NCBI RefSeq assembly: GCF_001310815.1
Contig: NZ_BAZK01000013.1
Location: 1 to 64,000 of the forward strand
Length of the DNA: 64,000 bases
DNA from: Pseudovibrio denitrificans JCM 12308
GTDB lineage: Bacteria > Pseudomonadota > Alphaproteobacteria > Rhizobiales > Stappiaceae
Direction of reading: 5' to 3'
A program made the position numbers and the translations under genes. Positions 1 through 64,000 of the stretch are shown here, piece by piece (position 1 is the stretch's first letter; each line of letters starts with the position of its first letter). Below the pieces are notes generated by a model that worked only from the letters and a program-made list of their open reading frames with translations, was not told the origin of the DNA and did not search any database.

Positions 1-1626
1 AAGTGGGTGGTTAGTGGTTGCAGACCGTTCTGTTGCCGCCTTGTTCATTAAGGACTTCGGGCTCTTGTCCAGCTGGGAGTGCACTGAGATCTGCGTAAAA
101 CAAGAACTTCGCGTGGCTTCAATGGAAGGTGTGTAAGCAAGGTTACATGGCGGGCTTGAGAGCTTAAGTATGCCGTGGGATTTTTGAAGGTGATGGCAGT
201 ATGCATGGGATTTTCCTGGTGGAAGTGAGCATTGCCAACGTGTCCGTGCGAGTTATTTGCCTGATCGCACGGATACCCTTTAGCTCTTGAATTGATTGTG
301 CTTCTCTTGGAGCGACGCTAAGCGCTTAAATAGTTGATTGTGATCTGAGCTGCTGCCCGAATGGACCGAAGACAACAGCATGTACGTTTTGTGGGTTAGA
401 CCAGCGCGGGGCATGTGCTGCTGGTTCTTGATGAGAAAGACGGCATTCCTGAAAGATTGAGGATACTTGTCTCAAGTTGTGTTTACGGGAGTGGTGAGGG
501 TGAGATCGGCATTCTCGGATGGATGATCAAGATGAGATCGCAATGCATGTCAAATGTACTAAAGGACCTTATTGTCTGCGACTTGGCTAATCTGAAGAGC
601 TGCTGTTTGAGGAGCGATTGACGGGACTGGTTAGAGCCCTAAAGGTTTGCGTTGTTATGTGCGTTGGTTTGAAAGATTTACGTTCAGATGGCGTTGCTAG
701 GTTGAAGCTTGGCTGAGCGGTGGTCTTTGGGAGTGCTGGTGGTGCTTATAGGTTACGGGGACAACTCATAAGGTGACACCATAAGAAATGGTTCTTGGTG
801 AGGACCGCTGCAACGAGATATCCCCGCGTCACGGAGATATCTGAGACACGGCCTTCTATAAGCCTCAGGGATACGGAGGGAATTACTCGTGTGCACAGTG
901 AATGCTGCTGCTGATCACGCACGAGCGGTTGAGATCAACATAGGCACGTCAGCCATCCAACTTATCCCCCTTGCAACCCACGCACTTACGACAGAGCCTA
1001 CTTAGAGTTATACCCGCTGTCCCGGCAACCAGTGCGCGCTCGTCTGTGATGTACTCCTAGTAATCCTCTATCGTAATTGCGGAGGCCAGCTTTGGCATGG
1101 AGTTCTCTCAACAAGTCTGCTTTGCTCCAGTTGCGCCTTGAGTAGATCCCGGTCGCGGTCAACGTTTGGGGCGGTGCTGTGAAGCAGGGTGGGGATGGAC
1201 TTGTAGTCGGTGATCGACAAGTTAAGGCCATCGGCCGATGGCAGCCATAAAGGTACTCGTACCGCCGCTCTGAGCAACCGGCCACCAGCGTATGTGGAAC
1301 GGGTCGATGCCCCCTCCGGAAGCTGATAGGCGCTCACTGCAAGCTGGGTCCAAAGATAAAGACCTGAAACAGGCAGAGGGTTCTGTAGGGCAAGGTCAAT
1401 GTATTTGAACAGGCTGATGCTGTTGCGGGTGTAGGCGTGGTTCTGGTGCCGGCCAACGTCGCCCATGATCTCTTCCTGCGGCCTGTCAGTGATCAGGGTG
1501 ACCTTGCTGATTGAGTAGCCTGCTAGCTGGTGGAAACTGATTTATTGAACTGCTGATGCTTCAATTTCCGACCGTTGTCTGAGGTATGCACCGAGATGCC
1601 GGTCCCCATCTCTTTAGTTCGTGAAG
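1..1626. other. gene-poor region, no identified gene
   Basis: About 1.6 kb without a coding region that I can recognise. Only short open frames are present, and none has a ribosome site, family motif or codon pattern like the neighbouring genes. The first 1,000 bases are broken by stops in all frames. An 8-base direct repeat (GAGATATC) occurs twice near 814-842. The stretch could be decayed DNA, a regulatory or RNA region, or the edge of an accessory insert; the sequence does not decide. Confidence 0.5.
1068..1466 (-). CDS. uncertain hypothetical ORF
   Basis: This is the longest open frame in the gene-poor left end, 132 residues from ATG. The same frame stays open upstream to about 1550. I recognise no domain, and the composition (many Ser, Thr, Leu, Pro, Arg) looks partly like a chance frame. 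A second overlapping minus-strand frame (998-1285) covers part of it. It may be a remnant of a decayed gene or not a gene at all. Confidence 0.15.
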   Translation of the reverse strand: MGDVGRHQNHAYTRNSISLFKYIDLALQNPLPVSGLYLWTQLAVSAYQLPEGASTRSTYAGGRLLRAAVRVPLWLPSADGLNLSITDYKSIPTLLHSTAPNVDRDRDLLKAQLEQSRLVERTPCQSWPPQLR

Positions 1627-2304
1627 TCAGATCATGTTCGCCGTGAGGAAGATGCTTCCTGAGATGATGGTGACCAGCAGCAGCTTGTCGGTGAGGAGGA
1701 GCTGTGTGTGTCGGAAGGTCAGGTAGGCGGTTGGGGCCATGGTGGCTGGGAGGAGGAGGAGTTTGTAGTGGGTCTGGAGGAAGGTGGTGATTGGTTGCAT
1801 GTAAGGGAGCAGGGCTTCAAGGCCTTTGGTGCCGAGGGCCCCGTAGAGACAGAATTGGCCTACGCCGAGGAGGACGCCTACCGTTGTTGCTGGCAGGAAG
1901 CGAGAGGCGGGGATGTTGCTGGCACCGCTGAGAAAGGGGGTAATCCAAGCCAGTGGTCCGAGGATGCGGGCGGAGATGATGAACGGGACCGCATGCTTTT
2001 GCAGGGCTGTGCGGGCCTTGTGCCATGCCCGGCGTCGCTTCATGGGTTTGAGAAAGCGCAGAATGGCTCGAGTGCCGTACACTCTGCCGAGTATGTAGCT
2101 TGTGATGTCTGCCAACCATGCGGCGACCATAACCACTATGATTGGCCAGGGATCGCCGGAAGTGGCATAGAGGGCTCCGGCTGCGAAGAATGCGATTTCG
2201 CCAAAGACAAAGAAGCTTGGACCGATGAGAGCATCGCCGAAGGCAATGGCTGCCAATAGGGCATAGCTGAGGGGCCCGTTGAAGGTGGTGACAAGATCCT
2301 GCAT
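1627..2304 (-). CDS. DedA family membrane protein
   Basis: The 225-residue protein matches the DedA/SNARE-associated (VTT) family of polytopic inner-membrane proteins, linked to lipid transport and membrane homeostasis. Visible features are an N-terminal hydrophobic reentrant region with the GPSFFVFGE segment, the family-typical stretch ADITSYILGRVYG near residues 65-77, an Arg/Lys-rich loop, and RILGPLAWITPFLSG near 113-127, which resembles the conserved R-x3-P-x4-G motif. Two or three further hydrophobic helices follow. It lies 3 bases downstream of a glycosyltransferase on the same strand, so the two are probably co-transcribed. Substrate unknown. Confidence 0.8.
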   Translation of the reverse strand: MQDLVTTFNGPLSYALLAAIAFGDALIGPSFFVFGEIAFFAAGALYATSGDPWPIIVVMVAAWLADITSYILGRVYGTRAILRFLKPMKRRRAWHKARTALQKHAVPFIISARILGPLAWITPFLSGASNIPASRFLPATTVGVLLGVGQFCLYGALGTKGLEALLPYMQPITTFLQTHYKLLLLPATMAPTAYLTFRHTQLLLTDKLLLVTIISGSIFLTANMI

Positions 2305-2307
2305 GAC

Positions 2308-3048
2308 TTACGTGTTGCTGTAGTGGCCGAACTCGTAGGGGACTTCGTTTTTGTAAAGTTCGCCTTTGAAGAAGCGCAGCAGGTTGGCTTTGAGATAGGT
2401 CCAGCCCGTTCGCAGGATGCCATCTTGATTGAGACGGCGCGGATTGAACATGAAGCGGGGCTTGATGATTTGCCCTGAGAACCGACCCGTCTTTTGTGCT
2501 TTGAGGACGTAGTTGCAGTCTTCGCAGAGCTTCAGCTTCTCATCAAAGCCACCAATGGCTTCGTGGGTTTGCGGTGTTGAGAACAAGCACGCGCCGACTG
2601 CGGTTGGGAAGAAACGCCTGCTGAGGGTTATGCCGAGGTTCATCAGTTCATAGCCGATCACCTGTTTGGCTGGCAGGCGATAGCTGGACTTGAGGACGAT
2701 GCCAATGTCGAGGCTGCGATACTCCAGCTCCCACATGGATTCTGCGAGAAAGTTTGGTGGCAGGCGGGTGTCTGCATCCAGAAACAAGATGCGGCGGCCT
2801 TTGGCCTGCGTTGCTCCGGTGTTGCGGCCTAAGCTGACACCTCGCTTTTCCATCTGCACGATGCGGTAGTGCTCGAAGTTTTTAGCATGGCGCTGAGACA
2901 GTCGCACTGTGTTGTCCGTGCTGGCACTGTCCACATGGATGATCTCGAAGTTCTGCCATGTCTGCAGGGTTAGGTCTGCCAATAAGCGCGGGAGGTTGTG
3001 TTCCTCATTCAAGGTGATGATGACAATTGAGAGATCGATCGTGGTCAT
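2308..3048 (-). CDS. glycosyltransferase family 2 protein
   Basis: A GT-A fold family 2 glycosyltransferase of about 246 residues. The N-terminus has the typical strand LSIVIITLNEE followed by NLPRLLADL; DSASTDNT corresponds to the nucleotide-binding Asp motif, and FLDADTRLP carries the DxD metal-binding motif. I chose the ATG at 3048 because GGAAGG precedes it; an upstream in-frame ATG at 3105 would add 19 residues unlike the family. It probably adds a sugar to a lipid or surface glycan, and the adjoining DedA gene fits an envelope role. Acceptor and donor cannot be told. Confidence 0.8.
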   Translation of the reverse strand: MTTIDLSIVIITLNEEHNLPRLLADLTLQTWQNFEIIHVDSASTDNTVRLSQRHAKNFEHYRIVQMEKRGVSLGRNTGATQAKGRRILFLDADTRLPPNFLAESMWELEYRSLDIGIVLKSSYRLPAKQVIGYELMNLGITLSRRFFPTAVGACLFSTPQTHEAIGGFDEKLKLCEDCNYVLKAQKTGRFSGQIIKPRFMFNPRRLNQDGILRTGWTYLKANLLRFFKGELYKNEVPYEFGHYSNT

Positions 3049-3178
3049 GAGCGTGCCTTCCATGCCTTTCTGAGCATTGGTTTGCGCGGTCAAACTGAAG
3101 AGCACCTGAACCTGATTTCGAAACTCTTTGCCTTTGGTGGTTACAAGGGAGGTTAGGTTCTTTGGATGGAGGTTTGTG

Positions 3179-3571
3179 ATGACTCTGTTTGATCATAATA
3201 CGCAGGCACTGGAAGAGTGGCGGGGTGGGGTGATGACCCAGATGCGGGTTTCAGCAGTCAATGGGTCTCGTCAGCTTTGTATTTTTGACCAGTGGTGTGA
3301 GACAGGGAGCGGGGCGCCACGGCACTTGCATGCGGTTGAAGAACTGTTGGAGGTGATTGAGGGCACTGCGGAGATCACCTGCGGAAATGAAACCCATGTT
3401 GCCACGGCCAATCAGAGTGTGTTGATCCCTGCCGGGTGTTTGCATGGGTTTAAGAATATTGGTGAGGGCACGCTGCATGTACGGGCGACTTTGGCAGCAC
3501 CCATCTTTGAAGCCAGTTATGAGAATAGCACGGAAGTTTCCCGGCGCTGGCTGCCGGATGAGACATCGTGA
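3179..3571 (+). CDS. cupin domain-containing protein
   Basis: Small single-domain cupin of 130 residues. Cupin motif 1 is seen as G-x3-PRHLHAVEELLEVIEG, with the His/His/Glu metal ligands, and motif 2 as PAGCLHGFKN with the fourth His. The start at 3179 follows a good GGAGG-type site (GGATGGAGG); an in-frame ATG at 3128 would add a poorly conserved extension. It is divergent from the glycosyltransferase with a 130-base intergenic region. Such small cupins bind metals and serve as isomerases, dioxygenases or sensors; the reaction here is unknown. Confidence 0.75.
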   Translation: MTLFDHNTQALEEWRGGVMTQMRVSAVNGSRQLCIFDQWCETGSGAPRHLHAVEELLEVIEGTAEITCGNETHVATANQSVLIPAGCLHGFKNIGEGTLHVRATLAAPIFEASYENSTEVSRRWLPDETS

Positions 3572-3717
3572 TTAGCCCAGCTCTCTGGAGGCAAGTTCAA
3601 TAGATTTGGCCGCAGTTCTGCTTTAGCTTGCTGAAACCTAATGAGAGGGCAGGATGCTGGGAGGCTTTATCTGTCTGGCTCACACATAAAAGAATATCCG
3701 GAAAGCGGGGGAACAGG

Positions 3718-4410
3718 ATGTTTGCCAAAGAACACATCAAGTATGAGCCGGTGGATCTGCCGGACCGGATGGACCTGAGCGATGAGCAGATGCTTGAGGC
3801 TGTGAAAGCCTTTTATGATAAGATGAAGCGTCGCCATACGGTGCGGGACTTTTCTGACCGCCCTGTCGCCCGTGAAGTGATTGAAGAATGCATCCGCACT
3901 GCGGGGACCGCGCCGTCTGGGGCAAACCACCAACCATGGCATTTTGTGGCGATCTCTCAACCAGACTTCAAGAAGCGCATTCGTGATGCGGCGGAGGAAG
4001 AAGAACGCCGGTTTTATGATGGTGGGGCTGGTGATGAATGGATCAAGGCGCTGGAGCCGATTGGCACCAATGACCATAAACCACATCTGGAAGAAGCGCC
4101 GTGGCTGATCGTGGTGTTTGCGCAGCGCTGGGGCGAGTTTGAGGATGGCACGCGCTACAAGAACTATTACGTGCCTGAAAGCACCGGTATTGCCTGTGGT
4201 TTTCTGCTGACCGCACTGCACCATGCCGGATTGGTTTCACTGACCCATACGCCGAACCCGATGAAGTTTCTGAACGGCATGCTGGATCGTCCCGACTCTG
4301 AAAAGCCGATCATGATTATTGCGGTGGGGCATCCGGCAAAGGATGCAAAGGTGCCTTCGGTTGCGAAACTGAAGAAGCCGCTCTCGGAAATCCTGACGGT
4401 TGCTGATTAG
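3718..4410 (+). CDS. nitroreductase family, iodotyrosine deiodinase-like flavoprotein
   Basis: FMN-dependent nitroreductase-fold protein of 230 residues. [13 protein letters not shown] (phosphate/FMN contacts), [13 protein letters not shown] and the C-terminal [13 protein letters not shown] are characteristic of the iodotyrosine deiodinase-like branch, including bacterial relatives that reductively dehalogenate halotyrosines. The start at 3718 is preceded by GGGGGAACAGG; an in-frame ATG at 3628 is less likely. The 3' end overlaps the convergent copper ATPase gene by 4 bases. Substrate specificity (halotyrosine, nitroaromatic or other) needs the lid residues to be compared with characterised enzymes. 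Confidence 0.75.
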
Positions 4411-6737
4411 AGCTTCAGGTTCTTCAACCGCAGGGAGTTCATGACCACGCAGAAGGATGAGAGGCTCATGGCCAGCGCTGCGATCATGGGTGAGAGCAGG
4501 GCTCCGGTGAAGGGGTAGAGAATGCCTGCTGCGATGGGGACACCTGCGGAATTATAGACAAACGCCAGGAACAGGTTCTGGCGGATGTTGCGTAGCGAAC
4601 CGATGGCGAGCTTGCGGGCGCGGACGATGCCGGTGAGGTCGCCATTGAGCAGGGTGATGCCTGCGCTTTCAACGGCGACGTCGGCGCCTGTTCCCATGGC
4701 CAGACCCACATCCGCGGAGGCCAGAGCCGGTGCGTCGTTGACGCCGTCACCTGCCATGGCCACCATGGCGCCGGAGGTGTGGAGCTGATCGATCAGGGTT
4801 TTCTTGTCTTCTGGCAGGGCTTCAGCCTTGAACTCGTCAATGCCCACAGTGGCAGCCACGGTTTTGGCTGTGAGTGCATTGTCTCCCGTTGCCATGATGA
4901 CTTTGATGCCTGCCTCATGCAGCTGCTTGATGGCTTTGCTTGCGTTCTCCTTGATCGGATCAGAGATGGCGATGAGGCCGATGACTTTCTCTTTGTTCGA
5001 GATGTAGATGCTGGTGTTGCCGGTCTCGCTGAGGGATTGATGCTTTTGCTTCATCTCCTCGGAGATCTTATCGGTCAGGCCGAAGATGGCCGGATTGCCG
5101 ATGGCGTAGACGTGGTCATCTACCTTTGCGCTGACGCCTTTGCCGGTGTGGGCTTCAAAGTCCTCTGAATTGGCAAGTGCCATACCTCTGTAATTGGCCG
5201 CGTTGACGATGGCTTCTGCCAGCGGGTGCTCGGAGCCTTTTTCAATGGAGGCGGCCACGTGGAGCAGCTGGTCTTCGGTGTACTCTTCGGAGAACGCATG
5301 GATTGAGGTGACGGTCGGTTTGCCTTCCGTGATGGTGCCGGTTTTGTCGACGATGAGGGTGTCGACTTTGGACATGAGCTCTAGTGCTGTGGCGTCTTTG
5401 ATGAGGACGCCAGCCTGCGCACCTCTGCCGCTGGCGGTCATGATGGACATGGGGGTGGCGAGGCCCAGTGCGCAGGGGCAGGCGATGATGAGCACGGAGA
5501 CGGCGACAATGATGGCGTAGGAGAGGGACGGTGCCGGGCCGACGATGAGCCAAATGAAGAAGGACAGGATCGAGATGCCAACGACTGTTGGGACGAAGTA
5601 GGCGGAGACCTTGTCTGCCATGCCTTGAATGGGCGCGCGGGAGCGTTGTGCGGAGGAGACCATGGCGACGATCTTGGAGAGCATGGTATCAGCGCCGACG
5701 TTGATAGCCTCGATGATGAGCGTGCCGTTTTTGTTGAGTGTGCCGCCGGTGACGGTGTCGTCGACGTTCTTCTCAAGGGCGATGGGTTCGCCGGTGATCA
5801 TGCTCTCATCCACGTAGGACTGGCCGTTTATGACGCGGGAGTCGACGGGGATGGCCTCGCCGGGGCGGACGCGGAGCTTGTCGCCGGTCATGATGTTTTC
5901 AAGCGGGGCGTCGTATTCGGTGCTGTCGTCCAGCACGCGGCGGGCGGTTTTGGGGGCGAGGTCCAGTAGGGCGCGGATGGCGTCGCCGGTGCGCTCGCGG
6001 GCGCGCAGCTCCAGCACCTGCCCCATGAAGATCAGCGCGACGATGACAGCGGCGGCTTCATAGTAGACGGGGGGATGGCCGGTGGCGGCACGGATGCCAG
6101 GGGGGAATAGGCCGGGCAGGAACGTGGCGACGAGGGAGTAGAGATAGGCAGCCCCGACACCGAGGGTGATCAGGGTCCACATGTTGAGGTTCCATGTGGT
6201 GATGGATTTGATGCCGCGCTTGAATAAGGGAACGCCTGCCCAGAGGACAACGGGTGAGGCGAGGATGAACTCGACGTAGATGGCAGTTGGTTCGCCGATC
6301 CACTCGCGGAAGGGGAGGCCGATGAACGGGCCCATGGTGATGGCGAGGAGCGGGATCGCGAGGACCGCGCTGAGCCAGAAACGGCGGGTGAAGTCAACGA
6401 GTTCGTGGCTGGGTTCGTCATTGCTGGTGACGGTCATGGGCTCCAGCGCCATGCCGCAGATTGGGCATTCGCCGGGGCCTTTCTGGACGATCTGCGGGTG
6501 CATGGGGCAGGTGTAGTCGATGTCCTGCGCGTTGGCGTCCTGCTGCTTCTTGCTGTTGCCGCTTGCATAGAAGTAGGGATCGCCCTCGAACTTGTGGGAG
6601 CATTTTTCGGAGCAGAAGTGGTAGGACTTTCCAGCGAAGTCAGCGGCAAGGGTTTCAGCGGTGACGGTGACCTGCATACCGCAGACCGGGTCTTGTTCTG
6701 TGGTACCGGAGGTGGGTGTGTTTGATGCCTCGTCCAT
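4407..6737 (-). CDS. copper-translocating P1B-type ATPase with YHS domain
   Basis: A 776-residue P1B ATPase that should export copper from the cytoplasm. In order: a YHS domain (residues about 15-58, CGM...[10 protein letters not shown]), a His/Cys heavy-metal-binding domain (about 74-101, TCPMHP and CPICGM), eight predicted membrane helices, the actuator TGEP motif (about 315), the metal-site CPC (420-422), the phosphorylated DKTGT (464), SEHP in the nucleotide domain, and GDGVNDAP. The CxxC-type HMA domain common in CopA is absent and replaced by the YHS plus metal-binding pair. Length and motifs are complete. No regulator lies next to it; a complex inverted repeat sits just upstream. Confidence 0.93.
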
Positions 6738-6798
6738 CGGTCAACAGGCTCCCTGATCCAACAAGCTCGCGTTTCACCAGCGCAGATCATAAGCCTTT

Positions 6799-6854
6799 GC
6801 CCTGCCTGAAAGGATTAATGCCTAGGGGGAACTCGCAGTATCCCTAGGCAGGGC
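6799..6854 (-). promoter_or_regulatory. two mutually exclusive hairpins upstream of the copper ATPase
   Basis: Two inverted repeats share a right arm. GCCCTGCCT (6799-6807) pairs with AGGCAGGGC (6846-6854), while GCCTAGGG (6820-6827) pairs with CCCTAGGC (6842-6849). The shared AGGC means only one full structure can form at a time. The element lies between the 2OG-oxygenase stop and the ATPase start, both on the minus strand. It could be a leader switch for the ATPase, an operator, or a T-less terminator of the upstream gene. Confidence 0.4.
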
Positions 6855-6899
6855 TTAACGGGATCGATTGGATTTGGCTCAAACTGCCGAAGCCGGGTG

Positions 6900-7580
6900 T
6901 CAGGCGGCGATTGTGAGGCGTTCTGTGAGGGCTTCCGGGAAGGCCAGTTCATGCCGTGCACGCCATTCTGAGGTGACGTAGTTGATGATCAGGCTCTTGC
7001 GTGGAGCGTTGATTTCGCGCTTCTCAAAGCCGTGCCAGGTGTCATCTGACGGGATGAAGAACATGGCTCGGTTGGGCGCCCATGGGGTGTTGGAGTGGAA
7101 GGTCTCTTTATCAGAATACAAAGAGGTGCCCCATTCTTCGCCGTGGGCCTCTGACAGGTAGATCATCAGGGTGAATTTCTTGGCGCCGATATCGGTGTGC
7201 GGTTCCAGCCAGAAGCCTTCGCGATCACAGGTGTACTCAATACGCAGGTAGGTGTTGGAGAGGTCTACACCGCACTTTTCATAGAACAGCTCGATCATTT
7301 GCGGAGCCTGAAAAGCAGAGGTGAACTCCTGTTCGGCTTCAAACTTCATAAAGCTGTTGCCGTGGAGGTACTGGCGCAGCTTGTTGTTGGTCGCCCGTTG
7401 GCCTTCGCTGTAGTCCATATCACGCATGCAAGTGGGCAGGTTCTGAAAGTCCGCCAATGTGGGCTGAGGCAGCAGATTGTCTGCTGTCCAGTGCAGAAAC
7501 GGGGCTTTGTGAGGCGTTGCCGTGCGCAAAGCGTGAAAGATGGATGCGCTGATGAGGCTTGCGGAGTTTGGGCGATTCAT
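6900..7580 (-). CDS. 2OG-Fe(II) oxygenase-like protein
   Basis: A 226-residue protein with a jelly-roll oxygenase signature: HTD (in EPHTDIGAKKF, iron ligands His and Asp), a distal His in WHGF, and R-K-SLIINYV after it, where the 2-oxoglutarate-binding Arg would be. The start at 7580 is preceded by AGGAGGAGG; the frame remains open to a farther ATG at 7616. This resembles hydroxylases that act on proteins, small molecules or sugars; the substrate is not evident. It is transcribed toward the copper ATPase with 160 bases between them. Confidence 0.65.
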   Translation of the reverse strand: MNRPNSASLISASIFHALRTATPHKAPFLHWTADNLLPQPTLADFQNLPTCMRDMDYSEGQRATNNKLRQYLHGNSFMKFEAEQEFTSAFQAPQMIELFYEKCGVDLSNTYLRIEYTCDREGFWLEPHTDIGAKKFTLMIYLSEAHGEEWGTSLYSDKETFHSNTPWAPNRAMFFIPSDDTWHGFEKREINAPRKSLIINYVTSEWRARHELAFPEALTERLTIAA

Positions 7581-7779
7581 AAAGTCCTCCTCCTGCGCTG
7601 CCGTGCTTATGTGCATGGGGCGTTACTGCAGGTGGTTGTTGGCTTGGAACAGGCGGGAGGTACTTAATGCCAGCTTAGGGGCTGAACAATGTCAGCGTGC
7701 AATCGTTGAAAATGCCTAATTAAAAACAGCGGATCGTTTTAATGCGAATTTGAGCGCAATTGGTTGGAACAGGCCGCTA

Positions 7780-8420
7780 TCAGCCGTTTTGGGACTGAAC
7801 CATCTTCAGGTGTGGTTCCATGATCGTAGCGAATTTGCGGATGATTTTTTCGACGTAGGCTGGGTCGCTGTGGAACTCTTGCTGGAAAATCATGCCGCGG
7901 ATGAAGGAGCGCCAGATCAGGAGGGTGAGGGTCATGTCCTCTTCCGCTGCTTTATCCAGGCCCGGAGGCAGGAAGAACTGGTTGAGCTGGTCGTTCCAGT
8001 CTTCCAGCTTTGGCGAGATGCGCTGCGAGAGTGCTTTATCGGTGCGCGTTGCATGATGATTTCAGAGAACGCCCGACCTTCCGGTGTGTCGATGATGTTT
8101 CGCCAATAAGTCACGAGAGCATCTGCCAGTGTGCCACCCTCAGCTTGTGTGATCTGTGCGAAGGGGAAGGAGCTTGGGCTTTCCTGCTGGTAGTGGCGCA
8201 GAATTCTTGAAAGCAGAAAATCCACCGTACCGATGACCAGATCTTCCTTTGATGGGAAGTGGTGCATCAGCGCGCCCCGGCTGACATCAACGCCTTCCAG
8301 CACCCGGTTGATAGAGGTTTCCGCATAGCCAAGCCGGTCGAGGCAATCGATGGTCGACTTAATGAGGGCCTTGCGTGTGTTTTCACCGCGCTGCTTCTTC
8401 ATGTCCAACTTGCTTACCAT
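7780..8420 (-). pseudogene. TetR family regulator (AtuR-like), frameshifted
   Basis: The N-terminal 120 residues are a clear TetR/AcrR regulator with a helix-turn-helix (TSINRVLEGVDVSRGALMHHFPSKEDL). Near 8045-8052 the frame is lost; one extra base restores a continuous C-terminal domain (ending in MEPHLKMVQSQNG, stop 7780-7782), giving about 213 residues, the usual TetR length. The loss is therefore a single-base deletion, possibly a sequence error, since the downstream frame is well preserved. The gene is divergent from the atuA-like gene with a palindrome in between, so it should control the acyl-CoA catabolic cluster, as AtuR does in Pseudomonas. The ATG at 8420 follows AAGG; TTG at 8426 is an alternative. 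Confidence 0.8.
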
Positions 8421-8460
8421 GATCAACCTTAGCCTTAAGACGGGGTTTTTGCTGAAATAC

Positions 8461-8500
8461 TTGACGTATTGGGAAGGAGTATATACCGTACGTTTGGTAT
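8461..8500 (+). promoter_or_regulatory. atuA promoter and TetR-type operator
   Basis: The 18-base palindrome ATACCGTACGTTTGGTAT (8483-8500) has matching arms ATACC/GGTAT and a central ACGT. A -35-like TTGACG lies at 8461-8466; a -10-like hexamer would overlap the left arm of the palindrome. The site lies between the divergent TetR gene and the atuA-like gene, where a TetR repressor would block transcription until bound by an acyl-CoA or terpene acid. The operator assignment is inference from position and symmetry. Confidence 0.6.
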
Positions 8501-8521
8501 GTAAAAGAGGTTTCCGTCAAA

Positions 8522-10354
8522 ATGACCATGAAAAACACGGAAAATCAAAGCTCTAGTAAACGTAAGCAGCCCATTCGTATTGGGGGTGCTTGCGGCTTTT
8601 GGGGTGACTCCAACGCGTCAACGGGGCAATTGTTGCGCGCTGGCGGGCTCGATTACATCGTCTATGACTATCTGGCAGAGATCACTCTTTCCATCATGGC
8701 AAGGGCGCGTCAGAAGTCTCCTGATCTTGGATATGCGACGGATTTTGTCGAGCAGGTGCTTGGGCTCAATCTGAAAACGATCGCTGCTTCCAAGACAAAG
8801 ATTTTAAGCAATGCAGGCGGCGTGAACCCGGAGAGTTGCGCTGCCAAGATCCGTGAATTGATTGCTGCACAGAAGCTGGATCTGAAGGTTGCTGTTGTGA
8901 CCGGTGATGACCTGTTGGCGGAAGCCTCTGCCTTTAAAGAGGCCGGTGTCACTGAGATGTTCTCCGGTGAAGCCTTCCCGAAAGCGGAGAAGGTTGCTTC
9001 CATCAACGCCTACCTTGGTGCGCAGCCAGTTGTTGCTGCTTTGGAGGCTGGTGCAGATATTGTGATTACGGGCCGATGTGCTGACAGTGCGTTGACGCTT
9101 GCGGCCTGTGCTCATGCCTTTGGCTGGGACTGGACGGATTATGATCGCCTCTCTGCAGGTAGCCTTGTTGGGCATTTGCTGGAGTGCGGAACGCAAGTGA
9201 CTGGCGGCAACTTTACAGACTGGCGGGATGTGCCGGATGTGAAGAAGATCGGTTATCCGATTGCGACTGTCTATGAAGATGGCAGCTGTGACCTAAGCAA
9301 GCCTGAAGGCAGCGGTGGCCTTGTGAGTGTAGGCACGGTTGCAGAACAGCTGGTTTATGAGATCGGCAATCCGCAAGCTTACCTGCTGCCAGATGTGACC
9401 TGCGACTTCTCTCAGGTAACGATTGAGGAGAAGACCTCTGAGAGTGTGCATGTTTCTGGTGCGAAAGGGCGCGCTGCGCCTGAGAGCCTGAAGGTTTCCG
9501 CCACTTGGGCAGATGGGTTCCGCATCGGATTGATGGTGCCATATGTGGGCTTTGATGCAGGTGAGAAAGCGAAGGTCTTTGCTGACCTTGCCCTTGGCCG
9601 CGCTGAGACAGTTATGAAGAAACTTGGTGCACCCGGCTATCAGGAAGTTTCCGTTGAGATCGTGGGGGCAGGATCTCAGATAGGGGAAGCGCCTGTCAGC
9701 CGGGGCACTTACGAAGAAGTTGTTTTGAAGATTGCCGCACGGCATGTGGATCAGCGGGCTGCTGGTTTGTTGCTGCGGGAGCTGACTGGCCTTGGCCTTT
9801 CTGTAGCGCCGGGCATGACGACCTTTAACGGCGGGCGGCCTAAGCCCTCCCCTGTTGTGCGGTTGTTCTCTTTCCTTGTCGAGCAGTCTGCCGTGTCTCC
9901 CAAAGTTTCGCTGGAAGGTGAGGCTGTGGCGTTTGAGCACGCAGTTGTGGCAGAGGCTGCTGCCTCAGTTGAAGCAGCTGAGGTTCCGGGTGCGCCTGCT
10001 ACTGATGATGCGCTTGCAGAGGTGCCATTGATCAAGCTTGCCTATGCCCGCAGTGGTGACAAGGGCGATAAGGCAAACATTGGTGTTATCGCGCGAAAAG
10101 CAGAATGGCTGCCATGGATTGCAGCGGCATTGAGTGAAGACGCGGTTGCCAAGAGTTTTGCGCATTTCAATCCGGGCAAGGTTGCCCGTTTCTATCTGCC
10201 GGGCTGTCATGCACTCAACTTTCTGATTGATGATGTGCTGGGCGGCGGTGGCATTGCCAGTTTGCGGCTGGACCCGCAGGCGAAGGCGTATAGCCAGATC
10301 CTGCTGAGGCACAGTGTTTCCGTTCCGCACTCCATCGCGCAGGAGGTGATGTGA
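8522..10354 (+). CDS. atuA: AtuA-like acyclic terpene utilization protein (DUF1446)
   Basis: A 610-residue protein of the DUF1446/AtuA family. The N-terminal domain (about 18-470) contains the family stretch IRIGGACGFWGDS and TGRCADSALTLAACAHAFGW; the C-terminal 110 residues (AYARSGDKGDKANIGVIAR near 513) form the AtuA-like ferredoxin-fold domain. In Pseudomonas AtuA is required for growth on citronellol and geraniol, but its biochemical role is unknown. It is the first gene after the operator and overlaps the hydratase by one base, suggesting translational coupling. ATG at 8522 follows AGAGG; an ATG at 8528 is also possible. Confidence 0.88.
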   Translation: MTMKNTENQSSSKRKQPIRIGGACGFWGDSNASTGQLLRAGGLDYIVYDYLAEITLSIMARARQKSPDLGYATDFVEQVLGLNLKTIAASKTKILSNAGGVNPESCAAKIRELIAAQKLDLKVAVVTGDDLLAEASAFKEAGVTEMFSGEAFPKAEKVASINAYLGAQPVVAALEAGADIVITGRCADSALTLAACAHAFGWDWTDYDRLSAGSLVGHLLECGTQVTGGNFTDWRDVPDVKKIGYPIATVYEDGSCDLSKPEGSGGLVSVGTVAEQLVYEIGNPQAYLLPDVTCDFSQVTIEEKTSESVHVSGAKGRAAPESLKVSATWADGFRIGLMVPYVGFDAGEKAKVFADLALGRAETVMKKLGAPGYQEVSVEIVGAGSQIGEAPVSRGTYEEVVLKIAARHVDQRAAGLLLRELTGLGLSVAPGMTTFNGGRPKPSPVVRLFSFLVEQSAVSPKVSLEGEAVAFEHAVVAEAAASVEAAEVPGAPATDDALAEVPLIKLAYARSGDKGDKANIGVIARKAEWLPWIAAALSEDAVAKSFAHFNPGKVARFYLPGCHALNFLIDDVLGGGGIASLRLDPQAKAYSQILLRHSVSVPHSIAQEVM

Positions 10355-11160
10355 TGACTGATGCACCAACAACGGATGCTGTGCTGGTTGCGCAGCAAGA
10401 TGGCTGGATGACCATCACGTTGAACCAGCCAGAAAAGCGCAATCCGCTGACAGGCGAAGTGATTGCTGAAATTTCCAAGGTTCTGCGGGATGTGCAGGAT
10501 GACCGCAGCGTGCGTGGCATTACGTTCACCGGTGCTGGTGGTGTGTTCTGTGCAGGCGGTGATCTGAAATCCTTCCAGCAGATCATGGCTGGCGGTGATG
10601 AGGCTGAAGCCATTGCGCAGAAAATCAGTCTGGAAGCTGCCGAGTTTTTTGGAATGATCGCCCATCAGCCACAAGTGACCATCGCTTTGGTGGAGGGTGC
10701 GGCCATGGCGGGTGGCCTGGGCATGGCGTGTGCCTGTGATTTTGTGGTGGCCACGCAAGATGCCAAGTTTGCTTTTACTGAGACGCGGATTGGCTTGCCG
10801 CCGGCTCAGATTGCTCAGTACGTGACCAAGCGACTGGGCTACCAGAAAGCCAAGAAAATGCTCGTGTTGGGGAGCAAACTGACCGGTGACGAGGCCTTTG
10901 ACGTCGGTCTGGTTGATCAGGCTGTTGCCAGTCAGGCAGAGCTTGAAGCAGCAGAAACTGAGATAAAACAGCAGGTTATGGCCTGTGCGCCGGGTGCTGT
11001 TGCAGCCACGAAGAAGGTGGTTGAAGAGACGCGTTTCCTTGAACAGGAGGAACTGCGCCAGAGTGCAGCTGCCTATTTTGCGAGAGCAATTGTTGGGGAC
11101 GAGGGACAGGAAGGTGTGAAGTCGTTTTTGCAGAAACGCAAACCATCCTGGGCACCATAA
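10354..11160 (+). CDS. atuE: enoyl-CoA hydratase, methylglutaconyl/isohexenylglutaconyl-CoA type
   Basis: Crotonase-fold protein of 268 residues. The oxyanion hole lies in FCAGGDLKSF and AAMAGGLGMACACDF. The catalytic segment AFTETRIGLPPAQIAQYV keeps one Glu and replaces the other crotonase Glu, as in the AUH/LiuC/AtuE branch that hydrates 3-methylglutaconyl-type esters rather than simple enoyl-CoAs. In the Atu pathway AtuE hydrates isohexenylglutaconyl-CoA after the carboxylase step, matching the carboxylase genes here. The ATG at 10354 overlaps the atuA stop (TGATG) and follows AGGAGG. Confidence 0.78.
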   Translation: MTDAPTTDAVLVAQQDGWMTITLNQPEKRNPLTGEVIAEISKVLRDVQDDRSVRGITFTGAGGVFCAGGDLKSFQQIMAGGDEAEAIAQKISLEAAEFFGMIAHQPQVTIALVEGAAMAGGLGMACACDFVVATQDAKFAFTETRIGLPPAQIAQYVTKRLGYQKAKKMLVLGSKLTGDEAFDVGLVDQAVASQAELEAAETEIKQQVMACAPGAVAATKKVVEETRFLEQEELRQSAAAYFARAIVGDEGQEGVKSFLQKRKPSWAP

Positions 11161-11241
11161 GCCGCCCCTCAAATTTAGGGGTATGCGTTTACCCGATAAC
11201 AGATGTTCGAATGCGGTGAAGGAAGAAGAAATGCAGGGTAT

Positions 11242-11269
11242 GCTCATATGCGTATGAGCTGATTATAAT
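11242..11269 (+). promoter_or_regulatory. palindrome and -10-like box before the acyl-CoA ligase
   Basis: GCTCATATGCGTATGAGC (11242-11259) is an 18-base near-perfect dyad with 7-base arms, directly followed by a TATAAT hexamer (11264-11269). It is in the 184-base gap between the hydratase and ligase genes. It may be an internal promoter with an operator distinct from the atuA palindrome. A weaker hairpin CCCCT/AGGGG is at 11165-11181. No clear -35 box was found. Confidence 0.45.
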
Positions 11270-11344
11270 GCCGAAGTCTATCGCGCAAAAAAGATAGTGC
11301 TGGAAGCAGCGGGGAGGCTGAACCAGCACATCAGAGGAGGGAAC

Positions 11345-13033
11345 ATGGGTACACAGTACGCACTGCCAATTGAAATGCTGCAAAAATGGGCCACAGAGAA
11401 ACCAAACTCGGTTTATCTGCGACAACCTGTGAACCGGCAGTTCATTGAGTTCACCTGGAAGGAGTGTTACGACACGGTCCGGCGAATGGCTGCTGCGCTC
11501 CAATCAATGGGTTTCCAACCGGGGGACCGGATTGGCATTCTCTCCAAAAACTGCGCTGAATGGTTTCTTGCTGACTTTGCAATTCAGGCTGCTGGTTACA
11601 TCTCTACGCCGATCTATTACACCGCCTCAGCAGATACGATCAGCTACATCATTGACCATGCGGACATCAAAGCTGTGTTCATGGGCAAGCTGGATGACTT
11701 TGCGCCGAGTGAGCAGGGTATCCGTGACGGTGTGGTGAAGATTGCGCTTCCTTATAAAACGATAGATTGCGAGTACAGCTGGACGGAGCTGCTTAAACAG
11801 AATGAGCCTTTACCAGAAGACCAGCTTGCCAAGCCGGATCTGGATGAGCTGTTTTCCATTGTTTACACCTCTGGCTCCACCGGGAACCCCAAAGGGGTGG
11901 AAGTCTCCTGGCGCAACATTGCTTATGGGGCGTGGTCTCCAACCCAGTCTCTTGAGCTGGGGCGTGAGGAACGCTTGATTTCCTATCTGCCGCTGGCTCA
12001 TATCACCGAGCGTGCACTCATTGAGCATGTGAGCCTTTATGCTGGTGTGGTGGTGAGCTTTGTGGAGTCTCTGGATACCTTTGCAGAAGATTTGCGTGCT
12101 GCTGAAGTGACCATGTTCATTTCTGTGCCGCGGCTCTGGATGAAGTTCCAATCGGGGATTTTGGCCAAGGTGCCACAGAAGAAGCTGGACCGGCTTTTGA
12201 GCATTCCGATCCTGAGCTGGTACGTGAAGCGGAAGATCCGCGCGCAGCTTGGTCTGACCAACGCGAAGCTGATCGGCAGTGGATCTGCGCCGATCTCCAA
12301 GGCCGTGCTGGAATGGTATCAGAAGCTGGGTATCAACATCACTGAAGGGTGGGGCATGACCGAGACGGCTGGTCTTGCGTCCTCGCACTTCCCGTTCCGT
12401 GCGGACAAGGTTGGTACCATCGGTACGCCGCTTGCCGGGCTGGAGATCAAGATCACCGACGAGGGTGAGCTGCTTATTCGCGGGGATTCCGTCACCAAAG
12501 GTTATTACAAAGACCCTGAGATGACTGCGGAGACCATCGAAGAAGGTGGCTGGTTCCATACGGGTGACAAGGTGGAGCAGGATGCTGACGGGTTCTTGCG
12601 GATTACAGGCCGTGTGAAGGAGATCTTCAAATCCTCCAAGGGCAAGTACATTGCGCCGGTGCCGATTGAGGCGATGCTGTTTGACAATACCTATGTGGAG
12701 CAGGCCTGCGTGATGGGGTCTGAGCTGGCTCAGCCTGTAGCCGTGGTGTTCCTCTCCTCCGAGATCACTCATGGTCTGTCGCGTGAAGAGGTTCGTACGA
12801 GCCTTGAAGAGACCTATCACAGCATCAATCGATCCGTTGAAAGCCATCTGAAGCTGAGCTCGATCATTGTCGCCAACGACATGTGGACCATCGAGAATGG
12901 CTATCTGACCCCAACCATGAAGATCAAGCGGACGCGTCTGGAAGATCGCTATCAGGACGTGGTGCACTCCATGCCGGATCGTCCTGTGGTCTGGGAAGAC
13001 GAATGCGGAACCGAGGCAACTGCTCCGGCCTGA
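11345..13033 (+). CDS. AMP-dependent acyl-CoA synthetase (AtuH-like)
   Basis: Adenylate-forming ligase of 562 residues that should activate a carboxylic acid to its CoA thioester. Motifs in order: YTSGSTGNPKGVEVSW (P-loop, about residues 175-190), GWGMTETAG (A5), GGWFHTGD (A7), GRVKEIFKSSKGKYIAP (A8 hinge), and a C-terminal Lys in LTPTMKIKR. It resembles long-chain fatty acid ligases; in this context it probably activates an acyclic terpenoid acid such as citronellate or geranate. I chose ATG 11345, preceded by AGAGGAGGG, over an in-frame upstream start at 11297. Confidence 0.82.
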   Translation: MGTQYALPIEMLQKWATEKPNSVYLRQPVNRQFIEFTWKECYDTVRRMAAALQSMGFQPGDRIGILSKNCAEWFLADFAIQAAGYISTPIYYTASADTISYIIDHADIKAVFMGKLDDFAPSEQGIRDGVVKIALPYKTIDCEYSWTELLKQNEPLPEDQLAKPDLDELFSIVYTSGSTGNPKGVEVSWRNIAYGAWSPTQSLELGREERLISYLPLAHITERALIEHVSLYAGVVVSFVESLDTFAEDLRAAEVTMFISVPRLWMKFQSGILAKVPQKKLDRLLSIPILSWYVKRKIRAQLGLTNAKLIGSGSAPISKAVLEWYQKLGINITEGWGMTETAGLASSHFPFRADKVGTIGTPLAGLEIKITDEGELLIRGDSVTKGYYKDPEMTAETIEEGGWFHTGDKVEQDADGFLRITGRVKEIFKSSKGKYIAPVPIEAMLFDNTYVEQACVMGSELAQPVAVVFLSSEITHGLSREEVRTSLEETYHSINRSVESHLKLSSIIVANDMWTIENGYLTPTMKIKRTRLEDRYQDVVHSMPDRPVVWEDECGTEATAPA

Positions 13034-13050
13034 AAGGGTGATGATGGTTT

Positions 13051-13069
13051 GGGGTGACGTGGTCACCCC
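13051..13069. other. intergenic hairpin within the atu-like cluster
   Basis: GGGGTGAC (13051-13058) pairs with GTCACCCC (13062-13069) around a 3-base loop. It lies between the ligase and SDR genes, without a T-tract, so it is more likely an mRNA-stability or partial termination element than a full terminator. Confidence 0.4.
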
Positions 13070-13137
13070 GGCCAGGATTTTCTGAGGTGAGAACCTCTGT
13101 TTGACTAAGCCGCGCTTGTGGCAGGGAGACTTTTGGA

Positions 13138-14046
13138 ATGAGCAATGAACCGTCCCGTTACGCATCAGTTCTGCGAGATGGGTTGTTTGATGGGCAGACT
13201 ATGATTGTGACTGGGGGAGGCAGTGGCATTGGTCGCTGCATCGCCCACGAACTTGCCGCGCTGGGTGCCCATACCGTTCTCCTTGGCCGCAAGCAGGCAA
13301 AGCTGGATGCGGTGGCTGATGAAATCCGTGAGGATGGGGGAGACGTTTCCACCCATTCTCTGGACATCCGCAATGAAGAAGCTGTTGCGGAGACTGTTTC
13401 AAACATCGTTGCGGAGCGTGGGGTGATCCATGGTCTGGTGAACAATGCTGGCGGGCAGTATCCAAGTCCTGCAGCGGCGATCAAGAAGAAGGGCTTTGAT
13501 GCGGTTGTTGAGACCAACGTAACCGGCGGGTTTCTGATGGCGCGTGAGGTTTACAATCAGGGCATGCGGAAGAGCAAAGGCGGTGCCATCGTCAACATCG
13601 TAGCAGATATGTGGCGCGGTATGCCGGGTATGGCGCACTCTGGTGTGGCGCGGGCCGGCATGCAGAACCTGACCATGACGCTGGCCGTTGAATGGGCGGA
13701 AGCAGGTGTGCGCGTGAATGCTGTAGCACCGGGCTGGATCGCGTCGTCCGGTTTTGACACGTACGATGAGAACTTCATCAAGCACATGTTTGCGCGCATG
13801 TCTGAGAACAATCTGGCGCGCCGTCTGGGCACTGAGGCTGAAGTGGCGTCTCTGGTGAACTTCCTGTTGTCTCCGGGTGCTGCATTCATCACTGGCCAGT
13901 GCATCGGCGTGGATGGTGGTGCGCCGCTCTGGACCAATCTGATGCCGGTTGGCGACAATGCGAACATGAAGGAATACCAAGGCTTCCATCGCTATGAGAA
14001 GCCGAAGGCCCTTCAAGCTTGGGAGAAAGACAAATGCCCAAGTTAA
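13138..14046 (+). CDS. short-chain dehydrogenase/reductase with non-canonical active site
   Basis: An SDR of 302 residues with a Rossmann TGGGSGIG motif (25-32) and NNAG (102-105). The classical Tyr-x3-Lys pair is replaced by Ser-Gly-Val-Ala-Arg (168-172), and no catalytic Ser is visible in the NIVAD strand. This resembles the 2,4-dienoyl-CoA reductase-type branch, where the active-site Tyr lies elsewhere. In Pseudomonas the atu cluster carries two SDRs, AtuB and AtuG; this gene could fill either role, or reduce an enoyl/dienoyl-CoA. It overlaps the following carboxylase gene by 13 bases. Confidence 0.75.
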   Translation: MSNEPSRYASVLRDGLFDGQTMIVTGGGSGIGRCIAHELAALGAHTVLLGRKQAKLDAVADEIREDGGDVSTHSLDIRNEEAVAETVSNIVAERGVIHGLVNNAGGQYPSPAAAIKKKGFDAVVETNVTGGFLMAREVYNQGMRKSKGGAIVNIVADMWRGMPGMAHSGVARAGMQNLTMTLAVEWAEAGVRVNAVAPGWIASSGFDTYDENFIKHMFARMSENNLARRLGTEAEVASLVNFLLSPGAAFITGQCIGVDGGAPLWTNLMPVGDNANMKEYQGFHRYEKPKALQAWEKDKCPS

Positions 14047-15644
14047 CTTCGGCTGTCGATAGCGGCAGTGCCGCGTTTGCTCAGAACAAGGCCTTTATGG
14101 AGGCTCTGATTGAAGAGTTCCGTGGATATGAGGCTAAGGTTCGTGAGAACTCGGAGAGCAAGCGTGGGAAGTTTGAGAAACGTGGTCAGTTGCTGCCACG
14201 TGATCGTGTGAGCTTGCTGCTGGACCGCGGTGCGCCGTTCATGGAAATCTCCACGCTCGCTGGGCTGAAGATGCATGATGACGATGGCAAGAAGAACGCC
14301 GCAGGTGGCGGTTCGATTGCTGGCATCGGCTATGTGGCAGGCAAGCGCTGTCTTATCGTGGCGACAGACTCTGCCATTAAGGGCGGTTCCATTTCTCCGA
14401 TGGGTTTGAAGAAGACGCTTCGCCTGCAGGAGATTGCCAAGAAACAGAAGCTGCCGATTGTTGCGCTGACGGAAAGTGCGGGCGCGAACCTCATGTACCA
14501 GTCCGAGCTGTTTGTTGAAGGTGGCCGGGCGTTTGCCAATCAGGCGCGTTTGTCTGCGGCAGGCATTCCGCAGGTGACGGTGGTGCATGGGTCTTCAACG
14601 GCTGGCGGTGCATATATGCCGGGGCTGTCGGATTATACAGTTGTTGTTCGCGGTAAGACGAAGATCTTTCTGGCTGGCCCTCCGCTGCTGAAAGCGGCGA
14701 CAGGTGAAGTTGCATCGGATGAAGAGCTGGGTGGTGCAGAGCTGCATTACAACACAGCTGGCACGGCGGAATACATGGCCGAAGATGATGCGCATGGCGT
14801 TGAGACCGCGCGTGAGATCGTTGACCATCTGCCATGGGAAGCTCCGTTGGAGGCTGAGGGCGGCAAACAGCCGTTTTATGATGCTGAGGATTTGCTGGGC
14901 ATCGTGCCGGAAGACACCAAGAAGCCGTATGATGTTCGCGAGATCATCGCACGCATGACGGATGGCTCAGACTTCCTTGATTTCAAGAAAGAGTTTGGCG
15001 GCTCTACGGTTTGTGGTCATGCACGTATTGATGGGCAGGCTGTTGGCATTCTTGGCAATAACGGCCCGATTGACCCACAGGGAGCCGTGAAGGCGGCGCA
15101 GTTCATTCAGCTGTGTTGTCAGAGCAATACGCCGCTGCTCTTCTTGATGAACACCACTGGGTATCTGGTGGGCCGGGATGCAGAGACGAGCGGTATCGTC
15201 AAGCATGGGTCCAAGATGATCCAGGCGGTTGCCAATGCCACGGTTCCTAAAGTGACCATCGTTGTTGGTGGTGCCTGGGGTGCTGGTAACTACGGCATGT
15301 GTGGCCGTGGGTTTGATCCGGATTTCATCTTCTCATGGCCCTCCGCCAAGGTTGGCGTGATGGGACCAGAGCAAGCGGCGACGGTGATGAAGATCATCAC
15401 TGAAGAGAAGTTTGCGAAGATGGGACAGCAGATCCCTGATGGTATGACCGACCAGATGGCGCAGAAGATCATTGACCAGATGTCACCGGAGACGACAGCG
15501 CTGTTTGCGACTGCGCGGCTTTGGGATGATGGGATCATTGATCCAAGAGACACGCGCCGCGTTGTTTCAATGGCCCTATCTGTTTGTGCAGATGCCAAAA
15601 AACGTCAGCTTAATCCAACAGCATTCGGAGTTGCGCGCGGCTAG
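14034..15644 (+). CDS. atuC: acyl-CoA carboxylase beta subunit (geranyl/methylcrotonyl-CoA type)
   Basis: Carboxyltransferase subunit of 536 residues, the usual size for MCC/GCC beta. It has both crotonase-like halves: GSSTAGGAYMPGLSD (oxyanion hole, N half) and VGGAWGAGNYGMCGRGFDPDF (C half, acyl-CoA site; FSWPSAKVGVMG follows). Where methylcrotonyl-CoA carboxylases from memory read RIFYNQ, this has RAFANQ (165-170), a less bulky pocket that would fit geranyl-CoA. It pairs with the alpha subunit 1.3 kb downstream. ATG 14034 follows GGGAG and lies inside the end of the SDR gene. Confidence 0.83.
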   Translation: MPKLTSAVDSGSAAFAQNKAFMEALIEEFRGYEAKVRENSESKRGKFEKRGQLLPRDRVSLLLDRGAPFMEISTLAGLKMHDDDGKKNAAGGGSIAGIGYVAGKRCLIVATDSAIKGGSISPMGLKKTLRLQEIAKKQKLPIVALTESAGANLMYQSELFVEGGRAFANQARLSAAGIPQVTVVHGSSTAGGAYMPGLSDYTVVVRGKTKIFLAGPPLLKAATGEVASDEELGGAELHYNTAGTAEYMAEDDAHGVETAREIVDHLPWEAPLEAEGGKQPFYDAEDLLGIVPEDTKKPYDVREIIARMTDGSDFLDFKKEFGGSTVCGHARIDGQAVGILGNNGPIDPQGAVKAAQFIQLCCQSNTPLLFLMNTTGYLVGRDAETSGIVKHGSKMIQAVANATVPKVTIVVGGAWGAGNYGMCGRGFDPDFIFSWPSAKVGVMGPEQAATVMKIITEEKFAKMGQQIPDGMTDQMAQKIIDQMSPETTALFATARLWDDGIIDPRDTRRVVSMALSVCADAKKRQLNPTAFGVARG

Positions 15645-15697
15645 GGAGAGCTGCGCATCACAGCTCCCGGAACACAGTTCAACATGAGGGTTTCACG

Positions 15698-16885
15698 ATG
15701 GAATATACTGAAGAACATCGGAAAATGAAAAGTGCGGTGGTCAAGTTCGTCGAGGCCGAAATCAACCCGCATGTTCAGGAATGGGAAGAGGCTGGAATCT
15801 TCCCGGCTCATGAGCTTTTCAAGAAGATGGGTGATCTCGGTTTTCTTGGAGTCAACAAGCCGGAAGAGTATGGCGGGATGGGCCTTGATTACTCTTATCA
15901 GGCCATGACCATTGAAGCGCTGGGCGCGTGTGCCTGCGGTGGTGTGCCAATGGCGATTGGTGTGCAAACCGATATGGCAACCCCGGCACTCTCCCGGTTT
16001 GGTTCTGATGAGTTGCGCCGCGAGTTTCTGACCCCGGCGATTGCTGGTGACATGGTGGCCTGTGTTGGTGTGTCTGAGGCCCATGCGGGGTCTGATGTGG
16101 CGAACATCAAGACTACAGCGCGCAAGGATGGTGATGACTACGTGATCAGCGGATCCAAGATGTGGATCACTAACTCCACGCAGGCGGACTATATGTGCAT
16201 GCTGGCAAACACCAGTGATGGGCATAAGCACCAGAACAAATCTCTGATCATCGTGCCGATGGACAGTGCAGGCATCACCAAATCAGATCGCCTGAACAAG
16301 CTGGGCCAGCGTTCTTCCGATACGGCGCAGATCTTCTTTGATGACGTGCGTGTTCCTCAACGCAATCTGATTGGCACTGAGGGTGCTGGTTTCATGTACC
16401 AGATGCTTCAGTTCCAGGAAGAGCGCCTGTGGTGTGCGCTGTCTCTGATTGACGGTATGGACCGCATCATTCAGCTGACGGAAGATTATTGCCGTGAGCG
16501 TGCTGCGTTCAACCAGAGCATTCTGGACTTCCAGGTGGTTCACTTCCGCCTGTCAGAGCTGCGGACCGAAGTTGAGCTGCTGCGTGCGCTTTCTGAGAAG
16601 TGTGTTGAATCCATGGTGCGTGGTGAGAACGTGACCCGTCTTGCTTCCATGGCGAAGCTGAAGGCTGGCCGTCTGTCTCGTGAACTGGCGGACTCCTGTC
16701 TGCAGTTCTGGGGTGGCATGGGTTACATGTGGGACAGCCCTGTGAGCCAGTTCCTGCGTGATAGCCGCCTGACCTCCATTGGTGGTGGTGCGGATGAAGT
16801 GATGCTTTCCATCATCTCCAAGCTGGATGGCACTTTGCCAAACCCAAAGAAGAACCGTGCAATGCAGAAGGAAGCAGCTGAATAA
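15698..16885 (+). CDS. acyl-CoA dehydrogenase (AtuD-like, first copy)
   Basis: Flavin-dependent acyl-CoA dehydrogenase of 395 residues that introduces an alpha,beta double bond. The FAD-binding motifs CVGVSEAHAGSDVAN and MWITNSTQADYM are visible. The Glu in FQEERLW matches the catalytic base position of isovaleryl-CoA dehydrogenase, and the C-terminal segment is GGGADEVML rather than YEGT. It fits the citronellyl-CoA dehydrogenase step (AtuD). It follows the carboxylase beta gene by 53 bases and precedes the alpha subunit; the alpha gene is separated by a repeat element. Confidence 0.82.
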   Translation: MEYTEEHRKMKSAVVKFVEAEINPHVQEWEEAGIFPAHELFKKMGDLGFLGVNKPEEYGGMGLDYSYQAMTIEALGACACGGVPMAIGVQTDMATPALSRFGSDELRREFLTPAIAGDMVACVGVSEAHAGSDVANIKTTARKDGDDYVISGSKMWITNSTQADYMCMLANTSDGHKHQNKSLIIVPMDSAGITKSDRLNKLGQRSSDTAQIFFDDVRVPQRNLIGTEGAGFMYQMLQFQEERLWCALSLIDGMDRIIQLTEDYCRERAAFNQSILDFQVVHFRLSELRTEVELLRALSEKCVESMVRGENVTRLASMAKLKAGRLSRELADSCLQFWGGMGYMWDSPVSQFLRDSRLTSIGGGADEVMLSIISKLDGTLPNPKKNRAMQKEAAE

Positions 16886-16912
16886 GCTGCCTCCTCGGCC
16901 ATTATTTGAAAG

Positions 16913-16957
16913 GCGTATCCTTATCCGAAAACCGGTTCCCACTTTTCGGGGATACGC
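16913..16957. repeat. palindromic intergenic repeat, copy 1
   Basis: A 45-base element starting GCGTATCC and ending GGGATACGC, with the inner palindrome CCGAAAACCGGTT...TTTTCGG. Two more copies lie at 23352-23396 and 30225-30269 in this window. The ends are inverted repeats, so the RNA or single strand can form a long hairpin. Such elements are common between genes in Rhizobiales-type genomes and act like REP/BIME units. Here it splits two genes of the atu-like operon. Confidence 0.85.
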
Positions 16958-16987
16958 TCCATTTTGGCAGTGTGAAGGGAATTTTCG

Positions 16988-18876
16988 ATGTTTGATAGCG
17001 TCCTGGTCGCCAATCGGGGGGAGATTGCTCGCCGAGTGTTCCGCACTGCGCGGCAAAAGGGCTATCGGAGTATTGCTGTTTATTCCGAGGCTGATGCAAC
17101 CGCTCCGCATGTTGAAGATGCTGATATTGCGGCGTGTATTGGCGGTGCGACACCAGCTGAATCTTACCTCAAGATTGAAGCGATCTTGGAAGCGGCCCGC
17201 AAAACCGGCGCACAGGCTGTGCATCCGGGCTACGGGTTCCTAGCGGAGAACGCGGAATTTGCGCGGGCGTGTGCGGAAGCTGGACTGGTGTTCATTGGTC
17301 CGCCAGCAGAAGCCATTGAGCTGATGGGCTCCAAGCGACTTTCCAAGCTGCGGATGATTGAGGCAGGCGTGCCATGCGTGCCGGGGTATTCCGGGTCTGA
17401 TCAGTCGACTGAGACGTTAGCGGCGGAAGCTGCGTGCATTGGTGTGCCGCTGATGATCAAGCCTCTGCCGGTGGTGGTGGGCGTGGTCTGCGACTGGTTG
17501 AAGACCTGAATGGGCTAGAAGACAAGTTGGCGGCTGCGGCTTCAGAAGCTGAAAATGCATTTGGCAATGGCGAGCTAATTCTCGAAAAGGCTGTCATCAA
17601 TCCACGCCATGTGGAGATACAGGTGTTTGCCGACAATCACGGCCACGTGGTGTATCTGGGTGAGCGGGATTGCTCTGTGCAGCGTCGCCACCAGAAGGTG
17701 GTTGAGGAAGCGCCGGGACCATCTGTGACGCCGGAAATCCGGGCTGCGATGGGGCAGGCCGCAGTGGATGCAGCGCGGGCCATTGGCTATCGCGGGGCAG
17801 GCACGGTTGAGTTTCTGCTGGCTGAGGATGGCAGTTTCTACTTCATGGAGATGAACACCCGCTTGCAGGTGGAGCATCCGGTGACGGAAGAGATTACCGG
17901 TCAGGATCTGGTTGCCTGGCAGCTGGATGTGGCTGCTGGCAAACCTCTGCCACTGGAGCAGGGCGAGATTTCCTTCAGCGGCCACGCCATGGAGCTTCGC
18001 CTCTATGCCGAAGACGCGGATGCGGGCTTCCTGCCGCAGACGGGGACTGTGCTGGCGTGGAACGGCAATGAGCTTTCCTTGCGCGTTGATAGTGCCATTG
18101 AGCAGGGCAGCGAGATTTCATCCTACTACGACCCGATGATTGCCAAGCTGATTGCGCATGGCAGTGACCGGGACGAAGCACGCCGCAAGTTGCTGCGTGG
18201 ATTGGATGAACTGGTTTTGCAGGGCTTGGTGCATAACGGTGCGTTCCTGAAGAGTGTGTTGCAGGACGAAGTGTTTGCAGCTGGCAATGCAACGACGGCT
18301 TTCCTGAATGACCGCGAGCTTGGATCGGTTGCGGCAGATGCCACACGAGAGCTCCTGCGTGATCTTGCAGTGCATCTGTTTGCGCGCAGCAAAGGCCAGA
18401 ACCGCTGGACTACAGCGACGCCTTTGCCTGTAAAAATCAAGCTGGACGGGGAAGAGACTGTAGCGCGTGAGGATCTGACTATCCTCAGTGGTGGGGACAG
18501 TGGTGCCATCATCTTCGAAGCCGATGGTGTTCGGCGCACTGCTTTTGTGAGTGAGGCTCCTGAGGGTGGTCTCTGGATCTCATTGGAAGGACAGACGCAG
18601 TTCTTTGAAGAGCAAAGCTTCAGTACCAAGAAAGATGACAGTTCAGCAGCTGGTAGCTCCATCATTGCGCCTATGCCGGGTGCAGTTGTGGCGTTGAAAA
18701 CGGAGCAGGGCGCACAGGTTTCCAAGGGAGATGTGTTGCTGGTTCTGGAAGCGATGAAGATGCAGCATGAGCTGACTGCACCGCGTGATGGTGTTGTTGC
18801 TGAGCTTGGAACGCAGGAAGGCGCGCAGGTGAACAGCCGTGATGTGCTGGTTCGCCTGGAAGATGAAACCGCTTGA
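16988..18876 (+). pseudogene. atuF: acyl-CoA carboxylase alpha (biotin) subunit, frameshifted
   Basis: Biotin carboxylase plus biotin carrier subunit of about 630 residues. Motifs: [15 protein letters not shown] at the N-terminus, ATP-grasp Gly loop [23 protein letters not shown], and the biotinylated EAMKMQH near the C-terminus. One G is missing after position 17461 (AAGCC instead of AAGGCC), which breaks the frame exactly at the glycine loop; inserting one base restores an unbroken protein. The conservation on both sides suggests a sequence error or a very recent mutation. With the beta subunit it would form a geranyl- or methylcrotonyl-CoA carboxylase. Confidence 0.85.
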
Positions 18877-18915
18877 TTGAGTTGATGGAATCCGCTTTTG
18901 AGGGCGGTGGAGAAT

Positions 18916-20088
18916 ATGATGAGTTTGAACCTTCCTGACTTCGGATTGAAGCGTAAGTCCACCATGTTCACTGAGGAACATGAAGCGTTTCGTGATGTGC
19001 TTTCTCGCTTCATTGCCAAGGAGATTTCGCCCTACGTCTCCCAGTGGGACGAAGCTAATGAGTTTCCGCGTGAGCTATATAAAAAGGCGGCGGATGTTGG
19101 CTTGCTGGGCATCATGTTTCCAGAGGAGTATGGCGGGACGGGCATCGACTATCCGCTGTCTTATCTCTCCGCAGTTGAGCTTGGGCGTGCGGGAAGTGGG
19201 GGCATCAATGCGGGTTTGATGAGCCACACCATTGGCACGCCTCCGATTGCGCATCTTGGTTCTGATGAGTTGAAGGCGCGGGTGATCCCCTCTGTGCTGG
19301 CAGGTGAGAAGATTTCTGCTCTGGCGATTACTGAACCGGGCGGTGGGTCTGATGTACAGAACCTGAAGACCGTGGCACGCCGGGAGAACGGGCATTATGT
19401 GCTGAACGGGGAGAAGACCTTCATCACCTCCGGTATGCGTGCAGATTATTATACGGTTGCTGTGCGGACGGGTGAAACAGGCATGGGCGGTATTTCGCTG
19501 ATGCTGGTTGAGAAGGGCATGGAAGGTTTTACTCAGACGCCGTTGCACAAAATGGGATGGTGGGCCTCTGACACCGCAACGCTGCATTTTGACAATGTGA
19601 AGGTGCCAGTTGAGAACCTGATTGGCGGTGAGAACGCCGGGTTCATGGGCATCATGATGAACTTCAACAATGAGCGCCTGTTTCTTGCATCCGCCTGTTA
19701 CGGTCACATGCTGGGTGTGTTTGAGGAAGCGCTGGACTGGGCGAAGCAGCGTGAGACGTTTGGCAAGCCGCTCATTCACCGGCAGGTTATCCGGCACAAG
19801 TTCGTTGATATGGCGATGAAGATGCAGGCTGTCCGGGCTGTGCTGGAAGAGCTGGCGCAACGGTTGCAGTTGGGAGAAAGCCCGATCACCGAGATCTGCA
19901 TGGCGAAGAACCTGGCAACGAGCACGCTGGAATATGTGGCCAACGAATGCCTTCAGATCCTCGGCGGTGCAGGTTACATGCGCGGAACCAAGGTTGAGCG
20001 CATTTATCGTGAAACCAAGGTGATGACTATCGGTGGTGGGTCTTCTGAGATCATGAAGGATCTGGCCAGCCGGCAGATGGGTATCTAA
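18916..20088 (+). CDS. acyl-CoA dehydrogenase (AtuD-like, second copy)
   Basis: A second acyl-CoA dehydrogenase, 390 residues, in the same cluster. LAITEPGGGSDVQNL and TFITSGMRADYYTV bind FAD and substrate; NNERLF carries a Glu in the isovaleryl-CoA dehydrogenase-type base position; GGGSSEIMKDLASRQ closes the protein. Two dehydrogenases could handle two different steps or chain lengths, for example saturated and shortened intermediates. The start is ambiguous among ATG codons at 18916 and 18919; GGTGGAG precedes 18916. It is the last gene of the cluster, followed by a bidirectional terminator. Confidence 0.82.
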   Translation: MMSLNLPDFGLKRKSTMFTEEHEAFRDVLSRFIAKEISPYVSQWDEANEFPRELYKKAADVGLLGIMFPEEYGGTGIDYPLSYLSAVELGRAGSGGINAGLMSHTIGTPPIAHLGSDELKARVIPSVLAGEKISALAITEPGGGSDVQNLKTVARRENGHYVLNGEKTFITSGMRADYYTVAVRTGETGMGGISLMLVEKGMEGFTQTPLHKMGWWASDTATLHFDNVKVPVENLIGGENAGFMGIMMNFNNERLFLASACYGHMLGVFEEALDWAKQRETFGKPLIHRQVIRHKFVDMAMKMQAVRAVLEELAQRLQLGESPITEICMAKNLATSTLEYVANECLQILGGAGYMRGTKVERIYRETKVMTIGGGSSEIMKDLASRQMGI

Positions 20089-20108
20089 GAGCAGTTTTGC
20101 TGCAATGA

Positions 20109-20138
20109 AAAAGCCCCGCTGTTTGGCGGGGCTTTTGT
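20109..20138. terminator. bidirectional rho-independent terminator
   Basis: AAAAGCCCCGC (20109-20119) pairs with GCGGGGCTTTT (20126-20136) around a 6-base loop, with A and T tracts at both sides. It lies between the convergent acyl-CoA dehydrogenase and flotillin genes and should serve both. Confidence 0.9.
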
Positions 20139-20146
20139 TGTTGTGG

Positions 20147-21883
20147 TTAGGCTTTTTCTTCGGTCGCGACCGATTTGGCAATCTCGTTTGGCGTTGCGCC
20201 GGAGATGCCGAGCTCTCCAAGAAGGCTGTCGACCAGTGGAGCCTGAGATCGGTATCTCAGAGCTGAGTTGACCAGCTGATCGGAGAGGCCTGCGGAAGCG
20301 CCTTCTGCCGGTGCTCCATTTGCAACAGGAGCTGCGCCGTTTAAGCCATCGACCTGGAGGATCTTGATCTCGTCGATGTTCTCCATTGGCTTCACGCTTG
20401 CACCGATAACCTGCGGAAGAGCCTCGATCAGCGCCAGTTTGACCTGCATCTGGATCTGCTCAGGAGACAGCAGGTTTGCCGCTTCGTTGAGGATGCGCTT
20501 ACCTTCTGCTTCCACTGCGAGGCGGAGCTTGTCTGCTTCCGCGCGAGTGGTCACAGCATCAGCTTCCGCGTTTGCCGCGATACGGATCTGATCCGCGTTA
20601 CCGCTTGCTTTCAGACGAACAGCTTCAGCGTGGTCTTCTGCTGCCTGTTTTTCAGCTTCCGCACCAACGGTGACGGAGATTGCAGCACGTTCCGCTTCCT
20701 GAGCTGCAACGACCAACTCAACCTGCTTCTGACGTTCTGCCACTTCGATTTCGCGAGCGGTGACGACCTGTTCTTCTGCCTTAATTGCAACAGCACGGGC
20801 TTCGTTTGCTGCAGCGTCCGCTGTTGAGAGTGCCTTGGACTTCTCAGAGACCGCGATGGAGCGGTCCTGCTGAGTCAGTTCAATGACCTTTTCCTTCTCA
20901 ATGCGGGTTTCTTCCAAAGAGCGATCCTTGAGGATTTCCTGCTCTTTCACCTGACGTTCAGAAGCGATAGATGCCTGCTTGATCTCCAGATTGGATGTGA
21001 TCTCTGCCTGTTCGGCATCGCGGCGACGTTCTGCCTGTTCGGTGGCGATCAGAGCCTGCTGTTTGGCGCGGCGGATTTCAAGATCGCGCTGCTGTTCCAG
21101 ACGGGCATATTCTTCCTCGCGGGAGATATCGAGCTTCTGCTGTTCGGCGTCCAGGTTTTTGCGCTGGATCTGAACTTCGGTGTCCTGCTCGATGTCGTTC
21201 CGCTTTCTGCGGCGCTCTTCGATTTCCTGTGTGAGCTTGGTCAAACCTTCCGCATCGAACGCGTTGTTCGGGTTGAAGTATTCCATGCGGGTCTGGTCGA
21301 GACCGGTCAGGGAAACGGACTCCAACTCCAGACCGTTTTTCAGCAGATCTTCGGAAACAGCTGCCTGAACTTTCTGCACGAAGGAGACACGTTGCTCGTG
21401 GAGTTCTTCCATTGCCATTTCTGCAGCCACAGCACGCAGGGCATCAACGAACTTACCTTCAATAAGATGCTTCAGGTCTTCCGGGTGCATTGTCCGCACA
21501 CCGAGGGTCTGAGCAGCATTTGCGATGGACTCGATGGTTGGCTGAACACGCAGGTAGAACTCCGCCACCACGTCGACGCGCATGCGGTCGCGGGTGATGA
21601 GGGCTGCTTCATCAGCACGGCGGACTTCCAGACGCAAGGTGTTCATGTTGACGTTAATGATATCATGGAGCACCGGCAGGACGATTGCGCCGCCGTTCAT
21701 GATGACTTTCTGGCCGCCAAAACCAGTCCGTACGAAGGCAACCTCTTTTGAGGAGCGGGTATAAAGGCGTGAAAAGACAATACCAATTGCGAGAAGTGCG
21801 ACGAGGATAACACCGGCGAGTACGAGCAGCTCCATAAAGCTGGTAGACGTAGCTACGACCGCGTTTTGAGTATCTGAAAACAT
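20147..21883 (-). CDS. flotillin family protein (YqiK-like)
   Basis: A 578-residue SPFH/flotillin protein. One N-terminal membrane helix (LLVLAGVILVALLAIGIVF), an SPFH domain (roughly 30-220, including AALITRDRMRVDVVAEFYLRV), then a long coiled-coil rich in Glu, Ala and Gln (about 230-480) and a C-terminal tail. Bacterial YqiK flotillins scaffold membrane microdomains and affect stress resistance. Genetic context (YqiJ and PspA homologues upstream, same strand) supports a membrane-integrity role. ATG 21883 follows GAGGTC; an ATG at 21895 would add 4 residues. Confidence 0.88.
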   Translation of the reverse strand: MFSDTQNAVVATSTSFMELLVLAGVILVALLAIGIVFSRLYTRSSKEVAFVRTGFGGQKVIMNGGAIVLPVLHDIINVNMNTLRLEVRRADEAALITRDRMRVDVVAEFYLRVQPTIESIANAAQTLGVRTMHPEDLKHLIEGKFVDALRAVAAEMAMEELHEQRVSFVQKVQAAVSEDLLKNGLELESVSLTGLDQTRMEYFNPNNAFDAEGLTKLTQEIEERRRKRNDIEQDTEVQIQRKNLDAEQQKLDISREEEYARLEQQRDLEIRRAKQQALIATEQAERRRDAEQAEITSNLEIKQASIASERQVKEQEILKDRSLEETRIEKEKVIELTQQDRSIAVSEKSKALSTADAAANEARAVAIKAEEQVVTAREIEVAERQKQVELVVAAQEAERAAISVTVGAEAEKQAAEDHAEAVRLKASGNADQIRIAANAEADAVTTRAEADKLRLAVEAEGKRILNEAANLLSPEQIQMQVKLALIEALPQVIGASVKPMENIDEIKILQVDGLNGAAPVANGAPAEGASAGLSDQLVNSALRYRSQAPLVDSLLGELGISGATPNEIAKSVATEEKA

Positions 21884-21904
21884 ATTTGACCTCAAACTGA
21901 GAGA

Positions 21905-22630
21905 TTAGTTTGTAAGCGTGTCTTGGCGAGGTGATAAATTTGCGTGTGGGTTAGGAATTGCTGTGAAAAGGGAATCTTTCAAGCCGACAAGCAAGACTTC
22001 GTCTCCCTGCATTAATGTTGTGTCTGGCTGGTCTGGAATGACCTGCACATAATGGCGTGTGCCGAAGCTGTCCGTGACGCGGGCTTCTGCCTGCAGTGCC
22101 TTGGTCGCATTGCCAAGTGTCAGGACTGCAACTTCGCCAATCAAGGCGTCTCTGGAGCGGGCGTCCGTCTCTTCCTTGGGCATGACGCGACCAATGGCGT
22201 GACTGGTTTTTGCTGTGAACCAGAAGCTGACAATGCCTGTCGGGATCAGCGCCATCCAGAATGGTAGTGTTGCACCCGCGATAGATGCGGCAGCATATTG
22301 AACAAGAATACCTGTGATGCCGAAGCTGGTGAGTAGGATGATCAGCAGAACAATGAACGGAACCTTGCCCACTGCCAGCCAAGCCAGGAACCCTTCGATA
22401 GGGCCAAGGCCTGCGGCATCAACTGAGACATCGGCGTCGATGTCTGCATCTATATCGAGATCAGCGTCGACCTCCAGATCTGGCAGAGCGTCATCTACAA
22501 GACCTGATAAAGACAGTCCGAAGATCATGCCGACAACTTCGAGCAGCGCTAGAGCAAGCATCACGAAGATGGCGAGTGTGAAGAGATAAGTCTCACCCGA
22601 AAAAATAAGTTCTGCCAATTCATCCCCCAA
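21905..22630 (-). CDS. YqiJ-like inner membrane protein (DUF1449/OB-fold)
   Basis: The 241-residue protein has an N-terminal membrane helix, an unusual acidic linker with repeated Asp pairs (around 50-75, LDIDADIDADVSVD), two further helices, and a C-terminal OB-fold-like domain (GEVAVLTLGNATKALQAEA to about 220). This matches YqiJ, the usual partner of YqiK flotillins, comparable with NfeD. The gene is 21 bases upstream of the flotillin gene. The Asp-rich linker may bind cations or keep helices apart; this is inference. Confidence 0.75.
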   Translation of the reverse strand: MGDELAELIFSGETYLFTLAIFVMLALALLEVVGMIFGLSLSGLVDDALPDLEVDADLDIDADIDADVSVDAAGLGPIEGFLAWLAVGKVPFIVLLIILLTSFGITGILVQYAAASIAGATLPFWMALIPTGIVSFWFTAKTSHAIGRVMPKEETDARSRDALIGEVAVLTLGNATKALQAEARVTDSFGTRHYVQVIPDQPDTTLMQGDEVLLVGLKDSLFTAIPNPHANLSPRQDTLTN

Positions 22631-22654
22631 TGAACATAGTGGTTTTTGTTGCTG

Positions 22655-23332
22655 TTATTCCAGTTCAGCTTCCAAGGCTGCGAGGCGTTCTTCTACACGG
22701 TGATCGCGTGCCATTTGGTCTAGTTTTGCCAGTTTGGCATCGTCTGCCATTGAACCAGAGTTTGCTACGCCCGGAACGCCGGTTGCTGCCTTCATGGCCC
22801 GTTCGAAAGCAGAGTTGGCGTTGTCGACGGCGCTGTTTAGTTTGCGATCGGATCCACCATCTGTGGTTGTGCTTTGTGATGCTGCCGCATTTTTCTGCGC
22901 AATGTAAGCATCTAATTGGTCTGACATTTCGCGTTTACGGCCCTGAAGTGCGAGGATGGAGTTGTTGAGCTCCAGCTCTTCGTCGCCAGCGTCCGCGATA
23001 GTCTTTTCCAGCACCGGAATCTGGGCTTCCAGATCCATCTGGCGGGCGACTGCTGCACGTGCCAGATCTTTCTCTCCAGCACGCAGGGCAATGGCAATTT
23101 TCTCGGAGAGTTCCTCGTGAGACTTGTTGGTTTCAGCGAGGCGCTGGCTTGCGACGTGTTTTTTGACCGCGGTTTTGCCAAGGGCGTCGCGGACATCCTC
23201 AACAGCACTGTCGAGTTCACGAATGGCCTGTTTCATCACCAAGTCTGGTGCTGTGCTTTCGACAGCATCAACGATCGAGTTTGCAGTTCCGGAGACCAGA
23301 CGACCTACGCGAGATAAAAGAGATTCAGACAT
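22655..23332 (-). CDS. PspA/IM30 family membrane-stress protein
   Basis: PspA-like protein of 225 residues, almost entirely helical. Amphipathic N-terminus (SLLSRVGRLVSGTANSIVDAVE) followed by AIRELDSAVEDVRDALGK and long coiled coils. PspA/IM30/Vipp1 proteins assemble into ESCRT-III-like rods on damaged membranes. No PspB/PspC/PspF lies nearby; here it is joined to YqiJ and flotillin. ATG 23332 follows GGAGG; an in-frame ATG 12 bases upstream is less likely. The C-terminal tail contains a Ser/Thr/Gly-rich loop (about 150-165). Confidence 0.85.
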   Translation of the reverse strand: MSESLLSRVGRLVSGTANSIVDAVESTAPDLVMKQAIRELDSAVEDVRDALGKTAVKKHVASQRLAETNKSHEELSEKIAIALRAGEKDLARAAVARQMDLEAQIPVLEKTIADAGDEELELNNSILALQGRKREMSDQLDAYIAQKNAAASQSTTTDGGSDRKLNSAVDNANSAFERAMKAATGVPGVANSGSMADDAKLAKLDQMARDHRVEERLAALEAELE

Positions 23333-23351
23333 AAAATCCTCCAATTCTATG

Positions 23352-23396
23352 GCGTATCTTTCTCCGAAAACCGGGTTCCACTTTTCGGAGATACGC
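23352..23396. repeat. palindromic intergenic repeat, copy 2
   Basis: A 45-base copy of the repeat at 16913 with ends GCGTATCT and AGATACGC and an inner CCGAAAACCGGGTTCC. It sits between the stop of the small helical protein (23400) and the PspA gene, inside the likely operon. Confidence 0.85.
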
Positions 23397-23399
23397 TGA

Positions 23400-23876
23400 T
23401 TACTTCGAGTTCAAACGGGTGCGCAAAAGGTCGGTGGAGCTGCGCATGTCATCGACAAGCTCTTTGAAAAGCTCAGGGTTTTGAAGGCGTGGGTTACGTC
23501 TCAAACCTGCCTGAAGTACCAGTTCAATGAGCTCAAAAAAGTCTTCCGTAATGGCGGCTTCTGCTTCTTTCAGATCCGTATCACCAGCTTTGCCGGCCAG
23601 TTCTCCAAGAAGAAGTGGAAGACGATCTGTCAGCAGTCGTAGTACGTCTGACTGACGGTCGCTCTGGTCCAGCATGTCACTTGCTGGTTTCACCAGTTTC
23701 CGCGCTGCGAAGGTGTGGGTGCCATCCCCCAAGGATGCGAAGCTGCTTTCCGGGGCAGCTATGAGAGCTCTGATTTTGTCGCTTGGCGTTTTGGCGTCCG
23801 GAAAGTTCAACCGGGCCAAGCGCTCCGACTCCTCTTGCGTTAATCGCACGCTTAGCGAAATGGATCTGGATGGCAT
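23400..23876 (-). CDS. hypothetical protein with ribbon-helix-helix-like N-terminus
   Basis: I do not recognise a full-length family. The 158-residue product starts PSRSISLSVRLTQEESERL, which resembles a ribbon-helix-helix DNA-binding or dimerization strand, followed by two helical segments (LLTDRLPLLLGELAGK; DFFELIELVLQAGL). It is the first gene of the likely PspA-YqiJ-YqiK transcription unit and may regulate it or join its complex. ATG 23876 follows AAGGTG; the frame could begin at 23891. Confidence 0.6.
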   Translation of the reverse strand: MPSRSISLSVRLTQEESERLARLNFPDAKTPSDKIRALIAAPESSFASLGDGTHTFAARKLVKPASDMLDQSDRQSDVLRLLTDRLPLLLGELAGKAGDTDLKEAEAAITEDFFELIELVLQAGLRRNPRLQNPELFKELVDDMRSSTDLLRTRLNSK

Positions 23877-24092
23877 GTTGCACCTTTGCATTACAAATGT
23901 ATTTCTAATGTAATTGCAATTTATGATTGTTCAAGAGGTAAAGCTAAAATTTTTTCGAGTGACAGGGAATGACATTGGCCAAACTGTCAGGATCTACCTG
24001 TGGTTTTGGTAAATGAACTCCCAAATCTCACAGGTCGGCGTAAAGCGGGTCTTCTTAGGGAATAAGTGGTCTTTGTGACTTGGAGCTCTGAG

Positions 24093-24952
24093 ATGGCGAA
24101 AGCGCGAACTGGTGGATGTGATTGTGGGCGTGGTGAGGAGAGCCGGGAGGGCGATGTCTGGGATGAGCCAGAACGTTTGCAGGTGCGCAGAACTCTGATC
24201 CCGGAGGGGGATAACACCGCGTTTGAGCGCATTATGGGTGTTTCCGATATCTTCCCGATCAACTACCTGAGCAGAGGTGTTGCAGCAGCGCGGGCGGTTT
24301 GCAAGGTTCAACTTTATCGGGGAGGGCGTATCCCGGCAGGGGCGGGATCTGGCTTTCTTGTTGGCCCGAACCTGTTGTTGACCAATAACCATGTGATCCG
24401 TTCCCGAAACTCTGCTGCTTTGGCAAAAGCCATTTTTCGCTATGAGATGAACGAGGATTTCTCGTTGGACCGAACGGCGGAGTTCTCAATTACAGACGAG
24501 TTGTTCTTCACCAGCCCCAGCAATCAGCTGGACTTTAGCTTTGTCTCTGTTGAGGGGGATAATGAGGGGAAAGTGGCTCTGGCGGACTTTGGGTTCCTGA
24601 GGCTGCTGCCTCAGTCGGGTAAGGCGGTGAAGGGTGAGCCGGTTTCAATCATTCACCATCCAACGGTGGGCTAAAGAGCCTTTCACTTCGTAACAGCAGC
24701 ATCCTGAGCGCACATGAGCAGTTCATCACGTATACCAGCGATACGTTGCCGGGATCGTCAGGTGCGCCGGTGCTGAATGACCAATGGCTGCCAGTGGCGC
24801 TGCATCATCGCAGCATTCCGCACCCGTCACATCGCAACAAGTGGATTGCCAATCGAGGTATCCGGATCAGTGCCATTCTTGCCAACCTGAAGCTGCATGC
24901 GTCAAAGCGCAACACCGACGCTGTGCGGATTGCTGAGTTGCTAGAGCTGTAA
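24093..24952 (+). pseudogene. trypsin-like serine peptidase, frameshifted
   Basis: S1-type peptidase of about 287 residues. The His of the triad is in LLLTNNHVI, Asp probably in QLDFSFV, and Ser in the GSSGAP motif. One base is missing near 24664 (HHP-x-GG), after which the frame is closed by a stop at 24672; one base restores a complete C-terminal half ending at 24952. It has a Cys-rich CDCG N-terminus and no signal peptide, so it may work in the cytoplasm. It is divergent from the PspA-flotillin operon, with which it may be functionally linked. ATG 24093 follows GGAG. Confidence 0.78.
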
Positions 24953-25106
24953 TTGCACAGCAAGATCAGTGCACTAACCAAAGTGTTATGTTGATATACG
25001 TAGTTCAAAGTGACTAATGGGCAAAACGCATATATCAATCCCATTTTTTCAGAATGCTGATAGATAGGCGACCATAAATAGAAGAATAAATCTACATGAT
25101 AGATCG

Positions 25107-25741
25107 ATGAAAAGATCCGGCGTTATAACCAAAACATTTATGGGACTTCTGGGCAGCGTACTCTTCGGTGGCGCGGCTGTTGCACAAGTGTGTCCAACCG
25201 CTGACACGATGAAAACCGGCATGGTCCTGATCAACAGCAGTATTCCTGCACGCCTGTTTGTTCGGCTTGATAATAACGGGCAGATTACAGAGCTGCATTT
25301 GAACGAGCGGTATGTGGTCGTGCGCGACCAGATCCATGTTCATGAGCGGGGATTGTTTCTCTCCTATGAACGCGGTTCCCATATCAATCGCACCTACGTG
25401 CCTGATGTGCCGTTCTCCGAGTTCTTTCCGCTGGAAGTGGGTAAGACCTGGACGGCATCTGTCGATGTGTTTGAAAATGAAGACCTTGTGCGCAGAGATG
25501 TGCCTACAAGTTTTCCGTTGGCGAACCGGGCAGACTACAGGTTGGCAGCTGCGCATATGATGTGCTTGACGTGACGCTGGAAACTGTCGGCACTGAGGGC
25601 GAGGATATCGTCACCAAGTATGCTTACAGCCCTGAGTTGGGAACCATCCTGAGAGGGGAAGGCCAGCATCTTTGGACATCTGAAGATGGTGTCATGCAGT
25701 TTGATGAGCTGCGGGTCGTGCGCAACAAGCTGGTGCAGTGA
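25107..25741 (+). pseudogene. secreted hypothetical protein, frameshifted
   Basis: Starts with a signal peptide (FMGLLGSVLFGGAAVAQ) and continues as a beta-rich protein of unknown function with Cys in the mature part. The first frame ends at 25574. Around 25517 a single-base change moves into a frame that stays open to a stop at 25739-25741 (SCAYDVLDVTLETV...VRNKLVQ), which looks like a natural C-terminus. I infer one gene of about 211 residues with a single-base loss. It could be a periplasmic protein; no family was recognised. Confidence 0.55.
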
Positions 25742-25753
25742 AAATAGGGGAGA

Positions 25754-25864
25754 CTAGAGCATGTTGCGTTCATTCGCATTCACTCTACATGCTCTAGAAT
25801 CTTTGTTTGAGCGAATTCTTGTCATTTGATTGAACACAATCAAATGGAACGCGCTCTAGAGCCT
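25754..25864. repeat. inverted-repeat intergenic element
   Basis: CTAGAGCATGT (25754-25764) and ACATGCTCTAG (25787-25797) form an 11-base stem; a second part carries TTTGATTG...CAATCAAA around 25835 and ends in GCTCTAGAG near 25861. The element lies between the convergent secreted-protein and acyl-CoA dehydrogenase genes. GAGCATG/CTCTAG-type elements recur in Rhizobiales-type genomes. It may also act as a terminator. Confidence 0.65.
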
Positions 25865-25878
25865 CCCCTTAAAGAAAT

Positions 25879-27027
25879 TTAAGCCAACACTTTGCGGCTG
25901 ATCAGTTCCTTCATGATCTCTGAAGTACCGCCGTAGATGCGCTGAACACGGGCGTCTACGAAGGCGCGGGAAACGCCGTATTCTCTCATGTAACCGTAAC
26001 CGCCATGGAGCTGGAGGCAGCCGTCGACGACGCGGCCCTGCATTTCCGTTGTGCCGAGTTTTGCCATGCTGACGGTGGTGTTATCGAGCTTGCCTTCCAG
26101 GAACAGGCGACAGCATTCATCAACGAACGCGCGGTGAACGCGGACGTCTGTAGCCATCTCTGCCATTTTGAAGCGGGTGTTCTGGAGGGTTGCGACCGGG
26201 CGACCGAATGCCTGACGTTCTTTGACGTAGTCAGCGGTCATTGCCAGCACGCCTTCAGCGCCTGCAACTGCGCCAACTGCGAGAGTAAGTCGTTCGCGTG
26301 GCAGTTCGTTCATCATGATGTGGAAGCCGGTGTCCAGTTTGCCGAGGCAAGCGCTGGCCGGGACGCGGAGGTCCTCGAAGAACAGCTCAGATGTGTCTGA
26401 AGAATGCAGACCGATCTTGTCCAGGTTCTGACCGCGCTTGAAGCCTGGGTTGTCTGCATCGACGAGGAAAAGGCTGGTTCCCTTGGAGCCGGAGACGTCC
26501 AGATTTGTGCGGGCTACAACGATCACAACATCTGCATGCTGGCCGTTGGTGATGAAGATTTTGCTGCCGTTGATGATGTAGTCATCGCCATCTTTGCGGG
26601 CGATGGTGCGGATGCCCTGAAGGTCAGAACCGGCTGCTGGTTCGGTCATTGCGATGGCGCCGACGCATTCGCCGCTGACCATTTTCGGCAGGTACTTTTT
26701 CTTCTGCTCTTCGCTGCCGTGATTGAGGATATAAGGGGCAACAATGTCTGAGTGCACGCTCAGGGACACGCCCAGACCGGAGCAGTTGGCACGGGTGAAT
26801 TCTTCAATGATGACCATGGAGAACAAGAAGTTGGTGCCGAACCCGCCGTATTCTTCCGGGGTGTCTACGGAGAGCAGGCCCTGCTCACCCATCTTGTTCC
26901 AGATGTCACGCGGGAAGATATCTGCCTTCTCCCATTCGTCGTAGTGCGGGAGAATCTCTGCTTCGATGAACCGCTTTACATTATCGCGAAAAAGCTCAAG
27001 TTCACCCTTCAGGTCTTCGTCAATCAT
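25879..27027 (-). CDS. acyl-CoA dehydrogenase
   Basis: A third acyl-CoA dehydrogenase (382 residues), separate from the atu-like cluster. FAD/substrate motifs are AIAMTEPAAGSDLQG and SKIFITNGQHADV; RERLTLAVGAVA gives a Glu at the isovaleryl-CoA dehydrogenase-type base position, while the usual YEGT is YGGTSE. It could oxidise branched-chain or long-chain acyl-CoAs. ATG 27027 is preceded by AAGGG; ATG 27033 overlaps that site, and the 27075 start is unlikely. It is transcribed alone. Confidence 0.82.
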   Translation of the reverse strand: MIDEDLKGELELFRDNVKRFIEAEILPHYDEWEKADIFPRDIWNKMGEQGLLSVDTPEEYGGFGTNFLFSMVIIEEFTRANCSGLGVSLSVHSDIVAPYILNHGSEEQKKKYLPKMVSGECVGAIAMTEPAAGSDLQGIRTIARKDGDDYIINGSKIFITNGQHADVVIVVARTNLDVSGSKGTSLFLVDADNPGFKRGQNLDKIGLHSSDTSELFFEDLRVPASACLGKLDTGFHIMMNELPRERLTLAVGAVAGAEGVLAMTADYVKERQAFGRPVATLQNTRFKMAEMATDVRVHRAFVDECCRLFLEGKLDNTTVSMAKLGTTEMQGRVVDGCLQLHGGYGYMREYGVSRAFVDARVQRIYGGTSEIMKELISRKVLA

Positions 27028-27193
27028 ATCCATCCCTTTGTATTTCCAAGTGAAACGACAGGATCCCCACGTCATCTCCCAACAGCGATCCAGGGTCGTT
27101 TCTTTACGTATACGGCAAGCCTACGGGAGGGGATCACTCTGCGCAACTGGCGATGAGTATTAGGTGATTGGCATAATTGCTGTTGGTAGCGAC

Positions 27194-27228
27194 TTGACAC
27201 TCAGAATTCGGCTTATATATTAGTAATA
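27194..27228 (+). promoter_or_regulatory. promoter with operator-like palindrome before sulfide module
   Basis: A consensus TTGACA (27194-27199) and TATATT (27216-27221) with a 16-base spacer precede the YeeE operon. The perfect 11-base dyad TATTAGTAATA (27218-27228) overlaps the -10, followed by an AT-rich tract (27230-27256) with AAAAATA/TATTTTT. Such AT-rich dyads are typical of ArsR-family repressors such as BigR, which governs persulfide operons; no ArsR gene is present here. Confidence 0.6.
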
Positions 27229-27335
27229 GCTAAATTAGAAAAATATATTATTTTTGATCGTGGTGTTGCGCACCCTTCGGTCAAATTCTCCATCAACCGA
27301 ACTTTCCTCTGCAGGGGAAAGCACGAGTATAAAAC

Positions 27336-27788
27336 ATGACTGAGTTTACCCCATATGCCTCGTTAGCCGGAGGCGTTTTAATCGGCTTGTCTACGGTCAT
27401 CCTGTTGCTCGCCAATGGGCGTATCGCAGGGATTAGCGGTATTTACAGCCGCTTGTTTGAGCCGGGTACGCTTGCCAATGGCAAGTCGGCCTGGGTGCAT
27501 GGTGAGAAGGGCTGGCAGCTGTCGTTTGTTGTCGGGATTGTTCTTGCGCCTTTGCTGCTTATGGCAGCTGGTTTTGAGATTGAGCAGGTGTTTACAGGAG
27601 ACCTGACGCTGATTGCGATTGCAGGGGCTCTTGTGGGCTTTGGCTCGGTGTTCGGTAGCGGATGCACGAGTGGACATGGGGTTTGCGGATTGTCGCGCCT
27701 GTCTGTTCGCTCACTGGCTGCGACGATCACCTTCATGTCTGTCGGCATTGCCGTTGTGTTCGTTCTTCGCCACGTGGTGGGAGGATAA
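27336..27788 (+). CDS. YeeE/YedE family protein, N-terminal half type
   Basis: A 150-residue membrane protein with five predicted helices and a YeeE/YedE sulfur-transport signature, GFGSVFGSGCTSGHGVCGLSR (Cys in GCTSGHG). Two short YeeE-type proteins in tandem, as here, are found with persulfide dioxygenases and are believed to pass thiosulfate or sulfide across the inner membrane. The next gene starts one base after this stop. Start 27336 is an ATG downstream of a long leader. Confidence 0.82.
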   Translation: MTEFTPYASLAGGVLIGLSTVILLLANGRIAGISGIYSRLFEPGTLANGKSAWVHGEKGWQLSFVVGIVLAPLLLMAAGFEIEQVFTGDLTLIAIAGALVGFGSVFGSGCTSGHGVCGLSRLSVRSLAATITFMSVGIAVVFVLRHVVGG

Positions 27789-27789
27789 C

Positions 27790-28230
27790 ATGCAACGGAT
27801 TATCGCTGGATTATTCGCCGGACTGACCTTTGGGGCTGGTCTGGTTATTGCGGGAATGAGCAACCCTTTGAAGGTGCAAAACTTCCTTGATGTGTTTGGA
27901 AACTGGGACCCAAGTCTCGCCTTTGTGATGGGCGGTGCCATTCTGGTGGCGGCTCCGTTCTTCCGTATGGCGCGCTTTCTGCCGCGCCCGTTTGTGGCCG
28001 ATGATTTCCGGATCCCGACGTTTCAGCAGATCGACAAACGGCTGATTTTCGGGTCAGCCACGTTTGGTGCGGGATGGGGATTAATCGGTTTGTGTCCGGG
28101 GCCTGCACTGGTTTCAGTTTCGTTGTTGTCGCCTCAGGCGATCGTGTTTGTTTTATGTATGACGGGAGGGATGCTCTTTGCGAAGTTCATTGCCAATCTC
28201 TCGATGCGAAGAGGCCTCAAGCAGGCCTGA
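27790..28230 (+). CDS. YeeE/YedE family protein, second half type
   Basis: 146 residues, membrane-embedded, with the family segments AGLVIAGMSNPLKVQNFLDV and FGAGWGLIGLCPGPALV (Cys in GLCPGPAL). It complements the preceding protein to form a two-part transporter, likely for a sulfur species. ATG 27790 follows GGAGG and begins just after the preceding stop, so translation is probably coupled. An in-frame upstream open stretch to 27613 is a shadow of the first gene. Confidence 0.85.
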   Translation: MQRIIAGLFAGLTFGAGLVIAGMSNPLKVQNFLDVFGNWDPSLAFVMGGAILVAAPFFRMARFLPRPFVADDFRIPTFQQIDKRLIFGSATFGAGWGLIGLCPGPALVSVSLLSPQAIVFVLCMTGGMLFAKFIANLSMRRGLKQA

Positions 28231-28279
28231 CCTGTCATGCATTTCTTAGATAAATCATAGATTTAAAGCGGAGAAGGTT

Positions 28280-29170
28280 ATGAGCAGCTATCCTGTGCAG
28301 ATGGACCAGAAGGTGGAGATCAAGGACTTCTTTGATCCGGTGTCTAATACGATCACCTATGTGGTGACAGATCCGGAAACAAAGGCATGTGCAGTTGTCG
28401 ACAGTGTGATGGATATCGACTATCCCGCTGGCCGCATCAGCTTTGAGCATGCCGATGAAATCATTGAGTACATCCGCTCTAATGGCCTGAAGCTGGAATG
28501 GCTGCTTGAAACCCATGTGCATGCGGATCACCTGTCTGCTGCGCCGTATATTCAGGAGAAGCTGGGCGGCAAGATCGGCATCGGTGAACAGGTGACAGTT
28601 GTTCAGGGCGTGTTTGGCAAGGTGTTTAATGCCGGTACCGAGTTCGCCCGTGATGGCAGCCAGTTCGACAAGCTGTTTCAGGACGGGGATACCTATCAGA
28701 TCGGGAATCTGAAGTGCTTTGCGATGCATACGCCGGGCCATACGCCAGCGTGCATGGTGCATGTGATTGGTGATGCGGCGTTTGTGGGGGATACCTTGTT
28801 CATGCCGGACAGCGGTACTGCACGCGCTGACTTCCCGGGTGGGGACGCTTCCGTGCTGTATGACTCCATCCATAAGGTGTTGAGTTTGCCGGATGAAATG
28901 CGTTTGTTTATGTGCCACGACTATGGCGCAAACGGGCGCGATATCTTGTTTGAAACAACTGTTGCAGCTGAGAAAAACGAGAACATTCATGTAGGTAATA
29001 GTACTAGTCGTGAAAAGTTCGTCGAAATGCGCGAAGCTCGGGATGCAACGCTTGATATGCCTAACCTGATTGTGCCGAGCATTCAGGTGAATATGCGGGC
29101 CGGTCGTTTGCCTGAGGCGGAAAACGAAACCGGTCAAACCTACTTGAAAGTGCCAGTTAATGTTCTCTAG
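28280..29170 (+). CDS. persulfide dioxygenase-like metallo-beta-lactamase fold protein (ETHE1/Blh type)
   Basis: A 296-residue MBL-fold protein. THVHADHL is the HxHxDH metal motif, HTPGHTPACM carries the next His, GDTLFMP the bridging Asp, and FMCHDYG the last His. The ETHE1/Blh family oxidises glutathione persulfide to sulfite. It belongs to the sulfide detoxification module with two YeeE proteins and DUF442, as in BigR-controlled operons of Rhizobiales. ATG 28280 follows AGAAGG; its end overlaps the next gene by 11 bases. Confidence 0.88.
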   Translation: MSSYPVQMDQKVEIKDFFDPVSNTITYVVTDPETKACAVVDSVMDIDYPAGRISFEHADEIIEYIRSNGLKLEWLLETHVHADHLSAAPYIQEKLGGKIGIGEQVTVVQGVFGKVFNAGTEFARDGSQFDKLFQDGDTYQIGNLKCFAMHTPGHTPACMVHVIGDAAFVGDTLFMPDSGTARADFPGGDASVLYDSIHKVLSLPDEMRLFMCHDYGANGRDILFETTVAAEKNENIHVGNSTSREKFVEMREARDATLDMPNLIVPSIQVNMRAGRLPEAENETGQTYLKVPVNVL

Positions 29171-29537
29171 TCTACTTCAGAAAATTTCAGGCGGCGGCGA
29201 TGGCCAGCTGCGTGCGCGTCAACTTGCCGAGGATTACTGGGTTGCCGGGCAGCTCTATCCGGAGGACATGGAGAAGGCGCGTGAGCAGGGTTTCCGGTCT
29301 ATCGTCTGTAACCGTCCAGATGATGAAGCGCCGAACCAGCCGACTTATCTGGAGGTTTCTGGTGCTGCTGAAGAACAGGGGCTGGAGCACATTTACATCC
29401 CGATTGGACCGGGGACAGATTTTGCAGAGGCTGGTCAGGAGCTGATCGATTTTCTTGCGGAAGCACCAAGACCTGTTCTGGCGTATTGCCGGAGTGGGAA
29501 CCGGTCTACCATGCTGTGGCGCTCCATTAATATGTAA
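29160..29537 (+). CDS. DUF442/TIGR01244 sulfur transferase-like protein
   Basis: A 125-residue protein with a dual-specificity phosphatase-like fold; the active loop is LAYCRSGNRST with the catalytic Cys. In many bacteria this domain is fused to, or lies beside, the Blh persulfide dioxygenase and may transfer sulfur. The last residues (LWRSINM) differ from the family LWAL; a single missing G near 29520 would give LWALH-stop, so the C-terminus may be slightly altered by a sequence error. A terminator follows. Confidence 0.78.
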   Translation: MFSSLLQKISGGGDGQLRARQLAEDYWVAGQLYPEDMEKAREQGFRSIVCNRPDDEAPNQPTYLEVSGAAEEQGLEHIYIPIGPGTDFAEAGQELIDFLAEAPRPVLAYCRSGNRSTMLWRSINM

Positions 29538-29563
29538 GCGTTGCCAGACAGTTAGATTTGAAG

Positions 29564-29596
29564 ATGCCAGTGAGGGAGACCTTGCTGGCATTTTTC
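29564..29596 (+). terminator. rho-independent terminator of the sulfide operon
   Basis: ATGCCAG...CTGGCAT hairpin with an inner TGAGG-GAGA-CCTTG stem, followed by TTTTTCG. It lies 27 bases after the DUF442 stop. Confidence 0.85.
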
Positions 29597-29636
29597 GTTG
29601 AACGTATGGCTTTGAGCAGGCTGAGGGGAATAAGTC

Positions 29637-30080
29637 TCAGACGTTGAGAGCGATCACGCCCAGGGCTATCAGCGTGATGATGGTGGCTGTGATGCGTACG
29701 CCGAGGTAATTTCGCGATGTGATTTCCAGGTTCTGAAGATAGAAATCAACAAACAGCATGCCTGAGAAGAGGATGATAAGTCCGAGAATGAAGATGATCG
29801 GGGCGGTAAACAGGAACAGGCACCAGCCGGAAAGTGCGACAAAGTTGCTCCATAGCAGCAGCCAGGCGCGTCTTGGGTGAGGGGCGATGAAGAACATGCC
29901 CCATTGGCTACCGGCCATGAAGGAGAGGATAACAAGGGCATAGAGACTGACCGCGATGACCGTTGCGCCAACCACCGGTAGAAACGAGTAACCTACTGAT
30001 AAACCTATAGCTCCGGCGATGAAGGGGATGGTTCCGGCCAGAGCGAGGCATGCGTAGAGCACGGGGAGTTCTCGGTTCAT
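29637..30080 (-). CDS. DUF3429 family membrane protein
   Basis: Integral membrane protein of 147 residues with four to five hydrophobic helices and the DUF3429-like stretch LSFMAGSQWGMFF followed by LLWSNFVALSGW. Function unknown. It is monocistronic and divergent from the inositol phosphatase-like gene, with a hairpin and a repeat in the intergenic region. Confidence 0.7.
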   Translation of the reverse strand: MNRELPVLYACLALAGTIPFIAGAIGLSVGYSFLPVVGATVIAVSLYALVILSFMAGSQWGMFFIAPHPRRAWLLLWSNFVALSGWCLFLFTAPIIFILGLIILFSGMLFVDFYLQNLEITSRNYLGVRITATIITLIALGVIALNV

Positions 30081-30181
30081 CAGGTTTAAGTCCAGCTCAT
30101 TTCTACTCCTGATAAAGGCTAGCGTTTAAGGCTGAAGGTAGTCCTGATACGAAGTTGCTCTTTTGAATGAACTGCTCAATA

Positions 30182-30224
30182 CCTAAAGGCAGTTTGCGAT
30201 AAAACTGCTTTAGGCCTTGTTTTT
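30182..30224 (+). terminator. orphan terminator-like hairpin
   Basis: CCTAAA-G-GCAGTTT (30182-30195) pairs with AAACTGC-TTTAGG (30202-30214) in a 13-pair stem with one bulged G, then CCTTGTTTTTG. It lies between two divergent genes (DUF3429 and the phosphatase), where no plus-strand gene ends. It may end a leader or a small RNA starting about 30090-30170, or attenuate the phosphatase gene. Confidence 0.55.
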
Positions 30225-30269
30225 GCGTATCTTAATCCGAAAACCGGTTCCCACTTTTCGGAGATACGC
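30225..30269. repeat. palindromic intergenic repeat, copy 3
   Basis: The 45-base repeat GCGTATCT...AGATACGC with the inner CCGAAAACCGGTTCC starts directly after the orphan terminator. It is 46 bases upstream of the inositol phosphatase-like gene. Confidence 0.85.
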
Positions 30270-30314
30270 AGAAAGGGCACCACCAGACGGTCATAACCAG
30301 CGAAAGTGCTCACC

Positions 30315-31067
30315 ATGCAGCAAGAGATACTCACCACAGCCCGAATGATTGCAGAGGAGGCTGGTGCTTATGCTCTTGAGGTGTTTCATGATCGAGACAA
30401 GCTGCAGATTGGCAGCAAGGGTTTGTTGGATTACGTGAGCGAAGCGGACTGTGAGGTTGAGCGGCGCATCAAACAGGCGCTGTCAGAAGCCTTTCCGGAT
30501 CATGGGTTCAGAGGGGAAGAAACCGGCGGAGCGCTAGAGCCTCCCTGCTGGGTTATTGACCCGATTGATGGCACGACCAACTACCTTTATGGCCGGCCAG
30601 ACTTTTGTATTTCCATGGCTTTTGTTGATGAGCAGGGACCGGCTGTTGGTGTTGTTCATGCGCCTTTTCACCGGCGAACGATTTATGCCGCGCGGGGGAT
30701 AGGAGCGTTTGAGGATGGCAAGAAATTGCAGCCTCGGCAGGCCTGTGATCATGAGCTGGTGGTGAACCTGTGCTTCAATTACAAGCAAGAGAATAACCTC
30801 GATTTCCTCAATAAGGTCAATCAGTTGGTGGCTGAGCAGCATCAGATCCGGATTTGCGGTTCTGCAGCCTGGGCGCTGTGTCAGGCAGCAACGGGGCAGG
30901 TGGACGGCTCTTACAACGGCTGCGTGAACAGTTGGGATGTGTTGGCAGGGCAGCTCATCTGTGCTGAGGCTGGGCTTGAGGTTGGGCCTTACGTTTATGA
31001 GCGCGGCAGCGTCTTCGCCTATCCGAAGGGTTCAGTGCTCTCAGATATTCTGGTGCCGTACCTTTGA
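30315..31067 (+). CDS. inositol monophosphatase family protein
   Basis: IMPase/CysQ/FBPase-like Mg-dependent phosphatase of 250 residues. Visible signatures are GFRGEET (Glu metal ligands), WVIDPIDGTTNY (motif A, Asp/Ile/Asp) and the C-terminal NSWDVLAGQLICAEAG (motif B). The substrate may be inositol phosphate, PAP or a sugar phosphate. ATG 30315 was preferred to GTG 30306; the ribosome site is weak (GAAAG). The gene stands alone, with a repeat element upstream. Confidence 0.85.
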   Translation: MQQEILTTARMIAEEAGAYALEVFHDRDKLQIGSKGLLDYVSEADCEVERRIKQALSEAFPDHGFRGEETGGALEPPCWVIDPIDGTTNYLYGRPDFCISMAFVDEQGPAVGVVHAPFHRRTIYAARGIGAFEDGKKLQPRQACDHELVVNLCFNYKQENNLDFLNKVNQLVAEQHQIRICGSAAWALCQAATGQVDGSYNGCVNSWDVLAGQLICAEAGLEVGPYVYERGSVFAYPKGSVLSDILVPYL

Positions 31068-31231
31068 AGCTCAGCGGCCAGAGAGGGGATATCCGCTTTT
31101 GCGTTGTTTTGTGCGTTCGTTTGCGTTCTTAGCGTTTTTTCTGCGTTGCTCGGGGCTGATGGTCTTGTGGTACCACCAAAACCCCTTCGCTTACTTTCCA
31201 GCAAAAGTTATTCCCCTCGTGCCTTGCCGGG

Positions 31232-32104
31232 TTAGGTTGGTTTGAGCGCTGCTTTCCGGCGATGTTCTTTCTGCATCATGTAGAGGGCAGAGAAGATGAT
31301 GGTGGCTGCTCCGATGAGGGTGAAGGCATCTGGCAGTTCTGAGAAGAGGACAAGTCCGAGCAGGGCGGCGTAGATGAGGGAGAAGTACTCCGTGCTGCTG
31401 ACAAGGCTGGCCTCGCCCAGTCTGAGCGCTTTGATGCCGATCCACTGGCCTAGCGTGGCAATGAGAGCCATGGAGATGAGGAGGACGAAGCCGAAGAGGT
31501 CCGGTGTCTTCCAGAGCCAGAACATGGGTAGGCCCGCCATGAGGCCGACAAAGACGGCCTGATAGCCGAGCAATGTGGCTGTGCTTTCTGTTTGTGAGAG
31601 TTTGCGGACACAGACGACAGCCACGGCAGCGCCCAACGCCCCAGCAAGGGGGACAAGAGCATAGAGGCTGGCAAGGCCATCAAAGCCCGGGCGGATAACG
31701 ATCAGCACACCAAGGAAACCGAGGGCGATGCCGAGTACGCGGGTTTTTGTGGTGGCTTCCCCCAGAAACAGGGAGGCGAGGAGAGCGACAAAGAAGACCT
31801 TGGCAAAGGCGAGCGTGGTTGCGGTGGTGAGAGGCAGCAGGGCAACGGCCCAGATGCCGGTGGAGAGCGCAACAAAAGCACCGCCTAACCGCAAAGCATG
31901 GGGCAGTGGGTGCTGCGTTTTGAACCCGTGGGGGAAGGTTTTGAGCAGTACTGGCAAGGCAGAAGCGAATACAAAGCATTGCCTGACAAACAGGATTTGC
32001 AGCACGTGATACTCAATAACCGCGATCTTGGCGAGGGCCGACACGAGCGTGAACAGCGCAGCAGAAAGAAGGCCCCAAAGGACCCCTTTGATGTTGTTTG
32101 ACAT
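31232..32104 (-). CDS. EamA/DMT family transporter
   Basis: A 290-residue drug/metabolite transporter with ten predicted helices in two EamA repeats. Visible are PHGFKTQHPLPHALRLG in the first repeat, LLASLFLGEATTKTRVLGI, and SSTEYFSLIYAALLGLVLFSE in the second. It probably exports a metabolite (amino acid, sugar, drug). It is divergent from the 84-residue RHH-like gene with a 24-base palindrome in between, suggesting local control. Confidence 0.8.
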   Translation of the reverse strand: MSNNIKGVLWGLLSAALFTLVSALAKIAVIEYHVLQILFVRQCFVFASALPVLLKTFPHGFKTQHPLPHALRLGGAFVALSTGIWAVALLPLTTATTLAFAKVFFVALLASLFLGEATTKTRVLGIALGFLGVLIVIRPGFDGLASLYALVPLAGALGAAVAVVCVRKLSQTESTATLLGYQAVFVGLMAGLPMFWLWKTPDLFGFVLLISMALIATLGQWIGIKALRLGEASLVSSTEYFSLIYAALLGLVLFSELPDAFTLIGAATIIFSALYMMQKEHRRKAALKPT

Positions 32105-32128
32105 GGGAGAACCGCCAAGATATGAAAT

Positions 32129-32152
32129 TGGTAACTTGGTACCATGTTACCA
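32129..32152. promoter_or_regulatory. 24-base palindrome between divergent genes
   Basis: TGGTAAC-TT-GGTACC-AT-GTTACCA is a near-perfect dyad (only one pair mismatches). It lies 25 bases upstream of the DMT transporter start and 44 bases upstream of the small RHH-like gene. A dimer of a regulator could bind and control both directions. The cognate regulator is not known; the neighbouring 84-residue protein is a candidate. Confidence 0.65.
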
Positions 32153-32195
32153 GATTCGTTTGTGACGTAAACCATCCAATGCGTGAAAGGCAGCT

Positions 32196-32450
32196 ATGAC
32201 ACGACGTAAGATTGAACGGGTGCAGACCGGCGTGCGGCTAGAAAAGCGAGTGCTGAAGGTGCTGAAAGCCGTGGCCGCTCATCATGAGATGGGTCTGGGG
32301 GATCTGCTTGAGGGCATCGTGTTGCACAGCTTTGAAGGCAAGGCACCGTTTGGCCCGGATACACTGGCCTTCATCGCCAGCATGCGCGAAGCCTATGGGC
32401 TCGATCTGACAGCTGAAGACAGCCACAAGTTGATTGAAGCGGAAGATTAA
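32196..32450 (+). CDS. small protein, possible ribbon-helix-helix regulator
   Basis: The 84-residue product begins TRRKIERVQTGVRLEKRVLKVLKAVA, with a basic strand and helix as in Arc/MetJ-type proteins, then LGDLLEGIVLHSFEG and an acidic C-terminus. It is divergent from a transporter gene across a strong dyad, a typical autoregulator arrangement. The function is inferred from position only; the protein could be of another type. Confidence 0.55.
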   Translation: MTRRKIERVQTGVRLEKRVLKVLKAVAAHHEMGLGDLLEGIVLHSFEGKAPFGPDTLAFIASMREAYGLDLTAEDSHKLIEAED

Positions 32451-32525
32451 AGCGTGGTGCTTGAGAGGTGCAGCGGTATGCAGGAGCTGCTTTGATGCAC
32501 GCTGTGCTGAATGGAATGCAGCACA

Positions 32526-32544
32526 CTCCCGGTTCGACCGGGAG
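32526..32544. terminator. hairpin between convergent genes
   Basis: CTCCCGGT (32526-32533) pairs with ACCGGGAG (32537-32544) around TCG. It separates the small RHH-like gene from the convergent alpha/beta hydrolase gene. There is no T-tract, so the terminator call is tentative. Confidence 0.45.
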
Positions 32545-32561
32545 CATGCATCGTGTGGTGG

Positions 32562-33626
32562 TTACTTGTTCAGGAACGGACGCAGTTGTTGTTCCAGCGC
32601 TTTGGCGTTGTTGAAGTGCGGGAAGTGGGCGGCTTCTTCGATTTCTACCAGCTGTGCGTTCGGGATGGCTTGTTCGTAAAGCTCTGAGACGGCGAGGGGC
32701 TGGAAGTCCTTGCTGCCGTGGATGATCAGCGTGTCAGCGGTGATGTTGCCCATGTGCGCGCTCCAGTCATGGCGTTTGCCAAGGCCGAAGAACTGGGCGC
32801 GGGTGTACCAACTGCCGAAAAGATCCGGTGAGACTGGCGGAGCGCCTTCGATGGTGTCGCCAGTTGCCTTGATGAAGAACGGCAGGAAGTCTGCATCCAG
32901 CTGTTGGAGGCTGGCTTCATCTTCCTTGAAGATTTGCATGAGGTCGAGATAGCGACGCTGCCATTTATCGTAGGCTTTGTGGTCGCGCTCTGGCAGGCGT
33001 TCGCGGACATTCTCGAACAGGCCTTTGTTGCCAGATGGGAAGACGAGCAGGTCTGCCGGGTTGAGCAGGATCAGCTTGTCGACGTTCTCCGGAAACTCTG
33101 CGGCATAAAGCGATGCGAGCAGGGCGCCGTAAGAGTGTCCCATGAGGATGAGCTTGTCATCGCCCAGCAGTTTGCGGATGCGTTCGATATCCGCCAGTTG
33201 CTGGCTGATGCCGAGGGTGTTTTCCAGCAGCTGGATCTTTGTCCATGAACTGTCTTCTGCCGGGAAACGGTCGAAGGGGCGTGTGGAGCGGCCTACGCCG
33301 CGCTGGTCGTAGTAGTTGACGCGGTATTCATCTGAGAGCAGATCAAAGCCCGGTGCACTCTCCATTGTTGGAATGCCAGGGCCACCATGTACGAAGAGGA
33401 TGTTGCGACCTTCGCCGGTTGAGAAGTGCTTGAGCTTCACGCCCGGTGAGACTTCCCAGAAATCATCAAAAATGCCGACAGGTGTCAGGTCTGTGCGCTG
33501 GGCAACGGTGCCGAGTTTGAACATCGGCTGTTGCATCATCCACCAGACAAAGGCGCCGCCACCGGCGAACAGCAAGCCAACCAGAATAACGATAAAGAGA
33601 AGCATCTTTTTGCCGCTTACCCTCAT
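32562..33626 (-). CDS. alpha/beta hydrolase, proline iminopeptidase-like
   Basis: A 354-residue hydrolase anchored by an N-terminal helix (LLFIVILVGLLFAGGGAFVWW). VHGGPG is the oxyanion loop characteristic of proline iminopeptidases; GHSYGA has the nucleophile Ser; the acid Asp is in GSKDFQPL and the His in EEAAHFPHF. The membrane anchor suggests action on periplasmic or membrane peptides or esters. It is transcribed alone, in the opposite direction to the TRAP transporter. Confidence 0.8.
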   Translation of the reverse strand: MRVSGKKMLLFIVILVGLLFAGGGAFVWWMMQQPMFKLGTVAQRTDLTPVGIFDDFWEVSPGVKLKHFSTGEGRNILFVHGGPGIPTMESAPGFDLLSDEYRVNYYDQRGVGRSTRPFDRFPAEDSSWTKIQLLENTLGISQQLADIERIRKLLGDDKLILMGHSYGALLASLYAAEFPENVDKLILLNPADLLVFPSGNKGLFENVRERLPERDHKAYDKWQRRYLDLMQIFKEDEASLQQLDADFLPFFIKATGDTIEGAPPVSPDLFGSWYTRAQFFGLGKRHDWSAHMGNITADTLIIHGSKDFQPLAVSELYEQAIPNAQLVEIEEAAHFPHFNNAKALEQQLRPFLNK

Positions 33627-34097
33627 AAAACCACTCCTTCATTGCAGCGGAGCCCAATGAATCATATGTGCACCTATCCGGTCTATAGCGGAGACAATGT
33701 GCACGGTGAAAAATGTTGTTTCAGGACTGTACTCAACTGAATTTCTTCATGCTTCGCATTTCTTGCGGAATTTCGCTCATGAATGCGTTTTGTAGCTTTT
33801 GTTCTGAAAAGCGGGCTTGTCTGACATAATTGTGCGTCAGGCGCGTCTGGAATGACTTAGAATTATATTTTCTTGCGCTTGCCTACGAAAAATCTCGTAT
33901 TTCGCTTGCGATCTCTGGTTGAAGAGTGTCTTCTAATACGCGTGAATATTTCTTGTTCACTTCATCACACCAGCCGCGCGTCCGCTTAGCTTTTTTCAGT
34001 GACTGCACCGGCTTTTCTTAGTGTTTGGGGCAGACGATTTTATGGCGCGTGCGTGTTGTAGAGCTTCCTGCTTCTCTTTTATTTTTCCGGGGGGCTT
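33627..34097. other. intergenic region upstream of the TAXI-TRAP genes
   Basis: A 471-base gap between divergent genes. It is AT-rich, with the GGGGGG ribosome site of the TAXI gene at its right end. I found no ORF, clear promoter pair or strong dyad. It probably holds both promoters. Confidence 0.5.
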
Positions 34098-35117
34098 ATG
34101 ACGCTTCTTTCTTCCATTACCAAACTGGCGACGGCTGCAGCCATTGTTGGCAGCGCGGCGCTGTTTTCTGGTCAGGCTCTGGCGCAGGATCTCAAGTTCT
34201 TCACTATCGGCACCGGTGGTACGGCTTACACCTACTATCCGGTTGGCGGTATGATCGCCAATGCGATCTCCAATCCTCCGGGTTCCCGTGCCTGTGATGC
34301 TGGTGGCTCCTGCGGTGTGCCGGGTCTGATTGCTTCTGCTGTTTCTTCCCGCGGTTCCGTTGATAACGTGAACGCGATCAACTCCGGTCTGCGTAACTCC
34401 GGTTTCGCGCAGTCTGATGTGGCGTACTGGGCGTTTTCCGGGACTGGCACCATGGAAGGCAAGGAGCCTATGAAGGATCTGCGTTCCATCGCGGCGTTGT
34501 TCCCTGAGCACATCCACCTTGTTGCAAAAGCTGACAGCGGCATCAACTCTGTTGCTGACCTCAAGGGCAAGCGCGTGTCTTTGGATGAGCCGGGTTCAGG
34601 CACATACACTGATGCGAACCTGATCCTCGCTGCCTATGGTCTTTCTACTTCTGACATCACAGCTGAAGCGCTGAAGGGATCTGCGGCTGCGGAAGCTCTG
34701 CGTAACGGCAAGGTTGATGCGTTCTTCGTGGTGGCTGGTTTCCCAACCGGTGCGGTTGTTGAACTGGCGTCTGCGGAAGACATCAAGATTGTTCCAATCA
34801 CCGGTCCTGAAGCAGAAGGTCTGGTTGAGAAGTACGGCTTCTTTGCAAGCTCCGACATTCCGGCTGGTGCTTATCAAGGTGTTGATGCCACAACCACTTT
34901 GACTGTTGGGGCGCAGTGGATCACCAGTGCGAAGGAAGATGATGAGCTGATCTACAACATCACCAAGGCGCTTTGGAACGACAAGACCCGCAAGCTGCTG
35001 GATGTTGGCCATGCGAAGGGCAAAACCATCACCATGGAAACTGCAATGGACGGCCTTGGCGTGCCGCTGCATCCGGGTGCTGAGCGTTTCTACAAAGAAG
35101 CTGGTTTGCTGAAGTAA
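34098..35117 (+). CDS. TAXI family TRAP transporter solute-binding protein
   Basis: A 339-residue periplasmic binding protein. The signal peptide ends in GQALAQ; the mature start LKFFTIGTGGTAYTYYPVGG is the TAXI family hallmark. It captures a solute, often an organic acid or amino acid, for the fused membrane subunit encoded 86 bases downstream. The start follows GGGGGG and is an ATG. Ligand unknown. Confidence 0.88.
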   Translation: MTLLSSITKLATAAAIVGSAALFSGQALAQDLKFFTIGTGGTAYTYYPVGGMIANAISNPPGSRACDAGGSCGVPGLIASAVSSRGSVDNVNAINSGLRNSGFAQSDVAYWAFSGTGTMEGKEPMKDLRSIAALFPEHIHLVAKADSGINSVADLKGKRVSLDEPGSGTYTDANLILAAYGLSTSDITAEALKGSAAAEALRNGKVDAFFVVAGFPTGAVVELASAEDIKIVPITGPEAEGLVEKYGFFASSDIPAGAYQGVDATTTLTVGAQWITSAKEDDELIYNITKALWNDKTRKLLDVGHAKGKTITMETAMDGLGVPLHPGAERFYKEAGLLK

Positions 35118-35146
35118 GCCGAGACCTTCTTTGAGAATTTTGTGGT

Positions 35147-35168
35147 GCCCGGTAGACCTCTGCCGGGC
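35147..35168 (+). other. hairpin after the TAXI binding-protein gene
   Basis: GCCCGG (35147-35152) pairs with CCGGGC (35163-35168). It lies between the binding-protein and permease genes, where an mRNA hairpin can keep the binding-protein message stable and more abundant than the permease message. Confidence 0.5.
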
Positions 35169-35203
35169 GCTGCTGTTTTCAATCTAAACGAAACGCAGGG
35201 CTG

Positions 35204-37251
35204 ATGTCTCACAATACGACAGATCAAACCCTTGAGGATCTGGAGCGTAAGTACGATCCAGACCTTACCTTCAGAGCGGCAGGGCCAGTGCTGGCTGTTG
35301 TTATAACAGCGGCACTCGTTGCCATGTCGCTCTACCATTATTATGCGTCCGGCTTCGGGCTTATTCGGGAGCTTGTCCATCGCGGCATTCACCTCTCGTT
35401 TGTGCTGGGGCTGGTGTTTGTTCTTTTCAGTTTCATCAAGAGCACGAGCAGCCAACCTGCGCCGTCTGCCTGGTGGCGCCCAAGCGGTGTGCATCTGTGG
35501 GATGTTGTGCTGGCGGTGATGGCCGTGGCAGCGGCAATGTATTTGCCGTTGTTGCCAGCTGAGGCGGTTGCCTCCCGTGTAGGTGCGCCTGCGCTGATTG
35601 ATGTGTTCATGGGCACGGTACTGCTGGTTCTGGTGCTGGAAGCTGCGCGCCGATCCGTTGGGCCAACGCTGCCGCTGATTGCGCTGATCTTTATCGGTTA
35701 TGCCGTGTTTGGCATGTTTGCGCCGGGGGCTTTGAAGCATCCGGGTGCGAGCTGGACGGGCCTGATCAATCACCTTTACATGACGAACCAGGGCATCTAC
35801 GGCATCGCCATTGGGGTGGTGGCCAAGTATGTGTTTCTGTTTGTTTTGTTTGGGGTTTTGGCGACGCGCATTGGCCTTGGGCAGCTGTTTATCGATCTGG
35901 CCTCGGTGATTGCGGGACGTTATGCAGGCGGGCCAGCCAAGGTTGCGATCTTCTCCTCTGCCATGCTGGGCACGATCTCTGGCAGTTCCATTGCGAACAC
36001 GGTGACCACGGGCTCTCTGACTATTCCGGCGATGAAGAAGGTTGGATATCCGCCGCACTTTGCTGGGGCTGTTGAGGCGACCGCATCAACGGGTGGACAG
36101 ATTACGCCGCCGATCATGGGGCGGCTGCCTTCATTATGGTGGAGTTTCTGGAGATCCCGTATCGTGAGGTTTTGCTGGCGGCCATGTTCCCGGCACTGCT
36201 GCACTATTTCGGTATCTTCGTGATGGTGCATCTGGAAGCGAAGCGGCTTGGGCTGCGCGGTCTTTCTGCAGATGAGCTGCCGAAAGCGCTGGTGGTGATG
36301 AAGCAGCATTGGCTCTCCGTTATTCCGCTGGGCATTCTGGTCTATTTGATTGTCTCCGGCAAAACGCCGGACTTTGCTGCGGTTTGGGGCATCACGGCCT
36401 GTGTGGTTGTTGGCTTCCTGAACCCGCATAACCGGATGGGCCTTAAGGATCTGGTTGTGTCTCTGGCAACAGGTGCCAAGTACTCGCTGGCTGTAGGGGC
36501 TGCTGCGGCGGCGGTGGGTATCATCGTTGGCGTGGTGACGCTGACGGGGACGGGGTTCCGGCTGTCGTTTGTGGTGACGCAGGCGGCGTCTGATCTGGGT
36601 GGCTTTATTGCTTCCGGTATGCTTGCAGAATACGTAACGCAGAATGCTCTGACGCTGTTCTTCACGCTTCTGTTTACGGCCATTGCCTGTATCATCATGG
36701 GGGCGGGCATTCCGACAACGGCGACCTACATCATTCTGGTTTCCATTGCTGCTCCGGCTCTTGGTCTGCTGGGCGTTCAGCCGCTCGTGGCGCACTTCTT
36801 CGTGTTCTATTACGGTGTGCTGGCAGATGTGACGCCACCTGTGGCGCTGGCGGCGTATGCAGGGGCTGGCATTGCGGGGGCGAACCCGTTCAAGACCGGT
36901 AACACGGCTTTCCGGCTTGGTATTGCGAAGGCCTTGGTGCCGTTTGTGTTTGTCTACTCACCAGCCTTGCTGTTGGTGACGCCTGAGTTCACCTGGTACG
37001 ACTTCCTGATCACCCTTTCCGGTGCTATGGTTGGCATTGGTCTGCTGGGTGTTGCGTTCTCCGGCTACATGCTGGCCGGGCTGAACAAACTGGAGCGGTA
37101 CTGGACAGCTTTCGCAGCTATGTTCTTCGTGGCTCCGGGCATACAAACCATGGCGATTGGCGGGGTGTTGATGTTGCCGGTTATCGTGCGGCAGATGCTT
37201 GCCCGCAAGAACCAACAGTTGGTGATGCAAGAGCTTAGTGCGGATGATTGA
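35204..37251 (+). pseudogene. TRAP transporter fused membrane subunit (DctQM-type), frameshifted
   Basis: A large polytopic protein of about 682 residues, the fused small and large subunit of TAXI-type TRAP transporters. The family core is GTISGSSIANTVTTGSLTIP and GGQITPPIMG. The frame breaks right after PPIMG at a GGGG run (36118-36121); one more G gives GAAAFIMVEFLEIPYREVL and continues to 37251. Single-base loss in a G-run points to a sequence error. It works with the upstream binding protein to import its solute with sodium. Confidence 0.85.
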
Positions 37252-37331
37252 TTGTTGAGAATAGCCCTGCCGGGTGAGTGGGTTCGGCGGGGTGGTTGTG
37301 AGGAATGGTTTGAGTGACTGAGAGTGACACG

Positions 37332-37832
37332 ATGAGTTTGCTTGGGATGACCCTTCCTGGGTTGGCGTTGCGGGCGACGAGTGGTGAGATAGTGGATGTT
37401 TCGGCGTTGCCCGGCATTACTGTTATCTATGCTTATCCGAGAACAAGCCCTCCTGATGAGGGACCGATTGAAGGGTGGGATCTGATACCGGGCGCGCGTG
37501 GATGTACACCTCAATCCTGTGTGTTTCGTGATCACTTCAGTGAGTTGAGGGATGCTGGTGCTCAGGCAGTGTTTGGGCTTTCCACTCAATCAACTGCGTT
37601 TCAAAGAGAAGCGGCTGAGCGTTTGCATCTGCCGTTTGCGCTTCTTTCGGATGAAGGTCTGACCCTGACCAAGGCATTGGACCTGCCGACCTTTGAAGCG
37701 GGTGGCATGGTTCTGCTTAAACGGCTGACCATGATCCTTAAAGATGGGGTGGTTGAGCATATCATGTATCCGGTGAGCGATCCGGCGAAAAATGCTGAAG
37801 ACGTGATTGCCTATCTGAAGCAGGCTCAGTGA
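37332..37832 (+). CDS. peroxiredoxin (AhpC/TSA family)
   Basis: Redoxin-fold protein of about 166 residues. YPRTSPPDEGP and GARGCTPQSCVFRD contain the peroxidatic Cys with a nearby second Cys, consistent with a BCP/PrxQ-like type. It would reduce peroxides using thioredoxin or glutathione. A GTG at 37314 would add six residues; ATG 37332 fits the mature family start. It lies 80 bases after the TRAP gene and is followed by a strong terminator. Confidence 0.78.
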   Translation: MSLLGMTLPGLALRATSGEIVDVSALPGITVIYAYPRTSPPDEGPIEGWDLIPGARGCTPQSCVFRDHFSELRDAGAQAVFGLSTQSTAFQREAAERLHLPFALLSDEGLTLTKALDLPTFEAGGMVLLKRLTMILKDGVVEHIMYPVSDPAKNAEDVIAYLKQAQ

Positions 37833-37835
37833 CAA

Positions 37836-37870
37836 ACCCCGCCGGATGCACCAATCCGGCGGGGTGTTTT
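37836..37870. terminator. bidirectional rho-independent terminator
   Basis: ACCCCGCCGGAT (37836-37847) pairs with ATCCGGCGGGGT (37854-37865), a 12-pair stem, followed by GTTTTG. It separates the convergent peroxiredoxin and GST genes. Confidence 0.88.
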
Positions 37871-37872
37871 GT

Positions 37873-38592
37873 TTATGCGGCTTCGGTTGCCTTCTCCGGG
37901 TAGGCATCTTTGATGCGGTTGGCGTAGGCGACAAGGTTGGGGAACTGCTCGACGGTTTTTCTCCAGCCGGAGAATGGTAGATTGGAGAGAGCACAGAGGA
38001 TCTGGGCACCAACCGCGGCATCAGCAAAGCAGGGGCGATCGCCGAGCAGGTATGGCTTGTCGCCTAGCTGGGTGGAGATGGCCTGCAGATCTGCACGGCC
38101 CAGTGCGAGACGCTCTTCCCATGTGTGCTGGCCGTAACCGTGGTTGTTGACTTTGGTGATGACGCTTTTGCGGGACTCGTTTGCAAGTGAGCTGCGCATT
38201 TCCGGTGGTAGGATGCCGAAGAACTGATCTTCGATAACAGCGAAGTTTTCATCTGGCAGCCAGCGGGTGCAGACGGTTACGAAGTAAAGGGAATGCTCTG
38301 CCATGCGCATGAAAGCGTGGGCGACAGCCAGTTCTGCCTCAGAATAACCACCTGAGAAATCAGCGTTATAGTTGATCACCAAATGCCGTCTGATGAACTC
38401 AGAATCGGCAATCAGTTCCTCTTGATCTTTCATAACTGGCAGCTTGCCTTTTGGCGCGGTTTGCAGTGCTGCTGGACCTTCCAGAACGTCATAGGACAGG
38501 CTTGCCATGGCGAGCAGGATGTCGACCTTCAGGCAAAATGGGCTTGCACTGACGCCGTCGAGTTTGGCGCTGAATTTGTGATGTGTGAGCAT
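37873..38592 (-). CDS. glutathione S-transferase family protein
   Basis: A 239-residue GST-like protein. The N-terminal thioredoxin-fold half has SPFCLKVDILLAMASLSYDV and KGKLPVMKD (cis-Pro loop), then DSEFIRRHL; the C-terminal half is helical with KPYLLGDRPCFADAAVGAQI, the usual GST hydrophobic motif. ATG 38592 follows GGAG; the ATG at 38649 overlaps the promoter region of the neighbouring regulator. It is divergent from the WYL regulator, which may control it. Substrate unknown. Confidence 0.82.
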   Translation of the reverse strand: MLTHHKFSAKLDGVSASPFCLKVDILLAMASLSYDVLEGPAALQTAPKGKLPVMKDQEELIADSEFIRRHLVINYNADFSGGYSEAELAVAHAFMRMAEHSLYFVTVCTRWLPDENFAVIEDQFFGILPPEMRSSLANESRKSVITKVNNHGYGQHTWEERLALGRADLQAISTQLGDKPYLLGDRPCFADAAVGAQILCALSNLPFSGWRKTVEQFPNLVAYANRIKDAYPEKATEAA

Positions 38593-38693
38593 TTGCTTTC
38601 TCCGCTTGTGTTTGCTGGGAGATTGGTAGCAAGGTGCTCCTGACAGCATGGTGTCAGGAGTGTTTGGCTTCTGACAAGTTTCTGGAGGATTTC

Positions 38694-39424
38694 ATGCGCA
38701 GGGCAGATCGGTTGCTGCAGATCGTGCAGCTGCTGCGGCGTCATCGGGGGCCGGTGACTGGAGATGTGATGGCAGAGGAACTGGAGGTTTCTGTGCGCAC
38801 GCTCTATCGCGATATCGTCAGCCTGCAATCAACCGGAGTGCCGATCCGCGGGGAGGCGGGTGTCGGCTATGTATTGGATGAAGCTACGATCTGCCGCCGC
38901 TGATGTTCAACAGTGATGAGCTGGAAGCGGTGATGATGGGTCTGCGCCATGTGCAGGTGCGTGGGGATGAGCAGCTTATCCGCACGGCCAGTGATGTGAT
39001 TGCCAAGATAGCGGCAGTGCTTTCTCCCGAAGCACGGGATGAGTTTATTGAAGCGCCGCTGTACGCTCCAGATTTTGGGGTAGAGCCTATTCCCACAGCG
39101 CGTATTGAGTTGAAGGATGTGCGGCAGGCTATTCGCGGGCAGCACAAGCTGCGGCTTACTTATGAAGATGCGCAGGGTGAGATGAGTGAGCGACTCATCT
39201 GGCCGCTGAGCCTAACGTTTTTTGCGCAGTCCCGGATGATCGTGGCGTGGTGTGAACTGCGCAAGGACTTCCGGGCCTTCCGGACAGACCGAGTAACCTA
39301 CATGGAAGTGCTGGAAGAACGCTACCGCGAAAACCGCGTCACCCTGCGCAATCGCTGGTGGAAGCTGGAACTGGCACGACGGGAGAAAGAGGCGGCGGAG
39401 AAGGCAGCAATCGCTAGTGAATAA
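38694..39424 (+). pseudogene. YafY/WYL-domain transcriptional regulator, frameshifted
   Basis: HTH_11 N-terminus (RRADRLLQIVQLLRRHRG ... VRTLYRDI) followed by a WYL domain (LRLTYEDAQGEMSERLIWPLSL, then SRMIVAWCELRKDFRAFRTDR). The first frame stops after about 69 residues near 38883; one missing G (GATGAAGCT for GATGAAGGCT) explains it, giving DEGYDLPPLMFNSDELEAV. Restored length about 243 residues, the family norm. It is divergent from the GST gene. ATG 38694 follows GGAGG. Confidence 0.85.
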
Positions 39425-39484
39425 AAATATTTAAACCGAACTGGTTTCTTCCTAGGTCACATCTGACGCAAACAGAGGTCTTTC

Positions 39485-39913
39485 TTGACTACTCTCCGAT
39501 TTGAATTTGAGCGTGAAACTTCTAACGATCGAAATGCAGATCTTAGTGCATTGATTACAGCAGAAGGGCATCTGACGATCTTCTTTGAAAATAAGATCGT
39601 TTTTAATGAAGCTAATGTCTTGCTAGGTGAGTTCGCTATCTATGCTGAGGCTTGGTTGAGGAAAGCGGATAAAGACGGATTGCTCCCTTTTCGATACTCG
39701 TCGATGGATTACGAAGAGGAAGTTATTCTTCAAACGATACCCAAAGATGGAATGCTGGCACTGCGTTCTCCTTGGTTTAATGCTGAACATAATAGAGATG
39801 TTCAGATTTTGCCTGAGGAGTTCTTTGTGGCCTTGAAGAAGTTTGTTAATGCCTACCTTGCTGAAGTTCCTGAGTTGAAGAGATTGTGTCCAGTGTTGTC
39901 ATCTGATCTATAA
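39485..39913 (+). CDS. hypothetical protein, TTG start
   Basis: The 142-residue product, with Asp/Glu-rich sequence and a short hydrophobic centre, is not in a family I recognise. The only plausible start is TTG at 39485, six bases after AGAGG; no ATG lies before residue 74. Base composition is more AT-rich than neighbours, which may indicate acquisition by transfer. It follows the WYL regulator and is convergent to the HIT gene. Function unknown; it may be an immunity-like protein, on composition only. Confidence 0.5.
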   Translation: MTTLRFEFERETSNDRNADLSALITAEGHLTIFFENKIVFNEANVLLGEFAIYAEAWLRKADKDGLLPFRYSSMDYEEEVILQTIPKDGMLALRSPWFNAEHNRDVQILPEEFFVALKKFVNAYLAEVPELKRLCPVLSSDL

Positions 39914-39949
39914 GTTTGTCGAAAATATCTTCAACTAAACAGTGACTTA

Positions 39950-40399
39950 TCAGAGGTATTCAGCGCTCATTGCTTCCTTGATTTTTTTGAGTATCGCCAG
40001 CTGCTCGTCGCGGGGTGGATGGGGTCTATCCTGAAAAGTAAGGTCCTCATTGAGGATGTAGCGGCGGGAGGTGATGTCGGTTTTCTCAAACATCGGGACC
40101 AGATGTGCGTGGGCGTGGGGGATGTCTCCGCCGGTGAAGAGGAACGCTACTCTTTCTACTCCCGTGATTTGCTTGAGTGCTTTGGCTAGGCGTTGGCCAA
40201 GTTCCATGATGTTGGTCGCAAGTTCGAGGGGCAGATCATCAAAGTAGTCGTAATGCTCCAGCGGGATGATCTGAATATGACCGGGACGTATTGGGCCATT
40301 GTCGAGAAAGGCCATGATCTTGTCATCGCGATAGACCTCATAAACGCGATAGTGCTTCTGGGCTATTTTGCAAAAAGAGCAATCCGTCTGTTCGGTCAT
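39950..40399 (-). CDS. HIT family protein
   Basis: 149-residue histidine-triad nucleotide-binding hydrolase; the active motif is HAHAHLVP, and an N-terminal CSFCKI may bind zinc. HIT proteins hydrolyse nucleoside phosphoramidates or dinucleotides. Its ATG lies 2 bases after the stop of the HlyD-type gene, so it is probably the last gene of the efflux operon, an unusual association. Confidence 0.85.
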   Translation of the reverse strand: MTEQTDCSFCKIAQKHYRVYEVYRDDKIMAFLDNGPIRPGHIQIIPLEHYDYFDDLPLELATNIMELGQRLAKALKQITGVERVAFLFTGGDIPHAHAHLVPMFEKTDITSRRYILNEDLTFQDRPHPPRDEQLAILKKIKEAMSAEYL

Positions 40400-40401
40400 C
40401 T

Positions 40402-41598
40402 TTACTCCGCTACGACTGCAGTGCCATGAGAAACTGTGTCTCCGGGGAACTGGATCACAGTGTCGTTCTGGCTCAGGCCAGAGCGGACTTCGGCCATGTC
40501 CTGATTGAAGGCGCCGATTGTGAGGAGTTGGAGGTGGGCTTTGCCGTCGACGACTTTGAAGGTGGCCCAGTCATTGCCTTCCCGGAAGAGCGCTGTCATG
40601 GGAATGCGCAGGACGTTTTGGCCGTGCCAGGTTTCGATGGCGGCGCGCAGGTGGAAGCCGTGGCCGAGTTCCAGAGCTGGGGTGTCCAGATCAAGAATAG
40701 CGTTGACGCGCTGTTCTTCAATGCCGAGGGCTGAGACCTTGGTGAAACCAGCCGGGTCAATGCGGCGGACAGTTGCCTTCAGGGTGTTGCCGCCCCAATC
40801 GACCAGCGTCGCCTTTGCTCCTTCAGCGATTTTTACTGCTTCCGTTGAGAGCAGGTCGACAACCACCTCGATATCTGCAGGATCGCCCAGCTCCATCAGC
40901 AGGGCACCAGACTGGATGGTTTGCTCACTTTCGACGGCCAGATTGAGGACGACACCATTGATCGGGGAGATCATGCGCACGGCCAGTTCCTCTGAACGTT
41001 CAGGATCCTGAGCGATGTGCGGCTCAATCAGACGGGCTTTGGCGCTTGCAAGATCGCTGTTGCGTTGGGCGATCTGAGCTTCTGCGCTTTGGACTTTGGC
41101 GGCTTTCAGAGTGACGTCAATTTCCACGCGCTCCAGCTGTGCATCAGAGATGGTTTTGGAGCGGTTGAGGCGCTGTGCACGGATGAGCTCTGACTTGGCC
41201 AATTTGTGCTCTGCCTTGGCGGAGGCGAGCTGGGCTTCTGCCAGTGTGATCGCGGCTTTGGCGGTTTCAACACCGGCCAGTGCTTCTGCCTTGGTGCGGG
41301 CGTTCATGAACGGGGTGGTGAGCGGGTTGATGGTGGCAACTGTGGTTTCGCCGCGGGATACCTTATCGCCAACCTCCAGCAGAGAACGATCTACTCTTCC
41401 GGCGATTGGGGCGGAGATTTTGTAGATCTCCTTAACGCGGGTTTTGCCGTCTTCTTCCACGGTAACGACCAGGTCGCCGCGCGTGACCTTGGCGGTTTCA
41501 ACGGAGATTGGCTTTTCCTGCAAGGCCCAGCCGAAGAGGAGGAGAACGACCAGAGCGATAGCGATGTAAGCGCCTCGTTTGACGTATTTACCGTTCAT
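40402..41598 (-). CDS. HlyD-family periplasmic adaptor (membrane fusion protein)
   Basis: 398 residues: an N-terminal membrane helix (GAYIAIALVVLLLFGWAL), barrel-sandwich lipoyl-type halves with DLVVTVEEDGKTRVKEIYKISAPIAG, a long coiled-coil (about 95-190), and C-terminal beta domains. It links the inner-membrane ABC permease with an outer-membrane channel and exports an unknown compound. It starts 3 bases after the permease stop once the frameshift is allowed, and is followed by the HIT gene. Confidence 0.85.
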   Translation of the reverse strand: MNGKYVKRGAYIAIALVVLLLFGWALQEKPISVETAKVTRGDLVVTVEEDGKTRVKEIYKISAPIAGRVDRSLLEVGDKVSRGETTVATINPLTTPFMNARTKAEALAGVETAKAAITLAEAQLASAKAEHKLAKSELIRAQRLNRSKTISDAQLERVEIDVTLKAAKVQSAEAQIAQRNSDLASAKARLIEPHIAQDPERSEELAVRMISPINGVVLNLAVESEQTIQSGALLMELGDPADIEVVVDLLSTEAVKIAEGAKATLVDWGGNTLKATVRRIDPAGFTKVSALGIEEQRVNAILDLDTPALELGHGFHLRAAIETWHGQNVLRIPMTALFREGNDWATFKVVDGKAHLQLLTIGAFNQDMAEVRSGLSQNDTVIQFPGDTVSHGTAVVAE

Positions 41599-41600
41599 TC

Positions 41601-43972
41601 CTATTCCCTCGTTTTTAAGGTTTTGATGAGATCAAGTTTGCCCACACGGCGGCGCACGATAAGCGCACAGGCCAGTGCAGCTGTGAGAATGACAAAGCTG
41701 GCGATGGCGTAGGTGCTTGGCAGCACCACAAGCGGCACGCGGAAGAGATCGCTGGCGAAGCCTGTATCATGCCCGCTGCCATGCCGTAGCCGATGAGCCA
41801 GCCCATGGGCTGTGCCAGAAGGACGATCATCGCCATTTCCACCAGAATGACATGGAAGACTTCCTGCTTGGAGAAGCCAATAACACGCAGACTGGCCAGT
41901 TCGCGACCTCGCTCTGACAACTGGATGCGGGCGGCGTTGTAGACCACGCCAAAGGCCACGATGACGGCGATGGTGATGTAGGCCACCAGCATTGATGTGA
42001 AGCTCTGGTCCATGAGCTCGCGGAATTTCTCGCGTGAGAGCATCTGCATGGCGATGCCACCAAGGCCCGGCGTTTCCTTCACGGCGTCGTAAAGGTCATC
42101 CAGCCGTGTGCGGTCGATGTTGATGGCCAAATCAGAGATGCGCGGGCCTGTTGGGACGAGGGCGTTCAGCGCGTCGATGTGCATGGAGGCGGAGATGCCC
42201 ATGTAGCTGGTGACGGTGCCGGACACGCGAACCTGGCGTTCAACGGAGTTGTGCTTGGTGAGCTCTACAGTGACCATCTCCCCCGGCTTTACGCCCAGCT
42301 GATTGGCGAGATGGGTTGGCAGCATCAGGCCCGTGCGGGGCATCTGGATGGCACGTTCATCAAGGTCCAGAATGCGGGAGAGGTTGGCGTTGGTTGGGCG
42401 ACCTGTGATGGCGACGCGCTTCTCTTTGGGACCAAAGCGTAGGATGACGGGTTCTTGTCTGTAGGCTTCTGCGGTGAGCACACCGGGCAGGCGCAGGATG
42501 TCATCGAGCACGCTGGGGGCTTTGTCGTCGGCGAGTGTCAGGCGGGCATCTGCGGTTTCTGCTTTGTTGAAGGCCACGTTGATCATGTGATCCATGGAAT
42601 TGGTTAGGAATAATGCAGAAACGAGCAAGGCCAATGAGAAGGAGACGCCAAGGCTGGTGAGCAAGCTGCGCACTGGATTGTGCATGAGATGGCGCAGACC
42701 CATGGTGCTGAGCTGAGACAGGATGCGTACACGTCTGGATTTGAGCGAGAGGAAGCTGCGGAACCGTGGTGGAGCCGGTGGGCGCATAGCCACAGCGGGT
42801 GGCAGGCGGGCGGCTTTCATGATGGAGGAGAACGCGCCACCCAGAGCTGCGGCCAGTGAGATGACGGCTGCGATAAGGTACAGATCCGGGCTTTCATCGA
42901 AGACGAGGAAGGGGAACGAGAAGTACTGCGCATACATCTGCGTCATCAGGCGGCCCATGTAGTTGCCTGCAATGGAACCGATGCCAACGCCTAGGAACGC
43001 AACGATGGAAACCAGTTTGGCGTAGTGACCGGCAACGGACCATGAAGAGTATCCGCAGGCTTTCAGCAGGCCGATCTGCTCGCGCTCCAGAGCGATCAGG
43101 CGAGACAGGATCATGTTGACCAGAAAAGCGGAGACCAACAGGAATATGGGAGGGAGCACCTTCGCCATGGCGGAAAGCTGGGTGAGTTCCGCATCCAGAA
43201 ACGCGTGGGATTGCTGGTCTTTGCGTTTGTATGCGCCTGTGCCGCCATAGGGTTTCAGCAAGCGATCGAGTTTCTCCAGCACACAGGGCGTGCAGGCTCC
43301 TCTGAGTAGCCTCAGGGAGATGTCGTTGGCTGCGTTTTTCATGTCGAACAGGCCTTCCATGGCGGATTGGGCCATGAAGAAGACGGCGAAACGGCGGTCA
43401 TCGGGAACCAGATCTCCCGGGCCGAGGGCGTAGATGAACTCAGGCGAGAGAATGATGCCGGTGATTTCGAGGTTGAGCTTTTTGCCGTTCAGGGTGGCGC
43501 TGAACGTGTCTCCGGGGGTGAGGCCGTGTGCTTTGGCAAAGCGCGAGTCGAGGGCGACCTCGTTGGTGCGGGAGCCTTCTGGCAGACGGCCTGCTCTCAG
43601 ATAGAGGCGGTTGACGGCTGGCTTTCTGCCGGAGGGCAGGGAAAGAGCGATACCGGCAGCGGGTTCCGCCATCTCCGGGATGTCGAGAATGGCGGAGCGA
43701 ACGATGCGCATTTCGACGGCTGCTACACCATCAATGGCGGCGATGCGGTCTTTCAGGTGATCAGGTGCGCGGACGGCCTGCGCGAAGATGTGGCCGAAGC
43801 GGTATTGATCGTAATAGGTTTTCTGCGTTTCGCTGAGAGAACGGTAGGCGCCTTGTGCGAGGATCAGCGTCATCACTCCGCAGGCCATGACCAAAGCAAT
43901 CGCGAGCACTTGCGCCCACAGGCGTTTCAAGTCGCGGATGACTTTCCGGTCAAGGACGGGCAGAGCTACCAT
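41601..43972 (-). pseudogene. FtsX/MacB-type ABC permease, frameshifted at C-terminus
   Basis: An 790-residue FtsX-like permease with eight or more helices and a large periplasmic domain between helices 1 and 2 (DVFQVS-type beta-rich). The frame is intact to about residue 734, then broken near 41768 where GGAT may have become GAT; one base restores the end SDLFRVPLVVLPSTYAIAS...KTLKTRE to the stop at 41601-41603. The protein forms a MacAB-like or lipoprotein-release-type exporter with the ATPase and the HlyD adaptor. Single-base loss suggests a sequence error. Confidence 0.83.
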
Positions 43973-44673
43973 GCAACCTCCGAGGGCTGCTTGGGTGTCT
44001 CGTTTTCGTGCGTGCTCTCAATGGCGCCGTCTTTGAAGACGTAGACGCGGTTTGCCATTTGCTGGATGGCTGTGTTGTGCGTGATGATGGCTGTTGTGGT
44101 GCCCAGCTCTTTGTTGATGCGTTGCAAGGCTTCCAGCACCAATGTGCCGGTTTTGGTGTCGAGTGCGCCGGTCGGCTCATCACAGAGCAGGACTTCGGGA
44201 CGCTTGGCGATGGCACGGGCGATGGCAACACGCTGCTGTTCACCGCCGGACATTTCTGCTGGGAAGTGGGAGGAGCGTTTGCCTAGGCCGACCAGTTCCA
44301 ACGCCTCCTGCGGGTCCATGGGGTTCTTGGCGATCTCTGTTGTCAGCGCCACGTTTTCCCACGCGTTGAGGCTGGGAATGAGGTTGTAGAACTGAAAGAC
44401 GAAGCCAACGTAGTCACGCCGGTAGCGGGTCAGTTCGCTTTCGCTGAAATCGGTGAGGTTCTTGCCCATGAAGGAGACCGTGCCTGAAGTGGCATTGTCC
44501 AGTCCGCCGAGAATGTTCAGGAAGGTGGATTTGCCGGAGCCGGATGGTCCGAGCAGCACAACCATTTCGCCTTCAAAGAGTGTCATGGAGACACCGCGAA
44601 GTGCGTGCACCTCAACCTCGTTAGTGACATAGGTTTTGGTGGTGTTTTCAGCGATGAATACTGGCGTTGGCAT
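43966..44673 (-). CDS. ABC transporter ATP-binding protein (LolD/MacB type)
   Basis: The 235-residue ATPase has Walker [13 protein letters not shown]-loop [10 protein letters not shown], signature [14 protein letters not shown], Walker [14 protein letters not shown] and the switch His in IITHN. It belongs to the LolD/MacB cluster that partners FtsX-type permeases. The end overlaps the permease start by 7 bases. It is the first gene of the four-gene operon ATPase-permease-HlyD-HIT. Confidence 0.9.
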
Positions 44674-44772
44674 AGGGGCCCCAACCTGAATGTGCAGCTA
44701 CATTACACTATAGCCTCAAACTCAAGTTGTATGGCAATGATCCCACTCAAGGAATTGAGTAAATTCCCTAGG

Positions 44773-45797
44773 TCAGCCGTTCGTGCGTGGCGGAGCGCCT
44801 ACAGATTTGCGGAAAATCAGTTCAGGGTGCCAGAGGCATTGCAGCTCTTTGATGTCTGCGCCTTTGAGGTAGTTCATCGCCATGATGGCGATCTCGCGAC
44901 CTGCATCGCGCAGCGGTGAGCGGGTGACCGTCAATGGCGGGTCCATATCCGCTGCTTGTGCAAGTGGTACATTATCATCGTGGGCAACAATGGAGACTTC
45001 TGAGCCGATTTTGATGCCAAGTTCATTACAAGCTCTATAGGCGCCTTTTGCCATGACCACGCTTGAGCAGAGCAGGGCGGTTGGGCGATCTTCCAGCTGC
45101 AGGATCTCCATGGCGAAGGTGTAGCCATTCTCCTCAGACATGGCGCCAGCGCGCACGTAATCCGGGTTCGGCGTAACGCCTCGTTCCTTAAGCGCATCCT
45201 GCCAGCCGTTGAAGCGGTCAATGGCGTAGACGCGGTTTGGATGACCGTTGAGGATTGCGATCTTATCGTGGCCCATCTCCAGCAGCATCTTTGCTGGCTC
45301 ATGGAAGACGCCATAGTTGTCGATGTCGATGTAGGAATAGCTGTCGCAAGTGGCGGTTCGGCCATGCACGATGAATGGCATGTTGAGGTCTTGCAGTAGA
45401 CGGATACGCTCTTCGCTGAGATCCACGTTGGACAGGATCACCAGATCGACGGTGCCTTTTTCTGCAAAGCGGCGGTAGACGTCCACTTCCTCGCTCTGAG
45501 AGGAGGAGATCATGATGTCATAGTCCAGCTCGGATGCCTTTTCCGAAAGACCTGTCAGAAACTCGATGAAGTGTGGATCGAGGAACATGTTCATGTCAGT
45601 TGGGAAGCGATGCCGATGACGCTGGAGCGGCCTGTTGCCAGACGGCGCGCGTTGACATTGGGACGATAGCCATAGGTCTTCGCGGCTTCAGCGACCCGGT
45701 TTCGGGTGGCGAGCGACACATCAGAATACCCGTTGAGGGCTCTGCTGACAGTGGTTTGTGAAAGACCGAGATGATTGGCTAACGTCTTAAGATTCAT
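44773..45797 (-). pseudogene. aglR: LacI family regulator (AglR-like), frameshifted
   Basis: LacI-type repressor, about 341 residues. The helix-turn-helix is LKTLANHLGLSQTTVSRALNG, and YRPNVNARRLATGRSSVIGI closes the hinge. The sugar-binding domain starts MNMFLDPHFIEFLTGL in a different frame. A missing base at about 45594 is the cause; one base joins both to one normal-length protein. It is divergent from the aglE gene with two perfect LacI-type operators in between, like the aglR of Sinorhizobium. Probably senses alpha-glucosides. Confidence 0.87.
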
Positions 45798-45915
45798 AAT
45801 TATTCAATGGCTCAAACTTGCTATGCGCCGCGTTTATAGCCCCTTTTTCTCCCGCATGCTTGTGAGAAATGTAGACCATAAACTTCAGGAAAATCCAGTG
45901 AGACCTTTGTCTTTT

Positions 45916-45929
45916 CCAAAGCGCTTTGG
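45916..45929. promoter_or_regulatory. LacI-type operator 1 (aglR-aglE)
   Basis: CCAAAGCGCTTTGG, a perfect 14-base palindrome with a central CG typical of LacI/GalR family operators. It lies near the aglR side of the 468-base region. Confidence 0.8.
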
Positions 45930-46129
45930 GTCCGATGCCGGAGTCAGTGGAAAACTGATATTTTTCAGAGATGCAGTAAAATACCACATATGGGGTGCTC
46001 TAAACTTAGGAGAATTCAGCTATTTTGCAGGTGTTGCATCGCAAAATTGGGCCTTTGGCGGGCATGGTCACAAATGTTCCTACGGATTTTTACTATTGAC
46101 TTAGACCGGTGAGTAAACTTTGCTGGTCT

Positions 46130-46141
46130 CAAAGCGCTTTG
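46130..46141. promoter_or_regulatory. LacI-type operator 2 (upstream of aglE)
   Basis: CAAAGCGCTTTG, the same palindrome, 12 bases perfect and also followed by GGG. It is about 136 bases before the aglE start; a TTGACT (46096) -35-like hexamer precedes it. Two operators 214 bases apart, about 20 helical turns, would permit looping by one tetrameric AglR. Confidence 0.82.
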
Positions 46142-46265
46142 GGAATCTTTCAATAGATTGCCAGTGTTTGGGGAGCCCTTCGCTCTGGAGGGTTAATTAC
46201 TGGCCGGACAACGATTGGGAATTCGTTGAATGAGGGCCAAGGACGAAACAGGGAGGCGTCCCATT

Positions 46266-47540
46266 ATGGGTATCCGTCGTACATTATTAGGTTCTGCTGT
46301 TGCACTTGCTGGTATGGCTGGCGTTGCGGGTTATGCAATGGCTGCTGAAGTTACTGTTGTTTGCGGCAGTGTTGGGCAGGGCGCTAAGCTTTGTAAGGGC
46401 GCAGCAACTGAGTGGGCCAAAGAAACCGGCAACACCGTCAAGTTCTTCGCTGCACCTGCATCTTCTACCGAGCAGCTGGCACTCTACCAGCAGATCCTGA
46501 GCTCTGGTTCCTCCGATATCGACGTCTTCCAGATTGACGTTATCTGGCCTGGTATTCTTGGAAGTCACCTGATCGATCTGAAGCCATACTCCAATGGCGC
46601 AGAAGACATGCACTTCCAGCCAATCGTTGCGAACAACACCTATAAAGGCAAGCTGGTTGCTATGCCTTGGTACACCGACGCTGGCCTGCTGTTCTACCGC
46701 AAAGATCTGCTTGAAAAGCACGGCGAAAAAGCTCCTGAAACCTGGGGTGATCTGACCGCGACTGCGAAGAAAATCCAGGATGCTGAACGTGCAGCTGGCA
46801 ACGACAAAATGTGGGGCTTTGTTTATCAGGCGAAGGCTTACGAAGGTCTGACCTGTGACGCTCTTGAGTGGGTTGACAGCTTCGGCGGTGGCGATGTTGT
46901 GAATGCAGACGGCGACATCACCATCAACAACGAAAAAGCTGCAAAAGCTCTTAAACTGGCAGCTAGCTGGACCGGTTCAATCGCACCTGCTGGTGTTCTT
47001 TCCTATCAGGAAGAAGATGCACGCGGCGTGTTCCAGTCCGGTAATGCAGTGTTCATGCGTAACTGGCCTTATGCATGGTCTCTTGGTCAGGCTGACGATT
47101 CCCCGATCAAAGGTAAGATCGGTGTGATGGCTCTGCCTAAAGGTGGGGAAGACGGAAAGCAGACCGGTACTCTTGGTGGCTGGCAGCTTGCTGTTTCCAA
47201 GTACTCTAAAGCGCCTGAAGCAGCTGCAAGCCTCGTTATGCACCTGACCAGCAAGAAGAGCCAGAAGCAGCGCGCTATCGAAGGTTCTTACAACCCAACC
47301 ATTGCTGATCTGTACACTGATGCAGACGTGCTGGCAGCAAGCCCATTCATGGGTCAGCTGAAAGACACCTTCACCAACGCCGTAGCACGTCCATCCCGTG
47401 CAACTGGCTCTAACTACAACAAAGTTTCCAACGCATTCTACAATGCAGTGCATGATGTGCTTTCCGGTAAAACCGAAGCAGAAGCATCCCTTGCGAAACT
47501 TGAGAAGAACCTGAAACGCATCAAGCGTAAAGGCTGGTAA
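46266..47540 (+). CDS. aglE: alpha-glucoside ABC transporter, substrate-binding protein
   Basis: A 424-residue family-1 solute-binding protein. The signal peptide (LLGSAVALAGMAGVAGYAMAAE) ends in AMA-A; the mature protein starts with TVVCGSVGQGAKLCKG. It should bind trehalose, maltose or sucrose and deliver them to AglFG. Start ATG 46266 lies after GGGAGG; an upstream in-frame ATG at 46230 is less likely. A strong hairpin follows the stop. Confidence 0.9.
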   Translation: MGIRRTLLGSAVALAGMAGVAGYAMAAEVTVVCGSVGQGAKLCKGAATEWAKETGNTVKFFAAPASSTEQLALYQQILSSGSSDIDVFQIDVIWPGILGSHLIDLKPYSNGAEDMHFQPIVANNTYKGKLVAMPWYTDAGLLFYRKDLLEKHGEKAPETWGDLTATAKKIQDAERAAGNDKMWGFVYQAKAYEGLTCDALEWVDSFGGGDVVNADGDITINNEKAAKALKLAASWTGSIAPAGVLSYQEEDARGVFQSGNAVFMRNWPYAWSLGQADDSPIKGKIGVMALPKGGEDGKQTGTLGGWQLAVSKYSKAPEAAASLVMHLTSKKSQKQRAIEGSYNPTIADLYTDADVLAASPFMGQLKDTFTNAVARPSRATGSNYNKVSNAFYNAVHDVLSGKTEAEASLAKLEKNLKRIKRKGW

Positions 47541-47564
47541 GTCTCCTCCCTAGACTTGCGATCT

Positions 47565-47593
47565 GTGTTGCGGCCTCCCGATGGCCGCAACAC
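47565..47593 (+). other. perfect 11-pair hairpin after aglE
   Basis: GTGTTGCGGCC (47565-47575) pairs perfectly with GGCCGCAACAC (47583-47593), loop 7. It lies 25 bases after the aglE stop and is not followed by a T-tract. In such operons it usually stabilises the upstream binding-protein mRNA and lowers permease expression. Confidence 0.75.
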
Positions 47594-47656
47594 TGAACCG
47601 AGCTCCGGGGTGGTTCCTTGGAGTTTCCCTGAAATAAAGAAACCAAGGATCAGAGG

Positions 47657-48619
47657 ATGACCCTTGCTCTGCAGCAGGATGGTACTGCCACACGTAAGGC
47701 AAAACGCTCTAATCTGAGTTCTGCCAGATTACGCGCCGCGTGGCTTTTTCTCGCCCCCATGATGATCGCATTGGCCGCTGTTGCAGGCTGGCCGTTGCTC
47801 CGCACCATCTGGTTGGGTTTTACCGACGCAAACCTCATAGATCTCAGTGAATCCCAGTTCATCGGCTTTGAGAACTATCTCGCCTTTTATGATGGGGAAG
47901 CTTACGGCGTTCTCGTTGATGCCGAGTGGTGGAATGCGGTTTGGAATACACTCTGGTTCTCTGTCATTTCTGTTGGTCTTGAAACCCTGTTCGCTCATCA
48001 TTGCGTTGATCCTGAATGCGGAATTCAAGGGACGCGGCCTTGTGCGTGCTGCTGTTCTGATCCCATGGGCGATCCCGACAATTGTTTCCGCCAAGATGTG
48101 GGGCTGGATGCTTCACGACCAGTTTGGTGTGATTAACGAAATTCTCCTCGGCGTTGGCATTCTGTCTGAGCTGTTGCCTGGACCGCTGATCCTTCCACCG
48201 CGATGTGGGCTGTGATCATGGTGGATGTGTGGAAGACCACACCATTCATGGCACTGCTGACCCTTGCTGCACTGCAGATGTTGCCCGGCGATATCTATGA
48301 AGCAGCGCGCGTGGATGGCATCAATCCGATCCGCGTGTTCTTCAAAGTGACTTTGCCGCTGATCCGTCCAGCGATCATTGTTGCGGTGATTTTCCGCAGT
48401 CTTGATGCGTTGCGCGTGTTTGATCTGATTTACGTGCTGACATCCAACTCCACTTCGACAATGTCCATGTCAGTCTATGCAAGGCAGCAGCTGGTGGACT
48501 TCCAGGAGGTCGGCTACGGCTCTGCCGCTGCAACGCTGCTGTTCATTGTGATTGCCTTGTTGACGACCATTACCGTGGTGGCAGGCGGATTGAAATCCGG
48601 TGAAGGAGATCAGGCATGA
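47657..48619 (+). pseudogene. aglF: alpha-glucoside ABC transporter permease, two frameshifts
   Basis: MalF-type inner-membrane permease of about 320 residues. Two single-base losses: near 47993 (TTCGCTC for TTCGGCTC) and near 48171 (GAGCTG for GAGCCTG). Allowing both gives a continuous protein with LNAEFKGRGLVRAAVLIPW and WAVIMVDVWKTTPFMALL, followed by the EAA motif EAARVDGINPIRVF. The protein is well conserved otherwise. It shares a 4-base overlap with aglG. Confidence 0.85.
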
Positions 48620-49442
48620 ACCGTCAAATCAAAACCTTTGTGTTCTATGCGCTGGTTGTCGGAGTTGTTCTCTTCTCTGTCTTTCCGTTCTACTACGCGA
48701 TCATAACCAGTTTCAGAAGCGGGCAGGAGCTGTTCAATCCGTCTGTATTCCCGACCAGCTTCAGCATTGGCAACTACTTCTCGATCTTTAAAGAGCAGCC
48801 GTTTGGTCTGAACATTCTGAACTCGGTGATCGTGGCGACGTCCGTTGTGATCTTGTCGCTGATCATCGCGGTGACTGCGTCTTATGCGCTGGCTCGCATC
48901 CACTTCCGTGGTCGTGGCTTGCTGCTGATGACTATTCTGTCTGTCTCCATGTTCCCGCAGGTGGCGATCCTGTCCGGCATGTATGAGCTGATCCGTTCCA
49001 TGGGGCTTTATAACTCCCTGCCGGGATTGATTATCCCGAACACCGTGCTGACGCTGCCGTTTACCGTGTGGGTGCTGACCACCTTCATGAAGGAGTTGCC
49101 GAAGGAACTGGAAGAAGCGGCTGTTGTTGATGGTGCTTCTCCGCTGACCATTGTGCGCCGGATCTTCCTGCCGTTGATGTGGCCAGCCATGGTGACCACC
49201 GGTCTGCTTGCTTTTATCGGTGCGTGGAACGAGTTCCTGTTTGCGCTCACCTTTACTCTATCCAACGAAGTTCGCACCGTGCCAGTGGCGATTGCCTGAT
49301 GTCCGGCGCAACTGAATACGAGCTGCCATGGGGCAACATCATGGCTGCTTCTGTACTAGTGACCGTTCCGATCGTGGTCCTAGTGCTGGTGTTTCAACGA
49401 AAAATCGTCGCTGGTCTTACTGCTGGTGCGGTTAAAGGATAA
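48616..49442 (+). pseudogene. aglG: alpha-glucoside ABC transporter permease, C-terminal frameshift
   Basis: MalG-type permease of about 275 residues with six helices and an EAA motif, [22 protein letters not shown]. The frame breaks at 49296, where GCCTGATG should probably read GCCCTGATG; the restored C-terminus ([20 protein letters not shown]...LTAGAVKG) ends at 49442. It forms the translocation channel with AglF and binds AglK through the EAA loop. Confidence 0.86.
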
Positions 49443-49447
49443 CTGGA

Positions 49448-51112
49448 ATGAACCTCTCTACCCCAATAAACGAAAACACAAGCCATCGAGTTCTGGCGAA
49501 CGATCCGGATTGGTGGCGGGGCGCAGTCATTTATCAAATCTATCCGCGGTCTTTTGCTGATAGCAACGGTGATGGCATTGGTGACCTTCCAGGAATTACC
49601 GAGAAGCTGGATTACATCTCTGATCTTGGTGCTGATGCGATCTGGATCTCGCCGTTCATGAAGTCGCCGATGGATGACTTTGGCTATGACGTCTCTGATT
49701 ATGAAGACGTTGATCCAATGTTCGGCTCTCTGGACGACTTTAAAGAGCTGATTGCCAAAGCGCATGGCAAGGGCATTCGTGTGCTGATCGATCTGGTGAT
49801 CTCGCACACCTCTGATCAGCATGAATGGTTTGTTGAAAGCCGGAGCAATAAGACCAACAGCAAGTCCGACTGGTATGTGTGGGCTGATCCTAAGGCTGAT
49901 GGATCTCCGCCAAACAACTGGCTCTCCATCTTTGGTGGTTCTGCTTGGCAGTGGGATAGCCGTCGTTGTCAGTACTACCTGCACAACTTCCTGCGCTCCC
50001 AGCCGGACCTGAACTTCCACTGCGAAGAAGTGCAGCAGGCTGTTCTGGATGCAGCACGCTTCTGGCTGAAGCTGGGTGTTGACGGGTTCCGTCTTGATAC
50101 TGTGAACTTCTACGTTCACGACAAGCAGCTGCGTGACAACCCACCTTATCCGGATCCAGATAGTCTTGCCGACGTGACCGGCGTGAACCCTTATGCGTTC
50201 CAGGATCACAAGTTCGATAAGTCTCAGCCTGAGAACCTGAAGTTCCTTGAGCGTTTGCGTGAGGTGATGAACGAGTTCCCGAACACCACTACAGTTGGTG
50301 AGATCGGTGCGGGGCATGAAGCCAGCGAGATCATGAAGCAGTACACCTCAGGTGATGGTCGTCTGCACATGGCTTACAGCTTTGATCTGCTTTCCAACAC
50401 GCCAACTGCGAAGTATGTGCGCGAGCGTGTGACCAACCTGCAGAACATCGTGACTGAAGGCTGGCCAAGCTGGGCGATGTCCAACCACGATGTGAAGCGT
50501 ATGGGCTCTCGTTTGCCAGAGGGTGTTGATCCTCAGGTGGCAACACCGGCTCTGCTGGCTCTGAGTGCGTCACTGCGTGGTAGCCCTTGCATCTATCAGG
50601 GTGAGGAGCTTGGCTTCAAAGAGGCTGATGTTGCTTTTGAAGATCTGCAGGATCCGTATGGCATTGAGTTCTGGCCTGAGTATAAAGGCCGTGATGGTTG
50701 CCGTACGCCGATTGCCTGGTCCAAGGACGGTGGGTTCACCACTGGTAAGCCTTGGCTGCCAATGGCGCAGGATCATCTGGATCACAGTGCCGAAGCTCAG
50801 GTGGGCGATGAGGCTTCTCCAATGCGCCGGACTGCAAAGTACCTGCATTGGCGCAAGGATCAGAAGGTTCTGCAGAAGGGCTCTCTGGACTTTGTTGATC
50901 TGGGTGAAGATGTGCTGGCGTTTGAGCGTGAGCATGAAGGTGAGAAAGTGCTCTGTGTCTTCAACCTGACAAATGATGATATGCGTGTTGCTCTGGGAGC
51001 TTACAGCTCTGCTGCGTTGCTGGAGGGGCATGGATTTAGTGCGGAAATGGACGGCGAGGCACTCAACCTGCCTGCATGGCAAGTGGCTTACTTGCAAATC
51101 TCAAAGAACTAA
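49448..51112 (+). CDS. aglA: alpha-glucosidase, GH13 family
   Basis: A 554-residue glycoside hydrolase of family 13. The (beta/alpha)8 signatures are DLVISHTSDQHEWF (region I), GFRLDTVNF (nucleophile Asp, region II), TVGEIG (acid/base Glu) and SNHDVKR (transition-state Asp). It lacks a signal peptide, so it cleaves imported alpha-glucosides in the cytoplasm. It is the fourth gene of aglEFGAK, 5 bases after aglG, as in Sinorhizobium. Confidence 0.93.
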   Translation: MNLSTPINENTSHRVLANDPDWWRGAVIYQIYPRSFADSNGDGIGDLPGITEKLDYISDLGADAIWISPFMKSPMDDFGYDVSDYEDVDPMFGSLDDFKELIAKAHGKGIRVLIDLVISHTSDQHEWFVESRSNKTNSKSDWYVWADPKADGSPPNNWLSIFGGSAWQWDSRRCQYYLHNFLRSQPDLNFHCEEVQQAVLDAARFWLKLGVDGFRLDTVNFYVHDKQLRDNPPYPDPDSLADVTGVNPYAFQDHKFDKSQPENLKFLERLREVMNEFPNTTTVGEIGAGHEASEIMKQYTSGDGRLHMAYSFDLLSNTPTAKYVRERVTNLQNIVTEGWPSWAMSNHDVKRMGSRLPEGVDPQVATPALLALSASLRGSPCIYQGEELGFKEADVAFEDLQDPYGIEFWPEYKGRDGCRTPIAWSKDGGFTTGKPWLPMAQDHLDHSAEAQVGDEASPMRRTAKYLHWRKDQKVLQKGSLDFVDLGEDVLAFEREHEGEKVLCVFNLTNDDMRVALGAYSSAALLEGHGFSAEMDGEALNLPAWQVAYLQISKN

Positions 51113-51127
51113 GCTGAGGGCAACACC

Positions 51128-52255
51128 ATGGCAGATGTAACACTTAAGGGTATCGTCAAGGACTTCGGGTCAACCCGCATCATCCACGGCGTTGATTTGC
51201 AGATCAAAGATCGTGAACTGATCGTGTTTGTCGGACCATCCGGCTGCGGTAAGTCGACTTTGCTGCGTCTGATCGCCGGGCTTGAAGATATCACTGATGG
51301 TGACATGTTCATTGATGGAGACCTGGTGAACCAGCGCACTCCTAAGGAACGCAAGATTGCCATGGTGTTCCAGAGCTATGCTCTTTATCCGCACATGAGT
51401 GTTTATGAGAACATGGCGTTTGGCCTCGAGCTCTCCAAGCACTCCAAAGAGGATATCAAAGAGAAGGTGATGGAGGCGGCTCGTATTCTAGAGCTGACTC
51501 CGTTGCTGGAACGTAAGCCGAAGCAGCTTTCTGGTGGTCAGCGTCAGCGTGTGGCGATTGGCCGTGCGATTGTGCGCAATCCGAAGGTCTTCCTGTTCGA
51601 TGAGCCTCTGTCCAACCTTGATGCGGCGCTGCGCGTGCAGATGCGTATCGAGATTGCCAAGCTGCATCAGGACATGGATGCCACCATGGTCTACGTTACC
51701 CACGATCAGGTGGAAGCAATGACACTTGCTGACCGGATTGTGGTGCTGAATGCGGGCCGTATTGAGCAGGTTGGTAGCCCGCTTGAGCTGTATCACCGCC
51801 CACGCAACAAGTTCGTGGCTGGCTTCATTGGATCGCCAAAGATGAATTTCATTGAGGCTCAGGTGACAGGTGTTGCTGAAGATGGTGTTGAGCTGTCTGT
51901 TGTTGGCTCCGCACCGGTGAAGGTTGCTGTTGACCCGTCCTCTGTTGCTGTTGGCGATAAGGTGGAGTTCGGCATTCGTCCCGAGCATATGGTGAGCGGC
52001 GGCGAAGGTGAGCTGGCTGGCAAGGTGGAAGTCATCGAAGAACTTGGTGAAAGCCACTTCCTGCATGTGCGCCTGACGGATGGTTCTCTGGTGACCGTTC
52101 AGGGTAAGGGCGATGCTCAGGCGAAGGCCGGCGAGAGCTGTCAGGTGAAGCTGGAATGCGGCCATGCGCACGTGTTTGGCGGTGACGGATTCGCGATTTC
52201 CAAATTGGGGACGTTAGGTCAGCAAGAAAAGGCCGCAACTCTTGAGAGTGTTTGA
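51128..52255 (+). CDS. aglK: alpha-glucoside ABC transporter ATP-binding protein (MalK/UgpC type)
   Basis: 375-residue ATPase: Walker A GPSGCGKST, Q-loop, signature LSGGQRQRVAIGRA, Walker B FLFDEPLSNLDA, His in VTHDQVEAMTLA. The C-terminal regulatory OB domain includes SPKMNFIEA and FGIRPEHM. It energises the AglEFG importer and may also receive input from PTS or trehalose signals. It is the last gene of the operon. Confidence 0.92.
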   Translation: MADVTLKGIVKDFGSTRIIHGVDLQIKDRELIVFVGPSGCGKSTLLRLIAGLEDITDGDMFIDGDLVNQRTPKERKIAMVFQSYALYPHMSVYENMAFGLELSKHSKEDIKEKVMEAARILELTPLLERKPKQLSGGQRQRVAIGRAIVRNPKVFLFDEPLSNLDAALRVQMRIEIAKLHQDMDATMVYVTHDQVEAMTLADRIVVLNAGRIEQVGSPLELYHRPRNKFVAGFIGSPKMNFIEAQVTGVAEDGVELSVVGSAPVKVAVDPSSVAVGDKVEFGIRPEHMVSGGEGELAGKVEVIEELGESHFLHVRLTDGSLVTVQGKGDAQAKAGESCQVKLECGHAHVFGGDGFAISKLGTLGQQEKAATLESV

Positions 52256-52301
52256 TAAATAAAATTTCTCACAGGCTCAGTCCAATTTGGCATTTTGTTC
52301 C

Positions 52302-52334
52302 AGTGCCGCACCTTGTGTGCGGCACTTGTCGTTT
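52302..52334 (+). terminator. rho-independent terminator of the agl operon
   Basis: AGTGCCGCAC (52302-52311) pairs with GTGCGGCACT (52317-52326), loop 5, followed by TGTCGTTT. It lies 47 bases after aglK. The remaining intergenic stretch to 52653 shows no ORF; GGGGAG at 52640 is the ribosome site of the next gene. Confidence 0.8.
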
Positions 52335-52653
52335 GAGGAGTCGCCAGCGCATCCTTAAAACGATTAAATAGCTGATTTTTTTAGGCTGAATCAGATCTGA
52401 TCATACCAATTGACTACTCCGTTAGGGGAGGTTGGATTACTGGCAGAAACCGCAAGGTTAGTCTTTCAGGATCAAGCGAAGATTGAGCTCCTGCATGGTA
52501 TTCTTGGGCTGAGCTCAACCAAGGGTACTTGTTCCCTTTCCTAAAAAATGAAAGAATTTAATCAGTGATTGCACTTATGCGCGATTACAATTCTTTTTGC
52601 CTTTGCCAGTCCAACGATGCGAAGGCCTTTTATAAATAGGGGAGCATTTTTAA

Positions 52654-54267
52654 ATGCAATTTAAGCGTAGTCTTCTCTCGCTCGCGCTTGCTGCAAGCGT
52701 GGCGATGCCAATTTCCGGCGCTATCATCACTGAGGCAGGTGCTGCAACACCACCTAACATGCTCATCATTGCTGGCCGTATCGACGACCTCATCTCTCTT
52801 GACCCGCAAGAGATGTTTGAGTTCTCCGGCACAGACATGGCGAACAACATCTACGACAAGCTGGTTATGCTGGACCCATCCGACCTTTCTAAAGGTTATG
52901 GCCCAGGTCTGGCTGAGAGCTGGGAGATCTCCGAGGATGGCAAGACCTTTACGTTCAAAATGCGTGAAGGCATCAAGTTCCATTCCGGCAACCCTGTAAC
53001 TGCAAAGGATGCTGAGTTCAGTATCCGCCGTGCAGTTGCTCTGAAAAAGACACCTTCCTTCATTCTTACTCAATTCGGTTTCACCGCTGAGAACATGAAT
53101 GACACCATCAAGGCTGTTGATGCGAACACGTTCCAGATCACCACTGACAAGAAGTATGCTCCTTCTTTCGTGCTGAACTGCTTCACCGCTGCAATCGCTT
53201 CCATCGTTGACTCTGAGCTGGTTAAGTCCAACGAAGTCGATGGTGACTGGGGTAACGGCTGGCTGAAAACCAACTCTGCTGGTTCTGGCGCATTCAAGCT
53301 GCAGAACTGGAAACCAAATGAGTCTTACTCTCTGACAGCTGTTCCAGGTTACTGGCGTGGTGAAGTTGCGATGAAGCGCGTTATCGTGCGTCACGTGATG
53401 GAATCTGCTTCTCAGCGTCTGATGCTGGAAAAAGGCGACGTTGATATTGCGCGTCACCTATCTCCAGAAGACATTGCATCCATCTCTACCAACGAAGACC
53501 TCAAGGTTGAGGACACTCTTCGTGGTCGTCTGATGTACATCTCCTTCAACCAGAAAGATAAGGCTCTGTCCCATCCAAAGGTTGCGGAAGCTCTGAAGTA
53601 TCTGGTTGACTATAAAGGTATGACTGGATCCTTCCTGAAAGGTCAGTACACCATTCAGCAGGCCTTCCTGCCACAGACCTACATGGGTGAGTTGAAAGAC
53701 ACTCCTTACTCCCTGAACGTTGAAAAAGCGAAAGCTCTGCTGGATGAAGCTGGTTATGCTGATGGCTTCGACGTTGAGTTCATCGTGCGTAATGCAACAG
53801 AGCGTCTCGAAATTGCTCAGAGCTTGCAGAACACCTTCGGTCAGGCTGGCATCAACGCGAAGATCTCTACCGGTACCGGTAAACAGATCCTTGGTCGTTA
53901 CCGTGCTCGTGACTTCCAGATCTACGTAGGTGCATGGGGTCCGGACTATCCAGATCCACACACAAACGCTGATACCTTTGCGAACAACCCTGACAACCGC
54001 GATGAAGCGAAGCTGACAGGTAAACTGGCATGGCGTAACGCTTATCCAGCAAAAGACCTGACAGTTCTGACTGATCTGGCTGTGCAGGAAAGTGACCGTG
54101 AGAAGCGTGCTCGCATGTACGTTGAAGCTCAGAAGACCTTCCAGAAAGAAGCTCCATTTGCAGTTATGTTCCAGAAAATCGAACAGAACTCCATGCGTGC
54201 AAACGTATCTGGCTTCAATCCGGGTGGCGCGATCACAAGCGTATTCTACTGGCCTGTTAAAAAATAA
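52654..54267 (+). CDS. family-5 ABC transporter substrate-binding protein (peptide/nickel type)
   Basis: Extracytoplasmic binding protein of 537 residues (SBP_bac_5). The signal peptide is LLSLALAASVAMPISGA; SLDPQEMFEFSG, FKMREGIKFHSGNPVTAKD and SPLNVEKAKALLDEAGY-type segments are diagnostic. Ligand may be a di- or oligopeptide or another small solute. It starts a five-gene operon with two permeases and two ATPases. ATG 52654 follows GGGGAG. Confidence 0.9.
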   Translation: MQFKRSLLSLALAASVAMPISGAIITEAGAATPPNMLIIAGRIDDLISLDPQEMFEFSGTDMANNIYDKLVMLDPSDLSKGYGPGLAESWEISEDGKTFTFKMREGIKFHSGNPVTAKDAEFSIRRAVALKKTPSFILTQFGFTAENMNDTIKAVDANTFQITTDKKYAPSFVLNCFTAAIASIVDSELVKSNEVDGDWGNGWLKTNSAGSGAFKLQNWKPNESYSLTAVPGYWRGEVAMKRVIVRHVMESASQRLMLEKGDVDIARHLSPEDIASISTNEDLKVEDTLRGRLMYISFNQKDKALSHPKVAEALKYLVDYKGMTGSFLKGQYTIQQAFLPQTYMGELKDTPYSLNVEKAKALLDEAGYADGFDVEFIVRNATERLEIAQSLQNTFGQAGINAKISTGTGKQILGRYRARDFQIYVGAWGPDYPDPHTNADTFANNPDNRDEAKLTGKLAWRNAYPAKDLTVLTDLAVQESDREKRARMYVEAQKTFQKEAPFAVMFQKIEQNSMRANVSGFNPGGAITSVFYWPVKK

Positions 54268-54283
54268 GATTGGCTGAAGCAAT

Positions 54284-55351
54284 ATGAGCATCGCTGACTC
54301 TACAGCGACTGTGGCGCGGCGAGGGACTTCCTCGCCGCTCTACAAGATTTTAAAAGGTTTAATCGCTGGCCTTTTCTCACTAGCTCTTACCATGGTGGGG
54401 CTGCTCTTCGTCACCTTCATTATTGCGCGTGTGATGCCCGTCGACCCGGTTCTGGCGGTGGTTGGTGAACGTGCATCTCAGGAAATCTATGAGGCAGCCT
54501 ACAAGGCCATGGGTCTTGATCAGCCGCTTTACGTGCAGTTTTTGCTGTTCCTGAAACAGGTGGCTATGGGGGACTTCGGGATGTCGACGCTGACAGCGCG
54601 GCCCGTTGTTGAGGATATTGCCCGCGTGTTCCCGGCTACACTGGAACTTGCGACCTTAGCGACAATTGCCGGGGTTGGCATTGGTGTGCCGATGGGTGTG
54701 CTTGCTGCCGTGAACGAAGGCCGTTGGCCTGACCAGCTGATCCGCCTTGTTGGATTGTTTGGCTACTCCATGCCGATTTTCTGGTTTGGTCTGATGGGCC
54801 TGCTGATTTTCTACGGTATTCTTGGTTGGGTTGGTGGCCCGGGCCGGATTGAGATCTATTACGAAGATATCGTTCCTGTTGTTACCGGTATGATCCTGAT
54901 CGACAGCCTGCTTGCTGGTGAGATCGAAATCTTCTGGAATGCAGTGAGCCACATCATCCTGCCAGCCAGCATTCTTGGCTATTATTCCATTGCCTATATT
55001 TCACGCATGACCCGCTCTTTCATGCTCGAGCAGTTCTCTCAGGAGTACATTACAACTGCGCGTGTGAAGGGTGTCTCTGAGACTGCTGTCATTTGGCGTC
55101 ATGCTTTGCCGAATGTGATGATACCGCTGATTACCGTTATTGCGCTCTCCTATGCGAACCTGCTGGAAGGGTCTGTGCTGACTGAGATTATCTTCTCCTG
55201 GCCGGGGCTGGGCAACTACATCACCAATGCTCTGCTTTCTGCGGATATGAACGCGGTTTTGGGTGGAACGGTTGTGGTTGGTGCGATCTTTGTTGGTCTC
55301 AACCTCTTCTCTGACTTTATGTACAAAGTGGTGGATCCGAGGGCACGATGA
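54284..55351 (+). CDS. ABC transporter permease (DppB/OppB type)
   Basis: 355-residue permease with six helices and the BPD motif VKGVSETAVIWRHALPN. The first helix is followed by VMPVDPVLAVVGERAS, the family long periplasmic segment. It pairs with the next permease to form the channel for the family-5 binding protein. Start is 16 bases after the preceding stop; its end overlaps the next gene by four bases. Confidence 0.88.
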   Translation: MSIADSTATVARRGTSSPLYKILKGLIAGLFSLALTMVGLLFVTFIIARVMPVDPVLAVVGERASQEIYEAAYKAMGLDQPLYVQFLLFLKQVAMGDFGMSTLTARPVVEDIARVFPATLELATLATIAGVGIGVPMGVLAAVNEGRWPDQLIRLVGLFGYSMPIFWFGLMGLLIFYGILGWVGGPGRIEIYYEDIVPVVTGMILIDSLLAGEIEIFWNAVSHIILPASILGYYSIAYISRMTRSFMLEQFSQEYITTARVKGVSETAVIWRHALPNVMIPLITVIALSYANLLEGSVLTEIIFSWPGLGNYITNALLSADMNAVLGGTVVVGAIFVGLNLFSDFMYKVVDPRAR

Positions 55352-56289
55352 CAACAGCACCTGTAAAATCAAATGTGCCTGAAAAATCCGGTTTGAAGGC
55401 ATGGCTTACCTCTGATGCTCCTGAATCTCGCGGTCATGCGCGTGCTGTGCAGCTGTATCTGGGATGGCTGAAACTCTATGAAAATAAACTCGCCTTTCTT
55501 GGTTTCCTGATCATTCTTGGTCTGGTGCTGATGGCTGTTTTTGCGCCATTGCTGGCGACCGCTGAGCCGAATGCGCAGGACTTGAGTAAACGCCTGCTCT
55601 CACCGGGGACAGATGGGTATCTGCTGGGTACGGATGAACTGGGTCGCGACATTTACAGCCGCCTTGTTTATGGCTCCCGGATCACTCTTCTGATTGTTGG
55701 CATTGTTGCCTTCACCGCACCGGTCTTCGGTTTGCTGATTGGTACAGTCGCTGGTTATCTGGGTGGTTGGGTTGATCAGCTTCTTATGCGTTTGGTCGAC
55801 ATTTTTCTGGCGTTTCCCAAGCTCATTCTGGCATTGGCATTTGTTGCTGCGCTTGGGGCTGGCATTGAGAGCGCCATTATTGCGATCAGCCTGACAGCGT
55901 GGCCTCCTTACGCGCGTATTGCACGTGCTGAAACTCTGACCATTCGTAATGCGGATTACATCAGTGCTGTGCGTTTGCAGGGTGCGGGTGTCATGCACAT
56001 CATTGTGGGCCATGTGTGGCCGCTGTGTTTGTCCTCCATCATCGTGCGTGTAACGCTGGATATGGCCGGGATCATTTTGACCGCTGCTGGTCTTGGTTTC
56101 CTCGGTCTTGGCGCTCAACCACCGGATCCTGAATGGGGTGCGATGATCTCTGCTGGTCGTAAGTTTGTTCTGGACCAGTGGTGGGTTGCGGCGATGCCGG
56201 GTATGGCGATCTTTATCGTGTCTTTGGGCTTCAACCTGCTGGGTGATGGTCTGCGCGATATTCTTGATCCGAAGAAAAGCCAGAGCTGA
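55348..56289 (+). CDS. ABC transporter permease (DppC/OppC type)
   Basis: 313-residue permease with an OppC-like N-terminal helix (LAFLGFLIILGLVLMAVFAPL), LLGTDELGRDIYSRLVYG, and an EAA-like loop, ADYISAVRLQGAGVMHIIV. It forms a heterodimer with the preceding DppB-like protein. ATG 55348 overlaps the previous stop. Confidence 0.88.
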   Translation: MTTAPVKSNVPEKSGLKAWLTSDAPESRGHARAVQLYLGWLKLYENKLAFLGFLIILGLVLMAVFAPLLATAEPNAQDLSKRLLSPGTDGYLLGTDELGRDIYSRLVYGSRITLLIVGIVAFTAPVFGLLIGTVAGYLGGWVDQLLMRLVDIFLAFPKLILALAFVAALGAGIESAIIAISLTAWPPYARIARAETLTIRNADYISAVRLQGAGVMHIIVGHVWPLCLSSIIVRVTLDMAGIILTAAGLGFLGLGAQPPDPEWGAMISAGRKFVLDQWWVAAMPGMAIFIVSLGFNLLGDGLRDILDPKKSQS

Positions 56290-56300
56290 GGGAGAGGACC

Positions 56301-57160
56301 ATGAGTGATACGCTTTTAAGCGTTGAGGACCTTTGGGTTCGCTTCCCAACACGCAATGGTACTGTTGATGCTGTGCGGGGGATTTCGTTCTCCGTCGGGC
56401 GTGAGCGCGTTGGAATCGTGGGTGAGAGTGGTTCTGGTAAATCCATGACTGGCCGCAGTATTCTGCGTCTCATCCGTTCACCGGGGCAGATGGAAGCCAA
56501 GTCTATCCTGTTCAACGGTGAGAACCTGCTGGACTATTCTGAGAAGCAAATGCGTAAGATCCGTGGACACCAGATTTCCATGGTGATGCAGGACCCGAAG
56601 TTCTCGCTTAACCCGGTTCACACTGTTGGTAAGCAGATCTGTGAGGCTTTGCGTCTTCACACCAAGGCGTCTCGTCGTGAAGCCCGTCAGGGTGCGTTGG
56701 AGATGCTGGAAGCGGTGCAGATCCGTAATCCAGAGCGTGTGTTTGACAGCTACCCGCATGAGCTTTCAGGCGGTATGGGCCAGCGTGTGATGATCGCGAT
56801 GATGCTGATCACCGATCCCAAACTGCTGATTGCTGATGAGCCGACTTCTGCATTGGACGTGACCGTTCAGATGAAGGTGCTGGCGATTATGGACAAGCTG
56901 GTGCAAGAGCGCGGTATGGGCTGATCTTTATCAGTCACGACCTGAACCTTGTCTCGTCTTTCTGTGACCGCATCATCATCATGTATGCAGGCCGTATTGT
57001 TGAGACCTGTAAGGCCAGTGAGCTGCATAAAGCGACGCATCCTTATACTCGCGGGTTGCTGAACGCTTTGCCGCGCATTGAGGAGCCTAAGGGACGTCTT
57101 GAAGCTTTGCAGCGTCAGGACAGTTGGAAGCAGGAGGCCAGTGTCGATGCAAGGGTCTGA
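56301..57160 (+). pseudogene. ABC transporter ATP-binding protein (DppD/OppD type), frameshifted
   Basis: About 287 residues. Walker A GESGSGKS, signature LSGGMGQRVMIAMM, Walker B LLIADEPTSALD. The frame is lost near 56920 (ERGMG then TGA); one base restores LIFISHDLNLVSSFCDRIIIMYAG, with the switch His, to the stop at 57158-57160. The end is shorter than the usual OppD, lacking the Cys-rich tail that often binds a metal. Overlaps the next gene by 14 bases. Confidence 0.85.
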
Positions 57161-57976
57161 TAGTGCTGTGATGGAACGTAAGCCATGGGTTGCTGAGGCA
57201 ACGAATGACGCGCGCCTCGAAATCAAGAACCTGAACGTTTACTTCGGTGATGGTCCGGATCGCTTTCAGGCCGTCAAGAATGTGAGCCTCAAGGTTCAGC
57301 AGGGCGGTAGCTTCGGTATCGTTGGTGAATCTGGCTCAGGTAAATCAACTGTTCTGCGCGCTGTGTGCGGACTGGTTGAGAGCTGGATGGTGAGATCGAT
57401 ATTGATGGAGCCCCTGTCTCTCACAAGCGTGACAAGGCCTTTGCGCGTAAGATTCAGATGGTGTTTCAGGATCCTTACGCATCCCTTCATCCACGCCATA
57501 CAGTTGACCGAGTTTTGTCAGAACCGCTGAAATTACATGAGTTTGACGATATTGATGGTCGTGTGTTGCGAGCGCTGGATGATGTGGGGCTGGGCGCTGA
57601 TTTCCGCTTCCGTTATCCGCATCAGCTTTCTGGTGGTCAGCGGCAACGTGTGGCGGTTGCGCGGGCTTTGATGCTGGAGCCGGAGATCCTGTTGTTGGAT
57701 GAACCGACCTCAGCGTTGGACGTGTCCGTGCAGGCAGAGATCCTGAACCTGTTTGCGGATCTGCGTAAAGAACATAACCTCACCTACGTGATGGTGACGC
57801 ACGATCTGGCTGTGGTGGCTCATATGTGTGATGAGATCGCGGTTATGCAGCATGGTGAAGTGGTTGAGGTGATGGATGTTGAGGCTATGCGCCAATCCAA
57901 ACCAGAGACTGCCTACACTCAGGAACTGCTGAAGGCCTCTATGGGATATGATGCTGAGTTCTTTGGAGACAGCTGA
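57147..57976 (+). pseudogene. ABC transporter ATP-binding protein (DppF/OppF type), frameshifted
   Basis: About 277 residues. Walker A GESGSGKST, signature LSGGQRQRVAVARA, Walker B ILLLDEPTSALD and VTHDLAVVAH. The frame is lost near 57385 (TGGATGG; should be TGGGATGG, giving WDGEIDIDGAPVSHKRDK). The other frame continues to the stop at 57974-57976. ATG 57147 follows AGGAGG within the OppD-like gene. It completes the five-gene importer. Confidence 0.86.
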
Positions 57977-58002
57977 TCTACCAATGAGTTAGATGAGTTA
58001 CG

Positions 58003-58036
58003 AAAGCCCTGCCATCTTGGTGGGGCTTTTGTTGTT
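58003..58036 (+). terminator. rho-independent terminator after the peptide ABC operon
   Basis: AAAGCCCTGCC (58003-58013) pairs with GGTGGGGCTTTT (58019-58030) with one non-canonical pair and is followed by TTGTTTT. Confidence 0.8.
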
Positions 58037-58100
58037 TTGGGCCAAGAACTTTACTAGGATCGCCTTATTGCTTTTGGGATTATGAGCTGCGGAGCCGCAG

Positions 58101-58457
58101 ATGAAATACTTTTATGGCGTTCTTTGTATTTTGGGATTTCTGCTGCCCTACGGGGCATTTATGCCATGGCTGCTTGAAAATGGCCCGGATCTGCCACGGC
58201 TTTTAGCGGAGGCTTTTGCAGGCAAGATTTCTGCATTTGCCTGGCTGGATGTTGTGGTTTCTGCTGTGGTTTTGACAGGCTTCATCTTTGCCGAAGGGCA
58301 ACGACTTGGAATGAAATTTCTTTGGCTACCGATTCTTTCCGTGTTCACCGTTGGCGTGTCACTCGGCCTGCCATTGTTCTTGCTGCTGCGGGAATTACAC
58401 GTTGAAAAAACATCGAAAACAGGCGCAGTTAGCGGAAAAAACGTAGCGCGTATATGA
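58101..58457 (+). CDS. DUF2834 family membrane protein
   Basis: 118 residues with three predicted helices: FYGVLCILGFLLPYGAF at the N-terminus, then WLDVVVSAVVLTGFIF and LPILSVFTVGVSLGLPLFLLL. It matches the small DUF2834 family of unknown function. It lies alone between the peptide operon and the NnrR-like regulator. Confidence 0.65.
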   Translation: MKYFYGVLCILGFLLPYGAFMPWLLENGPDLPRLLAEAFAGKISAFAWLDVVVSAVVLTGFIFAEGQRLGMKFLWLPILSVFTVGVSLGLPLFLLLRELHVEKTSKTGAVSGKNVARI

Positions 58458-58587
58458 TAGTTGGAACTCATGTGCAGAAAATAGACTACGCCAATGAGTT
58501 CACTGTGAATTTCTTAATGTTTTCTGCTATAAACAAGCCGCTTAATCCTACGAGTACATGAGCTGAAACACTCGCAGATTAGCTTGG

Positions 58588-59325
58588 GTGTTTTCTAATT
58601 TATCTACGGTGTCTTCTTTGAGAAGTCTTGACGAAAATCTTATTTCGCATATTCCTCCGTTCCGAAAGCTGGAACGTGTTGATATTAGAGAGATTTTGGA
58701 CGCGGCAACGCCAAAGCGTTTCAGTGCGGGTCAAGCTATCTTTGAAGAGCATGAGCCAGCAGAGCGGTTCTTTTTGCTTCTCGATGGCCATGTGCGGGTT
58801 ATTCGCACCACCGCAGCTGGTGATCAGGTGATTGCACGCCACATCGTCAGCGGCGAGCTGATGGGCATCGCGCCTGCAATCGGGCGTACGACTTACCCAG
58901 CAAGTGCTGTCGCGATTGATGACTGCCTTGTGCTGTTCTGGCCTACAAACCTCTGGCAGACGTTTGTAGCGAAGTATGATGGCTTTGCCACGGAGACCTA
59001 CAAAACCGTCGGTGAGCGCATCTCAGAGGCTAACAACCACATTCTAGAGTTGGCGACCCAGCAGGTTGAGCAGCGTGTTGCACGTGCGCTTCTGCGTCTG
59101 GCTATTCAAAGCCATCGTGACACGGAAGAGGGTATGGAAATCGATTTTCCGCTTACCCGTCAGAATATCTCCGAGATGACAGGCACAACTCTCTACACCG
59201 TGAGTCGTTTGCTAAGTGCTTGGGAGAAGCAGGGAATTGTGACCAGCGGTCGTAAGAAGGTTGTTGTGACAGACCTCGGTAAGCTGAAGACTCTGGCTGA
59301 TTTGGACCCTATGGGCGACTCCTAA
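58588..59325 (+). CDS. nnrR: Crp/Fnr family regulator (NnrR/Dnr-like)
   Basis: A cyclic-nucleotide-binding beta-roll plus helix-turn-helix regulator, 245 residues. PLTRQNISEMTGTTLYTVSRLLSAWEKQGIV is the HTH region, with Glu/Ser/Arg recognition residues (TxxTVSR). No cluster of N-terminal Cys is present, so it is not an oxygen-sensing FNR; this fits NnrR/DnrD-type proteins that sense NO via heme. It lies just upstream of norCBQD. Start uncertain: GTG 58588 or GTG 58609; no strong ribosome site. Confidence 0.78.
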   Translation: MFSNLSTVSSLRSLDENLISHIPPFRKLERVDIREILDAATPKRFSAGQAIFEEHEPAERFFLLLDGHVRVIRTTAAGDQVIARHIVSGELMGIAPAIGRTTYPASAVAIDDCLVLFWPTNLWQTFVAKYDGFATETYKTVGERISEANNHILELATQQVEQRVARALLRLAIQSHRDTEEGMEIDFPLTRQNISEMTGTTLYTVSRLLSAWEKQGIVTSGRKKVVVTDLGKLKTLADLDPMGDS

Positions 59326-59421
59326 GCCGAGTGGGGTGCTTACGCGTGTGGTACTAGGCATAAGTACCAGTATTCTCGATTTTGTATCTCATTGTTTTAT
59401 TTGAATTATTTCTTACATATC

Positions 59422-59433
59422 CGGTAATTACCG
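59422..59433. promoter_or_regulatory. 12-base palindrome upstream of norC
   Basis: CGGTAATTACCG, a perfect dyad that extends to 18 bases with one mismatch pair (ATnCGGTAATTACCGnAT). It is seven bases upstream of the Fnr-type box and may bind a second regulator. Confidence 0.5.
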
Positions 59434-59439
59434 AATAGG

Positions 59440-59453
59440 TTGTTCTAGCACAA
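59440..59453 (+). promoter_or_regulatory. NnrR/Fnr-type box of the nor promoter
   Basis: TTG-TTCTAGCA-CAA matches the TTG-N8-CAA core of Fnr/NnrR/Dnr boxes. Its centre is about 68 bases before the norC ATG, consistent with class II activation. The NnrR-like gene upstream probably controls it. A second dyad, CGCCACTGGCG (59458-59468), follows. Confidence 0.75.
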
Positions 59454-59514
59454 ACTTCGCCACTGGCGTCAATTTTATCATCTTCGGGACCGTAACCACG
59501 ATAGGATTCCGTAG

Positions 59515-59967
59515 ATGTCAGAATTCCTTACAAAATCGCGGGCACGAAATATTTTTTATGGGGGATCCTTATTCTTCATAGGCATATTTGCCGTGCTCTC
59601 AATCGACAGCCACCTTTACGTCGTGAATGAATCGACTGCTAAGGCTCCGCTTACGGACGAAGTCGTCCTTGGTAAGCACGTTTGGGAAAAGCATTCCTGC
59701 ATCAACTGTCACACACTGCATGGTGAAGGTGCTTACTTCGCACCAGAAGTCGGCAACGTGATGACACGTTGGGGTGTTCTGGATGATCCAGATGATGCTG
59801 CTGAAACTCTTGGCTCATGGATGGAATCTCAACCTAGCGGCATCGAAGGGCGTCGTCAGATGCCATACTTCAAGCTGACAGAAGAAGAAGTCCGCGGCCT
59901 CTCAGAATTCTTGCGTTGGGCTGACAAGACCAACACGCAAGACTGGCCACCGAACGACGCTGGTTAA
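59515..59967 (+). CDS. norC: nitric oxide reductase subunit C
   Basis: A 150-residue monoheme cytochrome c. One N-terminal membrane helix (FYGGSLFFIGIFAVLSI); the heme c site CINCH is at residues 62-66, and a Met in RRQMPYF (about 125) is the other ligand. It donates electrons to NorB. The ATG at 59515 follows the NnrR box by about 60 bases. Confidence 0.95.
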   Translation: MSEFLTKSRARNIFYGGSLFFIGIFAVLSIDSHLYVVNESTAKAPLTDEVVLGKHVWEKHSCINCHTLHGEGAYFAPEVGNVMTRWGVLDDPDDAAETLGSWMESQPSGIEGRRQMPYFKLTEEEVRGLSEFLRWADKTNTQDWPPNDAG

Positions 59968-59978
59968 GGGGTGGTATT

Positions 59979-61364
59979 ATGAAATACAGTTCTCAAAAAG
60001 TTGCGTATGCTTACTTCGTAGCTGCGCTTGGACTATTTGCAATCCAGGTTCTCGTCGGTTTGATCGGCGGCTGGATTTACGTTTCACCTAACTTCCTTTC
60101 GGAGTTGCTGCCGTTCAACATCGTTCGCATGTTGCACACCAACGCGCTGGTCGTCTGGCTTCTGCTCGGCTTCTTCGGTGCTGCTTACTTCATCATTCCT
60201 GAAGAGAGTGAGCGGGAAATCCATTCCGTGAAGCTCGCTTACATACAGTTGCTTATTCTGGTTGTTGGTACTCTGGGTGCTGTTGTCAGCTATATCTTCG
60301 GCATTCACGAAGGTCGTGAGTTCCTTGAGCAGCCGCTCTGGGTGAAAGTCGGCATTCTTGTTGCTGCACTGATCTTCCTGTTCAACATCTCCATGACTGT
60401 GCTGAAAGGTCGTAAGACTGCAATCACCAACATCCTGGTGATCGGTCTGTGGGCTCTTTCCCTGCTGTGGCTGTTTGCATTCTACAACCCTGCAAACCTC
60501 AGCCTGGACAAAATGTACTGGTGGTATGTTGTTCACCTTTGGGTGGAAGGTACCTGGGAACTCGTGATGGCTTCCATCCTTGGCTTCCTGATGCTGAAAC
60601 TCACCGGTGTTGACCGCGAAGTTATCGAGAAGTGGCTCTACATCATCGTAGCAACCGCCCTGTTCTCCGGTATTCTTGGCACAGGTCACCACTACTACTG
60701 GATTGGCTTGCCTGGCTACTGGCAGTGGATTGGTTCCATCTTCTCCACTCTGGAAGTTATTCCATTCTTCCTGATGATGACCTTCTCCTTCGTCATGGTC
60801 TGGAAAGGTCGTAAGAACCATCCAAACAAAGCAGCTCTGCTGTGGTCTCTCGGTTCCGCAACTGTCGCGTTCTTCGGCGCTGGCGTATGGGGCTTCCTGC
60901 ATACTCTGCACGGTGTGAACTTCTACTCACACGGTACTCAGATCACTGCAGCGCATGGTCACCTTGCCTTCTTCGGCGCATACGTTGCTCTGAACCTTGC
61001 AGTATTCACCTACGCAATGCCAATGCTGAAGGGTCGGAACCCATACAACCAGGTTATCAATATGGGCAGCTTCTGGCTCATGACCGGTGGTATGTCCTTC
61101 ATGACCTTCGTGCTGACATTTGCTGGTACCATCCAGACACACATGCAGCGTGTTGTCGGTGAAGACTTCATGACCGTTCAGGATCAGCTGACAGTGTTCT
61201 ACATCATGCGCTTCGGTGCTGGTGCAGCTGTTGTACTCGGTGCAATCCTGTTCATCTACTCCGTGCTCGTACCACGGAAGGAACTGTTCACCGAGACATC
61301 TGGTTCCAAACCAGTAACCGGAAGCAACCCTGAAGCCCAAGCAGTTCTGGAAGGTGGTCGTTAA
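59979..61364 (+). CDS. norB: nitric oxide reductase subunit B
   Basis: A 461-residue heme-copper oxidase family protein with 12 helices that reduces NO to N2O. HLWVEGTWEL and HHYYWIG carry His ligands and the Glu of the FeB site; GVNFYSHGTQITAAHGHLAFFG contains the heme ligands. Start ATG 59979 follows GGGGTGG; the end overlaps the norQ start by one base (TAATG). Confidence 0.95.
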   Translation: MKYSSQKVAYAYFVAALGLFAIQVLVGLIGGWIYVSPNFLSELLPFNIVRMLHTNALVVWLLLGFFGAAYFIIPEESEREIHSVKLAYIQLLILVVGTLGAVVSYIFGIHEGREFLEQPLWVKVGILVAALIFLFNISMTVLKGRKTAITNILVIGLWALSLLWLFAFYNPANLSLDKMYWWYVVHLWVEGTWELVMASILGFLMLKLTGVDREVIEKWLYIIVATALFSGILGTGHHYYWIGLPGYWQWIGSIFSTLEVIPFFLMMTFSFVMVWKGRKNHPNKAALLWSLGSATVAFFGAGVWGFLHTLHGVNFYSHGTQITAAHGHLAFFGAYVALNLAVFTYAMPMLKGRNPYNQVINMGSFWLMTGGMSFMTFVLTFAGTIQTHMQRVVGEDFMTVQDQLTVFYIMRFGAGAAVVLGAILFIYSVLVPRKELFTETSGSKPVTGSNPEAQAVLEGGR

Positions 61365-62161
61365 TGACTGTACAGAACCACGTTTTTGATGTGCCCTATT
61401 ATCAGCCAATCGCCGATGAATGTGCATTATTTGAAACGGCTTTTAACAAAGGTCTGCCCCTTCTTTTGAAGGGGCCGACGGGCTGCGGCAAAACCCGCTT
61501 CGTGGAACACATGGCCGCGAAGCTGGGTCGTCCGATCTACACCGTGGCTTGCCACGATGATCTTTCCGCAGCAGACCTGATTGGTCGTTACCTGCTTAAA
61601 GGCGGCGTGACTGAGTGGGTCGATGGCCCGCTGACCCGCGCTGTTCGTGAAGGTGCGATCTGCTATCTTGATGAAGTGATCGAAGCACGGAAAGACGTTG
61701 CGGTTGTTCTGCACCCGCTGACCGATAACCGTCGTCGTCTCATCATTGAGAGAACTGGCGAAGAGCTGCAAGCTCCTCCGAACTTTATGCTCGTTGCCAG
61801 CTATAACCCCGGCTATCAGAACGTTCTGAAGCAGATGAAGCCTTCCACACGGCAGCGCTTCCTCTCAACCACCTTCGATTTCCCTGATGCGGAAACTGAA
61901 ATTCAGGTTGTTGCTAAAGAAAGCGGACTTGATGTTGAGCGTACCAAGAACCTGGTTCGTCTTGCCGGCCATATCCGTGGTCTTTCCAGCCTGGATCTGG
62001 AAGAGGGTGTTTCAACCCGCTTGCTGATCTATGCAGCATCCCTGATTGCTGGTGGTATGCCAGTCGACAAAGCACTGCAATACTCTGTTGTTGAACCGCT
62101 GAGTGATGAACCTGATGTTCAGGTTGCGCTTCGTGATTTGATCGCAGTTGTTTACGGGTGA
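61364..62161 (+). CDS. norQ: NorQ AAA+ ATPase
   Basis: MoxR/CbbQ-type AAA+ protein of 265 residues needed for activation of NorCB. Walker A LKGPTGCGKT (about residues 31-40), Walker B ICYLDEV, and sensor-1 ASYNPGY. NorQ and NorD form a chaperone pair that inserts the non-heme iron. Begins at the last base of norB and ends 6 bases before norD. Confidence 0.92.
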   Translation: MTVQNHVFDVPYYQPIADECALFETAFNKGLPLLLKGPTGCGKTRFVEHMAAKLGRPIYTVACHDDLSAADLIGRYLLKGGVTEWVDGPLTRAVREGAICYLDEVIEARKDVAVVLHPLTDNRRRLIIERTGEELQAPPNFMLVASYNPGYQNVLKQMKPSTRQRFLSTTFDFPDAETEIQVVAKESGLDVERTKNLVRLAGHIRGLSSLDLEEGVSTRLLIYAASLIAGGMPVDKALQYSVVEPLSDEPDVQVALRDLIAVVYG

Positions 62162-62166
62162 GCCTG

Positions 62167-64000
62167 ATGAAAGAGCAAATACTGGAGTTTTTAGAGCCTG
62201 AAGAAGCCGTAGGTAATCTGTGGCATGACTATGCTTCAAGCCTGGGTGCTCCAGTGCACTACGAAGATATGGAGGTCGAGCTGGCTAAGCTTCGTACCTC
62301 CGTGCAAGTGGTGTTTCGCGGGTTAGGTGGTGAAGCGAAAGTCGAGATCAGTCAAGCACCGGCGACCGCTTCAACCTACCGTATGCCCGTCAAACGCAAA
62401 CTGGGTAACGCGGCTGAGACTATTTTTCTCTCCGAGTTTGATGGTGAGCGTTTAAGACTTCCGCCAGTTCTTGGTGTTTTCCCAAGTGCGGAGATGAACC
62501 GCGCGCATTACATCTGGCTTGCTGCTTTTGCGGCCAACTGTGATGTTCAGAAAATGCCGGAAGATCCTTTGCAGGCGGATGTTCAGGCGTTGGCTTTGGC
62601 CAAGCAAGCTATTGAGCGTGTTTGGGAAAAGTGCAGCGGCCTGCAGAAATTCTTCCGTGAATCCTGCGAGTTCTTGTTGCAAACTCGTAAGCGTCCAAGT
62701 CTTCCTGAATGGGAAGCTGCGGTTGAAGCTATTGTTCTGGAATTGCTTGGTGGACCGCGTGCGGTGACCAGCACAAGTGCAACTATTCGCAAAGCGATGG
62801 AATGTGTAGATGAGCGTTGGAAGCTGCAGGCTCCGCGTGGATATTGCACCTTTGCGCCTGTGCCGATCTGGGTTTCCAGCGAGTTGGTCAACGGTGAACG
62901 GGGTGAAGAGCGCTCGGATGAGCAAGCTCCACCAACACCGCAAGGTGCCAACGCGACATCGAAACGCAAAGCAAAGCGCGAGAAGCGTGAGCAGGCGGAT
63001 CGAAAAGACAGTTTTATTCTGCACCGGTTTGAGGCGATCCTCTCCTGGGTAGAAAGCATGAACCTCAATCGTAGTACTGACGATGATGAAGAGGAAAATG
63101 CGCAGAAAGCAGCTGATGATCAGGACTACATCAGCCTTTCCAAAAATCAGCGGAAAGCTGCGACGCGTTTGCGCTTGCATCTGGACTTGTCTCCAGAAGA
63201 TGCGGACCACGAACGCCTTTCCGACAAGTACACTTATCCTGAATGGGATCATCGCCAGCGCAAGTTTTTGGAAGATCACTGCCGCGTTCTTGAGAAAGAC
63301 GCCGAGCCTGATTACGAGAGCGCGCTGCTGACAGATGCCTATCACAGACGCCGTATCCGGCAGGTGAAGCGCCAGTTTGAGGCTCTGCGTCCGAAGCGGA
63401 TCATGCAGATGCGTCAGGCGGAAGGTTCTGAGCTTGATCTGGATGCGCTGGTCACTGCGCAAGTTGATCTGAAGGCATCCGGATATGCGTCCGATCGGAT
63501 CTTCCAGGATGCCCGCGCTGTCGAGCGTGATCTTTCCGTTGCGATGTTGCTTGATACATCCCGCTCCACTGAGAGTGCGGTTGGCGATTCCAGCGTGATC
63601 GAAATTGCTGGTGCTGCTCTGGCTGCATTGTCTGGCGGTATTGATGCCAGTGGCGATCATCTTGGCGTCTGGGGCTTCTCGTCCTTGAAACGAGACCGCG
63701 TTTTCATGAACAAAGCCAAAGGCTTTGATGAGCCGATGACTGACGAAGTGATCGCGAAGATTGGTGGTCTCAAGCCTTGTTATTACACCCGTCTGGGTGC
63801 TGCGATCCGGCATACAACCGCGCAGCTTGCCTTGCAGCAAACACAGCGGAAGCTTTTGCTTGTACTAACAGACGGAAAGCCAAACGACCTGGATCACTAT
63901 GAGGGCATTCACGGCATTGAAGACAGCCACATGGCTGTTCGTGAAGCGCGTCGCCAAGGCATGGCGGTTCATGGCGTGATTGTTGATGAGGATGGGCAGG
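62167..64000 (+). CDS. norD: NorD protein, partial (runs off window end)
   Basis: The reading frame from ATG 62167 stays open to the window end (611 codons). The N-terminal part is predicted helical and charged; the VWA domain begins around residue 455, and its MIDAS motif DTSRST is near residue 460; LVLTDGKPND is the last MIDAS part. NorD is the VWA-domain partner of NorQ in NO reductase activation. The true end lies outside. A 462-residue frame on the opposite strand is its shadow. Confidence 0.92.
   Translation, partial: MKEQILEFLEPEEAVGNLWHDYASSLGAPVHYEDMEVELAKLRTSVQVVFRGLGGEAKVEISQAPATASTYRMPVKRKLGNAAETIFLSEFDGERLRLPPVLGVFPSAEMNRAHYIWLAAFAANCDVQKMPEDPLQADVQALALAKQAIERVWEKCSGLQKFFRESCEFLLQTRKRPSLPEWEAAVEAIVLELLGGPRAVTSTSATIRKAMECVDERWKLQAPRGYCTFAPVPIWVSSELVNGERGEERSDEQAPPTPQGANATSKRKAKREKREQADRKDSFILHRFEAILSWVESMNLNRSTDDDEEENAQKAADDQDYISLSKNQRKAATRLRLHLDLSPEDADHERLSDKYTYPEWDHRQRKFLEDHCRVLEKDAEPDYESALLTDAYHRRRIRQVKRQFEALRPKRIMQMRQAEGSELDLDALVTAQVDLKASGYASDRIFQDARAVERDLSVAMLLDTSRSTESAVGDSSVIEIAGAALAALSGGIDASGDHLGVWGFSSLKRDRVFMNKAKGFDEPMTDEVIAKIGGLKPCYYTRLGAAIRHTTAQLALQQTQRKLLLVLTDGKPNDLDHYEGIHGIEDSHMAVREARRQGMAVHGVIVDEDGQ

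Follow-up and report, generated by a model that had tools for sequence, protein, structure and literature searches.

In Pseudomonas, the atu genes serve the degradation of citronellol and other branched molecules of plant scents. The question here is whether a similar set of genes in the marine alphaproteobacterium Pseudovibrio denitrificans JCM 12308 is of the same kind or belongs to leucine/isovalerate (Liu) degradation, whose enzyme types are alike, and what step its atuA gene serves. The stretch of DNA analysed, of 64,000 nucleotides, is called the window below.

Gene content and conservation in the genus

Overall, an Atu-type cluster is present in Pseudovibrio at positions 7780-20088 of the window (Table 1). 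All the genes named in an earlier reading of the same DNA, made from the sequence only, are found there, and Pfam bears out the gene set, order and strand that it gave. The tetR gene faces away from a series consisting of atuA, crotonase, AMP ligase, SDR (AtuB), beta (AtuC), dehydrogenase (AtuD), alpha (AtuF) and a second dehydrogenase. The Pfam domains over the cluster are TetR_N, AtuA with AtuA_ferredoxin, ECH_1, AMP-binding, adh_short, Carboxyl_trans and two acyl-CoA dehydrogenases, while the alpha subunit has Biotin_carb_N, CPSase_L_D2, Biotin_carb_C and Biotin_lipoyl. On the whole, 10 of 15 Pseudovibrio congeners carry the cluster, with identical gene order in nine at 77-98% AtuA identity and in the tenth at 57-59%; the order being kept in all ten, the cluster is not a product of chance. 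This tenth locus (G010, L039) has the nine genes and also the operator core discussed below, with a beta subunit of 73% identity, but the flanking ATPase and flotillin genes do not adjoin the cluster there.

Table 1. Features of the Atu-type cluster, in window coordinates
Feature	Position	Strand	Basis and remarks
TetR-family regulator	7780..8420	-	PF00440 on N-terminal piece; divergent from atuA; low end approximate; frame broken near 8053
18-bp imperfect palindrome, proposed TetR operator	8483..8500	.	14/18 positions symmetrical; 21 bases upstream of atuA
atuA, catalytic and ferredoxin-like C-terminal domain, proposed C-C lyase	8522..10354	+	PF07287, PF23544
Crotonase-family hydratase, AtuE-like	10351..11160	+	PF00378
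AMP-forming acyl-CoA ligase, AtuH analogue, not orthologue	11297..13033	+	PF00501
SDR oxidoreductase, AtuB orthologue	13138..14046	+	Identity to Pseudomonas-type loci
Carboxyltransferase (beta), predicted AtuC / geranyl-CoA carboxylase type	14031..15644	+	PF01039; pocket residues; tree
Acyl-CoA dehydrogenase, AtuD orthologue	15698..16885	+	Identity to Pseudomonas-type loci
Biotin-carrying (alpha) subunit, AtuF	16988..18876	+	Two frames, 16988-17509 and 17434-18876; biotin carboxylase domains and Biotin_lipoyl
Second acyl-CoA dehydrogenase (ACD2), not AtuD	18898..20088	+	PF02771/PF02770/PF00441

The frames of tetR and alpha are both broken in the JCM 12308 assembly, which the sequence-only reading does not mention. 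In tetR there is a one-base loss relative to the congener G009, and alpha is split into two frames by the loss of one base near 17461, its BC and BCCP domains being found but spread over the two. Both genes are open in all 10 cluster-bearing congeners, tetR over 210-216 codons (163 in the window) and alpha, as a single frame, over 629-643 (173 in the window). Two breaks among nine genes might indicate a decaying pseudo-operon in this strain, with tetR and alpha truly frame-shifted and hence no carboxylase. Against this, 62,085 bases aligned with the nearest congener contain 32 single-base indels, of which the 12 inside ORFs (the congener's mechanically called ORFs of 120 aa or more) are all losses in the window, 10 of them lying in runs of at least 2, and the alpha gene of the genome's own liu operon is likewise broken. 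Since the in-ORF indels are all losses, mostly in runs, and both genes are open in the congeners, the breaks more likely stem from errors of sequencing or assembly, and true decay is improbable.

The carboxylase is predicted to be of the geranyl-CoA type

The beta subunit distinguishes geranyl-CoA carboxylase (GCC) from methylcrotonyl-CoA carboxylase (MCC). The window beta is 64% identical to the Pseudomonas aeruginosa enzyme PaGCC and 47% to PaMCC, and its best PDB match is PaGCC (5ikl_B) with 769 bits against 525 for PaMCC. According to PMC4673880, one GCC signature is that PaGCC has Gly at position 162 where MCC has Phe191. Aligned with 5ikl_B and 3u9r_B, the window beta has this Gly and not the Phe, and it is without the 3-residue insertion before the pocket Gly that is found in four MCC-type rows, the genome's own liu beta among them; both published GCC signatures are present. 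Its pocket segment, FVEGGRAFANQ, is also close to FVEGARGFANQ of PaGCC and differs from that of most other AtuA-linked betas. In a careful 50-row tree the window beta forms a clade with the Pseudomonas GCCs (support 97/83), while a quick 99-row tree does not resolve this neighbourhood; in both trees it branches deeply as a separate lineage. The sequence-only reading had proposed the comparison of pocket residues with GCC and MCC, and took a beta subunit lying among the MCCs as evidence against itself. The residues fall on the GCC side, and the window beta lies outside a separate MCC clade in the 50-row tree (100/100). Being GCC-type by pocket residues and tree, the beta subunit is predicted to be AtuC and upholds the claim of an Atu-type rather than Liu-type cluster, while the genus Pseudovibrio agrees with the supposed marine alphaproteobacterium.

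A Liu operon or a second MCC would use similar enzymes, and GCC is described in PMC4673880 as having very weak MCC activity. Yet the window beta has neither the MCC insertion nor the Phe, and contig C34 of the same genome carries a liu operon apart from the cluster, which includes HMG-CoA lyase and an MCC-type beta. A search with this HMG-CoA lyase as query gives no match anywhere in the window, so that the absence noticed earlier stands. The beta signature, the tree and the separate Liu operon speak against the Liu reading, which was rejected and retains almost no probability in our judgement.

Comparison with the Pseudomonas atu genes

In common with Pseudomonas atuRABCDEFGH, the Atu-type cluster has a divergent TetR gene, AtuA, the AtuB-C-D block in order, AtuF, a crotonase and a ligase, and in both the Liu operon is located elsewhere in the genome. 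The window order is R / A-E-H-B-C-D-F-ACD2, however, without AtuG, with an extra dehydrogenase and with a ligase other than AtuH. AtuB, AtuC and AtuD show 57-66% identity to Pseudomonas-type loci and share the block order, the AtuB and AtuD orthologues flanking AtuC. Pfam confirms one SDR and two dehydrogenases, as proposed before; the SDR is 57-60% identical to the one adjoining beta in four loci of the Pseudomonas type, against 26-31% for the second SDR of three of them, which holds the AtuG position, and neither Pfam nor locus comparison finds a second SDR in the window cluster. Both dehydrogenases had been called AtuD, which holds for the first (64-66% to the beta-adjoining dehydrogenase of the four loci) and not for ACD2 (37-38% to Pseudomonas-type AtuD), whose relatives at 50-64% recur among other GCC-type clusters. 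The gene read as AtuE does belong to the crotonase family, although its identity as AtuE is weak, with 36-40% to the Pseudomonas-type crotonase and 154 bits against NF004227 (gamma-carboxygeranoyl-CoA hydratase), below the cut-off of 426. The naming of the ligase as AtuH fails: the ligase has no ORF match in the Pseudomonas-type locus L164, 21.5% identity to one ORF of L165 and 22.6% in L172. AtuH itself is dispensable for growth of P. aeruginosa on citronellate or geranate, as stated in PMC3667196. As judged by these comparisons, the cluster is a rearranged Atu-type operon, distinct both in gene order and in the lineage of its carboxylase; gene content, orthology and carboxylase type, as well as the conserved palindrome and the presence of a Liu operon, are read from sequence.

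The regulator differs as well. The window TetR matches Pseudomonas AtuR with 26% over 50 residues only and is no AtuR orthologue, and the palindrome upstream of atuA is unlike the 13-bp AtuR repeats AGCAAGCGCTTGG given in PMC9973270. The palindrome fits ATACCGTACGNNTGGTAT in all 11 aligned intergenic regions and is the top-scoring inverted repeat in 10 of them, another stretch scoring higher in L036. We propose it as the TetR operator, which the TetR protein would bind. A wider TetR regulon was considered and rejected: the own genome and each of 6 congeners tested have one zero-mismatch site, that of atuA, and the few other 2-mismatch sites show no excess over a backward-pattern control.

AtuA as the putative cleaving enzyme

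AtuA is a DUF1446 protein with a C-terminal domain, and its AF2 model (pLDDT 89.7) shares the fold of chain A of citramalate lyase CmlA/CmlB (PDB 9erq, 9evf; solved with ADP according to the PDB title). Foldseek matches the model to subunit A (9evf_A) with E 4.6e-23, probability 1.00 and TM by target 0.74, and weakly to subunit B (9evf_B) with E 0.046, rank 33, probability 0.99 and TM by target 0.70. The C-terminal domain alone finds no credible relative among solved structures (one match, E 2.1). Identity is 17% to chain A and 14% to chain B; CmlA is identical at 27 of 60 AtuA-invariant columns against 26 of 136 other columns, in a profile-guided alignment that favours identity at invariant columns. 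The AtuA-invariant residues include R185, D188, E221, D233, E280, K324 and the motif RSGDKG at 510-515. Compared with CmlA/CmlB, AtuA seems to be a fusion of both subunits, and its substrate would be a CoA thioester.

Across genomes, AtuA in its long form (E at most 1e-130) occurs in 26 of the 45 that have a GCC-type beta and is missing from 19; of the 69 whose only beta scores lower and is presumably of MCC type, 2 have it, as do 3 of 284 others. These are raw counts that ignore kinship. Among 45 GCC-type loci, 22 have AtuA, 14 have the beta-keto acid cleavage enzyme (BKACE, PF05853) and none has both. The exclusion gives p 0.039 when collapsed to genera; tree correction leaves 7 independent pairs (underpowered), in none of which BKACE and AtuA change in the same direction (median p 0.5). 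For example, L174, L171 and L177 have a GCC-type beta, an AtuD-like dehydrogenase and alpha as in the window, the first two also an AtuB-like SDR and crotonase, with BKACE in AtuA's stead. Among the literature matches listed, none joins BKACE with AtuA, geranyl-CoA or citronellol, and none on an AtuA-type citramalate lyase was found by title.

The fold, the co-occurrence with GCC-type carboxylases and the exclusion with BKACE together suggest the C-C cleavage step for AtuA, and we propose that it is an acetate-releasing, perhaps ATP-driven, C-C lyase. Alternatively, LiuE (HMG-CoA lyase) may perform the cleavage and AtuA do something else. A review credits LiuE as the HIHG-CoA lyase in Pseudomonas (PMC4097962), the JCM 12308 genome has an HMG-CoA lyase gene, and a match at 36% that is HMG-CoA lyase-like is found at the AtuA locus L040, which is without carboxylase. 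But this leaves aside the citramalate-lyase fold of AtuA and its mutual exclusion with BKACE, and no HMG-CoA lyase match is found in the 45 GCC-type loci or the 83 loci L048-L130, so that linkage of the enzyme with the pathway genes is lacking; we find this alternative rather unlikely. As a stand-in for AtuA at AtuA-less GCC-type loci, HMG-CoA lyase was likewise rejected (0 of 45), BKACE being found instead. Returning to AtuA as the lyase, we offer, tentatively and as less likely than not, the conjecture that AtuA, as a fusion of CmlA and CmlB, works as an ATP-dependent retro-aldol lyase, which would phosphorylate the free carboxylate of 3-hydroxy-3-alkylglutaryl-CoA and release acetyl phosphate (or acetate and Pi) and 3-oxoacyl-CoA. 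Such chemistry would be common to terpene, citramalate and anaerobic naphthalene-ring cleavage, with BKACE (together with a LiuE-like lyase) substituting in other GCC-type bacteria.

Proposed pathway and substrate

Taken as a whole, the cluster is likely a TetR-controlled Atu-type catabolic operon with AtuA as the cleaving enzyme, intact apart from likely assembly errors. With the reaction order taken from the Pseudomonas pathway, the ligase (perhaps with the SDR) would convert a beta-methyl branched acid, geranyl-sized or larger, to its CoA thioester, the 2,3-double bond would come from one dehydrogenase or both, and the alpha/beta biotin carboxylase would add CO2 onto the beta-methyl (gamma) carbon. 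The crotonase would then hydrate the product to 3-hydroxy-3-alkylglutaryl-CoA. AtuA would split off the carboxymethyl arm of this compound, releasing acetate (or acetyl in activated form) and leaving a 3-oxoacyl-CoA to undergo beta-oxidation. The pathway would end in 3-methylcrotonyl-CoA, which would feed the separate Liu operon.

The same chemistry may act on a substrate other than geranyl/citronellyl-CoA, namely a longer isoprenoid acid (farnesoate, phytenate or a sponge/algal terpenoid) or a branched, 2-unsaturated fatty acid of the DSF type, which is a sub-case of our explanation as to mechanism and a rival only as to substrate. Pseudovibrio lives with marine hosts, the beta lineage is deep and its own, the ligase is unlike AtuH and a dehydrogenase is added, all in favour of another substrate, whereas the nearness of the pocket segment to that of PaGCC counts against it. 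In addition, PMC9973270 describes a cluster of P. nitroreducens HS-18, 79-91% similar to atu, that degrades DSF-type fatty acids, so that the substrate does not follow from the genes present. We regard a different substrate as quite possible, if somewhat short of an even chance.

The analysis extends the Atu pathway to the marine, host-associated genus Pseudovibrio, and makes the role of AtuA directly testable.

Gene content of the operon and its relation to the Pseudomonas atu genes

The genes of the acyclic terpene utilization (Atu) cluster and its flanks are listed in the table, together with three genes taken up below; at a cut-off of E 0.001 the Pfam family of AtuA has a single match in the genome, AtuA itself.

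Features of the atu cluster, its flanks and the compared loci
Feature	Location	Strand	Remark
copper-type P-ATPase	window 4407-6737		upstream of operon; name by our own reading
TetR gene			divergent from atuA
atuA	window 8522-10354	+	
crotonase	window 10351-11160	+	
AMP ligase	window 11297-13033	+	
SDR	window 13138-14046	+	
carboxyltransferase beta subunit	window 14031-15644	+	
acyl-CoA dehydrogenase, first	window 15698-16885	+	
biotin-carrying alpha subunit	window 16988-18876	+	
acyl-CoA dehydrogenase, second	window 18898-20088	+	
flotillin, NfeD-like and PspA-like genes	window 20147-23344		downstream of operon; names by our own reading
BKACE gene	L174:11525-12376		GCC-type cluster without AtuA
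BKACE gene	L171:14620-15474		GCC-type cluster without AtuA; 66% to L174 BKACE
BKACE gene	L177:8033-8884		GCC-type cluster without AtuA; 64% to L174 BKACE

As the Pseudomonas-type reference we took four loci, defined by a beta subunit 88-91% identical to that of P. aeruginosa geranyl-CoA carboxylase (GCC), with gene names and reactions drawn from parts of PMC4847356 and PMC4097962. They run AtuA-SDR-beta-dehydrogenase-crotonase-alpha, and three of the four add a second SDR. The identity of the window SDR is 57-60% with the first of these SDRs and 26-31% with the second; the first dehydrogenase reaches 64-66% with its counterpart and the crotonase 36-40%. The window ligase has no match in L164; its identity is 21.5% in L165 and, in L172, which belongs to another family, 22.6%. 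Thus the assignment is clear for B, C, D and F, while E is weak and H an analogue only. Nor are there two AtuD dehydrogenases, as had been proposed, since the last one is only 37-38% identical to AtuD and is an extra gene, with relatives at 50-64% in further GCC-type loci. Compared with Pseudomonas, the cluster lacks AtuG and has an additional dehydrogenase. On the whole, the cluster is a rearranged Atu operon with a carboxylase lineage of its own, and its substrates may be geranyl/citronellyl compounds, longer isoprenoids or, from part of PMC9973270, acids like DSF-type fatty acids. No Pseudovibrio report of an Atu cluster was found in a limited literature search.

Among 15 Pseudovibrio congeners searched, 10 have AtuA. 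Nine copies keep the gene order, with AtuA identities of 77-98%, and eight of these have the copper ATPase and flotillin genes on either side, the ninth lying too near a contig end for its flanks to be judged. The tenth copy (genome G010; AtuA 57-59%) keeps the order without these flanks. Between tetR and atuA, an 18-bp imperfect palindrome (8483-8500) adjoined by a conserved TTGAC is kept in 11 of 11 sequences, and in one of the 11 gaps (L036) a different inverted repeat outscores it. Because the palindrome occurs without mismatch at one site in this genome and one in each of six congeners, the TetR regulator looks dedicated to the operon.

Single-base losses in the window

One absent base splits tetR (near 8053) and another splits the alpha gene (near 17461), leaving 163 and 173 codons respectively, against 210-216 and 629-643 open in the 10 cluster-bearing congeners; the leucine (liu) operon of this genome likewise has a broken alpha gene. 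Over 62,085 bases aligned with the closest congener, G009, there are 32 single-base indels, 12 of them within G009 ORFs (mechanically called, 120 aa or more). In every one of these 12 it is the window that has lost the base, and 10 fall in runs of at least two identical bases; the losses not yet mentioned are at 24662, 25503, 36118, 38884, 41763, 45607, 48169, 49295, 56921 and 57385. The frame breaks are thus likelier to be sequencing or assembly errors, and given such losses ORF calls over the whole window need caution.

Carboxylase type of the beta subunit

The best solved relative of beta is P. aeruginosa GCC (5ikl_B, 769 bits), against 525 bits for the methylcrotonyl-CoA carboxylase (MCC) of that species. 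According to part of PMC4673880, GCC has Gly at the place of MCC Phe191 and lacks a three-residue insertion just ahead. Comparison of the pocket residues shows that the window beta carries both GCC signatures (FVEGGRAFANQ); in the genome's liu operon, beta shows the MCC form (FPDKEHFGRIF). Among 99 aligned beta rows, 94 lack the insertion; four of MCC type carry it together with Phe, these being three PDB chains and the beta from the genome's liu operon. The remaining row, L041:16392-17987 (genome G028), lying about 10 kb from an AtuA, has the MCC-length insertion without the MCC Phe and fits neither rule. Because five of the 94 insertion-free rows have no Gly (L054, L120 and L179, and L064 and L085 with Phe, judged by eye), the two rules fail to sort all rows.

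The sequence-only reading had named a firm clustering of beta with MCC, together with absent growth or induction on terpenoids, as grounds against its Atu assignment; in a careful tree of 50 rows MCC stands apart (support 100/100), and the window and Pseudomonas GCC share a clade of 24 rows (97/83), although the innermost fork below it that holds both has only 90/76. In a quick tree of all 99 rows the window lineage sits, unresolved, among the basal branches of the GCC side. That tree also holds a 58-row clade of AtuA-linked carboxylases (rows drawn from L052-L127, L180 and L181), mostly from Alpha- and Gammaproteobacteria and often part of a compact A-C-(E)-F cluster, whose pocket motifs differ from Pseudomonas GCC, for example TVEGF..GG.LFANL, TVELWAHGGGMF. 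A Pseudoalteromonas donghaensis plasmid (L130) carries an AtuB-like SDR and a GCC-type beta, and downstream of these an AtuD-like match; neither alpha subunit nor AtuA was matched in this stretch.

Distribution of AtuA and of BKACE

We surveyed 398 genomes of the phylum, scoring three candidates per genome, with cut-offs chosen after gaps in the scores were seen: long AtuA at E of at most 1e-130, GCC-type beta over 540 bits, and a lower-scoring beta class at E of at most 1e-150. AtuA accompanies GCC-type carboxylases and not leucine degradation, because long AtuA is found in 26 of 45 genomes with GCC-type beta against 5 of the other 353 (Fisher p 7.6e-24, kinship ignored), that is, 2 of 69 with lower-scoring beta only and 3 of the remaining 284. 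Left out of this count are a full-length match of 35% in a GCC-type genome (G154; E 8.8e-89) and shorter AtuA relatives (E 1e-60 to 1e-93).

AtuA at 53-55% is also seen on eight Pelagibacteraceae (SAR11) contigs (L060, L061, L063, L065, L066, L070, L071, L077), seven with a crotonase 43-49% identical to that of the window; no carboxylase was matched in these stretches. Near AtuA in L061 we read branched-chain transport-like ORFs, an AMP ligase and a flavin monooxygenase. L040 (G028) has AtuA at 49% and no carboxylase beta match; some 4 kb away is a match resembling HMG-CoA lyase (36%).

In L174, a GCC-type locus without AtuA, a beta-keto acid cleavage enzyme (BKACE, PF05853) adjoins the AtuB-like SDR, AtuA's place in Pseudomonas; the BKACE genes of L174, L171 and L177 come from three bacterial families. 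Across the 45 GCC-type genomes, the loci (stretches of about 20 kb, some shortened by contig ends) have AtuA in 22, BKACE in 14 (relatives 60-66% identical to that of L174), both in none and neither in 9 (Fisher p 6.8e-6). The last class partly reflects short contigs, since L178 (7.7 kb) and L216 (12 kb) fall in it; four of its genomes have long AtuA elsewhere (G170, G231, G405, G417). All 14 BKACE genomes, nine of them from one genus, lack long AtuA genome-wide. Collapsed to genera, the counts are 13, 5, 0 and 8 (p 0.039); BKACE requires at least five changes on the beta tree, and a tree-corrected pair test of the exclusion, which is underpowered, gives a median p of 0.5. Because BKACE paralogues occur elsewhere in AtuA genomes, this one included, the exclusion holds for the GCC-type locus and this BKACE subfamily only. 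That AtuA and BKACE might both serve the C-C cleavage stage is a lead from this exclusion.

Fold of AtuA and its candidate reaction

An AlphaFold2 model of AtuA (45 sequences; pLDDT 89.7, pTM 0.89) has one good match in the PDB fold search, 9evf chain A (E 4.6e-23, TM by target 0.74), entitled 'Citramalate lyase - ADP - pyruvate complex'. Chain B (105 residues) ranks 33rd, with probability 0.99, TM by target 0.70 and a weak E of 0.046. The simplest reading of the model is that AtuA would be both citramalate lyase subunits fused, with the PF23544 domain as the small one. By sequence, citramalate lyase is AtuA's sole relative in the PDB (E 2.5e-6 by profile, 0.00088 by single sequence), and its A chain is identical at 27 of 60 AtuA-invariant columns against 26 of 136 others, in a profile-guided alignment that favours this. 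Citramalate cleavage and the Atu step would share one shape, in which a free carboxylate on the carbon beside a tertiary alcohol is released as acetate. Part of a review (PMC4097962) attributes the cleavage in Pseudomonas to LiuE, the HMG-CoA lyase, and that LiuE rather than AtuA performs it seems to us possible, though less likely than not.

For AtuA as the cleaving enzyme, the ADP in the citramalate lyase complex at most suggests that ATP activates the carboxylate. Elsewhere, the thn operon of anaerobic naphthalene degradation includes thnQ and thnS, both described as 'AtuA-like lyase' genes (in part of PMC12016498), and a DUF1446 gene of E. coli O157:H7 adjoins methylaspartate ammonia-lyase, citramalate's fate being described as unclear in 2015 (in part of PMC4682846). 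The main value of the cluster lies in this testable proposal of AtuA as a C-C lyase.
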